From Opitutaceae bacterium (GTDB lineage: Bacteria > Verrucomicrobiota > Verrucomicrobiia > Opitutales > Opitutaceae): a DNA stretch of 51,401 bases. The translations under genes and the position numbers were made by a program. A model generated the notes under the pieces. It was not told the DNA's origin. It searched no databases and worked only from the letters and a program-made list of their open reading frames with translations. Below are positions 1 to 51,401 of the stretch, piece by piece (the first letter of the stretch is position 1; each line of letters opens with the position of its first letter). The stretch is taken from assembly GCA_947474995.1 (NCBI GenBank), contig CANJNJ010000016.1:1-51401 (forward strand). Reading direction: 5' to 3'.

Positions 1-1389
1 CGTGTAGATATAGATGACCGGCAACTTCGCGAGGGCGGCAATTCGCATCGAGGGCCGCGAATAATCGGCGAACACCAGGAAGGTCGCGCACGACGGACGG
101 AAGAGGCCATCGTAGGCGACCCCATTGGAAATCGCCGCCATCGCGTGCTCGCGAATGCCGAAACGAATGTTCCGACCCGCACGATTCGTCGGTTCGAAAT
201 CCTTGTCGGCGTTAATGTAATTGTAGGTCGACCCGTGCAGATCGGCCGAGCCACTAATCAACAACGGGAGCTCGGCAGCGAGCGACTGGAGGATTTCGCG
301 ACCCGAGCCGCGCGTCCCCGGGTGCTTGGCGTCCGCAGGAAAAACCGGGATTTTGGTGAGGAGGTGGGCGGCACTCGGAACCGTCGGCGCGGAATCGAGC
401 AACGCGGCCTTGTCCGGATTCGCCTCCCGCCAGGCTTTGTAAGTCTTGTGCCACTTGTTGCACGCGCGAACGAGGCGCTTCTTATGCTCGGCAAAATAGG
501 CGCGCACCTCGTCGCTGACAAAAAAGTGCTGGTCGGCGGGAAGACCGAGTCCGGCCCGCGCGGTATCGACAAACTTCGCTCCGCCCTCGCCATGGCCCTT
601 CGCCGTGCCGGCCACCTCAGGAATTCCCTTGCCGATCAGAGTACGCGCGATGATCAGCTGCGGTTTGCCGCTCTTCGCCTTTTTCGCCCTGTTGAACGCC
701 TTGAACAAGGCCGTGAGATCGTTGCCCTCGGCGACCGTCTGCACATCCCACTCGATCGCTTTGAAACGCGCCGCGGTGTTTTCACTCTGCGTTTTCGCCG
801 CCATCGCATCGAGCGTCACATCGTTCGAATCGAAGATGAGGATGAGATTGCCCAGCTGGTGGTGGCCGGCGAATGCGCACGCCTCCATGGCGACGCCTTC
901 CTGCATGCAACCATCGCCCGCCAGACAGACCACATGGTAGTCGAAAATCGGATGGTCAGCCGTGTTGAAGCGCGCCGCCGCCATCTGGCCTGCGACTGCC
1001 ATGCCGACGGCATTGCCCACACCCTGACCGAGCGGACCAGTGGTCGCTTCCACTCCCGGCGTTTCACGGAATTCCGGGTGACCCGGCGTCGTGCTGTGGA
1101 GAACGCGAAAATTTTTCACCTGCTCGATCGGCAGTTCGTAGCCGCTGAGGTGCAACCAGCTGTACAAAAACATCGAGCCGTGACCGGCCGAGAGGACAAA
1201 CCGATCGCGGTTGATCCAACGCGGCCGCTCGGGGTTATGCATGAGCGCATGACCGTACAGCATCGCGCCGATCTCGGCACAGCCCAAGGGAAGACCAAGG
1301 TGGCCCGAGGAACACGCGTGGACCGCGTCGATGGCAAGACCGCGGGCCTGATTGGCCGCTTGCGAGAGGAGATGAGTTTGCAGCGTCAT
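1..1389 (-). CDS. tkt: Transketolase, N-terminal two thirds (C-terminus beyond left edge)
   Basis: Thiamine-diphosphate enzyme of the pentose phosphate pathway that moves two-carbon units from ketose to aldose phosphates in the cytoplasm. The reading frame runs open to base 1, giving 463 codons of a family that usually has about 660. The N-terminal ThDP domain is complete: His30 and His70 lie in the GHLGLPLG and SAGHGS motifs, and the ThDP/metal motif GDGCMQEG starts at residue 158. The pyrimidine-binding domain begins near residue 370 (SADLHGST) and FGIREHAM is visible just before the cut. The start is the ATG at 1389, giving [10 protein letters not shown], the first start before the conserved helix. 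No Shine-Dalgarno is seen. It lies downstream of rplS but is separated from it by a strong terminator, so it probably has its own promoter between about 1390 and 1490. Confidence 0.95.
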
Positions 1390-1485
1390 GAGAAAGGTCG
1401 GTCTAGAGGTAGACGGCACCACCTTGGCGGGGAAGCCCGAATTTCGGGACCGAACGCGAAATATGCCACGGTCGAAAATATCCCA

Positions 1486-1515
1486 ATAAAAAAGCGAGTC
1501 CGTGGGACTCGCTTT
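1486..1515 (-). terminator. Rho-independent terminator after rplS
   Basis: Perfect 11-bp stem (1491-1501 with 1505-1515) around a 3-base loop. On the minus strand it is followed by TTTATTG. It sits 26 bases past the rplS stop and ends the rpsP-trmD-rplS transcript before tkt. Confidence 0.85.
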
Positions 1516-1540
1516 GTTCGAACAGTTATTTGGCGAAACC

Positions 1541-1978
1541 TCAGCTCGCCTTGCCCGGAGCGGCGACCGCCTCGGCGGGCTTCGCGGCCGCGGCCTTCTC
1601 GGCCAAGTGCTGGGCGTGAATCTCGGCGGCGCGATCCTTTTCCTTGATCGCGACGGCCGCCTTGCCGGTGCGCCGGCGGAGATAGTAAAGGCGGGCCCGC
1701 ATCGGCTCAGACTCGCGCTCAACCTCGATCTTCTCGATGTTCGGCGAGTTGGTCGGAAATACGCGCTCCACGCCCTCGCCGTAGCTCAGGCGGCGGACGG
1801 TGAACGTCTCGTGAATCCCGTGCCCCTTGCGGGCAATGACGATACCGGCATAAACCTGTACCCGCTCCTTGTCGCCTTCCCGGACTTTCGTGTGCACGCG
1901 CACACCGTCGCCGACTTTGAACGGCGTGATGTCTTTTTTCACCTGATGAGCGGTGATTTCCTGGATAATCGGGTTCAT
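1541..1978 (-). CDS. rplS: 50S ribosomal protein L19
   Basis: Structural protein of the large ribosomal subunit at the 30S-50S interface. The 145-residue product begins [17 protein letters not shown] and has the L19 core with [10 protein letters not shown], the conserved [11 protein letters not shown] strand and [15 protein letters not shown]. Typical L19 is about 115 residues. The extra 30 residues are an Ala/Glu/Lys-rich C-terminal tail ([19 protein letters not shown]), probably disordered. It lies 9 bases after trmD and is the last gene of the rpsP-trmD-rplS cluster. No Shine-Dalgarno precedes the ATG. Confidence 0.97.
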
Positions 1979-1987
1979 GGCAGTGAG

Positions 1988-2662
1988 TTATTTCAGTAAA
2001 TCTGGTCGAACTTGGCTGGTTTTTTCCCTCTGTCGCGCGAGACGCCATTTTTCGATTTCAGCATGATTTCCCGAGAGCAGAACCTCGGGAACTGACATGC
2101 CACGAAACTCGGCGGGACGCGTGTATTGAGGAAAGTCGAGCAACTTGCTGGTGAAGGATTCGTGCGTCAATGAATTTTCCTCACCCAACACTCCGGGGAT
2201 GAAACGGGCCAGCGCGTCGATGACCACCGCGGCCGCCAGGGTGCCATTCGTCAGCACGTAATCACCGATGGAAATCTCCTGATCGATGACGTGATTCCGG
2301 ATTCGCTGGTCAATCCCCTCGTAGTGGCCACTCAACAGAATCAAGTGCTGCTGCTGGGAAAGCTCCCGGGCGAGGTTGGTGGAAAAAGGCGTGCCGTCGG
2401 GTGTGAGATAAATGCGCCGGCAGCCCGGCGACTGCAATTGCTCGATGGCGGCGAACACGGGTTCCGGTTTCACGACCATACCCGCCCCACCTCCAAACGG
2501 TCGATCATCGGCCGTGCGATGCTTATCTGTGGTCCAGGAACGGAGATCGCGGACATTGACCGTCAGATGACCGGCCGCGATGCCCTTGCCGAGGATGCTC
2601 TCAGCCAAAAAACCGTCGAGCATCCGCGGGAAAAGCGTGAGAATGTCGATCGTCAGTGGCAT
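1988..2662 (-). CDS. trmD: tRNA (guanine-N1-)-methyltransferase TrmD
   Basis: Methylates N1 of G37 in tRNAs read next to a G36, using S-adenosylmethionine; this prevents +1 frameshifting. The 224-residue SPOUT protein begins MPLTIDILTLFPRML and has RPFGGGAGMV (54-63), the knot strand LLSGHYEGID (109-118), SIGDYVL (131-137), FIPGVLG (154-160) and VPEVLLSGNHAEIEKWR near the C-terminus. Two positions differ from the Escherichia coli enzyme by my alignment: the GGELPA segment after SIGDYVL reads NGTLAA, and the residue aligned with catalytic Asp169 is Glu168 (THESF). The C-terminal domain is short. It lies between rpsP (141 bases upstream, no rimM) and rplS (9 bases downstream). Confidence 0.95.
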   Translation of the reverse strand: MPLTIDILTLFPRMLDGFLAESILGKGIAAGHLTVNVRDLRSWTTDKHRTADDRPFGGGAGMVVKPEPVFAAIEQLQSPGCRRIYLTPDGTPFSTNLARELSQQQHLILLSGHYEGIDQRIRNHVIDQEISIGDYVLTNGTLAAAVVIDALARFIPGVLGEENSLTHESFTSKLLDFPQYTRPAEFRGMSVPEVLLSGNHAEIEKWRLARQREKTSQVRPDLLK

Positions 2663-2722
2663 GATTGGAAGCGGATAGACCCACGCGGAACGGCAGAAGG
2701 CACGGAGATTAGCCCGAAAACG

Positions 2723-2748
2723 AAAAACCCCGGAAGAGAATTCCGAGG
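2723..2748 (-). terminator. Terminator or attenuator hairpin between rpsP and trmD
   Basis: On the minus strand an 8-bp stem (2741-2748 with 2728-2735, one G-T pair) with a 5-base loop is followed at once by five Ts. It sits about 55 bases after the rpsP stop and 60 before the trmD start, so it would reduce read-through from rpsP into trmD and rplS. Confidence 0.65.
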
Positions 2749-2803
2749 TCTTGCGCAGATTGCGGTCCTGCCTCCGCGTTCTCCGCGGGTCCGGGTGAAC
2801 TAA

Positions 2804-3085
2804 TTAACTGGCGGCGGGCGCCGGGGTCGCGGCGACTGCGGCGGCCGCGCGACGGGCCTTCTTGATCATGGCATGCATCGTGTTGGTGGGCGTCGCACCC
2901 TTGCTCAGCCAGTACTCAACGCGCTCCATGTTAATCTTGATCGGGCTGCCCTTGTCGCCGGGGCGATAGGTGCCGAGATTTTCAACCGCGGCGCCATCGC
3001 GACGGGAACGCGCCTCGGCGACTACGACGCGATAGAGCGGCTGGTGCACGGAACCAACCTTGGAAAGACGAATTTTGAGAGCCAT
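2804..3085 (-). CDS. rpsP: 30S ribosomal protein S16
   Basis: Small ribosomal subunit assembly protein. The chosen start at 3085 gives 93 residues beginning MALKIRLSKVGSVHQPLYR, the standard S16 N-terminus. The frame is open further upstream, but that extension has no S16 similarity. Also visible are VVAEARSRRDG, the LGTYRPGDKG turn and RVEYWLSKGATPT. The C-terminus is a short Ala-rich tail. It is first in the rpsP-trmD-rplS cluster, and a good TTGACA promoter lies about 45 bases upstream. No Shine-Dalgarno is visible. Confidence 0.96.
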   Translation of the reverse strand: MALKIRLSKVGSVHQPLYRVVVAEARSRRDGAAVENLGTYRPGDKGSPIKINMERVEYWLSKGATPTNTMHAMIKKARRAAAAVAATPAPAAS

Positions 3086-3128
3086 GTCAGATGTTTTGCG
3101 GAGATATTTTTGTCTGTAAAAGCTGAGG

Positions 3129-3157
3129 ACAAGACCGCCGCGCCTCGGCCCTGTCAA
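3129..3157 (-). promoter_or_regulatory. Likely sigma-70 promoter of the rpsP operon
   Basis: Consensus -35 TTGACA (minus strand, 3157-3152), a 17-base spacer and a weak -10 TCTTGT (3134-3129). It lies 44 bases before the rpsP start, the right place for the operon promoter. The -10 matches only three of six bases. Confidence 0.5.
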
Positions 3158-3768
3158 GTCCGGAGTCCCCGTAACCAAGCCCAAACTGATGACGTGAAAA
3201 TGGAATGGGAATGCGCAAGATTTAGAAATCAGCGAAGTCGAGGCTTCGCGCGCCCCGACTTCGGCTCGACCCGCGCGACCTCATGGATGCATATTTTTTC
3301 CGTAGGCTATAGTCCCATCGCTAAAAGCGGATATCTGGGTCCAAGATCGCCAGCTCCCAGCCACTGGCGTTTCACGACCGACGCCCCCGGATCGAACTCC
3401 TCAGACTTTACCCGAAATGACAGCTGTGACGGGAGACGAGAGGAAGTCGTGAGCTTCAGGCCGTTCCGAAGTGGTCATTCTGATAGGGACGCGGCGACTC
3501 CAGCGAACGTGGCCGCAAGTGATTGCCGGCCTTTAGTCGGGTGGTCTGGTTCTAGTTAATAGAGGAAAAGAAAGGCGGCCGTCGAACGGCTGCTACGGAT
3601 AGCGATCGACCCTCTCGCAAGGTCGTGCGAACGCGCGAATGATCTCACGGCGAGGTTACTCTCCCTGACGATCGAACCTTGAAAAAAGGCAGCGTTGACC
3701 CCGCGTGGCGTCACGGTTGAGTTTTTACGTTCCCGGCCTTGTCCGGTCGTTCGACAACTCTCTTCCGC
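3158..3768. other. Gene-free divergent region between rpsP and the DUF1080 gene
   Basis: About 610 bases with no convincing gene. The open frames here have no signal of protein coding and are continuations of shadows of rpsP. I see no tRNA or other RNA that I can name. It must hold the promoter of the DUF1080 gene at its right end, but I cannot point to a good -35/-10 pair. Confidence 0.5.
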
Positions 3769-5139
3769 ATGAATACGTCCCCCCGTTGCCTTGCCCTCGC
3801 CCTAGGTTTATTCAGCGCCGCTGCGCTCCAAGCCGGACCGTGGGAGCCGCTCTTTAATGGCAAGGACCTGACCGGCTGGACGGAACTCAACGGCACCGCA
3901 CCTTACACCGTCGAGGACGGGGCGATTGTCGGTCGGACGGTGGTCAAATCGCCCAACAGCTTTCTCGCGACCTCGCGCACGTTTGGTGATTTCATCGTCG
4001 AAATGGAAATCCGCCAGGTCGACGGCCCCAGCAACGGTGGCGTCCAATTTCGCAGCGAGAGCCGGCCCGATTTCAACGATGGCCGGGTGCACGGCTACCA
4101 ATTCGAAATCGACCCTTCGGAACGCGCCTGGACCGGCGGGATCTACGACGAGGCCCGCCGCGGCTGGCTCTACCCCGGCAACCTGAACCCTGGGGCGCAG
4201 AAGGCCTACAAGTACGGCGAATGGAATGTGATTCGGATCGAAGCGATCGGTTCGTCGCTGCGGACGTGGGTGAACGGCCAGCCCGTGGCCCACGTCATCG
4301 ACAATGTGACTCCACGCGGCTTTTTCGCCCTGCAGGTGCATGCCATCGGCGAGCGCGCGGCGGAGGCCGGTCACCGCACGATGTGGCGCAACCTCCGGAT
4401 TCAAACCACAGATCTTAAGCCTTCTCCCCTCGCCCCCATCTTTATTCGCAATGCGATTCCGAATGACTTGAGCATCGACGAAAAGACCCAGGGCTGGCGG
4501 CTCGCCTGGGACGGGAAAACCGGCCAGGGCTGGCGCGGCATACACCAGGATAAATTTCCCGCCAGTGGTTGGAGCATGGCGAACGGAGAGATCGTGGTCG
4601 CCGAGCACGGTGGCGACGAAGCCAAAGGCGGCGGCGACCTCGTCACCGTGGAGAAATACTCCGCGTTCGAATTCGAGTTGGAATTCAAGGTGATCACCGG
4701 CTCCAACAGCGGTATTAAGTATTTTGTCAACGACACCCCCGGCGGCAAGGGCGGCGGCATCGGCCCCGAATACCAGTTGCTCGACGACGAGCACCACCCC
4801 GATGCCAAAGCAGGCGTAGGCGGCAATCGCACCCTTGGCTCACTCTACGATCTCATTGCCCGCGGCAAAATGCCCGGCGGTCTGGCGGTCGTTCCGCGCC
4901 TCGGCGAATGGCAGCACGCGCGCATCGTCGTTCGTCCCGACAACCACGTGGAGCACTGGCTCAACGGCATCAAGGTGGTCGAATACCAACGCGGGAGTCC
5001 CGATTACCTGGCCCTCGTGGCCAAGAGCAAGTACGCCAAGATTCCGGATTTTGGCATGGCGAAGGACGGATACATCCTGCTGCAGGACCATGGCAACGAG
5101 GTCCATTTTCGCAGCATTAAAGTCCGGCCGTTGAAGTAG
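3769..5139 (+). CDS. Secreted protein with two DUF1080 (3-keto-disaccharide hydrolase-like) domains
   Basis: A 456-residue exported protein. The ATG at 3769 gives the signal peptide MNTSPRCLALALGLFSAAALQAG. The frame allows a start 10 codons earlier, but that would bury the signal. The first DUF1080 domain (about 22-217) starts with the family hallmark LFNGKDLTGWTELNG and contains GGVQFRSE and YQFEID. The second (about 235-455) contains LAWDGKTGQGWRG, NSGIKYFV, GPEYQLLDDEHH and a VEHWLNGIKVVEY strand. DUF1080 domains are lectin-like jelly rolls; some members hydrolyse 3-keto-glycosides. Two full copies in one chain suggest duplication and perhaps division of binding and catalysis. It stands alone, with no sugar dehydrogenase beside it, so the substrate is open. 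Confidence 0.85.
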   Translation: MNTSPRCLALALGLFSAAALQAGPWEPLFNGKDLTGWTELNGTAPYTVEDGAIVGRTVVKSPNSFLATSRTFGDFIVEMEIRQVDGPSNGGVQFRSESRPDFNDGRVHGYQFEIDPSERAWTGGIYDEARRGWLYPGNLNPGAQKAYKYGEWNVIRIEAIGSSLRTWVNGQPVAHVIDNVTPRGFFALQVHAIGERAAEAGHRTMWRNLRIQTTDLKPSPLAPIFIRNAIPNDLSIDEKTQGWRLAWDGKTGQGWRGIHQDKFPASGWSMANGEIVVAEHGGDEAKGGGDLVTVEKYSAFEFELEFKVITGSNSGIKYFVNDTPGGKGGGIGPEYQLLDDEHHPDAKAGVGGNRTLGSLYDLIARGKMPGGLAVVPRLGEWQHARIVVRPDNHVEHWLNGIKVVEYQRGSPDYLALVAKSKYAKIPDFGMAKDGYILLQDHGNEVHFRSIKVRPLK

Positions 5140-5168
5140 CCCCTCGGAGAAGCTCCCCCCGTTTGCAG

Positions 5169-5335
5169 TTCCGCCTGCGAGAGGCGGGCGGACACTTTTA
5201 GCTCACGTTCGCTGGAGCCGCGACGCCCTCGTCGCGGTTCTTGCACATTTTGACGCGCCGCGGGCGCCGCGTCTCCAGCGGAACGGCGGTGGCGGAGCGG
5301 GCCGGAACCTCCAGATTCCGCCTAAAAGTGGGACT
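5169..5335. repeat. Nested palindromic element between the DUF1080 gene and ychF
   Basis: Three inverted repeats sit inside one another: CACTTTTAG/CTAAAAGTG (5193-5201 with 5322-5330), CGCTGGAG/CTCCAGCG (5210-5217 with 5273-5280) and CCGCGACG/CGTCGCGG (5218-5225 with 5230-5237). A further CCGCC/GGCGG hairpin (5171-5175 with 5183-5187) flanks them, and TTCCGCCT occurs at both ends. All arms match exactly. The innermost stem followed by TTCTTGCACATTTT could stop transcription of the upstream gene. Confidence 0.7.
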
Positions 5336-5401
5336 ACGAGCACGTCGGTAATCGGCTTTACCGTTGACCCCTGCCCGCGTGGGCTGAGAACGTCTGCCTT
5401 T

Positions 5402-6508
5402 ATGCTCAAAGCCGGCATCGTCGGACTGCCCAACGTAGGCAAATCCACCCTCTTCAACGCCCTCACCCGCTCCCGCAAGGCGGAAGCTGCGAACTATCCT
5501 TTCTGCACCATCGATCCCAATGTCGGTGTCGTCATCGTCCCCGACCCGCGCGCGTACGTGCTGCAGAAAATTGCCAAGACCAACGTCGTCGTTCCCGCGG
5601 CGATCGAGTTCGTTGACATCGCCGGCCTCGTCGCCGGCGCCAGCAAGGGCGAAGGCCTCGGCAACCAGTTCCTCGCCAATATCCGCGAGGTCGACGCCAT
5701 CGTCCAAGTGGTTCGGTGTTTCGAGGATTCCGATATCGTCCACACCATGGGCGGAATTGATCCCGTCCGCGACATCGAGGTCATCACCACCGAACTCGTC
5801 CTGGCTGATCTCGACGCCGTTGCAAAGCGCATGACCAAGACGCAAAAAAGCGCCAAGGCCGGCGACAAGGAAGCGATCCTCGAGTTGGCGTTGCTACAGA
5901 AGCTCGAGCCCTATCTCAACTCCGGCAAGACGGCCAACACCCTGCCCGCCGCCACGCCGGAGGAAAAGGCGATGATGAAGCTGTTCCAGCTCCTCACGGC
6001 CAAGCCCGTGCTCTTCGCCTGCAATGTCGCCGAGAGCGACCTCGCGACCGCCGAGCAAAATCCGTTTGTCCAGAAAGTCGCCGAATTCGTGCGCACCCAT
6101 CACGACGCCGCCTACGTGCCGATCAGTGCCAAGATTGAATCCGAACTGATCGATCTCCCCCCGGAAGAGGCGACCGCTTTCCTCAAGGATCTCGGCGTCG
6201 ACGACTCCGGCGTGTCCTCGCTGATCAAGGGCACCTACACGCTGCTCGGGCTGCAGACGTACTTCACTGCGGGCGAAAAGGAAGTGCGCGCCTGGACGAT
6301 CAAGAAAGGCTGGAAGGCGCCGCAGGCCGCCGGCGTGATCCACACCGATTTCGAGAAAGGGTTCATCAAGGCGGAAATCGTTTCCTACGACGAGCTCACC
6401 CGCCTCGGCAGCGTCGCCGCCGCCCGGGAAGCCGGCAAATACCGACTCGAGGGCAAAGAATACGTCTTTCACGACGGCGACGTCGCGCTGTTCCGTTTCA
6501 ACACCTGA
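5402..6508 (+). CDS. ychF: Redox-responsive ATPase YchF (OBG family)
   Basis: Universally conserved P-loop ATPase that associates with ribosomes and responds to oxidative stress. The 368-residue product has the normal length. G1 is GLPNVGKST (residues 8-16), G3 is DIAGLV, and the G4 motif is the ATP-type NVAE rather than NKxD, which explains the family's preference for ATP. The coiled-coil insertion lies about residues 130-200, and the C-terminal TGS domain (about 282-365) contains LQTYFTAGEKEVRAWTI and the closing DGDVALFRF. The ATG at 5402 is the family start (MLKAGIVGLPN). It has no operon partner here. Confidence 0.97.
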   Translation: MLKAGIVGLPNVGKSTLFNALTRSRKAEAANYPFCTIDPNVGVVIVPDPRAYVLQKIAKTNVVVPAAIEFVDIAGLVAGASKGEGLGNQFLANIREVDAIVQVVRCFEDSDIVHTMGGIDPVRDIEVITTELVLADLDAVAKRMTKTQKSAKAGDKEAILELALLQKLEPYLNSGKTANTLPAATPEEKAMMKLFQLLTAKPVLFACNVAESDLATAEQNPFVQKVAEFVRTHHDAAYVPISAKIESELIDLPPEEATAFLKDLGVDDSGVSSLIKGTYTLLGLQTYFTAGEKEVRAWTIKKGWKAPQAAGVIHTDFEKGFIKAEIVSYDELTRLGSVAAAREAGKYRLEGKEYVFHDGDVALFRFNT

Positions 6509-6571
6509 GATCGAGAGCCGCACAGGCATCAGGCGCTTCCGGACTCCAGCGGTTTAAACAACGGGTGGCCA

Positions 6572-6645
6572 CGAGCGCCAAGCGAGTGGACCGGCGTCGA
6601 GTCGTAGCCCCGGGTGCGGGCGAAGGTTCCACTCGCTGGCGCTCG
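6572..6645. repeat. Inverted repeat at the ychF / lacI convergent junction
   Basis: CGAGCGCCAAGCGAGTGGA at 6572-6590 is mirrored by TCCACTCGCTGGCGCTCG at 6628-6645, with one extra base in the left arm, around a 37-base centre. It sits between the 3' ends of two converging genes, so it may act as a two-way terminator. Confidence 0.75.
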
Positions 6646-6660
6646 TCGCTACACGATTAT

Positions 6661-7728
6661 TTAGTCCGATTCATGGATCGAGGCGGTCGGCGAAACACCA
6701 GCCGCCGCAGGTCGGCTATCCACCCACTCCCCGTCGACCACCGTGGTGTTGGCCATTTCGGGCACGCCCTTCTCTCCCCGGGCCAGCATGCCGGCGAGAA
6801 TTTCAACGGCGACGACCCCGACGCGCGCGGCCCGTTGATCGATGCCGCAATCGGCTGCGGCATTGGGCCAGCTCATGGTGACAATCCTGGGCCAGCGGAG
6901 TTCGGGAACGGCGCGCCTCGCCTGCTCGATCACCGTGTAATCCAGGGCCTCGATGATAATCGCGTCCGGCCGCTCGCGCCGAAGCCATTCGACGAGGCGC
7001 GCCGCGTCAAGATTGGGACCGGGGGTTTCATCGATCAGCGGAATGACGGCCTCGGTGCCGCCAAACTGATTCTGCCAGGCGATACCGCCCGACCACCGAT
7101 GATTCGCCCGCACGTCCCAGTCCCGGGACATCGCCAGTCCAATCCGTCGACAACCCAATTGGGTGAGTTCCCGGCAGGCCCGGATCATGTTGTCGAATTG
7201 ATTTGGTATCACGCGATTGAACTTCGGCGCGACGACCGTGGTGGTGACTGCCACCGTCGAAAAAGGCCGCCAGTCAAGCCGCTCGATCAGGTTGCCCGAC
7301 TTTCGCATCGGCAAAAGCAACACCCCTTCGACGCCACGGCTGACGAGGGCGCGCTGGAGCGGCGCCGGCTCCGGATAGTCGTCCAGACTCAAGACAGTAA
7401 AAGCGTAGCCAAGCGACGCCGCCCGGTCACGCAGGCCGGCGGTCAAGCCATCGATGTACCGATCGAATCCCTGAGGAAGGTCGGACCAGCGCTGGACTAG
7501 CCCACAGATGTTCGCCGTGCCACGACGCGGAGCACGGGTCCGCAAATGGTGCATCAACTTGACGACATGCGGATCAGGCCGGTAGCCCCGGGCGCGGGCG
7601 AGACTTTGAATCCGATCACGGGTCGCCAAAGAAACTTCAGCGCTATTGCGGAGGGCGAACGAAACGGTCGCTACGCTGACGCCGGCTTCCGCGGCAAGGC
7701 TGCGCAAAGTGGGGCTTGGAAGCGACAT
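6661..7728 (-). CDS. LacI-family transcriptional regulator
   Basis: Repressor or activator with a sugar-type sensor domain. I chose the ATG at 7728, giving 355 residues starting MSLPSPTLRSLAAEAGVSVA. A start 15 codons earlier would only add residues in front of the DNA-binding domain. The LacI helix-turn-helix is at about residues 8-28 (LRSLAAEAGVSVATVSFALR), with the hinge helix near 50. The periplasmic-binding-protein-like domain covers about 68-345, including GVEGVLLLP, the LGCRRIGLAMS strand and NTTVVDGEWV. It is divergent from the TonB-dependent receptor at 7853, and an inverted repeat lies between them, so that receptor is the likely target. The effector is unknown. Confidence 0.93.
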   Translation of the reverse strand: MSLPSPTLRSLAAEAGVSVATVSFALRNSAEVSLATRDRIQSLARARGYRPDPHVVKLMHHLRTRAPRRGTANICGLVQRWSDLPQGFDRYIDGLTAGLRDRAASLGYAFTVLSLDDYPEPAPLQRALVSRGVEGVLLLPMRKSGNLIERLDWRPFSTVAVTTTVVAPKFNRVIPNQFDNMIRACRELTQLGCRRIGLAMSRDWDVRANHRWSGGIAWQNQFGGTEAVIPLIDETPGPNLDAARLVEWLRRERPDAIIIEALDYTVIEQARRAVPELRWPRIVTMSWPNAAADCGIDQRAARVGVVAVEILAGMLARGEKGVPEMANTTVVDGEWVDSRPAAAGVSPTASIHESD

Positions 7729-7759
7729 CGAGCTTAACTGTAAAGCCAGCGCGTCCTCG

Positions 7760-7790
7760 CCGCCAACTAGCAAATCGTAAAGGTTGGCGG
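7760..7790. promoter_or_regulatory. Candidate operator between the LacI regulator and its receptor gene
   Basis: Exact 8-bp inverted repeat CCGCCAAC (7760-7767) / GTTGGCGG (7783-7790) separated by 15 bases. It lies in the 124-base divergent region, 31 bases upstream of lacI and 62 upstream of the receptor start. A TAAAAT that could be the receptor -10 lies just downstream at 7802-7807. The spacing is wider than in a classical LacI half-site pair. Confidence 0.4.
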
Positions 7791-7852
7791 GCTTGCAGGG
7801 GTAAAATCCCAGAGGCGAATTCCAGACCCGACCGCATCAAAACCAGACAACC

Positions 7853-10063
7853 ATGAAAATCCCTCAGCACGTAGTGTTCTTGTTCGCGGCGCTCGCCGCC
7901 GGCGCCCCCTTGGGCGCCCAAACCAGCCCGACTCCCAGCAAAGATGAAGTCGTCCAACTGCCGGCGTTCTCGATCGCGTCGGATAAAGACACCGGCTACG
8001 TCGGAAAATCGGCCCTCAGTTCGACCCGCATCGCGGTCGACACCGCCGATCTGCCGCAGTCAGTTCAGGTGCTCAACAGTGCGTTCCTGAAGGCCGTGAA
8101 TCCGTTCATGATTTCCGACATCCTGAACTACGTCGGCGGTGCGCAAAACGGCGCGCTCAACTGGACCTCGGGTCGCAACAACATCCGCGGTTTCTCCGGT
8201 GACGGCGATTACACCGACGGCTTTGCGCCGCCAATGGCCACCGCGGTGGACTCCTCGATCTACGACCGCCTTGAAGTCATCAAGGGGCCCTCGACCATCT
8301 TCCTCGCGGCGGACGGTTCGCCCGGCGGCATCGTCAACAAAATCACCAAGAGCCCGCTCGCCACCCGGCAGACGACCCTGAGCCTGCAGGTGGGAACCTT
8401 CGACGCGAACCACTTCACGCTCGATACCACCGGGGCGATCACGAAGGACGCCAAGTTCCTCTACCGTTTTGTCGCGGGGATCCAATATTCCGACGGTTAT
8501 TACGACAGCACGTACATGCATCGCAACATGTTCATGCCGTCCCTCAGTTACCAATTCAGCCCCGACACCAAGGTTGAGCTGAAGATGATGCTCATCCAAA
8601 CGGCTTGGCCCTCCTATAACGGCCTGATGCTCGACCCGCGCACGTCGCGCGTGCTTGACGTCCCCGCCACCCGTTCGTCCTCGGAAGATTCGCCCTTCAA
8701 CTGGCGTCACGACGCCGTGGACCGCGTCTGGATCAACTTCACCTCGCGCCTCAACGAACACGTGGTCCTCCGGATCGCCGGCATGAATGCCTACGATCGC
8801 GCCGATCGGCTCGAGTCGCTCGCCAACACCTGGAATGACGGCGGCCGGGCCTGGAATGCGGCGACCACTCCCGCCAACTACAAGGGCGGCGCCTATCCGC
8901 GCACCACGACGGCCGACGACTCGACTAATCGCTATCGCGACATCCAGTCCGATTTGAATTTCAACTTCAAGACGGGTGCCGCCAATAACAGCCTGCTCGT
9001 CGGCGGCGAACTCCGGGACTCACCGTCCGCCCAAATCAACTACGCTGGCACCTCGTCGCCGTGGGATCCGTTCAACAAGACGGCCCCCACCGTCGTCGTG
9101 AACTACGCCGCCAAGAGCGGCTGGTCGCTCAACGGGAGCACCCTCGCCCGCATTTACGTCCTCGAAACGCTAAAGCTCTTCAATGATCGCCTGCTGCTCT
9201 CCTACGGCGCCACGCGCACGCGCGCCACGGGCATGACGACCAACGGCCTGACCAACGTGGTCACCACGCCGGAGTACATCGTCTTCAAAAACCTCAAGCA
9301 ATATGGCGCCGTCTTCAAAATCACGGAGGGCCTGAATCTCTTCGCGGGCTACAACGAAAATTACGCGCTCAATGGGGTCGGCACGGTCAACGGCGTCATC
9401 GGCGTCCCGCTCCCGCCCAAGGAGGGCAAGCAAAACGAGGTCGGCCTCAAGACGTCGCTGCTCAACAAGAAGCTGACCGTGAATGTCTCCTACTTCGACG
9501 TGCAGCAGCAAAACAACACGGTGCCCTCCTCGCCGCAGAATCCGCTCAATCCCCTCGTCCTGATTCCCGGCGTGGTCTCCCGCGGGTTTGACGGTGACGT
9601 CAACTACGAGTTCAGCCGCAATTTCTTCCTGATGGGTTCGTTTTCGTTGTACAAGGCCAAGTCCGTACTCGGGCCGGCCGCCAAGACGTTTAACCAGCCC
9701 TACACTGGGACGATCATCACCGACTCGATTCCGGTCGACAACACCTCTGAAAAAAGCGCGAGCCTCTTCGGCCTCTATCGCTTCACTGAAGGGGGTTTGA
9801 AAGGGCTCAACGTCGGCCTCGGGGTCAACACCCAGACCAAGCGAGCCATCACCGACAACGCCAACCAGGTTTGGTTCGGCTGGGTCCCCGGTCGCACGCT
9901 GATGAATGCCAACATCACCTATCGGCAAAACCAGCATCTAAACTACGGTCTGAATATCGATAACCTGCTCAACACGAAATATATTTATTCGGTGCGCAGC
10001 GTGAACGTCATCGTGCCCGGCCAGGCGATCAACGTGAAGTTCAGCGTCGACTATACGTTCTAA
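7853..10063 (+). CDS. TonB-dependent outer-membrane receptor
   Basis: Gated outer-membrane channel powered by TonB-ExbBD. The 736-residue protein begins with signal peptide MKIPQHVVFLFAALAAGAPLGAQ. A TonB-box-like stretch (VVQLPAFSIAS) follows, then a plug domain (about 60-175) with DLPQSVQVL, the INxRG-type NIRGFSGDG, RLEVIKGPSTIF and GSPGGIVNKITK. The rest is a 22-strand type barrel ending VKFSVDYTF, with the terminal aromatic residue used by the BAM machine. DLPQSVQVL and GGIVNKITK are typical of the siderophore-receptor (FhuA/FpvA-like) group. However, a LacI regulator next door points to a sugar or glycoside ligand. The ligand is not decided. Confidence 0.93.
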   Translation: MKIPQHVVFLFAALAAGAPLGAQTSPTPSKDEVVQLPAFSIASDKDTGYVGKSALSSTRIAVDTADLPQSVQVLNSAFLKAVNPFMISDILNYVGGAQNGALNWTSGRNNIRGFSGDGDYTDGFAPPMATAVDSSIYDRLEVIKGPSTIFLAADGSPGGIVNKITKSPLATRQTTLSLQVGTFDANHFTLDTTGAITKDAKFLYRFVAGIQYSDGYYDSTYMHRNMFMPSLSYQFSPDTKVELKMMLIQTAWPSYNGLMLDPRTSRVLDVPATRSSSEDSPFNWRHDAVDRVWINFTSRLNEHVVLRIAGMNAYDRADRLESLANTWNDGGRAWNAATTPANYKGGAYPRTTTADDSTNRYRDIQSDLNFNFKTGAANNSLLVGGELRDSPSAQINYAGTSSPWDPFNKTAPTVVVNYAAKSGWSLNGSTLARIYVLETLKLFNDRLLLSYGATRTRATGMTTNGLTNVVTTPEYIVFKNLKQYGAVFKITEGLNLFAGYNENYALNGVGTVNGVIGVPLPPKEGKQNEVGLKTSLLNKKLTVNVSYFDVQQQNNTVPSSPQNPLNPLVLIPGVVSRGFDGDVNYEFSRNFFLMGSFSLYKAKSVLGPAAKTFNQPYTGTIITDSIPVDNTSEKSASLFGLYRFTEGGLKGLNVGLGVNTQTKRAITDNANQVWFGWVPGRTLMNANITYRQNQHLNYGLNIDNLLNTKYIYSVRSVNVIVPGQAINVKFSVDYTF

Positions 10064-10088
10064 CCGCCGCGACAGGCTTCCGCAAAGC

Positions 10089-10136
10089 AACCCCTGGTTC
10101 ACGCCGGTTCGCCGCCGTCGGGCCAGGGGTTTTTTG
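10089..10136 (+). terminator. Rho-independent terminator after the receptor gene
   Basis: Perfect 9-bp stem AACCCCTGG (10089-10097) / CCAGGGGTT (10123-10131) with a 25-base loop, followed by five more Ts (10132-10135 and the last stem bases). It sits 25 bases past the receptor stop. Confidence 0.8.
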
Positions 10137-10365
10137 CGGGCGGGGGCTTCCCCCTGTCATTCGGAGACGGTCTCCAACCGAAGCCCGTTCGGTATTTCCT
10201 GCAGATGCACCCTCTCTTCCGCTCATTCTCGATTTTTCGCAGCGTCTGGAGAGAAGCGGGATTGAACCCGATCCATCCGACCGCTCCGAAACTGCGCCCG
10301 ACCCTCGCCCAGCCCCTCCCCGACATTGCCCTGCGACCCAAATCCCCCTTCACTGCGACACCCTG
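10137..10365. other. Leader region of the TPR gene
   Basis: Together with the terminator this makes a 302-base stretch without a gene. I see no clear promoter, RNA gene or repeat in it. Confidence 0.4.
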
Positions 10366-11166
10366 ATGCGCCGCCTCGTCCTAACCCTCGCCTTCGTCGC
10401 CGCGGGGTCATTGTCCGCGCATCCGGACATCGAGGAGGCCGTGAGCCGATTGAATGATGCGATCGCCGCCACGCCTGGCCGCGCGGCCCTCTATCTGGAG
10501 CGAGGACAACTCTACGCCCAGCACGACGACACGGTCTCGGCTGAGGCCAACTTTCTCCGTGCGGCGGAGCTTTCACCCCAACTGCCCGGGCTCGCCAAGG
10601 CGCGAGGTGCCCTGGCCCTGGTCACGGGCGAGTTTGCCGAAGCCAGGAACTTCCTCGATGCCGCGCTCAAGGAAAATCCTCCCGACGCGGAGGCGCTCGT
10701 CCTGCGCGGACGGACCCTGGCGAGTCTCAAATTCCGCGCCGCCGCCCTCGCCGACTTCAACACCGCCTTGGAAAGGCTGGTGCAGCCATCGCCCGAAATC
10801 TATCTCGCGCGGGCGGCGTTGCTGTCCGACCCCGCGGAAGCCATTCACAGCCTCGATGAGGGCCTCGAGCGGATTGGCGCCGTGCCTTCGCTCCTCCTGC
10901 GGGCGCTCGCGCTGGAAGAGTCCTCGGGGCGAATTGATGCCGCCGCGCGCCGGATTGATCAAATTAGTGCGCTGACGGAGCGGAGCGAAGGTTGGTTGAA
11001 GCGAAAAGGAGATCTGCTCAGCCGGGCCGGACACAAGGCGGAGGCCCGGACCGCCTACACGTCCGCCCTCGACGCCCTGGCGGCGTTGCCGACTTGGCTG
11101 CGCGACTCGCCGGAAAATCTCGCGCTCGCCACGGAGCTCAAACGCCTGATTTCGAACCCACCTTGA
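10366..11166 (+). CDS. Exported tetratricopeptide repeat protein
   Basis: A 266-residue protein with signal peptide MRRLVLTLAFVAAGSLSAHP. It is followed by helical repeats of the TPR type: ALYLERGQLYAQHDD, AEANFLRAAELSP, ARNFLDAALKENPPDAEAL, ALADFNTALERL and a last one near residue 235 (AYTSALDAL). TPRs are protein-protein scaffolds and no catalytic residues are seen. Its stop is 7 bases before the start of the phosphatase-like gene at 11174, so the two are almost certainly co-transcribed. The TPR protein may be a partner of that enzyme. No other function can be read from the sequence. Confidence 0.85.
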   Translation: MRRLVLTLAFVAAGSLSAHPDIEEAVSRLNDAIAATPGRAALYLERGQLYAQHDDTVSAEANFLRAAELSPQLPGLAKARGALALVTGEFAEARNFLDAALKENPPDAEALVLRGRTLASLKFRAAALADFNTALERLVQPSPEIYLARAALLSDPAEAIHSLDEGLERIGAVPSLLLRALALEESSGRIDAAARRIDQISALTERSEGWLKRKGDLLSRAGHKAEARTAYTSALDALAALPTWLRDSPENLALATELKRLISNPP

Positions 11167-11173
11167 ATTTTTC

Positions 11174-12505
11174 ATGAAACTCTCTCCTCTCTTCTTCTCC
11201 GTCGCCGTGCTCGTGGCACCCGCCCTGCGTGCCGCCACGACGATCACCCGAGGGCCGTACCTGCAGACCGCCACCCCGACCAGCATGGTGGTTCGCTGGC
11301 GCACCGACCTGACCGAACCCTCGGTCGTCAGCTATGGCTTGTCCGCGGCCGAACTCACCTCGACCGCCAAGGCGTCCGGCGTGGCGAGCGAACATATCGT
11401 GCAACTGAGCGCCCTGAAGCCGGCCACCCGCTATTTCTATACCGTGGGCGCCGAGCCCAGGAAACCGGCCGCGCGACCAGCAGGCGAGGACGCACCGGTG
11501 CCGCTCGGGGTCAGCAGTTTCACCACCCCACCGCAGCCTGGCACCAGTCTGCCCACGCGCGTCTGGGTGCTGGGTGACGCGGGCACGAAAACCGACACGC
11601 AGCGGGCGGTCCGCGATGCGTACTACAAATTCACCGGCACCCGCCCAACCGATCTCTGGCTGCTGCTGGGCGATAACGCCTACCCCGACGGCACCGATTA
11701 CGATTACCAGAAGGCGATCTTCGAAATCTACCCCGAGACACTCCGCACCGCTCCCGTCTGGCCCGCGGTCGGCAACCACGACGCAAAGAGTGCGAACTCC
11801 ATCACGCAGTCCGGTGTCTACTTCGACCTCTTCACGCTCCCCAGGCGCGGCCAGGCGGGGGGCGCGGCCTCCGGGACCGAGGCCTACTATGCGTTCGACT
11901 ACGCGAACTCGCATTTCATCTGTCTCGACTCGCATGACTCCGATCGCTCGGCCGAAGGGGCGATGATGCAATGGCTCAAAGCCGATCTCGCTTCGACCCG
12001 GCGCGAGTGGATCATCGCGTTCTTCCACCACCCGACGTACACCAAAGGGACCCACGACTCGGACAAGGACGCCGACAGTGAAGGCCGGATGAACGACATG
12101 CGCGCAATTTTTCTGCCGGTGCTCGAGGCGGGCGGCGTCGACCTCGTGCTCACCGGCCACTCCCACGTCTACGAACGCTCGTTTCTCCTCGATGGCCATT
12201 ATGGCAAGAGTCCGTCCTTTAACGCGGCCACCAACGTCAAACAGAAAGGTGACGGCCGGGCCGGCGGCGGTGGCGTCTATCTCAAGCCCCTCAGCCGGAC
12301 TCCGCACGCCGGCCAAGTGTCGGTGGTCACCGGCAGCGCCGGTCACGCCGGAGGCAGCACCGTGCCCCTCGGACATCCCGCCATGGTCTATGCCTTTAAC
12401 GAACCCGGCTCCGCGGTCGTCGACATCGACGGCCTCCGTCTCGAGTTGGTCTTCCTCAACGACAAGGGCGAAAAACGCGATTGGTTCAGCATGGTGAAAG
12501 AGTAA
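11174..12505 (+). CDS. Secreted purple-acid-phosphatase-like metallophosphoesterase
   Basis: A 443-residue exported enzyme with signal MKLSPLFFSVAVLVAPALRA. The purple acid phosphatase N-terminal fibronectin-like domain covers about 22-120 (ITRGPYLQTATPTSMVVRW). The calcineurin-type catalytic domain carries the five metal motifs in order: GDAG (134-137, family GDxG), GDNAY (166-170), GNHD (200-203), FFHHPTY and GHSHVYERS. This set, with Tyr170 after GDNA, matches purple acid phosphatases with a dinuclear metal centre. The probable role is release of phosphate from organic phosphate outside the cytoplasm. It follows the TPR gene by 7 bases, and a hairpin lies after the stop. Confidence 0.9.
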   Translation: MKLSPLFFSVAVLVAPALRAATTITRGPYLQTATPTSMVVRWRTDLTEPSVVSYGLSAAELTSTAKASGVASEHIVQLSALKPATRYFYTVGAEPRKPAARPAGEDAPVPLGVSSFTTPPQPGTSLPTRVWVLGDAGTKTDTQRAVRDAYYKFTGTRPTDLWLLLGDNAYPDGTDYDYQKAIFEIYPETLRTAPVWPAVGNHDAKSANSITQSGVYFDLFTLPRRGQAGGAASGTEAYYAFDYANSHFICLDSHDSDRSAEGAMMQWLKADLASTRREWIIAFFHHPTYTKGTHDSDKDADSEGRMNDMRAIFLPVLEAGGVDLVLTGHSHVYERSFLLDGHYGKSPSFNAATNVKQKGDGRAGGGGVYLKPLSRTPHAGQVSVVTGSAGHAGGSTVPLGHPAMVYAFNEPGSAVVDIDGLRLELVFLNDKGEKRDWFSMVKE

Positions 12506-12527
12506 ATTTTCGCACCGCGGAAATTCG

Positions 12528-12554
12528 CCGGGGTTTGGGCGCGCCGAACCCCGG
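12528..12554 (+). terminator. Hairpin after the phosphatase gene
   Basis: Perfect 8-bp stem CCGGGGTT (12528-12535) / AACCCCGG (12547-12554) whose 11-base loop holds GGCGCGCC. There is no T-run after it, so it may end transcription with Rho or protect the 3' end. Confidence 0.5.
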
Positions 12555-12594
12555 GATTGCCTGCCGGCTTCCTCCCGCCTAGTTCTTCGCCTTT

Positions 12595-14205
12595 ATGAGT
12601 GACGTTCCTTCCGGTCGCGAGCGGCCCGCGATGAGCTACGAGTCCATGGACTCGGCCATCCTTGGCGTCCTCATGGACAACATTCCGGATCGAATCTACT
12701 TCAAGGATATCGAGAGCCGATTCGTGCGCAACAACGCCGCCCACGCCCACTCGCTCGGCGCCGATTCTCCGGCCGAATGCGTCGGCAAGTCCGACTTCGA
12801 TTTCTTTTCGCGGGAACACGCCGAACGAGCCGTGGCCGACGAGCAGAAAATCATCCAGTCGGGCGAACCGATCATCGCGAAAATCGAGCGGCTCACCATG
12901 CGCGACGGCAAGCAAGGCTGGGCCTCGTCCACCAAGATGCCCTGGCGCGATTCCGCCGGAAACGTCATCGGCACGTTTGGCCTTTCCCGTGACGTCACCG
13001 CCACCAAGGACGCTGAGGAGCGCCTCCTGCATGAGCGCAATCTGCTCCAGACGATCATCGACCATCTCCCCTCGCGCATTTTCGTCAAGGACACCGCGTC
13101 GTGTTTCGTCCTCAACAACAAGGCGCACCTCGAGATGCTCGGCCTGAAAGCTCAGGCCGAGGCGCTCGGCAAAACCACCGCCGACTTTTTCCCCGGCGAG
13201 CGCGGCGAACAGGCGCTCATCGACGACCAAGTCGTGTTCCAGGGCACGCCGATCCTTAACCAGGAGAAATCCAATTTCGGCACCGAGGGGCGGATGCGCT
13301 GGGCCCTGACGACCAAGGTCCCGTTTCACGATGTCCGCGGCGGACTCGTCGGGCTCGTGGGCATCAGCCATGACATCACCCGGCGCAAGCTCGCCGAGGA
13401 GGAATTGCAACGCCGCACGACCGAGATGGAAACCGATCTCCGGATGGCGCGCCAGGTACAGGAGGCCTTTCTGGCCCGCGCCGACCCCGTGTTTCCGCGC
13501 GGCGTTTCACCCGCGGACAGCGCCCTGCGTTTCGCGCATCGCTATATTCCAGCCACCACGCTCGGCGGCGATTTCTTCGCCATCGTCCAACTCTCGGACA
13601 CGAAGTGCGGGGTGCTCGTGTGCGATGTGATGGGCCACGGCGTGCGGGCGGGATTACTCACCGCGCTCATCCGCGGCGTGGTCGAGGAAATGGGCCCGCG
13701 CGCCGCCGACCCGGTGCATGTGCTGGCGGAGATCAACCGCTGCCTGATGCCCATCGTCGAGCGCACCGGAGATCCCGTATTCGCCACGGCTTTTTTCGGG
13801 GTTATCGACGTGGTCACGCAACGGCTCGCCTACGCCAATGCCGGCCATCCCGCTCCCCTTGTCTTCCATGTTCGCACCGGCACGGTCGACCGCCTGGCCC
13901 CGGCGAACCCGGAACCGGCCGCCGGCCTCCTGGCTGACTTCGCCTACTCCCGGCAAGAATGCACCTTTCTCGCCGGCGATCACTTCCTCGGCTACACCGA
14001 CGGCATCCTCGAAGCCGCCAACAACGCGGGCGAGATGTTCGGAGAAAAGCGCATTCGCGACCAACTCCTCCAATCCCGTGGCCAGTCGAGCGCAGAGATC
14101 AGTGACCGAGTCCTGCGCGAGGTGAAGAACCACAGCGACCGCACGGTGTTCGAGGACGACGTGTGTCTCGTCGCCATCGAACGGGCCGGTGGAAGACAAA
14201 CCTGA
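12595..14205 (+). CDS. PAS-PAS-SpoIIE (PP2C) protein serine phosphatase
   Basis: A 536-residue cytoplasmic protein with two PAS/PAC sensor domains (about 17-140 and 145-270) that repeat the same words: IPDRIYFKD/LPSRIFVKD, IGTFGLSRDVT/VGLVGISHDIT. An ALAEEELQRRTTEME-type linker helix leads into a SpoIIE/RsbU PP2C domain (about 290-530) with TTLGGDFFA, the metal-binding CDVMGHGVRAG, YANAGHPAPL and DHFLGYTDGILEA, closing with FEDDVCLVAIE. Such proteins dephosphorylate an anti-anti-sigma factor. No anti-sigma kinase or STAS protein is nearby, so it is an orphan. A start at 12631 is also possible. No transmembrane segment is seen. Confidence 0.92.
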   Translation: MSDVPSGRERPAMSYESMDSAILGVLMDNIPDRIYFKDIESRFVRNNAAHAHSLGADSPAECVGKSDFDFFSREHAERAVADEQKIIQSGEPIIAKIERLTMRDGKQGWASSTKMPWRDSAGNVIGTFGLSRDVTATKDAEERLLHERNLLQTIIDHLPSRIFVKDTASCFVLNNKAHLEMLGLKAQAEALGKTTADFFPGERGEQALIDDQVVFQGTPILNQEKSNFGTEGRMRWALTTKVPFHDVRGGLVGLVGISHDITRRKLAEEELQRRTTEMETDLRMARQVQEAFLARADPVFPRGVSPADSALRFAHRYIPATTLGGDFFAIVQLSDTKCGVLVCDVMGHGVRAGLLTALIRGVVEEMGPRAADPVHVLAEINRCLMPIVERTGDPVFATAFFGVIDVVTQRLAYANAGHPAPLVFHVRTGTVDRLAPANPEPAAGLLADFAYSRQECTFLAGDHFLGYTDGILEAANNAGEMFGEKRIRDQLLQSRGQSSAEISDRVLREVKNHSDRTVFEDDVCLVAIERAGGRQT

Positions 14206-14261
14206 GCCGGCCCCCCACGCACCGAAACGAACGCACCGGCGGCCGAAAGGCTGGCATAAGC

Positions 14262-14376
14262 TTTGGCGTGCGGCGACTTGGTCGCCGCTTTCCACCGCGC
14301 GACCCGGCGTACTCCCGCGAAAAGCCACGAACTGAAGCTTGTCGCCAAAAGCGGCGCCGGGTCGCCGCACTCCAAA
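14262..14376. repeat. REP-like inverted pair at the phosphatase / esterase convergent junction
   Basis: A 30-base arm at 14262-14291 (TTTGGCGTGCGGCGACTTGG...) is mirrored by a 29-base arm at 14348-14376, with about six differences. Each arm itself contains the short palindrome GGCGAC...GTCGCC. The centre is 56 bases. This is the form of a paired repetitive extragenic palindrome and it sits between converging genes. Confidence 0.75.
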
Positions 14377-14700
14377 CAAGCGGCTCCCGGCGTGCAGGGC
14401 TACGACGAGAAAGTGCCTGACCGCCTGCTAGCGGGGCGCGTCCCGGCCCATGACCTTTGGTTTCCGGCCCGATTGCCGTCGATTACGGCCTGCGAAACGA
14501 CGACCGACCACAGGGGCCGAAGGTTGAAACGGGCAGGCTGGATGACAGGCCCGACCGACTCCGGCGCACCCATCTTCGCCTCCTCATCTCCCGCCGCGTG
14601 GAGCGGGCCGCCCGGCAAACACACGAGGAAGGGCCCGACGGCGAGCCTGGCCTGGTTCATCGTTTCCTTGGGTTTGAATTGCCGCGCCGTTCACGGAACA
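14377..14700. other. Gene-free stretch downstream of the esterase gene
   Basis: About 320 bases after the REP-like pair. A long plus-strand frame crosses it but continues as a shadow over the esterase gene on the other strand. I see no gene, promoter or RNA. Confidence 0.5.
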
Positions 14701-15747
14701 TCACGGACTCCGCCGGTCGCGAAAGTGTCGGGCCAGAAAGTCGTACACCACCGGCCGCAAGTCTCTCGGCAGCGCCGCGCCCCCAAGGTGCGGTGTCGTC
14801 TGCAGGTCAAACTGGTGCACCACGCCCGGCAGGAGTACGAGTTCATGCTCAACCCCTTTCTCGCCGAGAACCTTCGCCAGTTCGACCGCCTGCAGGTAGC
14901 TCACGATTGGGTCGGCCAGCCCATGAACAATCAGAACGGGAGGCGAACCCGCCGTCACGTGGTTGACCGGCGCAAACCGACCCCACCGCGCGGGATCCTG
15001 TTGTCGCGTCACGCCGAGCACCTCAGGGGTGTTGGCGTCGGCCCATTCTCCTGTCGCCTCTCCGGTCGCCTTGTCGACCGCCCGCCGGGTCAGCGGGTTC
15101 GTGATGCCGTAGAGGTCAACGATGGCCGACACCCGGCTAGAGATTCCCGGATAGGGCGCCGTGGGCTCAAAGTCAGGCTGATCGACGGTGAAGCCGGCCA
15201 AGAGCGCAAGGTGCGCACCGGCCGAAGTCCCCACGAGGGCGATCCGTTGCGGATCGATGTGATACTTCGCGGCGTTGGCCCGCAAAAACCGGATCGCATT
15301 CTTGCAGTCATGCAAATTGGTCGGCCAGGCGCCGGGACCGAGACGATAGTTGGCGTTGGCACAGACGTAACCCGCTTGGGCGAGCTGCACGGACACGTTG
15401 ATATCCCGGGCCTGGCCCTTGTCGCCCGAAACCCACCCGCCACCATGCACGTAGACCACCGCTGGCCGGAGTGGCGGCACCACGGGAGGTTTCCCCGACT
15501 CCTCCCCGCCGGCTGGACTCGCCGTCAGCAGGACGGGCGGAAAATAGAGATCGAGCTTCTCGGCCCGGCCGGCCTCGAGGAAACCGACATCCCGGACCAC
15601 GCGCACCTCTGGAATCACGAGCGCGTTGGATTCCATCGACGCCTGAGCTCCAGCGCACTCCGGCACGACGCACGCCGCGACCAAATACAGCCAGGAGGCG
15701 GGCAAGAGTCGGCGGCCACCAGAGCGGTCGGAGTAGAATATGAGCAT
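14701..15747 (-). CDS. Secreted alpha/beta-hydrolase (BD-FAE / carboxylesterase type)
   Basis: A 348-residue exported esterase. A hydrophobic signal-like segment lies at about residues 13-35. The oxyanion motif is HGGGW (101-105), and the nucleophile is Ser175 in GTSAGAH, preceded by DPQRIALVG. The acid is the Asp of HGLADPIV and the base is the His of GVVHQFD. This arrangement fits the hormone-sensitive-lipase-like and feruloyl/acetyl-xylan esterase group. The gene starts 36 bases after the end of the giant TonB-dependent receptor at 15784, on the same strand. The two probably form one transcript, with the esterase trimming a ligand that the receptor imports. The natural substrate is unknown. 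Confidence 0.88.
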   Translation of the reverse strand: MLIFYSDRSGGRRLLPASWLYLVAACVVPECAGAQASMESNALVIPEVRVVRDVGFLEAGRAEKLDLYFPPVLLTASPAGGEESGKPPVVPPLRPAVVYVHGGGWVSGDKGQARDINVSVQLAQAGYVCANANYRLGPGAWPTNLHDCKNAIRFLRANAAKYHIDPQRIALVGTSAGAHLALLAGFTVDQPDFEPTAPYPGISSRVSAIVDLYGITNPLTRRAVDKATGEATGEWADANTPEVLGVTRQQDPARWGRFAPVNHVTAGSPPVLIVHGLADPIVSYLQAVELAKVLGEKGVEHELVLLPGVVHQFDLQTTPHLGGAALPRDLRPVVYDFLARHFRDRRSP

Positions 15748-15783
15748 GGGAACATGAGTTTTCGGGTGGCGCGCTGCCGGTGA

Positions 15784-18700
15784 CTATTTGAAACTCTTGA
15801 CGATTTCAGCGGACCAGGTCCGCCCGGCCGCGAACCGGCCGTGAATTCGCGGATCGAAGCCGTTGTTGCCCGAAGTCAAAGGCGGCGGGGTCTTGAAAAG
15901 ATTGACGACCCCGACTCGAACCGAGGTGTTTTCCAACCAGCCGGCGCCGCGGAAATGATAGGACGCGCTCGCATTGTAGAGGATGGCGTCGTGCACGAGG
16001 TAGCGATGCTGGATGGCGCCCAGATCGAGCGTGTTGGAAAGATAGCCGGGCTTTCCCTGTGCATCGTACTGGGCGTTGGTCACCGTGGCGCCCGAGTCCT
16101 CATACTTTCCGATGTAAATGCTCGCGAGGCTCGCCTCCCAGTTCTTGCGCCGCCAGGTGAGCGTGCTACTCCCGCGCCATGGCGTGGTGCCGTTGAGGGA
16201 ACGCAATTCGCGCCGCGGACTGCCGGATTTGTCGTAGGCGTGCAGGTCGATGACATACGTCCAGGTCGTGTTGAGGACAAAGCGGCCCACCGAAGTCTCG
16301 CGCGTCGCATAGTTGAGTTCGAGATCCAGACCGTTGGAGAACAACTCCGACTGGTTAAAGTAGGTGGAAAGCTGGTAGTTGATCGGACCGACCACCGCCA
16401 GCTGCTGCGACGTGGGCTTGCCCGCATTGAAGGTAGCAAAGAGATCGCGATCCTGCTGCGTGGCCGGCAGGCGCACCATGGCGGGGTCGCCTTGATAGCT
16501 GGCGGTACCGGAGCCCAGGTCGATCTGCCCGACCGGTGTGCCCTTGGCGATTGCCGCCTGGGTCGCCTTGCCGAGCGCAGTGACATCGTCCGTGATCGCA
16601 CCGCTCGCCGCGATGACGCCCGATTGCTTGATTTCCCAGTAGTCGATCGTCAGGGACAGACCCTTGACCTTCGGCACATCGAGGACGAGCCCGGCGGATT
16701 TGCCTTTGGACTTCTCTGGCTGGAGGTTCGTATTGCCGGTCACGATCGTCGTGCGGATGTTGAAACCGTCCGAAACGAGATTGGTCACGGGACCGCGGTA
16801 GGGATCGTTTCCGGTGTTCGCCCGGCGGATCGTCTGGGTGAACATCAGCGGGAGGCTCGGGGCGCGGAAACCCTCATTGTAGGAACTCCGCACCTTCAGC
16901 CACGGCACCAGGGTCCAGTTGAGGCCGACCTTGGGCTTGGTCGTGCTGCCAAAACTGTCGTATTTTTCCCAACGCGCCGAGGCCGTCAGCTCCAACGACT
17001 GCACCAGGGGAAGCCGGTTGCGCTCGCCGACGAACGGCGCCACCACCTCGGCATAAGCCGCCGTCACCGATCGCTTGACGTGCAGATCCGGGTTGGTGGA
17101 AAAATTAAAGAAATCATTCAGCGTCGGATCGAGGCCCGAGCCCGGCGGATTGGGCCCGGCAAAAGGCGGGCGGGTGTCATCGTAGGTTTCATGGCGCGCC
17201 TCGCCGCCAAACGCCCCGGCCACCGTATTGCCGCCCCAGATGCGGAAGAGCTCGCCGGAGGCGCGAAAATCGCCGGACAACAACAGGGTTTTGCCGAAGC
17301 GACGGAAAACATCTCGCATGGGGGCGAGCGCACTTTCCGGATTGGTGAAGGGCCCGGTCACGACAATGGTGTTGTTTTGCACGGCAAACGTGCGGCCGAA
17401 GGCATTGTACGAGGTGTTATCCCCGCGATTGAGCGACTGCTGGAAAAGGGACTTGCGATACATGTTGTAGGTGAAGTCCTCGGCTCGCACGGCCGAGTAC
17501 ACGCCGGCCGCTTCCCAGTTCCAGCTGCCGGACAGCGTGCCGCGCAGGCCGGCCACTCCGCGCACCGCCGTATCCGTCACCTCGAACGGCCGGATGCCGC
17601 CGTCGAGCAATCGCCGGTTGTCGATGCGCACCGCCGCCGGCGTACCGACCAGCCGCGGGGTGCCGTCCGCATTGGGCCGCCCCTGCGGATCGAAGAATCG
17701 GGTCCCAAATGGATTCCAATAATTGGTCGCCGGCGCGTAGTAGGCTCCGTCCGCGGTGAGGAGAACGTTCTGCTCCTCTTGGATGGCATCCGAAGCAGAT
17801 CGGTAGAAACCGACGTCGGCGAAGGCGGTGATTCCCGGCAGCAGCTTGTATTCGGCCTGGTTGAACCAACTGAGCCGCTTGCTCGCCGGGCTGAAGGTCC
17901 GCGAGCGCGACTGGTCAAAATACCATTCCTTCTCCACGCCCGTGCGATTGGGCGTGGCCGTCTTGAAACCAACATTGCCCCCGCCGGTCGGAACAATGAA
18001 CACGGCGCCCGCGGCGCTCGCCAGGGTCGCCGGGATTCCCGTCGGACGGGTGGCCGCAAAGGTCACACCGTCGGCGGCGAGCGTTCCGATCGTGAACATC
18101 CCATAAAAACCCTGGGCCGACGACTTGAAGAAACTGTTATTCTGGTTGACGTCGTTGAAGGGCGCGGGCGCCCGGCTGGTCATGTCCGAGGTCGCCGACC
18201 ATGGGCGATCACCGGTGTAGATGATCTGACGGTTGAGGAAATCCACCGTCGTCAGCAGCCACCCTTTGCCCTCGGCGAAATTGCGGCCGTGCGTAATCGT
18301 GACGCGCGACTGGGCGCCGTCACCATACTCGGTGAGGCCATAACGCAGCGCCACCTCGGTGCCGCGAAAATTCCGCGCCATGATGTAATTCACAACTCCG
18401 GCCACGGCGTCCGTGCCATACACGGCCGACGCACCGTCGCGCAGCACCTCAATCCGTCCGAGCCCGCGATTCGGGAGCTGGCTCACGTTGACCGACAACC
18501 CCGGGACACCTTCATCCGAGGCCACGGAGGGGAACGCACCGGGCGCCATGCGCCGGCCGTTGATCAGGATCAGCGTGTTGCCCGAGCGGAACCCCCGGAG
18601 GGCGACGGTATTCACGTCACCTCGCGCGGCCAGTCCACCAAAGCCCGCCTCGGTCGACGGCACGCTCGTCGCCTGCGGCAGGGTGCTCAACAGTTCGATC

Positions 18701-18939
18701 GGTGTCGGCGCGTCGATCGCACTTATCACGTCGGCACCGACGACGGTAACCGGCAGGACGGTCTCCGCGGCGACACGTTTGATATTTGAACCGGTGACTT
18801 CGAATTTTTCCAACGTGATCGCCGGTTCGGCGGCGGGAGCTTTCGCCGTCTCGCCACCGAAAACCGGCGCAGCCAACAAGGCCAGACCGAGGGCAAAGAA
18901 TGTTTCGCGACTAAATGAGAGCGTAGGCGACAGGTGCAT
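15784..18939 (-). CDS. Large TonB-dependent receptor (first of a tandem pair)
   Basis: A 1051-residue outer-membrane receptor with a signal peptide (MHLSPTLSFSRETFFALGLALLAAPVFGG) and a short N-terminal stretch before ITLEKFEVTGSNIKR. The plug (about 45-190) has TPIELLSTLPQAT, VALRGFRSGNTLILINGRR, RIEVLRDGASAVYGTDAV and GVVNYIM. The remainder is a barrel with long loops, including IRPF and NPFG segments shared with its neighbour. VTGSNIKR and LINGRR are typical of the oligosaccharide/peptide-type receptors that are expanded in Opitutaceae and Sphingomonads. It follows the paralogue at 19077-22262 after 137 bases and precedes the esterase by 36. No sigma or anti-sigma pair is nearby. Confidence 0.93.
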   Translation of the reverse strand: MHLSPTLSFSRETFFALGLALLAAPVFGGETAKAPAAEPAITLEKFEVTGSNIKRVAAETVLPVTVVGADVISAIDAPTPIELLSTLPQATSVPSTEAGFGGLAARGDVNTVALRGFRSGNTLILINGRRMAPGAFPSVASDEGVPGLSVNVSQLPNRGLGRIEVLRDGASAVYGTDAVAGVVNYIMARNFRGTEVALRYGLTEYGDGAQSRVTITHGRNFAEGKGWLLTTVDFLNRQIIYTGDRPWSATSDMTSRAPAPFNDVNQNNSFFKSSAQGFYGMFTIGTLAADGVTFAATRPTGIPATLASAAGAVFIVPTGGGNVGFKTATPNRTGVEKEWYFDQSRSRTFSPASKRLSWFNQAEYKLLPGITAFADVGFYRSASDAIQEEQNVLLTADGAYYAPATNYWNPFGTRFFDPQGRPNADGTPRLVGTPAAVRIDNRRLLDGGIRPFEVTDTAVRGVAGLRGTLSGSWNWEAAGVYSAVRAEDFTYNMYRKSLFQQSLNRGDNTSYNAFGRTFAVQNNTIVVTGPFTNPESALAPMRDVFRRFGKTLLLSGDFRASGELFRIWGGNTVAGAFGGEARHETYDDTRPPFAGPNPPGSGLDPTLNDFFNFSTNPDLHVKRSVTAAYAEVVAPFVGERNRLPLVQSLELTASARWEKYDSFGSTTKPKVGLNWTLVPWLKVRSSYNEGFRAPSLPLMFTQTIRRANTGNDPYRGPVTNLVSDGFNIRTTIVTGNTNLQPEKSKGKSAGLVLDVPKVKGLSLTIDYWEIKQSGVIAASGAITDDVTALGKATQAAIAKGTPVGQIDLGSGTASYQGDPAMVRLPATQQDRDLFATFNAGKPTSQQLAVVGPINYQLSTYFNQSELFSNGLDLELNYATRETSVGRFVLNTTWTYVIDLHAYDKSGSPRRELRSLNGTTPWRGSSTLTWRRKNWEASLASIYIGKYEDSGATVTNAQYDAQGKPGYLSNTLDLGAIQHRYLVHDAILYNASASYHFRGAGWLENTSVRVGVVNLFKTPPPLTSGNNGFDPRIHGRFAAGRTWSAEIVKSFK

Positions 18940-19076
18940 AGAAATAGGCTGGCCCGCGCACCGGGGTGCGGAACCCTTTACGGTTGGGAACGAGTATAAA
19001 CGCAGAAACCGTTACCGACTCCACCACAATTGGCTCTCTCCTTGACCTCCTTTCCAAGGGAGAATCGCAGCAGTCA

Positions 19077-22000
19077 TCAGAGTTTCTTCGTGAGTGAAAG
19101 CGAATAGGTTCGGCCGCGAGCCATCGTGTTATAGACCGCCGCATCGTATCCGTTGGTCACGCTGGACAACGGCGGAACCGCATTGAGGACGTTGATCACG
19201 CCAAAGCGAAGACTGGTATCGTGCAGCCACCGATTCTCAGTCGTGAGCCGATACGACAGAAACAGATTGTAGGACTTGGAATCGTGGACGACATAGCGGA
19301 AGCTGGTGGCGCCGTTGGTGAAATACGGCTGGATGTAACCCGGGTTGCCCAAAGAATCGTAGACCCCTTTCGTGGTCGTCGCCCCGCTGTCCGTGTAGCG
19401 GGCAATATAGTAGAAGCCCACCCCCGCCCCCCATTTTCCGCGGCGCCAACTCAGGGTCGTGGTGCCCCGCCATTTGGGCGACGCGCCACCAGCCGCGGCA
19501 GCATTCGATTCCAATAACTCGGTGCGAGGCACTCCCGCGGTCGTGTTGGAATAAAACGAGACGAGCTTGGTCCAATTTGAATCCAGGATGAAATTGCCCA
19601 GCGTCGACCGGGCGAAACGGTAGCTCACGTCGAAGTCGAAACCGTTCACAAACTGCTGCGACTTGTTGATGTAACTGGTCAGGTAATGATCGATCGGACC
19701 GACGACAGCACGTTGGTTGCTTGGCGCCCGGGTGGCGTTGTAGGCGGCGAAAAAGTCCTTGTCCTGCTGCGTGACCGGAAGCCGCACGACGGCGGACAGA
19801 TCACCCTTGTAGTTCGCCGTGCCGGAGCCGAGATCGATCGAATTGATAGTCTGACCCGCCCCGAGCGCGACCTGCGTGGCGGCGAGCAGGGCGGCCGTGT
19901 CATCGGTGATGGTGCCGCTGGCCGCGATGACGCTTTTTTGCCGGATCTCCCAGTAGTCGACGGAGACGGACAGCCCCTTGACGCGCGGCACATCAATGAC
20001 GATGCCGCCGGACTTTCCCGTCGAAGTCTCGGGCTCCAAATCGTGGTTGCCCGTGGTAAGATTGGTGCGGTTGGAAGGCCCGTCCGTCAGTTGCTGCGTC
20101 ACAATACTACGGTAGCTGTCCGTGCTGCTAAGCGTAACACCGGTAAACGAGCCCTTGAACATCGACACCAGCGACGGCGCCCGAAACCCGCGGTTGAAAG
20201 AGCCCCGCACCATCACCCACGAGACCGGTTTCCAGTTGACGCCATATTTCGGCTTGGTGCTGCCGCCAAAGCGCGAGTAGCTCTCGAAGCGGGCGGACCC
20301 GGAAAATTCAAGGGAATGGACCAACGGCAGCTTGAAATCGCGTCCCACCAGCGGGAAAATGCCCTCGGCGTACGCGGAACCGACATGGCGGTTGCCGTGC
20401 GTATCGGGTTGGGATGAGGCGCTGACGAAATCGGTTCGCGTCGGATCAAACCCGGAATTCGGCGGATTCAAGCCGACAAAAGGTGGGCGGTAATCGTCGT
20501 AGCCCTCGGACCGAATCTCGCCTCCGACCGCACCGCTGATCTTATTGCCACCCCACAGAGGCCACACGTCGCCGCTGGCGCGAAAATCGCCGCTGGTGAG
20601 CTTGGTGATCCCATTCCGGATGTAAGGCGCGTAAATCGACGCCTTGACGCTCTCCGCGTTGACGAACGCGCCGGTGTCGACCAACGCTCCATTCCGCACG
20701 GCATAGCTGCGCTCAAATGGATTCATTGCCGCGGCCGGGTCGGACGAATTGATCGCCGTCGCCAGCCAACTGATCCGGGCGGCCGGCTCATATTCAACGC
20801 CGCGGGTGCGGCTATGGAGGAAGGCGGATTCCCACGTCCACGAATTGGAAAACTTGCCGCGCAGTCCCACCACGCCGCGGTAGACGGCGTCAGTGATGGT
20901 CGCCTTGCGCAGGCCAAAATCGGCAAAGCGGTGACTGATGATATTGACGGCCGTGGGCGTGCCCGTGAGCCGCGGCGTGCCATCCGCATTCGACGCCCCG
21001 GTCGGAGACCAGAAGCGATTGCCAAACGGATTGTAGGGATTGGTGACGGGAACGACCAAATCCTGATCCGAACTTTGCGTATAGACATCGGGATCGCGGT
21101 AGCTGACGGACTGCGCCTGATAAACACTCAGATCGGCAAACGCGGTGAGCCGGGAATTGAGTTCATATTCACCGCTAAGAAAAACACTGCCACGCGTCGA
21201 TTGTGGCTGGATGAGGCGGCTGTTACCGAGATTCCAATAATATTCGCGTCCGGGTCCATCGGCACTCCGAGCCGGTGCCGCCGTGCCGATCGTGGCGCCC
21301 CCGGTCGCGAGCGGAACAATGAAGAAGTTCCCGTTGGCGGCGGCATAGGTCGCCGGAATTCCCGCCGGGCGCGCAGGGGTAAAAATGGGCCGGCCATACG
21401 GGGTTGTCCCGGTCACCGTGCCGACCGCAAACTGACCGTATTGGCTCGTCGCCGTGAGTCCATTGAAGGTCGTGTTGGTATAGACATTCCACGGCGCGGG
21501 CGCGAAGCCGACATGATCACCGCTGGCGGAAAACCAGCGGGCGCTCTGAAACATCGCGCGTCGATCATAGTAATCGGCCGTGACGATCAGGTGCCCCTTC
21601 CCCAGGGCAAAGTCCAACCCGTGGGTCAGGGTTGCGCGAAACTCCTCGCCATCGCGGTAACTCGTTTCGCCGAACCGCAGCGCCACTTCCGTGCCCCGAA
21701 AATGCGTATTCATCCGGTAGTTCACCACGCCCGCCACGGCGTCGGACCCGTAGATCGAGGAGGCCCCGTCGCGCAGAATCTCAATGCTCTCCAGGCCCCG
21801 ATTCGGCAGCGTGTTGACGTTCACCGAAAGCGAAGGCACCGAGTTCTCGTTCTGCCCGATCGGATGCGGCGCGAGCCGGCGGCCATTGAGGAGGAGGAGC
21901 GTGTTGCCGGAGGGCAGCCCGCGAAACGAAATGGAGGCGTTATCACCCCGCGCATTCTGGGTGGCGTTCGCCGTTTCGTTTCCCGGCAGCCCGGTCACCA

Positions 22001-22262
22001 TCGGCAGCGCCGTGAGCAGATCCGAAGGCTGCGACGCATCGCGGATATCAATTTGCTCCAGGTTGAAGGTGGTGACGGGCAATACATTCTCGAAATCCAT
22101 CCGCTTGATGTTCGAGCCGGTGACCGTGAAGGTTTCCAGTTTGATGGTCTCGCCGGGTGTGGCGGCTGTCGAGGGCGCCGGCGCGGTCTGCGCCAGGCCC
22201 GTGAGGCCGCTCGCGAGCGCGGCGGCCAGGGCCAGGTATTTCAGTTTTTGTGGTGTTTTCAT
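19077..22262 (-). CDS. Large TonB-dependent receptor (second of a tandem pair)
   Basis: The start at 22262 gives MKTPQKLKYLALAAALASGLTGLAQ, a clear signal peptide, and a product of 1061 residues. The open frame continues 96 codons upstream but that part has no receptor character. IKLETFTVTGSNIKRMDFENVLPVTTF matches its downstream paralogue nearly word for word, as do the plug motifs SFRGLPSGNTLLLLNGRR, SIEILRDGASSIYGSDAV and GVVNYRM, and barrel words such as LPVTQQDKDFFAAYN and VSVDYWEIRQKSVIAASG. It is upstream of the 15784 gene on the same strand, so the two arose by duplication and are probably transcribed together. The ligand is unknown. Confidence 0.93.
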   Translation of the reverse strand: MKTPQKLKYLALAAALASGLTGLAQTAPAPSTAATPGETIKLETFTVTGSNIKRMDFENVLPVTTFNLEQIDIRDASQPSDLLTALPMVTGLPGNETANATQNARGDNASISFRGLPSGNTLLLLNGRRLAPHPIGQNENSVPSLSVNVNTLPNRGLESIEILRDGASSIYGSDAVAGVVNYRMNTHFRGTEVALRFGETSYRDGEEFRATLTHGLDFALGKGHLIVTADYYDRRAMFQSARWFSASGDHVGFAPAPWNVYTNTTFNGLTATSQYGQFAVGTVTGTTPYGRPIFTPARPAGIPATYAAANGNFFIVPLATGGATIGTAAPARSADGPGREYYWNLGNSRLIQPQSTRGSVFLSGEYELNSRLTAFADLSVYQAQSVSYRDPDVYTQSSDQDLVVPVTNPYNPFGNRFWSPTGASNADGTPRLTGTPTAVNIISHRFADFGLRKATITDAVYRGVVGLRGKFSNSWTWESAFLHSRTRGVEYEPAARISWLATAINSSDPAAAMNPFERSYAVRNGALVDTGAFVNAESVKASIYAPYIRNGITKLTSGDFRASGDVWPLWGGNKISGAVGGEIRSEGYDDYRPPFVGLNPPNSGFDPTRTDFVSASSQPDTHGNRHVGSAYAEGIFPLVGRDFKLPLVHSLEFSGSARFESYSRFGGSTKPKYGVNWKPVSWVMVRGSFNRGFRAPSLVSMFKGSFTGVTLSSTDSYRSIVTQQLTDGPSNRTNLTTGNHDLEPETSTGKSGGIVIDVPRVKGLSVSVDYWEIRQKSVIAASGTITDDTAALLAATQVALGAGQTINSIDLGSGTANYKGDLSAVVRLPVTQQDKDFFAAYNATRAPSNQRAVVGPIDHYLTSYINKSQQFVNGFDFDVSYRFARSTLGNFILDSNWTKLVSFYSNTTAGVPRTELLESNAAAAGGASPKWRGTTTLSWRRGKWGAGVGFYYIARYTDSGATTTKGVYDSLGNPGYIQPYFTNGATSFRYVVHDSKSYNLFLSYRLTTENRWLHDTSLRFGVINVLNAVPPLSSVTNGYDAAVYNTMARGRTYSLSLTKKL

Positions 22263-22568
22263 CAGGAGGGAGTTCCGGACGGTGGAGAACAAAGGCGGCG
22301 GCCGAGACGCAAGCAGGCCTCGCTGGGAACGAGCGCCGCAGACTCCTCGCCGCCGGACAAAATACTCTGGTTTAAAGGCATAACCGAAGCTGGGCTCACC
22401 AATTTCTGGAGAACATCTAATAAAGATTAGCTCGCTCCAATGCGACCCATTTATCGCACCAAGATTGAGTTCTTCACCCCGGCCCATCAGGCGCCCGACC
22501 CGCCGTTGGCCCATTGATCCGCCGGCGAAGCTCCGGGTGGCCAGCCGCACGTGCCAGAGGCGCCGCCG
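22263..22568. other. Upstream region of the receptor pair
   Basis: About 306 bases between pcp and the receptor gene, both read leftwards. It must hold the promoter of the receptors. A short AT-richer palindrome, CTAAT-CTTT-ATTAG, lies near 22418-22431. I found no riboswitch, RNA gene or convincing -35/-10 pair. Confidence 0.4.
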
Positions 22569-23207
22569 TCACTGCACCGCGCCACCCGTCGTCCGGAGAT
22601 CGCGTCGTACTTTCACCGTCACTTCGATCGCGCACGCAATGCCGTCGATCATCGTGGCCAACGGGAGACTCGGTCCGCCGGGCCGGGCCTGTTCCGGCAG
22701 GTACGGTAGATGAATGAAACCGCCCCGAATGCCGCGCTGCCACCGCAGCAGGTGCAGGAGCGCATAGAAGACATGATTGCAGACAAACGTTCCGGCCGTC
22801 TGCGACACGGCGGCGGGAATCTTCCGCTCGCGCAACGCGGCCACGATCGCCTTGACGGGCAGCCGCGACCAGTAGGCCGCGGGTCCGCCGCGGATCACGG
22901 GCAGGTCGACCGGCTGCCCACCGGCGTTGTCGGGAATGCGGGCGTCATCGACATTGATGGCGACGCGTTCGGGCGTAATTTCCGCGCGACCCCCGGCCAG
23001 CCCAAGGCAGATGACGACGCTCGGGTGCTGCGTCCGCACCAACCGCGCGAGCTCGTAGCGCGCTGCGCCGAAGACGCAGGGCAGCGTGGCGCCAATAATC
23101 TCGCGTCCGGCGATGACCCGCCCGTCGAGCGCCCGCGCGACTTCCTGCGATGGGTTGATCTGCTCACCCGCGAAGGGCTCGAAGCCGGTGATCAAAACGG
23201 TTTTCAT
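22569..23207 (-). CDS. pcp: Pyroglutamyl-peptidase I
   Basis: Cytoplasmic cysteine peptidase that removes N-terminal pyroglutamate (5-oxoproline) from peptides. The 212-residue product has the C15 family signature: TGFEPFAGEQINPS (7-20), catalytic Glu80 in ITPERVAINVDDARIPDN, Cys143 in QTAGTFVCNHVFY, and His166 in GGFIHLPYLPEQ. The full Glu-Cys-His triad is present and the length is normal. Its ATG directly abuts the stop codon of the DUF979 gene, which marks it as the last gene of a DUF969-DUF979-pcp operon. With pxpA and pxpBC 9 kb away, the product pyroglutamate can be turned into glutamate. Confidence 0.97.
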   Translation of the reverse strand: MKTVLITGFEPFAGEQINPSQEVARALDGRVIAGREIIGATLPCVFGAARYELARLVRTQHPSVVICLGLAGGRAEITPERVAINVDDARIPDNAGGQPVDLPVIRGGPAAYWSRLPVKAIVAALRERKIPAAVSQTAGTFVCNHVFYALLHLLRWQRGIRGGFIHLPYLPEQARPGGPSLPLATMIDGIACAIEVTVKVRRDLRTTGGAVQ

Positions 23208-24170
23208 CTAGAAGCGATACACGCAAAAATACATCAGCGCGACGTTCGCCACAAAGATAACGAGGGCCATCGGCGCCTGCGCCTTGATCACGCCGTGCGG
23301 ATCTTTCAGCTCGAGCAGGAGCGCGGGCACGAGATTGAAATTCGCCGCCATCGGCGTCAGCAGCGTGCCGCAGTACCCCGAGAGCATGCCAATCGCGGCC
23401 ATGATCGCCGGATTGCCATGGTGCTGCTGCACGATCAGCGGCAAACCAATGCCGCCCGTGATGACGGCAAACGCCGCGAAGGCGTTGCCCAGGCAGATCG
23501 TGAAGAGCATCATCCCAAGACAATAGGCCGCCACGGCGACAAAAGGGATCTGCGTCGGCAAAATCCGCCCGACCAGATCAGCCACGACCACGCCGACCCC
23601 GGCCCGATGGAAGATTCCGCCCAGCGCCGCCAGCAACTGCGGCAGAATCAAGGCCCAGCCAATCGACTGCAGCAGTCGCCCACCCTCCTGGGCCGGTGCC
23701 ATGGTCCGCGCGCCCGTCACGCGGCGGGCCGCATCGATCGCGATCAGGGCGCCGATACCCAGTGAAATCAACGCCACCTGCCTGGGGTCGACAAACCAGA
23801 ACCCGCCCACGTGGATTCGCCCGAGGACCAGCGAACCGACCAGCGCGACCACCGGGACGATGAGGGCCGGCCAGAACAGCCGGTTTCCCAGTCGCTCCGC
23901 CTCGGCGGCCCGCTCCGTTTGCGACGCGGCCGCAACCCTGGTCGGAGTCACCTGCCCCGCCGCAGCCAGCACGACCATCGCGAGCACAACGTAGCCCACC
24001 ACCATGGGCGGAAACACTTGGCCGAAAATAAAAACCGCCGCGAGCAGGGCCCAGAATGCGGCCGCACCCCAACGCCGCGGATGCAGCGGGTCACCGGCGA
24101 TGCGCACCGCCACCGTCGCGAGCACGGCACCGGCGATAAAATAGAACGCTTCGACGGTGATCAGCGTCAT
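23208..24170 (-). CDS. DUF979 membrane protein (probable transporter subunit)
   Basis: A 320-residue integral membrane protein starting MTLITVEAFYFIAGAVLA. I chose the ATG at 24170 because the frame further upstream is only a shadow of the DUF969 gene. About nine or ten hydrophobic segments are visible. Signature words are FGQVFPPMVVGYVVLAMVVLA, a conserved half with GNAFAAFAVITGGIGLPLIV, and MLSGYCGTLLTPMAANFN. DUF979 and DUF969 resemble dicarboxylate/ion-transporter-like permeases and often sit with pcp. The start overlaps the DUF969 stop by four bases (ATGA), so the two are translationally coupled and probably make one complex. Uptake of pyroglutamate or of pyroglutamyl peptides is an inference from the operon. 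Confidence 0.88.
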   Translation of the reverse strand: MTLITVEAFYFIAGAVLATVAVRIAGDPLHPRRWGAAAFWALLAAVFIFGQVFPPMVVGYVVLAMVVLAAAGQVTPTRVAAASQTERAAEAERLGNRLFWPALIVPVVALVGSLVLGRIHVGGFWFVDPRQVALISLGIGALIAIDAARRVTGARTMAPAQEGGRLLQSIGWALILPQLLAALGGIFHRAGVGVVVADLVGRILPTQIPFVAVAAYCLGMMLFTICLGNAFAAFAVITGGIGLPLIVQQHHGNPAIMAAIGMLSGYCGTLLTPMAANFNLVPALLLELKDPHGVIKAQAPMALVIFVANVALMYFCVYRF

Positions 24171-24856
24171 CGCAACCCCTCCGCCCCCTGCTCCGCCCGA
24201 TCGCGGGCGATGCGCCGATCCAGGGCGCGGCTCCGCCACGCCATCACCCCAAAGGCCACGACGGCCGTGGGAATTCCCCACCGGGCCATTTCCCACACGC
24301 CGACCTCCAGCTGCACACTCTCGAAAAATCCTTTCATCAACAGAATCGCCCCGACTGCGACAAAGATGTTCTCGCCGAAGAAATTCCCCATATTCTCCGC
24401 CGCGGCGGCGTGAGCCCGGATGCGCTCGATGGTTTTCTCCTGCAACGGCCCACCGTGCGCCCGGGCCGCCCCCACCGCCATCGGCGCCACCAGGGGTCGG
24501 ACCACACTGGCATGCCCACCAATGCTCACGCCGAGGCTGATCGCAATTTGGCGGATCCCCGTGTAGAATAGCACGACGCGTCCCGCCGTCGCGGCCGGCA
24601 GGCGCCGAATCAGCGTCTCCGCCCGCTGCTGCAGTCCGTGCCGTTCGAGCAGCCCGATCATCGGCGCGATCAGCACCACGGGCATCGTCATGTAGCGATT
24701 CTCCACAAAAAATTTCCCGAACTGCGTCATGATCTCGTTGAACGACATCCCCGCCACCAACCCAGTGACGATGCCCGCCGCCATGACGACCAGCAGCGTG
24801 TTGAACCGCAGCGCAAACCCGACGGCGACGACGAGGATGCCGACCAGCTTGATCAT
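24167..24856 (-). CDS. DUF969 membrane protein (probable transporter subunit)
   Basis: A 229-residue integral membrane protein. The ATG at 24856 gives MIKLVGILVVAVGFALRFN, a hydrophobic first helix. The frame extends upstream, but that would run into the divergent kinase gene's control region. About six membrane segments are seen, with conserved polar stretches MPVVLIAPMIGLLERHGLQ, GVSIGGHASVVRPLVAPMA and AAAENMGNFFGENIFVAVGA. It is the first gene of the DUF969-DUF979-pcp operon and overlaps DUF979 by four bases. Its 5' end is 112 bases from the histidine kinase start, so both share a control region. Confidence 0.88.
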   Translation of the reverse strand: MIKLVGILVVAVGFALRFNTLLVVMAAGIVTGLVAGMSFNEIMTQFGKFFVENRYMTMPVVLIAPMIGLLERHGLQQRAETLIRRLPAATAGRVVLFYTGIRQIAISLGVSIGGHASVVRPLVAPMAVGAARAHGGPLQEKTIERIRAHAAAAENMGNFFGENIFVAVGAILLMKGFFESVQLEVGVWEMARWGIPTAVVAFGVMAWRSRALDRRIARDRAEQGAEGLR

Positions 24857-24869
24857 GCCGCCACGCTTT

Positions 24870-24909
24870 GAGGGTGCGACGGGGACCGCGAGTTCTTTCC
24901 GCGAGGGTG
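24870..24909. promoter_or_regulatory. Direct repeats in the shared DUF969 / kinase control region
   Basis: CCGCGAG occurs at 24886-24892 and again at 24899-24905, 13 bases apart start to start. GAGGGTG occurs at 24870-24876 and 24903-24909, 33 bases apart (about three helical turns). Heptamer repeats of this kind suit a NarL-type regulator such as the one encoded at 26075. Whether they are bound is untested. Confidence 0.35.
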
Positions 24910-24968
24910 TTTTTTTGATTCCCGTGCTTTCGTCTTGGACGGGTTGGTCGCCCGGACAAATCTTCGCC

Positions 24969-26078
24969 ATGCCTTCCCGAACCGGAATTATCGCCCAAGT
25001 GGTCGCGTCAGGCCGCGCTTTGGGCCGGGCGATCGTTGCCGGCACCAATCCCAAGCGCAGTCGGTGGCTCGCGTTCGCCGCGTGGCTCCTTGTCTTGGGC
25101 CTCGGGGTGGCGGATTATCTGGTCGACGACGGTGACAGCTTCTCCTTCCGATTTTTCTACTGCTTGGCCGTCCTGCTGGCCGTCACGGCGCGAGGCTGGC
25201 GGTTCGGGATCTTGATTGCGGTCGCCAGCGTCGCGGTCATGACCGCCGGCGACGTCGGCTCGGGGGGCAGTGCTGCGAATGCCTTCACGCTTGGCTGGAA
25301 CGCCCTCATTTCCTTTAGCACCTATCTATTGATCGTCTGGCTGCTCTCCAGTTTTCTTACCTTGCAACGTGAAATCGAAGAACGGGTGCATCAGGGAACC
25401 CTGGCGTTGACCAGGGCGGCGGCGGAGCGCGAGCGCCTGGAGCGGGTGATCATGGCCAGCGGCGAAAAGGAACGCACGTCGATCGGGCAGGATCTGCACG
25501 ACGGACTCTGCCAGCATCTGACCGGGACGGCCTACGCCGCGCGGCTGCTGGCGGATGAGCTGGCCAATCAGGACGGTATCCTGGCCGCCAAAGCGCTCCG
25601 CATCGTCACGCTAATCGACGATGGCGTGGGGCAGACGCGCCGCCTGGCCAAAGGCCTGTTGCTGACGGCGGTGGAAGAGGATGGACTCGTGGCTGCATTG
25701 GAGGAACTCGCGGCCACGTCATCCGAGCAATTTCGCATCCCGTGTGAGTTCCACTGCGTGGGTGAGTCCCAGTTGGGTGATCGGCACGCCGCGTCGAATC
25801 TCTTTCGCATCGCGCAGGAGGCGGTGCGCAACGCCGCCCGGCACGGCAGGCCGGACCGCATCGTGATCGCGTTGGACGCGGAACCCGCGGCGTTGACGCT
25901 GACCGTGCAGGACAATGGCGTTGGCCTGAAAAACGGCCCGCCCTCGTCCGGCGGCCTCGGACTCCGCATCATGTCCTATCGCGCCGATCTCATCGGGGCC
26001 ACCTACACCGCCGAGTCCCTGCCTGGGGGCGGAACGTGCATCACCTGCCGGTTGCCCCGGAAAACATCCGCTTCATGA
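24969..26078 (+). CDS. NarL/DegS-type sensor histidine kinase
   Basis: A 369-residue membrane kinase beginning MPSRTGIIAQ at the ATG at 24969. The open frame is longer but would overlap the divergent gene. Four or so membrane segments lie between residues 33 and 132 with only short loops, so there is no separate periplasmic sensor domain. The HisKA_3 helix carries the phosphorylated His177 in SIGQDLHDGLCQHLTG. The ATPase domain has the N box NLFRIAQEAVRNAARHG, G1 VQDNGVGL and G2 GGLGLRIMSYRA. The stop overlaps the regulator's start by four bases. It is divergent from the DUF969-DUF979-pcp operon, its likely target. Confidence 0.93.
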   Translation: MPSRTGIIAQVVASGRALGRAIVAGTNPKRSRWLAFAAWLLVLGLGVADYLVDDGDSFSFRFFYCLAVLLAVTARGWRFGILIAVASVAVMTAGDVGSGGSAANAFTLGWNALISFSTYLLIVWLLSSFLTLQREIEERVHQGTLALTRAAAERERLERVIMASGEKERTSIGQDLHDGLCQHLTGTAYAARLLADELANQDGILAAKALRIVTLIDDGVGQTRRLAKGLLLTAVEEDGLVAALEELAATSSEQFRIPCEFHCVGESQLGDRHAASNLFRIAQEAVRNAARHGRPDRIVIALDAEPAALTLTVQDNGVGLKNGPPSSGGLGLRIMSYRADLIGATYTAESLPGGGTCITCRLPRKTSAS

Positions 26079-26758
26079 CCGCACCCACCGCAGAGCGATC
26101 AAACCGCAAAGTTCTCGTCTTCGTAGTCGACGACCACCCCTTGGTCCGGGAAGGCCTCGTCAGCATGATCAACCGCGAACCCGACCTGGCGGTTTGTGGC
26201 GAGGCGGAAGGCCTGCCCTCGGCCCTGGTCGCGATCGCGGCCAGGGTGCCCGATATCGTGATCACGGATCTTTCGCTCAAAGATGGCTCCGGTCTGAGCC
26301 TGATCAAAGAACTCCGGGCGCAGTATCCCGTGCTGAACATCCTGGTCGTTTCGATGCACGAGGAGTCCTACTACGCCGAGCGGGCCTTCCGCGCGGGAGC
26401 CCGCGGCTACCTCACCAAGCGTGAGTCGACCGGTCGCATTGCCGAGGCGATTCGCCGGGTGGTGCAGGGAAAAATCTACGCCAGCAACGAACTCCTGGAA
26501 AAGCTGGCCGAACGCTCCCTATCTCAGCCCGGCGACGAGCGCAGGTCACCCACCGACCTGCTGAGCGATCGCGAACTGGAAGTTTTTCAACTCTATGGAC
26601 GCGGGCTGGAATCAAAGCAGGTGGCAAAGGACCTCGGCCTGAGCATCAAGACCGTGGAAGCCTATACCGCCCGAATCAAAGAAAAGTTGGGCCTGGGCAA
26701 TTTCAACGAATTCATTCGTGCCGCCGCGACGTGGAGCCAACCGGAAACTCCGGACTAA
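26075..26758 (+). CDS. NarL/FixJ-family response regulator
   Basis: A 227-residue DNA-binding partner of the preceding kinase. The ATG at 26075 overlaps the kinase stop (ATGA). A start 13 codons earlier is possible but lies inside the kinase gene. The receiver domain (12-130) has the acidic pair Asp19-Asp20, phospho-acceptor Asp65 in VITDLSLKDGS, and Lys115 in GYLTKRES. The LuxR-type helix-turn-helix (about 160-220) has LLSDRELEVFQLYGRGL and SIKTVEAYTARIKEKLGL. The probable target is the divergent DUF969 promoter and its own operon. Confidence 0.94.
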   Translation: MTAPTAERSNRKVLVFVVDDHPLVREGLVSMINREPDLAVCGEAEGLPSALVAIAARVPDIVITDLSLKDGSGLSLIKELRAQYPVLNILVVSMHEESYYAERAFRAGARGYLTKRESTGRIAEAIRRVVQGKIYASNELLEKLAERSLSQPGDERRSPTDLLSDRELEVFQLYGRGLESKQVAKDLGLSIKTVEAYTARIKEKLGLGNFNEFIRAAATWSQPETPD

Positions 26759-27123
26759 CGGGCGCCCGCGCGGTCGGTCGAGGCCAGGGACGGGGTCGCA
26801 GCCTGAACCCGCGGTTTGAGCCTCCGAGCTACCCGAAGGTCCCCCGCACCTCTGGAGAAGGGAACTCCGAAGGCAGCCCACACAGTTGCCACGCCGTCTC
26901 GGCGAAACGACCGAATTGGCCGGATGAGACTTCCCCTCAGGGTTGTTGGTTTTCGGCATCGCACCCACAAAAAAGGGGTTAAAGCGGCGACGAAGATCTC
27001 CCGAGCGCCCATAGGCGCTACGCACACCTGCGTCGTGGCCCTTGATTTTTGCGCCTCTTCGTGGCCAAAAACTTCGGGCAATTGGACGCGCGGCTAGACC
27101 CCGTCGGGTTGGAGCGAAGCCCG
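26759..27123. other. Gene-free convergent junction with a short palindrome
   Basis: 365 bases between the regulator and a receptor gene on the opposite strand. It contains the palindrome AGCGCC-CATA-GGCGCT (27004-27019), which could end transcription. The frames that cross it are not supported as genes, and I see no RNA gene. Confidence 0.5.
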
Positions 27124-29283
27124 TTAATACGTCCACGTCACTCCGCCAAAGAAGCCCCGGCGGGCTCCAAACTTGGGCGCGCCGACGCCGATCCCCGTGC
27201 CGTCGTTGAGGACATAGCGCTGGTCAAAGACATTGATAACATCGAGTCGCAGCGTCACGAGGCTCGATTGCCCGACGGGAATACGGCGCTCGAGGCCGAG
27301 ATTGACGGGATAGTAGGACGGCAGCTTGTCCTTGTTGTGGTCGCCCGTGTGCATGCCATCGCCGTAGATGACGTCGCCGTGGATCGTCGTGTGCTTCCAC
27401 GCGTACGAGGCACCGGCCGACGCCGTGTAGTACTGCGTCTGATCGAGCGTGACATTGTGTTTCTTGATGTAGGCCAGTTCGTCCGCCTCGAATTCGAACT
27501 GGCTCGAGATGATGTTTCTCGCCCAGCCGTCGGACGCGGCGAAATTGGCGTAGGCGGCGAACGGCCCGCGCGTATAGGCGAGCGCGAGTTCAACGCCGTA
27601 GATCGTCGCGGTCTCGAAATTGAAGGGCGAAAAGATATTCGCCGCACCGAACTGGCCGTCGTCGATCTGATGGCGGGCGCGCTTGTAGTAGGCTTCCACC
27701 CCCAGCTCCCACCCCGGCGAAAAACTGTGGGTGAAGCCGGCATCGAAATAGTTGGAACGCTCGCAGCGCACCGGGTCGTCATCGGACACATCCGGCGAGT
27801 TCGTCGTCTTTTCGAAAAACTTGTCGACACTGGTCGGGGAGACGTTTTCGAGCGGCGGCGGGATGAAGTAGCGGGCGAAACCCGCATGCAGTTTCGTGTC
27901 GCTCGATAGCTGGTAGACGGCGCTGAACCGCGGGCTGACCTGATTTTCCCGCACGTAAGCCTGGACGTTCTCGAACCGGGCGCCGAGATTGACCGTCAAC
28001 CGTTCGGTGGCTTTCCACTCGTCCTGCAGGTAAAAATTCGCGTCGTAGCCGCGCTGGGTATGGTTGTCGGCGATCGTGAATGGTGCCGCCTTCGCGATCC
28101 ACTTTCCGTTAATCGGATTCACGTCATCGTCTTCCGCGGCGAAAACACTCACCTTGTTGTTGGCCCGGGCCCGGGCGGCATCGAGCAGCAGCCCACCCCG
28201 GACGGTATTGTCGGCCCCGGCCCGATAAGTGAAGTCCGCCTGAAGCCCCAACGTGAGGATGTCGCGGAACACCCGCGCCGCCACCCCCTTGAAGTAGAGG
28301 TCGCCGATAACGTCGGGTTTGAAGAGCACCCCGCTATAGCGGCTTATCTGGGAAACCTGAAATGAGAGGTCTGGCAGTGTCTGCCGATAGCTCGCGATCG
28401 CGTAGTACGATTGCTCGGTCTGATTTTCGTCCAGCTTGCTGGAATCGGGAACGGGATAGTTAGCGACCCGCCAGGCTTCTCCCCGCCGGAGAAATTCGAT
28501 TTCGCTCGTCTGGTGCGGATTGTTGGGAATCTGGAAATCGGCGTGCGCCGCGCTGAAAATCAGGCTGAGACTGCTCGATTCGGACAACTGGCGCGACACA
28601 TAGCCGAGGCCCTGGTACTGGCGGGTACGGTCGTGGATGGCTTCCGCGCTCGAGGTCGGGTTCTCGATTCCGAGGTTGTTGGAGACGCCCCCCATGGTCA
28701 GAAAGTACTCGGTCTTGCCCTTGGACCCGCCGGTCGCCGCCGTCGCATGGAGGGTGTCGTGGCTTCCTCCGTAGAGCGAGAGCTCGCTCCCGGCGAGGCT
28801 CGCCCCGGTTTTCGATTCGACGGACACAATGCCGTAGTTGCCCCACGCGTATTGCGCGGGCAGCGCGCCAACCTTGGCCGAAAGCGAATCGACGAAATGG
28901 GTGTTAATCTGCTGCGCGAAGCCGTTGATCGCCCGCGGCAGGAGTACGCCATTGAGGTAATACTGCGAGTATGGGTCTTCCAAACGAAAGTGGACCTCCC
29001 CGGCGCTGTCCTTCGAGACGCCCGGAGTCCGGAAGAGGATCTGGTTGAAGGTCGACTCCGCCCCCTGCGCGATGGTGTCGATTTGCCCGCGACTCAACGT
29101 ATAGATGCTCGTGCCAAGACTGGTGACAGTCTGGACCGTTGGAGCCACGCGAACCGCCGGCAGCACCGTCGGGGCCGGCTCGGCGCCCCAGGCGCAGGCA
29201 GCGAGAGCCAGACCGGCGAGCACGAAGGCCGGACAGCGTGGTGGCAGTGCGGGGCTTCCCATTGGTTTCGAGAGTAATCTCAT
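27124..29283 (-). CDS. TonB-dependent receptor
   Basis: An outer-membrane receptor of about 719 residues. The start is uncertain: 29283 (MRLLSKPMGSPAL) is given here; 29262 and 29301 also work. A signal-type hydrophobic stretch, FVLAGLALAACAWGAEP, follows. The plug domain has TFNQILFRTPGVSKD, EVHFRLEDPYSQYYLNGV, FVDSLSAKVGALPAQYAWG and GIVSVESKTG. The barrel includes YDANFYLQDEWKATERL, a typical late-barrel strand, and ends FFGGVTWTY. FRLEDPYSQYYLNGVLLP in place of the usual RG-and-DG plug words makes it a divergent member. It is divergent from another receptor at 29513, with 229 bases between the starts. The ligand is unknown. Confidence 0.9.
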   Translation of the reverse strand: MRLLSKPMGSPALPPRCPAFVLAGLALAACAWGAEPAPTVLPAVRVAPTVQTVTSLGTSIYTLSRGQIDTIAQGAESTFNQILFRTPGVSKDSAGEVHFRLEDPYSQYYLNGVLLPRAINGFAQQINTHFVDSLSAKVGALPAQYAWGNYGIVSVESKTGASLAGSELSLYGGSHDTLHATAATGGSKGKTEYFLTMGGVSNNLGIENPTSSAEAIHDRTRQYQGLGYVSRQLSESSSLSLIFSAAHADFQIPNNPHQTSEIEFLRRGEAWRVANYPVPDSSKLDENQTEQSYYAIASYRQTLPDLSFQVSQISRYSGVLFKPDVIGDLYFKGVAARVFRDILTLGLQADFTYRAGADNTVRGGLLLDAARARANNKVSVFAAEDDDVNPINGKWIAKAAPFTIADNHTQRGYDANFYLQDEWKATERLTVNLGARFENVQAYVRENQVSPRFSAVYQLSSDTKLHAGFARYFIPPPLENVSPTSVDKFFEKTTNSPDVSDDDPVRCERSNYFDAGFTHSFSPGWELGVEAYYKRARHQIDDGQFGAANIFSPFNFETATIYGVELALAYTRGPFAAYANFAASDGWARNIISSQFEFEADELAYIKKHNVTLDQTQYYTASAGASYAWKHTTIHGDVIYGDGMHTGDHNKDKLPSYYPVNLGLERRIPVGQSSLVTLRLDVINVFDQRYVLNDGTGIGVGAPKFGARRGFFGGVTWTY

Positions 29284-29349
29284 CTTTGAAATTCGCCGCA
29301 AGAGTAACCGTCCCCCCCGCCGCCGGATAGCAGGCGACGCCTAAATTTC

Positions 29350-29370
29350 GTGTCAGGCCAGCCCCGACAC
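29350..29370. repeat. Short inverted repeat between the divergent receptor genes
   Basis: GTGTC (29350-29354) / GACAC (29366-29370) around 11 bases, in the shared upstream region of both receptors. It could be a regulator site, but the arms are short. Confidence 0.25.
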
Positions 29371-29512
29371 AAAAACACCCCACATGATTCTTGCGGAACG
29401 CACGCGGGCATTCCTCAATGAAATAAGCAAACCTCGCCCGCGCGCGTCGACCTGCCGATCGCCGTGATCGGCACCCACCGGATGGATCGGTCCTGCTCTC
29501 CACTCTCCTACG

Positions 29513-31699
29513 ATGCACACCCAACATTTCCTCGTCATTCTTGTCCTGCTGGACGGACTCGGTCTCCTCCGCGGCCAGACCGCGCCCGCGCCAACCGAGC
29601 CCGTCACGATGAACACGGTGGTCGTTTCGGACGTCTCCACCAGCTCGGACATCTATCGCCTCGAACCCGTCCAGGGGACCTACATCAACGCGGGAAAGAA
29701 AAATGAAGTCATCGATGTCGGTGCACTAAACGCCAATATCGCGGAGAAAACGGCGCGGCAGATTTTCGCCAAGATTCCGGGCGTTTTCGTGTACGACATG
29801 GATGGGGCGGGTAATCAGATCAACATCGCCGCCCGCGGACTCGACCCGCATCGCGGTTGGGAGTTCAACATCCGCAAGGACGGGGTCATTACCAACTCCG
29901 ACATGTTCGGCTATCCCGCCAGCCACTACAGCATGCCGATGGAAAGCATCGACCGCATCAATCTGGTTCGCGGCACCGGCTCCCTCCAATACGGCGCCCA
30001 ATTCGGCGGGATGCTGAACTACGTCGGCAAGCAGGCCGACCGCAACCGGCCGTTCACTTTCGAAACCATCAACACCGTGGGCTCGTTCGGCCTTCGCAGC
30101 ACCTACGACGCCGTGGGTGGCACCGTGGGCAAGGTTTCGTACTACGCCTACTATAACCAGCGCGTATCCGACGGCTACCGGGACAATGCCCACACCGACT
30201 CCGAGTCGGAGCAGGTAACCCTGGCCTTTGCCCCGTGGGAGAATCTAACCATCAAGGCCGAATGGGCGCGCTCAAATTACACCTATCGCATTCCCGGGCC
30301 CTTGACCGACGCGATGTTTCACGCCGATCCCACCCAGTCGATCCGGTCGCGCAACTACTTCAATCCGGACATCAATGTCCCTTCGCTCAGCGCCGAGCTG
30401 AAACTCTCGGACCACAGCCAGATCCATTTGACGAGCTCGGCCGTGATTGGGGCCCGGAACAGCGTCTTGTTCGACAAGACCCCGAACATCTTGGACGTCA
30501 TCGATCCGGTGACGAAGCAGCCGGCCAACCGGCAAGTCGATATCGATCATTTCAACAGCTACACGACCGAGGTGCGGGTGCTGCAGCAGTATCTCCTCGG
30601 AGGGCGCTATAGCTCCCTGGCGGCCGGCGTGCAGTTCATGGACAATGACCTGCACCGGCAGCAACTCGGCAAGGGCACGACCGGAAGCAATTTCGACCTG
30701 TCACTGGTCGCGCCGGGCTGGGGCCGCGATCTTCATCTCAAGTCACAAAACGTCGCCTACTTCGTGGAGAACAATTTCAAGGTCGCGGAAAATCTTTCGT
30801 TCAACGCCGGCGCGAGAATGGAGAACGGGCGCTCCAACATGAGCGGAACCATTACTTATCTGGCCGACGCGGTGCCCAATCGCATCAGTCACAACTATAC
30901 GCTGCTGGGAGCAGGCCTGGAGTACAATCTGGGAAACCGCCAGAATCTTTACGCGGGCTGGTCGCAGGCCTACCGCCCCGTCATTTTCAAAGACATCATT
31001 CCGGGGGCCACGTATGACCGGGCGGACAAGAACCTGAAGGATGCCAACGGCTACAACCTGGAGGCGGGTTACCGCGGCGATTGGAAATTCCTGAAGTGGG
31101 ACGTTGGGGTGTTCAACGTGCGGTACAACCACCGCCTCGGAAAAATCTCTCTGGTCGATCCGGCCGGCAATTTCTATATTTATCAAACGAACATCGGCGA
31201 TTCCGTCAGCCGGGGCGCGGAAGTATTCGTCGAAGCCAGTTTCCCGATTAGTCCCGCGGTCGGATTTTCTCTGTTTACGTCGACCTCATACCTGGTGGCG
31301 CGCTACGAAAATGCCCGGGTCGCCGCGGGGACGGCGACGTTCAATGTCAGTGGCAACGATGTCGAAAGCGCCCCTCGCTGGATGTCCCGCAACGGAATGA
31401 CCCTGAAATGGCGTCGAGTCAGCCTGAGCATGCTCTACAGTTATGTCGGCGACAGCTACGCCGACCCGCTCAACACGGTGGCGCCCTCCGCGACCAGTGC
31501 CTTGGGGCTGGTTCCCTCCTACGGCCTGCTCGACGTCAATGCCACCTTCAAGGCTACGGAAAAGCTGACGTTTAAGGTCAACCTCAACAACGTGGCCGAC
31601 CGACAGTACTTCACCAAGCGCCCGCTGTTCTACCCCGGGCCGGGCGTCTGGCCGTCGGATGGACGAAGCGTTAGCGTGTCGGTCGGATGGAAGTTGTGA
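29513..31699 (+). CDS. TonB-dependent receptor, FecA-like
   Basis: A 728-residue outer-membrane receptor with signal peptide MHTQHFLVILVLLDGLGLLRGQ. Plug motifs are ARQIFAKIPGVFVYDMDG, INIAARGLDPHRGWEFNI, MESIDRINLVRGTGSLQYG and FGGMLNYV. This wording, with a RGLDPHRG plug and a short N-terminus, resembles the ferric dicitrate receptor FecA branch. There is no N-terminal signalling domain and no FecIR pair nearby. The barrel ends VSVSVGWKL. Ferric citrate is one possible ligand, but the family also contains other metal and organic ligands. It lies between the pcp and pxp genes, which makes a role in uptake of pyroglutamyl compounds a possibility only. Confidence 0.92.
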   Translation: MHTQHFLVILVLLDGLGLLRGQTAPAPTEPVTMNTVVVSDVSTSSDIYRLEPVQGTYINAGKKNEVIDVGALNANIAEKTARQIFAKIPGVFVYDMDGAGNQINIAARGLDPHRGWEFNIRKDGVITNSDMFGYPASHYSMPMESIDRINLVRGTGSLQYGAQFGGMLNYVGKQADRNRPFTFETINTVGSFGLRSTYDAVGGTVGKVSYYAYYNQRVSDGYRDNAHTDSESEQVTLAFAPWENLTIKAEWARSNYTYRIPGPLTDAMFHADPTQSIRSRNYFNPDINVPSLSAELKLSDHSQIHLTSSAVIGARNSVLFDKTPNILDVIDPVTKQPANRQVDIDHFNSYTTEVRVLQQYLLGGRYSSLAAGVQFMDNDLHRQQLGKGTTGSNFDLSLVAPGWGRDLHLKSQNVAYFVENNFKVAENLSFNAGARMENGRSNMSGTITYLADAVPNRISHNYTLLGAGLEYNLGNRQNLYAGWSQAYRPVIFKDIIPGATYDRADKNLKDANGYNLEAGYRGDWKFLKWDVGVFNVRYNHRLGKISLVDPAGNFYIYQTNIGDSVSRGAEVFVEASFPISPAVGFSLFTSTSYLVARYENARVAAGTATFNVSGNDVESAPRWMSRNGMTLKWRRVSLSMLYSYVGDSYADPLNTVAPSATSALGLVPSYGLLDVNATFKATEKLTFKVNLNNVADRQYFTKRPLFYPGPGVWPSDGRSVSVSVGWKL

Positions 31700-31712
31700 G
31701 GGCGATAATCCG

Positions 31713-31775
31713 TGTGACCTGTGACCTGTGGCGTGGGAAGAGCGGATCTCATTCTCCAAGTCACACGTCACACCC
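31713..31775. repeat. Inverted repeat at the receptor / pxpA convergent junction
   Basis: GTGTGACCTGTGACCTGTGG at 31712-31731 is mirrored imperfectly by the complement at 31758-31775 (reverse complement GGGTGTGACGTGTGACTT). The left arm carries a GTGACCT direct repeat. It may act as a terminator for both genes. Confidence 0.6.
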
Positions 31776-31801
31776 CACGCAGTCTACGGGCGAAAGCTTA
31801 G

Positions 31802-32539
31802 CTACGTCCCAAATGCCCTGACCGCCACGCCCGCCACCGCGAGTTCCTTCCTCAGCCGTCGCGCAAATTCCACCGCGTGGGCTCCATCGCCGTGCAGGCA
31901 GACGGTGTCGGCCGCAATCGCCACGTCGCGGCCATCGACCGCTCGCACCCGGCCATCGGCCACCATCCGCAACACTTGGTGCACTGCGGCGGCTTCATCC
32001 TGAATCGTCGCCTGCGGTTGGGATCGCGGCGTCAGGTTTCCATCAGCCTGATAGGTGCGGTCCGCGAAAACTTCCTCCGCTACGCGCAAGCCCCGCGCGC
32101 GTCCCGCTTCGGCGAGTCGACTCCCGGACAACGCAAACAAGACCAACTTCGGAAAGTGCCGCACCAACCCATCCACCACGACCGCGGCGAGTGCTTCGTC
32201 CCGTGACACCTGATTGTAGAGCGCGCCGTGCAGTTTGACATGGCGCAGCGCCGGACCCGCTACCTCGTGCAAGGCCTGCACTTGCGTCAGCACCAGCCCA
32301 GCCGCCTCGTCCGGGGTAACCGCGCGTTCCAACCGGCCAAAATTGCCCGGTTCGTGGTACCCTGGATGAGCCCCGATCGCGACCCCATGCCGTTCGGCCA
32401 GTGCGACCGTCGAGCGCATGGTCGCGCGATCGCCCGCGTGCGCACCGCACGCGATGTTTGCCGAGGTAATGAGCGGCATCAACTCGGCGTCGTGGGCGGC
32501 TCCCTCGCCAAGATCGCAGTTCAGGTCGATGCGTTTCAT
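31802..32539 (-). CDS. pxpA: 5-oxoprolinase subunit A (LamB/YcsF family)
   Basis: Part of the ATP-dependent PxpABC 5-oxoprolinase that opens pyroglutamate to glutamate. The ATG at 32539 gives 245 residues beginning MKRIDLNCDLGEG, the family start. The longer open frame has no family similarity upstream. Conserved stretches are ITSANIACGAHAGD, GVAIGAHPGYHE, VKLHGALYNQ, EVFADRTYQADGNLTPR and DTVCLHGDGAHAVE, all signature words of YcsF proteins. It lies 79 bases downstream of the pxpBC fusion on the same strand, so all three subunits come from one operon. Confidence 0.95.
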   Translation of the reverse strand: MKRIDLNCDLGEGAAHDAELMPLITSANIACGAHAGDRATMRSTVALAERHGVAIGAHPGYHEPGNFGRLERAVTPDEAAGLVLTQVQALHEVAGPALRHVKLHGALYNQVSRDEALAAVVVDGLVRHFPKLVLFALSGSRLAEAGRARGLRVAEEVFADRTYQADGNLTPRSQPQATIQDEAAAVHQVLRMVADGRVRAVDGRDVAIAADTVCLHGDGAHAVEFARRLRKELAVAGVAVRAFGT

Positions 32540-32618
32540 GCCGCCCAGTAACGCCGGTCTCCGACCGGTTTCGGAGGAATTGCGCTCAAGCATGGTCGAA
32601 GAAAATCCATGGCACCCC

Positions 32619-34265
32619 CTACCGCATCTTCTGCGCGAGGCCTTCCTGGAGAATCGCCAGCGCGCGTTCCCGGACCCGGGCATGTTCGTGCGCTTCGTCC
32701 AAGGTCATTTCCTGAAAACGCACCGTGTCGCCCGGCCGGACCTGGGCCATGAGCGGCAGATCATTCGCGATCACGTGCGCCACCTGCGGGTAGCCGCCGA
32801 TCGTCTGCGCGTCGGCGAGCAATACAATCGGCTGTCCATCCGGCGGAACCTGAATTGTCCCCGGAACCACCGCCGCCGACAAGAGTTCGCTCGGGGCGTT
32901 TCGCGCCAGGGCCGCACCGTGCAATCGCACGCCCATGCGATCGGCTTGGGGCGTCACCGTGTAGGTGCCTGAAAAAAATTCCGGGCCAAATTCATCGGCC
33001 TGCGCACCGCGGACAACACGAATTACCGGCGCACCGGAATAGTGCGGGAGAATTCGTTCATCGATATGCCAGCGGCCCCTGAGGCTGCGCGCCAACCCAG
33101 GGAGGGGCAGGACATCACCCGGATTCAGCGGGCGGCCGTTGAAGCCACCAAACGCGGCCCGCACATAGGTACTGCGGCTGCCCAGCACGAGGGGCACGTC
33201 CATCCCACCCGCGACGGCCAGGTAGCCTCGGCAGCCACGACGGACCTGCCCTATATTCAGCACGGTACCGGCCTTGATGAAAAGCGGCTGCCAACTCGGC
33301 AGGCCGGTGACCTCCGCTCCACCGAGCGCCACAATCGTGTCGTGGTGAAATTTTAATTCCGGCGCGATCATCGTGAATTCCAGGCCGGCCGCGCCCGGCG
33401 GATTGCCCACGAGGAGATTGGCCACGCGCAGCGCGAACGTGTCGGCCGCTCCACTCAGCACCACCCCCTCCGCCCGGTGGCCGACGCGACCGGCGTCCTG
33501 GACCGTCGTGAACACCCCAGGTCGAATCACCTCGATCCCGGCGCTCCCGTCCGGCCCCGCGCTCGGCGTGGTACCGCCCGGATAAATTTCCGCCGCCATC
33601 TGCGCAAACTCTTCCGGATGGATCGCCCGGAATTGCACATGATCGCCCGCCTCCAGCAGGGCCGGTTCGGAGCGACCCGGATCGAAGAGGCGCAGCGGGG
33701 TCCGACCGATCAGGCTCCACCCTCCCGGAGTCGCCAACGAATAAACTCCGGTCTGCGCTCCCCCGATTCCCACCGTCCCTGCCGGCACCCGGGGACGCGG
33801 CGTCGCTCGCCTTGGTGTGGCCAATTTTTCCGGCAGGCCGCCCAGATAGGGAAAGCCCGGGACAAAGCCGATCGCATGCACGAGGTAGTCCGCCCCCGAA
33901 TGCAACGCGATGACTTCACGCACCGGGAGCGCATGCTGGCCCGCCACTTCCTCGAGGTCCGGCCCAAACTCGCCCCCGTAACACACGGGGATTTCCACTC
34001 GCCTCGGCTCGCCCGAAACGACCGCGTGATCCGCCTCCGTCGCAATCGCCTCCAGGTCGGCGCCTAATTTGGCCAAGCTGTCGCTGTGCGCCGCGTCGTA
34101 GAACACGGCGACACTCGCGAAGGCGGGAACGACGTCGACGACTCCGCGCAACCGGCGGTGCTCGATCGCGGCCGCCAGGGACCGCACGCGGGCGACCATG
34201 GCCGAATCGACTACGCCACCCAGGGTCAGAACCACGGCCGAGTCGCCCAGCGGAGAGAGCGTCAT
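32619..34265 (-). CDS. pxpBC: 5-oxoprolinase PxpB-PxpC fusion (KipI-KipA / AHS1-AHS2)
   Basis: A 548-residue natural fusion of two subunits that are separate in Escherichia coli and Bacillus. Residues 1 to about 230 are PxpB (AHS1): MTLSPLGDSAVVL start and the signature HAIGFVPGFPYLGGLP, followed by VPAGTVGIGGAQTGVYSL. A short Gly/Pro/Ser-rich linker (about 230-242) leads to PxpC (AHS2), starting IEVIRPGVFTTVQDAGRVG and including LGGAEVTGLP, GYLAVAGGM and DRMGVRLHG. Together with PxpA it makes the complete ATP-dependent 5-oxoprolinase. The same two domains fused occur in allophanate and urea-linked enzymes too, but the adjacent pxpA settles the role. Confidence is high. Confidence 0.95.
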   Translation of the reverse strand: MTLSPLGDSAVVLTLGGVVDSAMVARVRSLAAAIEHRRLRGVVDVVPAFASVAVFYDAAHSDSLAKLGADLEAIATEADHAVVSGEPRRVEIPVCYGGEFGPDLEEVAGQHALPVREVIALHSGADYLVHAIGFVPGFPYLGGLPEKLATPRRATPRPRVPAGTVGIGGAQTGVYSLATPGGWSLIGRTPLRLFDPGRSEPALLEAGDHVQFRAIHPEEFAQMAAEIYPGGTTPSAGPDGSAGIEVIRPGVFTTVQDAGRVGHRAEGVVLSGAADTFALRVANLLVGNPPGAAGLEFTMIAPELKFHHDTIVALGGAEVTGLPSWQPLFIKAGTVLNIGQVRRGCRGYLAVAGGMDVPLVLGSRSTYVRAAFGGFNGRPLNPGDVLPLPGLARSLRGRWHIDERILPHYSGAPVIRVVRGAQADEFGPEFFSGTYTVTPQADRMGVRLHGAALARNAPSELLSAAVVPGTIQVPPDGQPIVLLADAQTIGGYPQVAHVIANDLPLMAQVRPGDTVRFQEMTLDEAHEHARVRERALAILQEGLAQKMR

Positions 34266-34563
34266 GCCGTCTTTATCCGCGGCGGCGCTCAGACTCGCAA
34301 AGAAAAAAGTCAGGCGCAGTTAGGATCGCACTCACCGAAAGGGAAAATCCGATCTTTCCAGCAGGCTTCGATCAAAATCCAAACCACCCTTAAGGACGAG
34401 CGTGAGGCATTTGCCGCGCACGGAGTGCACGGCCCACCCGGTATGGGCGCGACCGAGGACTTCTCAAACCAGCCGTTTTGGTTCAAGCCACTCGCTTCCT
34501 CGGAGAGTCATCTGCCTGCCATTCTGAGGAGAGCAAAGAACGACTGCGCTCCTCGAAATCATC
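34266..34563. other. Upstream region of pxpBC
   Basis: 298 bases between pxpBC and the first CHRD gene, both on the minus strand. It contains GAGGAG near 34531 mirrored by CTCCTC near 34553, which could end the CHRD transcript or be incidental. I see no clear promoter or RNA gene. Confidence 0.35.
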
Positions 34564-35877
34564 CTATTGTACCGCCGCCGAGGTGGAGTCCTCCGCGGGC
34601 ACGAAGCCGTTGAGCGTGCGAAGGTCGTTCACTTCCAGCAGCGCCGTGCCCGTCGTGCCCGTCGTGCCCGTCGACGAGGAAACGATGGCACTGTAATTGC
34701 CCGGGGGCAGCACCAACAAGAGCGCCGACTCGAGGCTATTGGTCGGGACACCCGGGACATTCGCCAGGTCCGTGCCCGTCGTCGCGCCCACGTCGTCGTT
34801 GCTCGCGATCGCCCGACCCGCCGAGTCATAGACGGTCAGCCGCGGATTGGCCAGGACGCCCGTCACGCCAAAGGCGGTCAGCGACGGACCCTTCGCCGTA
34901 ATCAGCGCCCGAATCGGATCCGGGCCGTTCACCGTGATGCCCTGGATCAGCACCTGGTCGCCCGTGCCCACCGTGCCGCGTACCGAAAGATTGGAGAAAC
35001 GCGTGCCCGCCACTTCGTCCGAAGCGCGCACCTGCCCGCGCAGCTCGCCCCCGGAAAACGTCCCCACCGTATGGAAGTTGAGGTAGGAGCCACCCGTCAG
35101 CAGCTTGATCACATCACCTGGGTACGGAATGTCGAAGGTCCCGGAAATGTGCCCATTCCCGTTGGAATAGGAACCACCGTTGGCGAACGTCGCGTTCGGA
35201 TTGTTCCCGAGGGTGACCACCACGCCGCCGCTCACGCCCGGCGCCCCTTCGTGGAAATGCGAATTGTTGAGCACGTTGTTAAAGTTGTAGAGCGAAAGGC
35301 GCAGGCTCACGCGGTTGTTGAAGGCATCGTAGAACATCACCGCGCCGCCAAAATCATTCAGCCCCGCGAAATTCAAGGCCGGAAACGCCGCCGCTTCCTG
35401 CGCCACCGTCATGTTCGCCACCAGCCGCTTCGGCTGCGCGATCAGCTGACCGCGCACTTCGCCGCTGGGAAATTGCGGTGAGTGATAGTTGAGGTAGGCT
35501 CCACCTTGCAGCAATTTCAGTTTGTCGCCGGGGTACGCCACGCTGCGCATCGCCGCGGTCAGCGTCCCACCGGTGTTGGTGAACGAGGCCAGGGGAAAAT
35601 GGATCACCGCCGAGCCGTTGGCCCCGGCCACCGCTTCCTGCACATGGGCGTCAGTCAGGGTGTTGGTGTAACCATTGATGGAAACGATGAGGTCGAATGC
35701 GTTCGCCCCGAGATCGTAGAGCATGATGGCCGTACCCCGGGCCACCGAGGCTGTGGCGGGCACTTCCTGCGTCGCATTGATCGTGGCGCGCAGTTCGATC
35801 ACTTGGGAGCGGGCGGAAAACGTGAAGGCAAAGATCGTCGCGAGAGCGGACAAACGACGAATTAGAGAGGTGGGCAT
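34564..35877 (-). CDS. Secreted CHRD-domain protein with C-terminal shared surface module (copy 1)
   Basis: The ATG at 35877 gives 437 residues with signal peptide MPTSLIRRLSALATIFAFTFSARSQ. Two CHRD domains follow (about 26-150 and 155-290); each has the pattern AIMLYDLGANAFDLIVSI, HxxEAxxG, and GDKLKLLQGGAYLNYHS...GEVRGQL. Residues about 300-437 form a beta-rich module (VRGTVGTGDQVLIQGITV, ALITAKGPSLTAFGV, NPRLTVYDSAGRAIASND, LVLPPGNYSAIV) also found in the neighbour at 35986 and the protein at 49268. Near the end, TGTTGTTGTALLEV is encoded by three exact 9-base repeats (34646-34672); its neighbour has two. The function of bacterial CHRD domains is unknown. It is probably an extracellular surface protein. 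Confidence 0.85.
   Translation of the reverse strand: MPTSLIRRLSALATIFAFTFSARSQVIELRATINATQEVPATASVARGTAIMLYDLGANAFDLIVSINGYTNTLTDAHVQEAVAGANGSAVIHFPLASFTNTGGTLTAAMRSVAYPGDKLKLLQGGAYLNYHSPQFPSGEVRGQLIAQPKRLVANMTVAQEAAAFPALNFAGLNDFGGAVMFYDAFNNRVSLRLSLYNFNNVLNNSHFHEGAPGVSGGVVVTLGNNPNATFANGGSYSNGNGHISGTFDIPYPGDVIKLLTGGSYLNFHTVGTFSGGELRGQVRASDEVAGTRFSNLSVRGTVGTGDQVLIQGITVNGPDPIRALITAKGPSLTAFGVTGVLANPRLTVYDSAGRAIASNDDVGATTGTDLANVPGVPTNSLESALLLVLPPGNYSAIVSSSTGTTGTTGTALLEVNDLRTLNGFVPAEDSTSAAVQ
34604..35065. repeat. Near-identical segment shared by the two CHRD genes
   Basis: Copy at about 34604-35065 matches about 36031-36485. Long runs are identical; for example the stretch around the ATTGCCCGGGGGCAGCACC word agrees for more than 60 bases (near 34697 and 36108). 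This points to recent duplication or gene conversion rather than old paralogy alone. Confidence 0.75.
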
Positions 35878-35925
35878 GGGTGTCTGGTTGGGAAATTGCA
35901 GCAGCTTCGATGCGGGTCTTAGCAA

Positions 35926-35955
35926 GAACCCGGCGCCCTCACGGGCACCGGGTTC
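35926..35955 (-). terminator. Hairpin between the two CHRD genes
   Basis: GAACCCGG (35926-35933) / CCGGGTTC (35948-35955) with an almost complementary inner part (CGCCC / GGGCA). It lies 31 bases past the stop of the upstream CHRD gene and 49 before the next start. The T content after it is low, so termination is likely only partial. Confidence 0.5.
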
Positions 35956-35985
35956 GAGTGGTAAACAAAAAATCTGGACCGCGTC

Positions 35986-37293
35986 TTACTGGGTCGCGGC
36001 GGGATGGGTCTCCTCCGCGGTCACGAAGCCGTTGAGGGTGCGCAGATCGTTCACTTCCAGCAGCGCCGTGCCCGTCGTGCCCGTCGATGAGGAAACAATC
36101 GCGCTGTAATTGCCCGGGGGCAGCACCAACAAGAGCGCCGACTCGAGGCTATTGGTCGGGACCCCCGGGACATTCGCCAGGTCCGTGCCCGTCGTCGCGC
36201 CCACGTCGTCGTTGCTCGCGATCGCCCGGCCCGCCGAGTCATAGACGGTCAGCCGCGGATTCGCCAAAACGCCCGACACGCCAAAGGCCGTCAACGACGG
36301 GCCCTTCGCCGTAATCAGCGCCCGAATCGGATCCGACCCGTTCACCGTGATGCCTTGAATCAACACCTGGTCGCCCGTGCCCACGGTGCCACGGACCGAC
36401 AGATTCGAAAAGCGCGTGCCCGCCACTTCGTCGGACGCGCGCACCTGCCCGCGCAGTTCGCCAGCCGCAAACGCCGTGCTGTGGAAATTCAGATAGGCGC
36501 CGCCCGTCAGCAGCTTGATCGGGTCGCCGCCCGTGTAGGGAATGTCGAAGGTGCCCGCGATGTGTCCGTTCACGTTCGAATACGAGCCGCCGTTGGCGAA
36601 CGTCGCGTTCGCGTTATTGCCCAACGTGACCACCACGCCCCCGCTCACTCCGGGCGCACCTTCGTGAAAGTGCGAGTTGTTGAGCGTGTTGTTAAAATTG
36701 TAGACCGAAATCCGCAGGCTGATCCGATTGGCCAGCAGGTCATAGTACATCACGGCCCCACCGAAATCGTTCAGTCCCGCCAGATTTACCGCCGGAAAAG
36801 CCGCCGCTTCCTGCGCCACCGTCATGTTCGCCACCAGCCGTTTCGGTTGGGGGACCAAGCGGCCGCGAATTTCGCCACCCGGAAACTGCGCCGTGTGGAT
36901 GTTAAAGTAAGCGCCGCCTTGTAACAGGGTCAGCGGAGTGCCCAGATGGGCGATGCTGCGGAACGTCGCGGTCAGCGAGTTGCCGCTGCGGGAGTAAACG
37001 GCCTCGGCCCCCAGGCCCGTGACCACGGGACCGGCCACGCCCGGTGCACCCTCGTGAATGTGCGACGCCGTCGCGGTGTTCGCCAGATTGTTGATCGAGA
37101 CAATCAGATCAAATTTGTTCGCCCCGAGATCGTAGAGCATGATGGCCGAGCCGCTCGCGGGCGACGAATTCGCGGGCACTTCCTGAGCCCCGTCGATGGT
37201 GGCGCGCAATTCAATGACCTGAGCGCGAGTGGTGACGGCGAGCGCGCATAACGCGCCCACAAACAGCAGCCGGCGGATGGAGATAATATTCAT
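35986..37293 (-). CDS. Secreted CHRD-domain protein with C-terminal shared surface module (copy 2)
   Basis: The ATG at 37293 gives 435 residues with signal peptide MNIISIRRLLFVGALCALAVTTRAQ. The layout is the same as the downstream copy: CHRD domain 1 (IELRATIDGAQEVPANSS, HIHEGAPG), CHRD domain 2 (NLAGLNDFGGAVMYYDLL, FHEGAPGVSGGVVVTLG) and the C-terminal module. The two are close paralogues. Their 3' halves are near-identical even at silent positions, while the 5' halves differ clearly. It has two 9-base repeats (36068-36085) where copy 1 has three. It may be a surface or biofilm protein; function unknown. Confidence 0.85.
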   Translation of the reverse strand: MNIISIRRLLFVGALCALAVTTRAQVIELRATIDGAQEVPANSSPASGSAIMLYDLGANKFDLIVSINNLANTATASHIHEGAPGVAGPVVTGLGAEAVYSRSGNSLTATFRSIAHLGTPLTLLQGGAYFNIHTAQFPGGEIRGRLVPQPKRLVANMTVAQEAAAFPAVNLAGLNDFGGAVMYYDLLANRISLRISVYNFNNTLNNSHFHEGAPGVSGGVVVTLGNNANATFANGGSYSNVNGHIAGTFDIPYTGGDPIKLLTGGAYLNFHSTAFAAGELRGQVRASDEVAGTRFSNLSVRGTVGTGDQVLIQGITVNGSDPIRALITAKGPSLTAFGVSGVLANPRLTVYDSAGRAIASNDDVGATTGTDLANVPGVPTNSLESALLLVLPPGNYSAIVSSSTGTTGTALLEVNDLRTLNGFVTAEETHPAATQ

Positions 37294-37473
37294 ATGGGTG
37301 GGCTTTAGGGGTAAACGCCCGACCAAAGACCGGCACGCGTGGAAAGGTAACAGGATGGTAAGAATTGCCCGAAAATCGCCGCCGGCGAAAAAAAGTCTGA
37401 GCTGTGTCGCGCGCGGATAATTGGGTGGATTACGTTGTATTTTCGCCGCAAATCGGTGACCTGATTTATTTCC

Positions 37474-38127
37474 ATGAAAGCCCGCCTCCCTATTCTTATC
37501 CTTTGCCTGTCATCACTCGTGTTCACGGCCTGCCCGGATACGAAGGTCACGAGCTATCGCGTCCCAAAGGAAAAGGAGCCCACGATGCCCGTGGCCGCCG
37601 CGGCCGGGTCCCCTTCCGCCCCGACGCCGCCGATGGCTTCCGCCGCTCCGGCCATGGGGGCCCCCGGCATGGCCGGCACTCCGGTGGCGACGGCGACGGG
37701 CACAAATCTGACTTGGACTGCGCCGGCTCATTGGAAGACGAAGGCCGCCTCCGCCATGCGCAAGGGCACCTACACGCTGCCCGGTGACGGTGGCGCGGAT
37801 GCCGAACTTGCGATCACCGCGTTTCCCGGCGACGTCGGCGGCGAACTGGCCAACGTCAACCGCTGGCGCGGCCAAATTCAATTGCCGCCAGTCGGTGAGC
37901 CTGCCCTCGCGACCGCGATCACCCGCCTCGAGAAAAACGGTTTGAAGATCGCCATCGTCGACGCCGTCGGGCCCGGCGCCACGCCGCAGCACCTCCTCGG
38001 GGCGATGATTCCGTTTGGCGGCGCCACCTGGTTTTTCAAGATCACCGGACCGGACGCGACGGTCACGAAGGAAAAATCTGCGTTCCTCTCCTTCCTGGAT
38101 AGCATCAAGCCCGCCGCGACCCCATGA
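37474..38127 (+). CDS. Putative lipoprotein upstream of resB-ccsA
   Basis: A 217-residue protein with a lipoprotein signal: MKARLPILILCLSSLVFTAC, with lipobox VFTAC at residues 16-20. After the Cys comes a Pro/Ala/Met-rich linker (about 35-78) and then a soluble domain (about 80-210) with WTAPAHWKTK, a GTYTLPG strand, AELAITAFPGDVGG and MIPFGGATWFFKITG. I do not recognise the family; the fold looks like a small beta-rich domain of the kind seen in protein families of unknown function. Its stop codon overlaps the resB start by four bases, so it belongs to the cytochrome c maturation operon and may act with ResB or CcsA at the periplasmic face. Confidence 0.75.
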   Translation: MKARLPILILCLSSLVFTACPDTKVTSYRVPKEKEPTMPVAAAAGSPSAPTPPMASAAPAMGAPGMAGTPVATATGTNLTWTAPAHWKTKAASAMRKGTYTLPGDGGADAELAITAFPGDVGGELANVNRWRGQIQLPPVGEPALATAITRLEKNGLKIAIVDAVGPGATPQHLLGAMIPFGGATWFFKITGPDATVTKEKSAFLSFLDSIKPAATP

Positions 38128-39308
38128 CCGACGCTGTCCGGCAGTTCCGCGATTTCTTCGTTTCCCTCAAGCTCACGGTGTTCCTGTTGGTGCTGGGTAT
38201 TTTGCTGATTTTTGCCGCGACCTTGGACCAGGTGAACCTCGGCATCTGGGCCGTGCAGGAAAAGTACTTTCGCTCGTTCTTCGTGCTCTGGCGGGTCGGA
38301 GACGTGCCCGTGCCGGTGTTCCCGGGCGGCTACCTGATCGGCGGCCTGCTCCTGGTGAACCTAGTGTCCGCCCACGCTTATCGCTTCAAGATGGCCTGGC
38401 GTAAGAGTGGCATTTTTCTGACGCATGCCGGCTTGATTCTCCTGCTGGTCGGCGAATTGCTGAGTGGAATTTGGCAGCAGGATTTCAGCATGCGCCTGTC
38501 GGAGGACGAACCGAAGAATTATTCCGAGAGTTACCAGCACAACGAACTCGTGATCGTCGACACAACGGATGCGGCGAACGATGACGTCGTTTCCATTCCC
38601 GAGGGCGTGCTCGCCAAGGGCGATGTCGTGCAGCACCCGAAACTGCCGTTTCGCGTCGTAACCAAACTGTACTACCCCAATTCGTCGCTGCGAATGCACG
38701 ACGAAACCAAGGCGGCGGCGGGGACGGAACCACCCTCCCCCGCCACGACCGGATTCGGCACCAGGGTTGTCGCCATTCCCCTGCGCGTCACCTACAAGCA
38801 GGATGAGCGCAACCTCGCCACGGCCTACATCGAATTGGTGGGGCCCGAAGGCAGCATCGGCACCTGGCTGGTTTCGACCCATCCCGATTTGCTGCCGCAG
38901 GCCTTCGAGCATGGCGGGCGCTCGTGGCGGATCGCCTTCCGCCCGCGACGCGAGTACAAGCCGTTCCAGCTCACGCTGCTGAAATTCAGCCACGACCGCT
39001 ACGCTGGCACCGACATTCCCAAAAACTTCTCCAGCCGCATCCGACTCCAGACGCCGAACGGCCAGGACGATCGCGAAGTGCTCATCTACATGAACAATCC
39101 CCTGCGCTACGCCGGGCTCACGTTCTACCAGGCCAGCTTCGAAAAGGATAACCCGAAGGTCACCATCCTGCAGGTAGTCAAGAACCCGAGCTGGATGCTG
39201 CCCTATGTCGCCTGTGCGCTGATGACCCTCGGGCTGATCATCCAATTCGGCATCCATCTCGTCGGCTTTGTGCAGAAGCGCCGCGCTCCCCGTCCCGTCG
39301 TCGCATGA
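38124..39308 (+). CDS. resB: Cytochrome c biogenesis protein ResB
   Basis: System II cytochrome c maturation protein that works with CcsA to carry haem and attach it to apocytochromes. The 394-residue product has membrane segments near 14-32, 68-85 and 95-115, a large extracytoplasmic domain (about 115-355), and a last membrane segment near 365-385 (LPYVACALMTLGLIIQFGI). Family words are FFVSLKLTVFLLVLGILLI near the N-terminus and NNPLRYAGLTFYQASFEKD in the soluble domain. It overlaps the lipoprotein gene before it and the ccsA gene after it by four bases each. The three are one translationally coupled operon. Confidence 0.9.
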   Translation: MTDAVRQFRDFFVSLKLTVFLLVLGILLIFAATLDQVNLGIWAVQEKYFRSFFVLWRVGDVPVPVFPGGYLIGGLLLVNLVSAHAYRFKMAWRKSGIFLTHAGLILLLVGELLSGIWQQDFSMRLSEDEPKNYSESYQHNELVIVDTTDAANDDVVSIPEGVLAKGDVVQHPKLPFRVVTKLYYPNSSLRMHDETKAAAGTEPPSPATTGFGTRVVAIPLRVTYKQDERNLATAYIELVGPEGSIGTWLVSTHPDLLPQAFEHGGRSWRIAFRPRREYKPFQLTLLKFSHDRYAGTDIPKNFSSRIRLQTPNGQDDREVLIYMNNPLRYAGLTFYQASFEKDNPKVTILQVVKNPSWMLPYVACALMTLGLIIQFGIHLVGFVQKRRAPRPVVA

Positions 39309-41200
39309 AAAAATATTTTCCCTTCCTCATCGTGCTGGTCGTGCTCCTCGGGGTCGGCGCGAAGCTCCTCCCGCCAAAAAACTCCGGGCCCTATGATGTC
39401 GTTGGCTTCGGCCAGCTGCCGGTGCTGGAGAACGGCCGGTTTAAGCCGCTGCACACGGTCGCGCGCAATTCGCTGCTACAATTCCAGGGCCGCCAGCGCG
39501 TCGTGGCAGCGGACGGTCGGGAACTCACCCCCGGGGAATGGTTGATGGATGTGACGTTCCATTCCGACCTCGCGGACACGTATCAAACCTTCGAGATCGT
39601 ACATCCGGAGGTGCTGGCGATTTTTGATTTGAATCCGGACAGCGGCCTGGCGGGAAAGCGTTTCTCCTTCCGCCAGATGGATGGGAAGCTCGCCGAGCTT
39701 GAGCGACAGGCGAAACTCGCGTTCCCCGTCGAGTCTGCCGTGCGCACCACTTTTCAGCGCGCCGTGGTGCAACTCTACGCCAACCTGCTCCACTACCAGC
39801 GGCTCAAATATACTCTGGTCGGCCCGGGGCGCGACGACTTCCTCGGCGACCTGCTGAAATTCCAGGAAAACCTGCCCGCCGGCATCGCCGCGATCCAGGC
39901 CCGGGAAGCCAAGCAGCCGTACGACGAAAAGGCCTTCGCCGCCATCGTCGGAGTCGGAGAGGTCATCGAGGCGATGTCCAAGACCGCCGAGATCCTGGTC
40001 ATTCCGCCCGATACGACCGAGGCCGATCCCACGGCCTGGCAAACCGCCGGCGCGGCGCTCCTCGACACCTTCAAGACCAAGCAGGTCAGTGCCGCCGCCC
40101 TGGCCTATGCCGGTCTCGCCCACGCCTGGCGACTGCACCAACCCGAGCAGTTCAACCAACTCATCAAGCTCTACCGGGCCGATTTGGCCAAGCGGTTCGC
40201 CCCGCAGGTCGCCAAGGCCCAGGCGGAAACGCGCTTCAACGTCGCCGAGCCGTTTTATAGCGGCCTGATAATTTACGCTCTCGCGGCTTTCTTGGCCATC
40301 TTCTCCTGGCTCGCGTGGCCCGAGACCCTCGGCCGGACCGCGTTCTGGCTCGTCGCCCTCGGCTGGATTATTTCCACCGGCGGCATCGTTACGCGCATGT
40401 TCCTCGAAGGCCGCCCGCCCGTCACCAACCTGTACTCGTCCGCCCTTTTCATCGGCTGGGGCGCGGTCGCGCTTTGCCTCGTCCTGGAATACCTCTATCG
40501 CAACGCCATTGGCAGCGTGGCCGCGGGCACCGTGGGGTTCAGCACGCTCTTCATCGCCCACTATCTCCAGCTCAGCGGCGACACGCTCGAGATGATGCGC
40601 GCCGTCCTCGATTCCAATTTCTGGCTCGCGACCCACGTGGTGATTGTCTCAACGGGCTACGCTTCGACGTTCCTGGCGGGCTTCCTCGCCATCATCTACA
40701 TCTTCCGCGGTTTTTTCACGCGCTCGCTCGACAAAGCGACCGCCGACGCCCTCACGCGGATGGTCTACGGCATTGTCTGCTTCGCGACGCTCTTCAGCTT
40801 CACCGGCACCGTCCTCGGCGGCATTTGGGCTGACCAGTCGTGGGGCCGGTTCTGGGGCTGGGACCCCAAGGAAAACGGCGCGCTCATCATCGTCGTCTGG
40901 AACGCCATTGTGCTCCATGCGCGGTGGGGCGGGATGATCAAACAGCGCGGGCTCATGTGCCTGGCTGTCGGCGGCAACATCGTGACGAGTTGGAGCTGGT
41001 TTGGCACCAACATGCTCGGCGTCGGCCTGCACAGCTACGGATTCACCGATGCGGCTTTTGTCGTGCTCACGTCGTTTGTGGTGAGCCAAATCGCCATCAT
41101 CGCCCTGGCCAATGTGCCGCTGGAGAAGTGGCGGAGCTTTCAGGGCGGCGCCGAGGTCCGGAGCACGCCCCGGCCCGCCGACACCGCGTCCGTACGGTAA
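39305..41200 (+). CDS. ccsA: Cytochrome c biogenesis protein CcsA/ResC with N-terminal extension
   Basis: Haem-handling membrane protein of system II. The 631-residue chain has an N-terminal membrane anchor (MKKYFPFLIVLVVLLGVGAKLL), then a soluble region of about 270 residues starting FGQLPVLENGRFKPLHTVAR, and then the CcsA membrane core from about residue 320. The core contains the haem-binding WWD motif WGRFWGWDPKENGALI (about 510-525) and the conserved His of AHYLQL, THVVIV, LHARWG and LHSYG. Classical CcsA is about 320 residues, so the N-terminal half is an extra domain known from related phyla. The start overlaps resB by four bases. It is the last gene of its operon. Confidence 0.93.
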   Translation: MKKYFPFLIVLVVLLGVGAKLLPPKNSGPYDVVGFGQLPVLENGRFKPLHTVARNSLLQFQGRQRVVAADGRELTPGEWLMDVTFHSDLADTYQTFEIVHPEVLAIFDLNPDSGLAGKRFSFRQMDGKLAELERQAKLAFPVESAVRTTFQRAVVQLYANLLHYQRLKYTLVGPGRDDFLGDLLKFQENLPAGIAAIQAREAKQPYDEKAFAAIVGVGEVIEAMSKTAEILVIPPDTTEADPTAWQTAGAALLDTFKTKQVSAAALAYAGLAHAWRLHQPEQFNQLIKLYRADLAKRFAPQVAKAQAETRFNVAEPFYSGLIIYALAAFLAIFSWLAWPETLGRTAFWLVALGWIISTGGIVTRMFLEGRPPVTNLYSSALFIGWGAVALCLVLEYLYRNAIGSVAAGTVGFSTLFIAHYLQLSGDTLEMMRAVLDSNFWLATHVVIVSTGYASTFLAGFLAIIYIFRGFFTRSLDKATADALTRMVYGIVCFATLFSFTGTVLGGIWADQSWGRFWGWDPKENGALIIVVWNAIVLHARWGGMIKQRGLMCLAVGGNIVTSWSWFGTNMLGVGLHSYGFTDAAFVVLTSFVVSQIAIIALANVPLEKWRSFQGGAEVRSTPRPADTASVR

Positions 41201-41219
41201 GTCGCGGGTTCGGCGCGAC
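41201..41219. repeat. Palindrome at the ccsA / recN convergent junction
   Basis: GTCGCG (41201-41206) / CGCGAC (41214-41219) with a 7-base loop, directly after the ccsA stop. Further short palindromes (GTGAC-GT-GTCAC and GGCCC-TTG-GGGCC) follow in the same 127-base gap. It may end transcription from both sides. Confidence 0.4.
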
Positions 41220-41327
41220 CGAAGGGTCCGATCAACTTCATGATCCAAGGCCGCGTGCGGAGCGCCCGGCCCACCTTTCAGCCTCTTCGTGACGTGTCAC
41301 AGAATGACTGGCCCTTGGGGCCACGCT

Positions 41328-42992
41328 CTAACTCCTTTTCAGCAACTCCTCGGCGTGCGCGAGGGCGCTCTTCGCCTTGCTGTCGCCGAGCATCCGGGCC
41401 AACTCGCTCACCCGGGCTTTCCGACTCGCCTGGATCGGCGCAATGGTCACGAGGGCACGATCTTTGGACTGGTCCTTTGTCACCACGAGATGGCAGTTCG
41501 CCTGCGCCGCTACCTGCGGCAGATGGGTCACGCACAGGACCTGATGATTCTTCGCAATGGCGCCCATTTTCTCTCCGACCACGCGACCGATCTCGCCGCC
41601 GACGTTGGCATCCACCTCGTCAAATACGAGCAGCGCCACCTCGTCGAGGTCGGCCAGCACGGACTTCAACGCGAGCATCACGCGGGCCAGTTCACCACTC
41701 GACGCCACGCGGTTGAGCGGCAGGGGGGCCTCGCCCACGTTCGGCGAAAACAGAAACTCACAGCCGCAATCCCCGGTCGACGCGAGGTCGGGCAGCGAGA
41801 CAATCCGCACGAGAAATTCCGCCTTTTTGAAACCGAGCTGGGCGATGCCCTTGGCTGCCGCCCGGGCCAGTTCCCGCGCCGATTTCTCACGCACGGCGCG
41901 CAAGGTCTGGGCCTCCCGACGTGCCACGGTCAGCGCGGCGCCGCTTTGCTTTTCCAAACGCGCCAGAGCGCCAGCCAGATCGCCCTGCACCTCGAGCCGC
42001 TGACGCATCACCTCGCGCGCGGCCCGCACCGCGGCCAGGTCACCGCCGTGCCGGCGTTTGACCTCGAGCCAGGTGTTCATCCGCGTCGTCAGCTGCTCCG
42101 CCTGTTCGGGATCAAACTGCAATTCCTGACTGAGCGCCGAAAACTCGGCGCCAAGATCGTTTAATTCGACCGCCGCCGAGGCGAGCCGATCGGCCAGCGG
42201 TTTGCTGGCCGCATCGATCGCCTCGAGTTGCCGCGCTTCCCGGAGCAGCGCCCCGAGCCGCGACTGCAGTCCCTCCTCTCCCGTCAACCCCGCCGCCAGC
42301 GCCGAAGAAAGCTCTGTGAGTTCCTGCGCCCGGCTCAGTCGCTGAAAATCCCGTTCCAGCGTCTCGATCGCTTCCTCCGTCAACTCCAACGCCTCGATCG
42401 CCGCGAGTTGGTTGCGCAGGAAATCGATTTGCTCCGGCGACAGTTTCGTCTCGTGCGCCAATTTTTCCCGCTGTTCGACGAGCCCGCGCCACGCGCGGTA
42501 GCTCGCCTGATATGTCTCCAGTGCCCCACCCGCCCGGCCAAAGAGGTCGAGCAACTCCAGTTGGCAACTTTCCTTGAGCAACCGCCGTGGCTCGCTCGGC
42601 CCATGAAAGTCGACCCAGTGTTCGCCCAGTCGTTGCAAGGCCGAGAGCGTGGCCAGGCTGCCATTCACGGTGATTTTTGGCGCCTTCTCGCGCGGCACGC
42701 TGCGCTTCAAAATCATGATGCCGTCCTCGCACGGCGGCAGATCGAGTTCGGCCAGCAGGGCGTCGATCTTCTTCGCGTCGGCGAAATAGAGACTCGCCTC
42801 GACGTCCGCGGCCGCCGCGCCCTGGCGGATAATGGTCTTGTCCGCCCGTTCGCCCGCCAGTAGCGCGAGTCCGCCGAGCAGGATGCTCTTGCCCGCGCCG
42901 GTCTCGCCCGTGACCGCCGTAAAACCCGCCTCGAAGTCGAGGGCGACCTCTTCGAGCAAAGCCAGGTTACGAATTCGGAGCGACTGCAGCAT
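41328..42992 (-). CDS. recN: DNA repair protein RecN
   Basis: SMC-like ATPase of double-strand break repair. The 554-residue protein starts MLQSLRIRNLALLEEVALDF and carries Walker A GETGAGKS (29-36), a long coiled-coil middle (about 150-360) interrupted by the usual hinge, the signature segment LNRVASSGELARVMLALKS, and Walker B with the DEVDANVGG loop near residue 475. The normal family length is about 550. It is a single gene convergent with ccsA. No SOS box can be judged because the operator of this phylum is not certain to me. Confidence 0.96.
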   Translation of the reverse strand: MLQSLRIRNLALLEEVALDFEAGFTAVTGETGAGKSILLGGLALLAGERADKTIIRQGAAAADVEASLYFADAKKIDALLAELDLPPCEDGIMILKRSVPREKAPKITVNGSLATLSALQRLGEHWVDFHGPSEPRRLLKESCQLELLDLFGRAGGALETYQASYRAWRGLVEQREKLAHETKLSPEQIDFLRNQLAAIEALELTEEAIETLERDFQRLSRAQELTELSSALAAGLTGEEGLQSRLGALLREARQLEAIDAASKPLADRLASAAVELNDLGAEFSALSQELQFDPEQAEQLTTRMNTWLEVKRRHGGDLAAVRAAREVMRQRLEVQGDLAGALARLEKQSGAALTVARREAQTLRAVREKSARELARAAAKGIAQLGFKKAEFLVRIVSLPDLASTGDCGCEFLFSPNVGEAPLPLNRVASSGELARVMLALKSVLADLDEVALLVFDEVDANVGGEIGRVVGEKMGAIAKNHQVLCVTHLPQVAAQANCHLVVTKDQSKDRALVTIAPIQASRKARVSELARMLGDSKAKSALAHAEELLKRS

Positions 42993-43230
42993 GGCCGCAA
43001 CGGATGAAGGGCCGGACCGCGAGCGTCAAAGCCCCTTCTGAAAAATTGCGTTTGCTTCCGGCACGGCCCACGGAGCCGGCATCAATGTTACCAGAGCGAT
43101 AACCAGGATGGGTCCTCCTTTCGCCCGCATTTCCTGCGCGGGCGTTTACCGTATCGTGATGCGAAAATCTTCGACTAATCAGTAGTGTTTTGGGGGCACT
43201 CCGTTAAGACCCGTCATATCCCAATATCCC

Positions 43231-44073
43231 ATGCCTCGGAAACTCCTCCCCCTTCTTGTCCTCACGGGCACCCTGTTTTTACCGGCCAGGGCGCACGCGG
43301 CGGATGCCGTGAAAATTGACGTGCAGCGCCTGCCCACGGGTCTCCGCTTCGGACTGATTGGCGAACGTCAGAGCCAACCGGCGCCGACATTGTTCGTCTT
43401 GCAAGGCGACTTGGACGTCGCGCGACGCGAGCCCATCTACACGGAAGTGGCCCGCCTCCTCGCGCGCCATGGTTTTATAAGCGTGATGATCGATGCGCCG
43501 GCGCATGGCGAAGATCGCCGCGAAGGCGAAGGCTCGGAACTCGCCGCCTGGTGCACGCGGGTCGACCAGGGCGAAAATTTCTTGGGAGATTTCACCACGC
43601 GGGCCCGTGCCGTGCTCGATTACCTAGTCAAAGAGCGCATCACCGATCCGACGCGGGTCGCCGCCTGCGGGACTTCCCGCGGCGGTTTTCTCGCCTTTCA
43701 CCTCGCGGCCGCAGAACCCCGGATTCGCTTTATCGGCGGCATCGCCCCGCTGACCGACCTGACCGCGCTCAAGGAATTCGCCACGATTACTCATCGACCA
43801 CAAGCGGAGGCCCTGTCCTTGACCACGCTCGCGCCCCGGCTGGCCGGCCGGCCGGCGTGGGTGTGCATTGGCAACAACGACGCTCGCATCGACACCGACC
43901 AGGTCATCGCTTTTACCCGCGCCCTGGTCAAAGCCACCGCTCAGGGGCAAAAGGCCGATGCCTCTGTGCCCGTGGAAGTCGTCATCAATACCAGCGCCGG
44001 TCACCGGAGTACGCTCCACGATCACGAACTACTGGCGGCGTGGCTGCTCCAGCAGTTCGGCCTGGCCCAGTGA
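43231..44073 (+). CDS. Secreted alpha/beta-hydrolase
   Basis: A 280-residue exported hydrolase with signal peptide MPRKLLPLLVLTGTLFLPARAHA. The fold shows ISVMIDAPAHGED, a nucleophile Ser149 in CGTSRGGFLA, an acid Asp in GNNDARIDTD and a His in SAGHRSTLHDHE. GxSRGG and PAHGED are typical of dienelactone-hydrolase and prolyl-oligopeptidase-like families. Neighbours give no clue: recN lies upstream on the other strand and aguA converges on it. The substrate is unknown. Confidence 0.85.
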   Translation: MPRKLLPLLVLTGTLFLPARAHAADAVKIDVQRLPTGLRFGLIGERQSQPAPTLFVLQGDLDVARREPIYTEVARLLARHGFISVMIDAPAHGEDRREGEGSELAAWCTRVDQGENFLGDFTTRARAVLDYLVKERITDPTRVAACGTSRGGFLAFHLAAAEPRIRFIGGIAPLTDLTALKEFATITHRPQAEALSLTTLAPRLAGRPAWVCIGNNDARIDTDQVIAFTRALVKATAQGQKADASVPVEVVINTSAGHRSTLHDHELLAAWLLQQFGLAQ

Positions 44074-44113
44074 CGTACAGGACGAAGGGGACGGGAGGGT
44101 CCGTGGTGTAGCA

Positions 44114-44128
44114 CGGGCCTTTAGCCCG
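44114..44128. repeat. Palindrome at the hydrolase / aguA convergent junction
   Basis: CGGGC-CTTTA-GCCCG, 5-bp arms with a 5-base loop, in the 65-base gap between two converging stops. It resembles a word common in repetitive extragenic elements of this group and may end transcription. Confidence 0.45.
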
Positions 44129-44138
44129 CGTTGTTGGC

Positions 44139-45230
44139 TCAGGCCGGCTGCTGCTGAGACAGGCAGTGCAGCGTGCCGAGACCCCAAATCAAATCGTAGC
44201 AATCGATCGGTACGACTTCGCGCCCCGGGAAACAGCCACCGATAATCTCACAGGCCGCGGCATCGCTCCGCTTTTGGCGAAACGTCGGCACGAGCACCGC
44301 GCCGTTGATAATAAGGAAATTCGCGTAGCTCGCCGGCACCCGCCAGCGCTGAAAGCCCATGGCCCGCGGCATGGGCAACTTCACGAGGTCGAATTTCTTT
44401 CCACGCGCCGTTCGAAAGTCTTGCAGCCGTTCGAGATTTTCCGCCAGCGCCCGGTAGTTCGCATCTGGGCGCTTCGACTCTACGACGGTGATCAGACCGT
44501 CGGATTTATAAAAACGCGTGAGGTCATCGACATGCCCGTCCGTGTCGTCCCCCACAATGCCCTGACCGAGCCAGAGTACTTTGGTCACCCCAAGGCAGGC
44601 TTTCAGATCTTCCTCGATTTCCTTTCGCGTCAGATGCGGATTGCGGTTGGGATGCAACAGACACGCCTCGGTCGTCAGCAGCAGGCCCGCGCCATTGACA
44701 TCAATGGACCCGCCCTCGAACACCATGTCGTTCGCGAACCGGCGGACGCGCAACGCCTGGCTGATGCGCAATGGAATCGCCTGATCAAAATCGTAGGGCG
44801 GATATTTGTCGCCCCACGCGTTGTAATGCCAGTGCGTCAGGGCCACTTCACCGGTCCGATCATTCTTCACAAAGATCGGGCCGTGATCGCGGCACCAGGC
44901 GTCATTGGTCGGATGATTGTAGAACGCGACTTGCTTCATCACCGCGCCCGCGGCCACGCAGAGCCGCTTCGCCCGCGGTTGAAGGGCGGTCGCGCAATTG
45001 ATTCTTACGTTTTCGAAGCGGCTGATTTGCGCCACGAATTTTGCATACGCATAGGGCACGGCGCGAAATCGACCCGGCCAAGTGGCATGCCGGTGGGGCC
45101 AGGAAAGCCAGACGGCCGCCTGGGGCTCCCATTCGGCCGGCATCCGAAATCCGAGGGCCGCCGGCGACCGGCGGCCTCGTGGCGACGTCGGCACCCTGGC
45201 ACGAGAATTTATTTTGACCACCTGAGCCAT
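44139..45230 (-). CDS. aguA: Agmatine deiminase
   Basis: Turns agmatine into N-carbamoylputrescine and ammonia, the step before AguB in putrescine synthesis. The 363-residue protein belongs to the peptidylarginine-deiminase-like fold: PAEWEPQAAVWLSWPH near the N-terminus, NDAWCRDHGPIFV, the MVFEGGSIDVNG stretch, TDGHVDDLTRF and the catalytic Cys356 in GLGTLHCLSQQ. The usual form of the last motif is GGGNIHC, so Gly-to-Leu and Asn-to-Thr changes are seen here. A start at 45143 (MPAEWEPQ) would trim a basic N-terminal extension. It lies 69 bases after aguB on the same strand. Confidence 0.93.
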   Translation of the reverse strand: MAQVVKINSRARVPTSPRGRRSPAALGFRMPAEWEPQAAVWLSWPHRHATWPGRFRAVPYAYAKFVAQISRFENVRINCATALQPRAKRLCVAAGAVMKQVAFYNHPTNDAWCRDHGPIFVKNDRTGEVALTHWHYNAWGDKYPPYDFDQAIPLRISQALRVRRFANDMVFEGGSIDVNGAGLLLTTEACLLHPNRNPHLTRKEIEEDLKACLGVTKVLWLGQGIVGDDTDGHVDDLTRFYKSDGLITVVESKRPDANYRALAENLERLQDFRTARGKKFDLVKLPMPRAMGFQRWRVPASYANFLIINGAVLVPTFRQKRSDAAACEIIGGCFPGREVVPIDCYDLIWGLGTLHCLSQQQPA

Positions 45231-45299
45231 GATAGAAATTGCGTCCTGTTTTGTTTGCGTCGCGGCGCGGTACTGGGGGAATTGCGCCGTAATTTTTCT

Positions 45300-46178
45300 T
45301 CAGTCGATAAATCGCCGCGTTAAGTCCCCATAGGCATCAATCCGCCGATCCCGCAAAAACGGCCAGTGCGTGCGCGTGTCATCCACCTGGGCCCGGTTGA
45401 CCGGCACGAGCAGAACTTCTTCGCGGTCCGCCGTGGCCTTGGCCAAAATCTCGCCGCTGGTCCCCGCGACAAAACTTTGGCCCCAAAATTCCAGGCCATC
45501 GCCGCCCGCCGGGCGTTCGAGGCCAATGCGGTTCGTCACCGCGACATAGCAGCCATTGGCAACGCCATGCGCCCGCTGGATGGTTTCCCACGCCGCGTGC
45601 TGTTTCGCGCCTTGCGTTTTCTTTTCCTTCGGATGCCAGCCAATGGCGGTCGGGTAGAAAATAATTTCCGCGCCCTGCAACGCGGTCAACCGCGCGGCCT
45701 CAGGGAACCACTGATCCCAGCAAATCAACACGCCGATCTTGCCATACTTCGTCGGCCAGGCGCGAAAACCCGTGTCGCCGGGCGTGAAATAGAATTTTTC
45801 GTAATAGGCGGGATCATCGGGAATGTGCATTTTCCGATAGATCCCACGGAGCGTCCCATCGGCGTCGATAATCGCGGCCGTGTTGTGATAGAGCCCCGAC
45901 GCACGTTTCTCGAAGAGGGACACGATAATGACCACCCCGTGCTGGCGCGCCAGTTTTTGAAACACCTTCGTCGTCGGCCCCGGGACACTCTCCGCCAGGG
46001 CGAAGTTCGCATAGTCCTCGCTCTGGCAAAAATACTGCGAGCGAAACAGCTCTTGGGTGCAGATAATCTGCGCCCCTTGGCGCGCCGCCTGTTCGGTCAA
46101 CGCGAGCGACCGTCTCAGGTTCGCCGCGGGATCCGCGGAGCACGCGTGCTGTAAAAGACCGAGGGTGACCGTGGACAT
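45300..46178 (-). CDS. aguB: N-carbamoylputrescine amidase
   Basis: Nitrilase-superfamily enzyme that converts N-carbamoylputrescine to putrescine, carbon dioxide and ammonia. The 292-residue protein shows the full catalytic triad: Glu43 (ICTQELFRSQYF), Lys116 (YRKMHIPDDP) and Cys153 (VLICWDQWFPEAAR). IPDDPAYYEKFYFTPGDTG and GWHPKEK are signature words of the plant/bacterial AguB branch. The gene follows hisG by 59 bases and precedes aguA by 69. It is one of the few genes here with a weak Shine-Dalgarno (GTGAGG about 12 bases before ATG). Confidence 0.95.
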   Translation of the reverse strand: MSTVTLGLLQHACSADPAANLRRSLALTEQAARQGAQIICTQELFRSQYFCQSEDYANFALAESVPGPTTKVFQKLARQHGVVIIVSLFEKRASGLYHNTAAIIDADGTLRGIYRKMHIPDDPAYYEKFYFTPGDTGFRAWPTKYGKIGVLICWDQWFPEAARLTALQGAEIIFYPTAIGWHPKEKKTQGAKQHAAWETIQRAHGVANGCYVAVTNRIGLERPAGGDGLEFWGQSFVAGTSGEILAKATADREEVLLVPVNRAQVDDTRTHWPFLRDRRIDAYGDLTRRFID

Positions 46179-46237
46179 GAAGGGAACCTCACTCGCTGCG
46201 GGTGGGACGCGGCGTCGCGTCCCCGAAATTGGGACGC

Positions 46238-47122
46238 TCAGTACACCACTTTGTTGAGCGGGTACTCGACGATGCCTTCAGCCCCGAGGGCTTTGAGTTG
46301 CGGGATAATTTCGCGCACGACACTCTCGTCGATAATGGTCTCGAGCGCGATCCAGTCGGGCGAGGTGAGGTGGGAGATTGTCGGGTTGCGCAGCGCCGGC
46401 AGGGTTTTCACCACCTCCTCGAGCGAGGCCTTGGGCAGATTCATCTTGAGCCCGACCTTGGAGCCGGCTTCGAGCGCGCCGCGCAGCAGCAACGCGAGGG
46501 TTTCGATTTTCTTCCGCTTGGCCGGATTGGTCCAACTCTTCTTGTTGGCGATGAGCTTGGTGTTGGTCTCCAGGAGCGTGTCGACGATTCGCAGCTTGTT
46601 GGCCCGGAGCGAACTGCCGGTCTCGGTGATGTCGACGATCGCATCGACGAGATCCGGCACTTTCACCTCTGTCGCGCCCCACGAAAACTCGATCTCGACC
46701 TTCACGCCCTTCTGCTCGAAGTAACGCTTTGTGGTATTGACCAGCTCCGTGGCGATGCGCTTGCCGGCCAGATCCGCCACGGTCTTGACCGATGAATTCT
46801 CCGGCACACACAGCACCCAGCGGGATTTAAGGGTCGAAGCACGACTGTAGACGAGATCACACACCTCCACGACGTCGGAGGCGTTTTCCTGCACCCAGTC
46901 ATAACCCGTCAAGCCGCAGTCAAAAAACCCGTGCTCCACATACCGGCTCAGCTCCTGGGCGCGCACGAATCGGCCGTCAAGTTCCGGGTCGTCGATGGAC
47001 GGACGGTAACTGCGCGAGTTCGTCGTGATTTTCCAGCCCGCCTTGGCGAACAGGATTTTTGTGGAATCCTCGAGACTGCCCTTCGGCAGACCGAGCATCA
47101 GCAGTGGTACATTCTCAGACAC
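46238..47122 (-). CDS. hisG: ATP phosphoribosyltransferase, long form
   Basis: First enzyme of histidine synthesis. I chose the GTG at 47122 ([17 protein letters not shown], 294 residues) because the ATG at 47098 would cut into the first beta strand of the fold. The frame upstream of 47122 overlaps the divergent regulator. Motifs are [22 protein letters not shown], the phosphate loop [17 protein letters not shown], and the C-terminal regulatory domain (about 215-294) that ends [10 protein letters not shown]. The presence of this domain makes it the long, histidine-inhibited form that needs no HisZ. It is followed 59 bases later by aguB and aguA. No other his gene is near. Confidence 0.93.
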
Positions 47123-47246
47123 AGGCCCAAAGGACACGCGGGCCGTAAAGCCTTCAAGCCTATTTGCCGGATCCCCCCTGAACACCGTGGCGGTTCGAGC
47201 GGGAGCACGACCGCTCCCAACGGAAACCAGGCCGAGGGCGCGGGGG

Positions 47247-47274
47247 TTGACATCCCTGGCGGCAATTGTAAAAG
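47247..47274 (+). promoter_or_regulatory. Likely promoter of the PhoB-type regulator
   Basis: Consensus -35 TTGACA (47247-47252), a 16-base spacer and -10 TAAAAG (47269-47274), 18 bases before the ATG at 47292. That leaves a short or near-absent leader. Confidence 0.45.
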
Positions 47275-47291
47275 AATACCTGCTGTCTGGT

Positions 47292-48053
47292 ATGTCCACC
47301 ATCCCTCCGCCGCGCTCCGAACCCAAGCCGCTGATCGTCATCGTCGAGGACGAGGCGGAACTCGCGACCCTGATTGCGAATCACCTGGAAAAAGCCGGAA
47401 TGCACACGCAAATTTGCACGCGCGCGTCGCATGCGATGAAATTTCTGGAGAAGAATTTTGCGAATCTCATCCTGATGGACATCAACCTTCCCGATCAATC
47501 CGGCTTCGCGCTGGCGGAAGAGTTGAAAGCGGAGGAGATCAACGTGCCGATCATCTTCCTCACGGGTAACGTCGAGGAAAACAGCAAGGTGCACGGACTC
47601 GACATGGGCGGCGACGATTACATCACCAAGCCCTTCAGCTACGCCGAGGTCGTGGCGCGGATTCGCGCCGTCTTGCGCCGAACGGAGGCCAAGACCGATC
47701 TTAATGTGACGAAGAACGTCCGGATCAGCGACGAGCCCTTTGAGATCTGCGGCGCGTTGATTACCCCCGAGCGACTGGAAATCTCGTTTCCAGGCAATGT
47801 CGTGCAAAACCTGGGGCGCAAGGAACTGGGCATTCTCGCCTACCTTCACGCGCACCCCAGCCAAATCATTCCGCGCAAGGCCCTGATCCATTCGGTCTGG
47901 GGCCTGCATGCCGACGTCAAGAGCCGCTCGCTTGATCAATACATCGTCAAGGTCCGGGAACTTTTCGCCGCGCACGGGCTGAGCCTGGATTCGTTCCGCA
48001 CGATCCACGGGATTGGTTACAACTTCGAACCGCCCCCCGCCGCGCAAAAGTAG
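47292..48053 (+). CDS. OmpR/PhoB-family response regulator
   Basis: A 253-residue DNA-binding regulator starting [20 protein letters not shown]. The long frame before it is a shadow of hisG. The receiver domain (13-128) has Glu19-Asp20, phospho-acceptor Asp63 in [11 protein letters not shown], Thr91 in FLTGNV and Lys113 in [11 protein letters not shown]. The winged-helix domain (about 150-245) has [20 protein letters not shown] and [15 protein letters not shown], ending [11 protein letters not shown]. No kinase is adjacent, so it is an orphan. It is divergent from hisG with 169 bases between the starts. Its targets are unknown. Confidence 0.93.
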
Positions 48054-48112
48054 CCCGGTCCCCGACCGGCGTGGGCTGGGCAGCCGCCAACGCGTTTGGC
48101 CGAGTTCGTCGT

Positions 48113-48157
48113 TCCGCCTTGAGGCGGAAGGTTTGTCTGATTCCGCCTCAAGGCGGA
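48113..48157. repeat. Inverted repeat at the regulator / exonuclease convergent junction
   Basis: Perfect 17-bp arms: TCCGCCTTGAGGCGGAA (48113-48129) and its complement (48141-48157) around 11 bases. Each arm is itself a palindrome. It shares the TTCCGCCT word with the element at 5169-5335, so it may be the same family. Confidence 0.75.
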
Positions 48158-48183
48158 TCTACAAACGCCGACGTGACAGACCC

Positions 48184-49143
48184 TCAAAACAACTCCGCCT
48201 GCGTTTCCCGGCCGCTTCGCCCGGGCTGCGCGGCGTTTCCGGCTGGCTTCACGATTTCTGTCACGCTTGCCGCTCCGCCTGCATACCGTTTCCGCGCCTC
48301 GGCCAGCGCGCCCCGCATTTCAAACGACTCGAGCAGGCGAAAGAGTTCCTCCGGTTGCGGCGTGCGCCACTCGGGCTTTACCGGCGGCAGCGCCAGGTTC
48401 AAGGTCGTGAGTCTTCGATTCAAACGCAGCCGATCCGCCGCGCCGGCCACGGCTTCACGAAAGCGATCGGGCTTCAGTTCTGCCGCGTGCCCAATGACGC
48501 CCTCGAGATCCCCCCACTCCGCCAGCCATTTCGACGCCGTCTTCGGCCCGACTCCGTCGACGCCGGGAATGTTATCCGCCGTATCACCGACGAGGGCGAG
48601 ATAGTCGGCGATTTTTGCCGGTGGCACGCCAAACTTTTCCTGCACGCCCACGGCGTCGAGCAATCGCCACCCCAGTTTGGGGTTGGCCGACGGCGGTGGG
48701 AGCATGATTTTGATCTGCGCGTTCACAATCTGGGCAAAATCCTTGTCGCTGCTGACGATGACAATCTCATGGCCTGCGGTGGCGAGCGCCACGGCCTCGG
48801 CCGCGAGCAGATCGTCGCTCTCGACGCCATCCTGCTCGATCCCCGCCAGGCCCATCGCCCGCGTGAGTTGCTTGAGCGGCTCGATTTGGTGGGTGAGCGG
48901 TTCCGGCATTTCCTTGCGCTGCGCCTTGTACTCCGGATGCAGGGCGAGCCGATCCTGCGCGCCGCCGAGATCAAAGAAGACCAGGATGGACTCGGGGTTT
49001 TCCTGATCGGCGAGTTTCCAAATCGACTTCACCCAACCGTGCAAAGCCCCGGTCGGAAACCCGTCCGCCCGGGTCAATTCCGGCAGCGCGTGGAAGCAAC
49101 GGTACGCGAGGTTGAAGCCGTCAATCAGCAGCCATTTGGGCAT
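48184..49143 (-). CDS. Stand-alone 5'-3' exonuclease (PolA N-terminal / XPG-like)
   Basis: A 319-residue flap-type nuclease like the N-terminal domain of DNA polymerase I, with no polymerase part. It begins MPKWLLIDGFNLAYRCFHAL with metal-binding Asp8, has DQENPESILVFFDLGG, the acidic cluster VESDDLLAAEA, VSSDKDFAQI and the helix-hairpin-helix GDTADNIPGVDGVGPKTASKWL. The order and residues match the active family. The C-terminal tail ends GRETQAELF. It probably removes RNA primers or flaps. No operon partner is evident. Confidence 0.92.
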   Translation of the reverse strand: MPKWLLIDGFNLAYRCFHALPELTRADGFPTGALHGWVKSIWKLADQENPESILVFFDLGGAQDRLALHPEYKAQRKEMPEPLTHQIEPLKQLTRAMGLAGIEQDGVESDDLLAAEAVALATAGHEIVIVSSDKDFAQIVNAQIKIMLPPPSANPKLGWRLLDAVGVQEKFGVPPAKIADYLALVGDTADNIPGVDGVGPKTASKWLAEWGDLEGVIGHAAELKPDRFREAVAGAADRLRLNRRLTTLNLALPPVKPEWRTPQPEELFRLLESFEMRGALAEARKRYAGGAASVTEIVKPAGNAAQPGRSGRETQAELF

Positions 49144-49153
49144 GGGGAGGAAA

Positions 49154-49264
49154 AGTTGAGAGTTGAAAGATGAGAGTTGAGAGACTCAAAACCGCACATC
49201 CTACCGGATGCCGACCGACAACCATCGTTCCCCGCTGAAGACTCTCAATCCTCAACTCTCAACT
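49154..49264. repeat. Long inverted repeat of GTTGAGA-type units
   Basis: AGTTGAGAGTTGAAAGATGAGAG at 49154-49176 (continuing with TTGAGAG) is mirrored by its complement at 49241-49264, where AGTTGAGAGTTGA matches exactly over 13 bases and the rest with few changes. The arms are built of GTTGAGA repeats. It fills the gap between the exonuclease start and the Ig-like protein stop, four bases from that stop, and may end its transcript. Confidence 0.7.
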
Positions 49265-49267
49265 GGC

Positions 49268-51401
49268 TCACGGATCCACGTCGTAGACTTCCACGATGCC
49301 GATGCCGGTCGTGTTGCCCACTCCGCTCATTTGTACGGAATAGCTCCCGGGCGGTAGCATCACGAGCATCGCCGAATCGAGGCTGCCGTTCGCCAGCGGA
49401 AACGCGCCGCCGGAAACCGCGGCGGCGGCGATGATTCCCGCGTCGTCACTTGAAGACCAGTTGTCGTTTGATCCAATCGCCTTGCCCGTCGCTTGGTTGA
49501 AGAGCGTGATTTTCGGATCCGCCAGGAGCACATTCGCGGGGAGGTTGAAACGCGACAGAGTCGGACCCACCCCGCGAATCAACAGCCGACGCGAGACTTC
49601 GCCGCCGATGAAGAAGCCCGCCGTCATGATGTTATTGCCCGCGCCAACGTCGCCGCGTGTCGACACGTTCGCCGCCTTCGGGCCGGCGACCCCGCCGGCC
49701 GTGACATCATAGACTTCGATAATCACCGCGCCCGACGCCCCCGCCACCGTGCTCTTGGCCTGCACCGAATAGGGACCGGGCAAAAGTGTCGTGAGCACGG
49801 CCGCGTCGAGCGAGTTGGCGCCCGACAGCGGAAACGCGTTGGCCCGGGTCATGGCCTGCTGCAACGCGGTGACCGCCGCGTTACCGCCGGTTTGCGTGCC
49901 CCAATTGTCATTGGTCAGAACCGGCGAAGGATTGCTGCCACTGTAGATTTCGAGCCGGGGATCCGCGAGCGTCCCCGCCACTCCCTGCGCCGCCAGCGAC
50001 GGACCGACCACGCGGATCAACATCTGCCGCGTTTGGTTCGGGGTCCCACTGACAACGAATCCCGCGGTCAGCACGCTGTTGCCCGAGGCCGTGATGGCCC
50101 GGGTCGAAATATTTCCCAGCCGGGTCGGGGTATTGGAGAGCGTGAGGGTCGCTGGATCGCTGGTTGAACTGGCGGCGGCCGAGGTGATCACGACCGTGTA
50201 GGTGCCCACCCGCGTCGCATCGACGTTGGTCAAGCTCAAGGTCGAACTGTTGGCCCCGGGCACCGGCGCGCCATTCAAGAGCCATTGATAGGCGAGCGGC
50301 GGAGCCCCGATGGCCTCGACCTTGAAGATGGCACCCGAGCGCGGAGCCACAACAAGGGACTCCGGATGCTTCGTGATCGTGACGTAACGATACGAGTACA
50401 ACACATCCTTCAACACGACCTCGGCGATCGACTTGTCGTCGGGCAGCGGGGCTAGGAGGACCACCTTGGCCGCAATCTGATCGGTCGTGACGGCAATCGA
50501 CGGCCGGGCCAGCTGGTAGAACAACGCCGCGGCGCGGGCCCGTTTGAACAACGCCGTGTTGGTCGAATTCGTGAGCGTCACGAATTCGGAGAGCGCCGTG
50601 TTGAGGCCGGCGACATTGTAGCCGCGGCCCAGCGTCGCGCTCGACACGTTGTTGCTCCGGAAGCGCACGTGATCGAGCGCCGACGGCGTGCCGAGCCCGG
50701 CATTCTGCCACAGCTGATTGAGGAACGTGGGCTCCGGGATGAGACTCGCGGGATTCTCGAGCAAAGCGACCGTCGGTACGACCCCGAACTTCGCGAAAAA
50801 CTCGTTGGACGAGAGAATCGAGCCGATCGCGGTCGCCAAACTTCCCCGGGCCGTCGCGAGCAGCGTCGGATAGTTCGCCGGCGTGGGCCACTGCCCCATG
50901 ATGACATAGTAGGCCGCCAGCAGATTCACCGGCGGGATAAACCCGGTTTCGTCCGTCACGGTGGCGACGAGGTCACCTCGCGTCATCGTTCCCGCCCCGA
51001 GTTTCGCCACGAGATCCGCGAACACCAGCGGGTTGATCGTCTGCGTGTTGGCGATGTCCTGGTAGGTCTGCAGCACGAAGGCCGCGTCCTCGAGCACCGG
51101 GTCGTTGCGGCGCACGGTGACAAGCACCGTGGGCGAAACGGTCGTGATGCCCGTGTTGTCCGTCGCGATGGCATACACGTTGAACGTGCCCGACTGGTTG
51201 GGCGTCCAGTTGACCTGGTAGTTCGTCGTCGCGCTGCCGCTCGAACCGATGCTCGTGCCGTTGGCAAAATATTGCACGGAGGTCACCGTGCCATCGTTGT
51301 CGCGGGCACTGGCCGTCAGTTGCGCCTGCCGGCTGAAAGGAATACTGATCGTCGGCGGAGAACTGGCCGCCGTCGTGGCGGGCAGCGGCGTGATTCCAAT
51401 C
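49268..51401 (-). CDS. Ig-like surface protein with two C-terminal shared modules (N-terminus beyond right edge)
   Basis: The frame is open to the right edge, with 710 residues visible. An internal ATG at 51286 is not the start, because the Ig-like domain continues beyond it (PPTISIPFSRQAQLTASARDN). Order: a bacterial Ig-like domain (about 15-95; TSVQYFANGTSIG), an alpha-helical region of about 260 residues resembling DUF4214 (YYVIMGQWPTP, ILSSNEFFAKFG), an immunoglobulin-like domain (YQWLLNGAPVPGANSSTLSL), then two modules of about 130 residues each, with RQMLIRVVGPSLAAQGV / RRLLIRGVGPTLSRFNL and LLPGPYSVQAKS / LPPGSYSVQMSG. The same module ends both CHRD proteins. It is a probable adhesin or matrix protein. 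Confidence 0.82.
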   Translation of the reverse strand, partial: IGITPLPATTAASSPPTISIPFSRQAQLTASARDNDGTVTSVQYFANGTSIGSSGSATTNYQVNWTPNQSGTFNVYAIATDNTGITTVSPTVLVTVRRNDPVLEDAAFVLQTYQDIANTQTINPLVFADLVAKLGAGTMTRGDLVATVTDETGFIPPVNLLAAYYVIMGQWPTPANYPTLLATARGSLATAIGSILSSNEFFAKFGVVPTVALLENPASLIPEPTFLNQLWQNAGLGTPSALDHVRFRSNNVSSATLGRGYNVAGLNTALSEFVTLTNSTNTALFKRARAAALFYQLARPSIAVTTDQIAAKVVLLAPLPDDKSIAEVVLKDVLYSYRYVTITKHPESLVVAPRSGAIFKVEAIGAPPLAYQWLLNGAPVPGANSSTLSLTNVDATRVGTYTVVITSAAASSTSDPATLTLSNTPTRLGNISTRAITASGNSVLTAGFVVSGTPNQTRQMLIRVVGPSLAAQGVAGTLADPRLEIYSGSNPSPVLTNDNWGTQTGGNAAVTALQQAMTRANAFPLSGANSLDAAVLTTLLPGPYSVQAKSTVAGASGAVIIEVYDVTAGGVAGPKAANVSTRGDVGAGNNIMTAGFFIGGEVSRRLLIRGVGPTLSRFNLPANVLLADPKITLFNQATGKAIGSNDNWSSSDDAGIIAAAAVSGGAFPLANGSLDSAMLVMLPPGSYSVQMSGVGNTTGIGIVEVYDVDP

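Follow-up and report, generated by a model that had tools for sequence, protein, structure and literature searches.

A predicted 5-oxoproline utilization gene set in an Opitutaceae bacterium, apparently split by some 7 kb of probably unrelated genes

The DNA analysed here (the window; 51,401 nucleotides of contig CANJNJ010000016.1 from an Opitutaceae bacterium) carries a predicted gene set for the use of pyroglutamate (5-oxoproline), whose two halves are separated by some 7 kb of probably unrelated genes. It appears quite likely that the pyroglutamate operon usual in the family has, in the lineage of the window, been interrupted between pxpA and DUF969 by a block of 6.9 kb, and that the importer, Pcp and PxpABC act as proposed. 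According to this scheme, which draws on protein families and published papers, DUF979 and DUF969, each contributing roughly a single repeat to a fold of the ion-transporter superfamily, would form a heterodimer and jointly import 5-oxoproline across the inner membrane, cytoplasmic Pcp would free further 5-oxoproline from pyroglutamyl peptides, and PxpB-PxpC together with PxpA would convert 5-oxoproline to glutamate at the expense of ATP. All four genes of the block, those for the kinase, the regulator and two receptors, would most likely be bystanders placed there by rearrangement, and after the interruption, with co-transcription presumably lost, the importer genes would require their own promoter.

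All of the genes named in the initial annotation are present at the positions given there, as judged from coordinates and profile scores, and the family scores of the pathway genes are well beyond chance. The reverse strand carries the pxpB-pxpC fusion for 5-oxoprolinase subunits B and C (34265–32619; 548 aa; CT_C_D, 243 bits; CT_A_B, 300 bits), pxpA for subunit A (32539–31802; 245 aa; LamB_YcsF, 287 bits), the genes for the two subunits of the putative 5-oxoproline importer, DUF969 (24856–24167; PF06149, 270 bits) and DUF979 (24170–23208; PF06166, 376 bits), and pcp for pyroglutamyl peptidase I (23207–22569; 212 aa; Peptidase_C15, 244 bits). As described initially, DUF969 and DUF979 share the ATGA at 24167–24170, the ATG of pcp immediately follows the DUF979 stop, and the kinase and regulator genes, which also overlap by ATGA, are divergent from DUF969 over a 112-bp intergenic region (24857–24968). 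The sensor kinase (24969–26078, +) has a hydrophobic N-terminal part, assigned by eye, followed by HisKA_3 and HATPase_c domains, and the NarL-type response regulator (26075–26758, +) has a receiver and a GerE domain. The two TonB-dependent receptors reported between the halves were likewise confirmed: the first (27124–29301, −) has a barrel domain (PF00593, 106 bits), and the second (29513–31699, +) carries a Plug domain and is siderophore-receptor-like. These four genes belong to the interrupting block (24857–31801). The 9 kb originally stated between the halves agrees with the 8.6 kb that separate pcp from pxpA, but only 6,945 bp lie between the start of DUF969 and the end of pxpA.

All three PxpABC subunits of 5-oxoprolinase are encoded together in the window, with profile models above cut-off for each. 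PxpA scored 286.4 with NF003814 (cut-off, 226) and also exceeded the cut-off of NF003816, both being PxpA subfamily models, while the PxpB part scored 231.4 with TIGR00370 (cut-off, 145.55) and the PxpC-type domain 294.6 with TIGR00724 (cut-off, 230.2). The strictest equivalog models stayed below cut-off both for PxpC (NF045499; 261.3 of 500) and for PxpA (NF003815, 303.8 of 337; NF003812, 254.8 of 378; NF003813, 245.1 of 392), these values being naming thresholds and not properties of the enzymes. The best solved relatives are 1xw8 for PxpA and 3oep for the fusion, the latter alignment spanning both parts. Pcp scored 261.6 with the TIGR00504 equivalog (cut-off, 201.75), has 3lac as its best solved relative (E-value, 2e-71; aligned over 1–210), and possesses the E, C and H blocks, which have catalytic roles. 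Since no hydrophobic leader was seen at its N-terminus (MKTVLITGFEPF), Pcp is presumably cytoplasmic. The NCBIfam and Pfam scores thus bear out the claim of a complete 5-oxoprolinase plus Pcp. The prokaryotic 5-oxoprolinase operon PxpABC was reportedly described by Niehaus in 2017. Compared with the pxpTABC operon of Corynebacterium glutamicum, as presented in the available part of PMC13274462, the window likewise combines the three enzyme subunits with a linked importer; however, DUF969/DUF979 are found in place of PxpT/YcsG, PxpB and PxpC are fused, pcp lies inside the cluster, the operon is interrupted by 6.9 kb, and no GntR-type PxpR is adjacent.

In the family, the pathway genes usually form one co-directional cluster, pxpB-pxpC-pxpA-DUF969-DUF979-pcp, and the window retains this order and strand with 6.9 kb inserted between pxpA and DUF969. 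Examination of synteny in Opitutaceae revealed that the two halves do co-occur: out of 150 family genomes, 45 have DUF979, which is accompanied by PxpA in 44 (the remaining genome, G088, is cut by a contig end) and by Pcp in 39. In 37 of these 45 genomes, and in 9 of the 11 genomes with DUF979 over cut-off in a genus sample of 27, pxpA and DUF979 are spaced by one gene, a distance too short for the 6.9-kb block to be present at that junction. In genome G006, pxpA and DUF969 even overlap by ATGA. Among 80 named loci, many of which are the same Opitutae loci, 52 have pxpA, and in 39 of these it immediately precedes DUF969 on the same strand, at a distance of no more than 300 bp. The divergent ccsA-resB flank of the window is also found in relatives with the same gene order. 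The "split locus" of the initial annotation is better read as one interrupted operon. The literature matches listed, as far as their available parts extend, contain no description of an interrupted pxp-DUF969 operon, and the search returned no paper combining Opitutaceae and 5-oxoprolinase; the interruption is new here.

The adjacent DUF969 and DUF979 genes score 270.2 and 376.5 bits with their Pfam models (cut-offs, 32 and 26, respectively). The AlphaFold model of DUF979 (pLDDT, 87.7) has TRAP QM, VcINDY and ArsB as its nearest folds. In VIA-align, rows 1–24 are TRAP, DASS, ArsB or MleN chains (Z, 10.9 to 7.3), which are assigned to one superfamily, and the first unrelated row has a Z of 6.8. 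Foldseek gave a best E-value of 7e-3, to YdaH, with nothing at 0.001, and no solved relative of DUF979 was found by sequence up to an E-value of 1. Because Z under about 13 in helical proteins may reflect a common arrangement only, the evidence that DUF979 is one repeat unit of the DASS/TRAP/ArsB ion-transporter-superfamily fold is moderate. Among the fold matches of the DUF969 model (pLDDT, 79), such chains, the best being NaS1 (Z, 8.1; rank 5), are interspersed with helical proteins of other kinds, and no sequence-profile similarity was found between DUF969 and DUF979.

The importer role that had been assigned to this pair is supported by its co-occurrence with PxpA and Pcp and by the available parts of PMC11467057, which names Niehaus 2017, and PMC12795558, where DUF969/DUF979 are proposed as a 5-oxoproline transporter; being already in print, this role is not new. 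A Campylobacter jejuni cj0552-4 (DUF969/979/2891) mutant lost growth on 5-oxoproline as a nitrogen source, a result called preliminary in the part of PMC12795558 that was available. As in the pairs of these two sources, so far as they could be consulted, the window genes are adjacent and overlapping, and the DUF979 model is similar to a single repeat of the ion-transporter superfamily, whereas DUF969 of the window has V128/N163 at positions that are conserved as acidic elsewhere, and the pair is severed from pxpA. It seems unlikely that pyroglutamyl peptides, and not free 5-oxoproline, are the substrate of the pair, in which case Pcp would catalyse the first step inside the cell. Such a role would agree with the presence of Pcp alongside DUF979 in 39 of 45 genomes and with L186, L190, L197 and similar named loci, where Pcp adjoins DUF979 and a pxpA match is absent from the fetched stretch; on the other hand, the six family genomes with DUF979 and without Pcp all have PxpA (G085 ends soon after DUF979), and the C. 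jejuni genes were, according to the same portion of PMC12795558, required for growth on free 5-oxoproline.

Alignment columns revealed that position 128 of DUF969, valine in the window, is E in 52/52 family and 80/80 named sequences, the PMAE search pattern partly selecting for E128 in the latter set, and that position 163, asparagine in the window, is D in 52/52 family and 78/80 named sequences. The acidic columns are an observation of this analysis and not an established family criterion; V128 and N163 are newly observed here, and E128 and D163 are candidate working residues in a family of transporters whose function has scarcely been studied. We regard it as rather unlikely that the importer pair has been decaying since the split and has lost 5-oxoproline transport. 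The two altered columns are consistent with decay, and of the 27 genus genomes, several of them incomplete, 16 have no DUF979 above cut-off whereas 25 have PxpA; however, both reading frames are intact, an excess of departures was not seen in DUF979, Pcp or PxpA, and the relative-rate test for accelerated evolution of DUF969 was mixed, its rate exceeding that of L061 (p, 0.0005 to 0.013) but not those of L218 and L032 (p, 0.20 to 0.31). V128 and N163 also count against the interrupted-operon reading, as the importer may have left its old job. A further reading, namely that the rearrangement has moved the importer half from the pathway operon to the divergent two-component system and that the loss of E128/D163 marks a new coupling ion or substrate, and with it a new role for the importer, is improbable.

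Like NarX/UhpB-type kinases with NarL-type regulators, the two-component system of the window combines a HisKA_3 kinase and a GerE regulator encoded by overlapping genes, but both proteins are under the cut-offs of the NCBIfam models listed (9 for the kinase, the best 25 of 68 for the regulator). A relative of the pair occurs in only 1 of the 73 compared family and genus loci (L079), which rules out the two-component system as a conserved operon partner, and at E ≤ 1e-50 the kinase is absent from all 10 further genus members whose DUF979 exceeds its cut-off. None of 11 loci around the nearest relatives of the kinase has pxp, pcp or DUF969/979 matches, and four of them, the Pfam-scanned ones, contain receptor or AcrB-type pump genes. 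The nearest kinase orthologue (70%) is found in G139, a genome of the same genus, where it fills a 12.9 kb contig that lacks the pxp genes. A promoter scan limited to the sigma-70 consensus gave 4 matches against 3.2 expected, none of them in the 112-bp region; this region presumably holds the DUF969-DUF979-pcp promoter, unless the promoter lies inside the kinase gene.

Two additional TonB-dependent receptor genes that were absent from the initial annotation are located downstream of pcp (19077–22262, with a start selected by us, and 15784–18939, both −). At E ≤ 1e-6, none of the four window receptors has a homologue in any of the 73 loci from the family and the genus, which rules them out as conserved partners, and the 80 named loci gave one TB3 receptor match at E ≤ 1e-5. 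In the first receptor of the block, Plug was not found at E ≤ 1e-3. Homologues occur in 24 other family genomes at E ≤ 1e-40, the nearest ones in other genera; where PxpA is present, they lie on another contig, with the exception of G071, in which the two are on one contig more than 2 Mb apart. The second receptor is below the TIGR01783 cut-off and has, at E ≤ 1e-60, one other match in 150 genomes, on contig 34 of G139, a third contig apart from those of the kinase and the pxp genes.

The proposal that the two-component system senses pyroglutamate or its peptides and controls DUF969-DUF979-pcp via the 112-bp region, with a receptor importing the substrate across the outer membrane, has a small chance of being correct: the co-occurrence counts (1/73 and 0/10 for the kinase, 0/73 for the receptors) speak against both control and receptor-mediated uptake. 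G139 has the orthologous kinase without DUF969/979, and the 112-bp region resembles the G139 kinase upstream region no more than expected by chance, the same score being reached by 124 of 500 random pieces. Porins are wide enough for free 5-oxoproline. The divergent position of the kinase does favor control; moreover, G060 has a different insert at the same junction, also with a histidine kinase divergent from DUF969 (SBP_bac_3 sensor domain), and in G149 a related kinase and regulator lie about 1.8 kb beyond pcp, so that a regulatory link is possible and counts against a plain operon interruption. A kinase found beside a transporter should have its relatives checked before it is called its regulator.

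The elements of the block are likely rearranged bystanders, because orthologues of the kinase, regulator and second receptor are found elsewhere in G139. These three genes look resident, since they are 70–73% identical to their G139 orthologues, the same divergence as that of pxpA and pcp, but the block may not be wholly resident, as none of the six other genus genomes sampled contains a homologue of the first receptor at E ≤ 1e-40. A search for a mobile element did not find a long repeat flanking the block. A possible footprint (24885–24900) matches 31836–31851 in the 3′ end of pxpA at 15 of 16 bases in the same orientation, and is only suggestive because 13 of 2965 pairs of stretches drawn at random from the window reach that score. 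The G+C content is 59–65% in the block and 64–67% in the pxp and DUF genes, a contrast that decides nothing because a receptor gene outside the block also has 62%. The interruption is seen in one assembled genome, where an assembly error is conceivable, although the block and both flanks are on one contig.

Phylogenetic analysis revealed two types of DUF969/DUF979 pair that take turns in one operon slot and have a history different from that of PxpA. The PxpA tree groups the window with L224/L225 of the same genus (99/83), whereas the DUF969/979 tree groups it with L061 and same-genus L218 (85/98), with AU p values of 1e-64 and 1.5e-4 ruling out the crosswise alternatives. Rows with a match covering <75% of the query were excluded from the trees; the wide tree has 109 rows and leaves out named loci with DUF969 identical to a family row or with a short DUF979 match. 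This conflict, the sister relationship (96/85) between the Pcp proteins of the window and of G139, a genome in which pxpA and pcp are adjacent, and the absence of a close relative of the first receptor from the other genus genomes sampled make it conceivable, with a substantial though minority chance, that a G139-like pxpA-pcp ancestor without importer acquired DUF969-DUF979 from another family lineage, possibly together with the block. Such an acquisition is compatible with the interruption, but the resident appearance of the kinase, regulator and second receptor argues against it, as do the approximately ten changes of importer type that the PxpA tree shows, most of which are at block-free junctions. 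In the family, the pathway is usually one operon in which the occupant of the importer slot is exchanged, and the two alternating importer types with a history unlike that of PxpA are new here.

All of the genes named in the initial annotation were found in the window, each with a strong family score. The start of pcp (22569–23207, minus strand) immediately follows the stop of the DUF979 gene (23208–24170, minus strand), which shares an ATGA with the DUF969 gene (24167–24856, minus strand). An ATGA is likewise common to the kinase (24969–26078, plus strand) and regulator (26075–26758, plus strand) genes. The latter two, together with the genes of a first (27124–29301, minus strand) and a second (29513–31699, plus strand) TonB-dependent receptor, form a block that fills the 6,945 bp gap (24857–31801) between DUF969 and pxpA (31802–32539, minus strand). 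The window is the entire contig C16 of a 5.24 Mb assembly that is 96% complete. In the compared loci, the usual order on one strand is pxpB-pxpC-pxpA-DUF969-DUF979-pcp, with g37474-resB-ccsA divergent and adjoining pxpB. The window keeps this order, strand and flank, the flank being preceded by two CHRD genes, and has the block between pxpA and DUF969. The pathway itself is ordinary; its gene arrangement is unusual and specific to the lineage, and two oddities are open to testing: an apparent exchange of the importer pair (DUF969 and DUF979) in place, and the loss of conserved acidic residues.

In the 150 family genomes (the window counted), DUF979, PxpA and Pcp exceeded their own cut-offs in 45, 100 and 72 genomes, respectively. 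PxpA was present in 44 and Pcp in 39 of the 45 DUF979 genomes (Fisher p = 9 × 10−9 and 3 × 10−10, respectively, from related genomes that are not independent). In 37 of the 45, no more than 1.1 kb separates the PxpA match from the DUF979 match, which leaves space for DUF969; this does not apply to the window (7.7 kb), G060 (6.0 kb), G086 (1.6 kb), G142, G038, G072 and G131 (separate contigs), and G088 (contig end). Within the genus, DUF979 exceeded the cut-off in 11 of 27 genomes, with a distance of 0.7–0.85 kb in nine of them and different contigs in G168, the remaining one being the window. The overlap of pxpA with DUF969 by ATGA in genome G006 suggests that translational coupling of the two genes has probably been lost in the window. 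In two loci of the same genus, L047 (G139; 9531–9792) and L048 (G104), pxpA adjoins pcp and DUF969/979 are absent between them; thus, the importer can be cleanly missing from its operon slot. In locus L034 (G086; 6815–7261), pxpA and DUF969 are separated by a 0.9 kb insert containing a small opposite-strand ORF that is hemerythrin-like by eye.

Control by the two-component system and uptake of the substrate through a receptor, both proposed initially, gained no support. Relatives of the kinase and regulator were found in one of the 73 family and genus loci (L079; 40% and 55% identity), and no receptor homologue was found in any of them at E ≤ 10−6. By this comparison, the operon has no conserved partner in the block. 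The genus orthologue of the kinase (70%) lies on contig 115 of G139, followed by a different receptor. In the same genome, which has no DUF979 match, contig 34 carries the orthologue of the second receptor, and pxpA adjoins pcp on contig 23. None of 11 loci around kinase relatives contained pxp, pcp or DUF969/979 genes; AcrB-type pumps were found in L098, L099 and L100, and a first-receptor homologue in the last two. Because the G139 orthologues lie elsewhere and no pathway genes were matched in the loci of kinase relatives, the genes for the kinase, the regulator and the second receptor appear to be resident ones that moved. This origin is proposed for these three only; the first receptor differs from them, since at E ≤ 10−40 it is absent from the sample's six other genomes from the genus and its nearest relatives (74–75%) belong to G061 and G017, which represent other genera. 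A second, incomplete copy of this receptor (64% identity over 247 residues, one internal TAA) is located in G000, contig 61, 13323–14063 (L122). Upstream of DUF969, a stretch agrees with the pxpA 3′ end in 15 of 16 bases; this weak match may be a footprint of the rearrangement.

Another insert occupies the pxpA/DUF969 junction in G060 (L033, 8347–13109). This 5.2 kb block encodes an SSF symporter together with a hybrid histidine kinase whose sensor domain is SBP_bac_3 and whose gene is likewise divergent from DUF969. The recurrence of a kinase divergent from DUF969 in this separate lineage argues against the block as a bystander, and two kinases adjoining DUF969 in separate lineages could reflect either chance or repeated recruitment. 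The rival explanations overlap partly, so that their probabilities and that of the best explanation do not sum to one.

The DUF969 and DUF979 tree (53 rows) divides with good support into type I, comprising 20 rows, and type II, comprising 33 rows and including the window importer. In a widened quick tree (56 more sequences, midpoint root), all 53 rows fall within one Verrucomicrobiota group, in which type I is nested; this group also includes one gammaproteobacterial MAG (L172), and its neighbour group is Bacillota. In the PxpA tree, the window groups with L224 and L225 (99/83), both of which have a type I importer. AU tests on groups picked after the trees were seen rejected window+L224+L225 for the importer (p = 10−64) and window+L061+L218 for PxpA (p = 1.5 × 10−4). 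Mapped onto the PxpA tree, importer type switches 10 times, possibly an overestimate with 16 of 63 forks open, versus a shuffled mean of 14.8 (1 of 200 shuffles equally low), and type I as a single PxpA clade was rejected (p = 7 × 10−62). G027 was the only genome with two DUF979 matches, and each of these corresponds to a different part of the family model and lies on a separate contig. On these grounds, importer pairs seem to have been exchanged in place. In the Pcp tree, the window is sister to G139 (96/85; bootstrap not settled).

The window DUF969 has V at E128 and N at D163, where 52 of 52 family sequences have E and D, respectively, as well as Q at E77 (E in 50 of 52) and M at L58 (L in 51 of 52). 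No excess of departures was observed in the window DUF979, Pcp or PxpA; six other DUF969 rows depart from as many or more well-conserved columns. Among 80 named loci from several phyla, many of whose Opitutae members are shared with the family set and for which one of two search patterns includes E128, E128 is kept in all 80 and D163 in 78 (L in the other two). Column 77 has E in 68 and Q in 7 of them, so the E77 change is not special in this comparison. The DUF969 rate test had a mixed outcome. The DUF979 model (pLDDT 87.7) best matches one half of TRAP QM, VcINDY, ArsB and Pho90, in agreement with the fold likeness described for DUF979 in general in PMC11467057; for DUF969, model confidence is lower (pLDDT 79) and the fold matches are mixed.

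The suggestion that DUF969/DUF979 act in import is probably right, yet not new, since the pair is already a proposed 5-oxoproline transporter in section 3.2.3 of PMC11467057 and in the discussion of PMC12795558, the latter with preliminary work on a C. jejuni mutant that is also affected in DUF2891. Corynebacterium glutamicum has a different importer, PxpT, and the GntR regulator PxpR (PMC13274462). In 18 of the 80 named loci (some stretches short), DUF969-DUF979 has no pxpA or pcp match nearby, including Burkholderia (L203, L207, L208, L213–L216), Gemmatimonadota (L184, L192, L195, L200, L209) and alphaproteobacteria (L204, L205, L212). Such pairs may have other substrates, or their pathway may be located elsewhere.

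Two large tandem TonB-dependent receptors (15784–22262) lie on the pcp strand, 306 bp downstream of pcp, and have no homologues at that place in the 73 compared loci (E ≤ 10−6). The two neighbouring CHRD-domain proteins (34564–37326) seem to be the product of a tandem duplication; 13 of 25 genus loci have a CHRD gene, located between pxpB-pxpC and the side of resB-ccsA. Homologues of the 217-aa protein beside resB-ccsA (37474–38127), for which no Pfam match was obtained, occur in 34 of 54 family loci.
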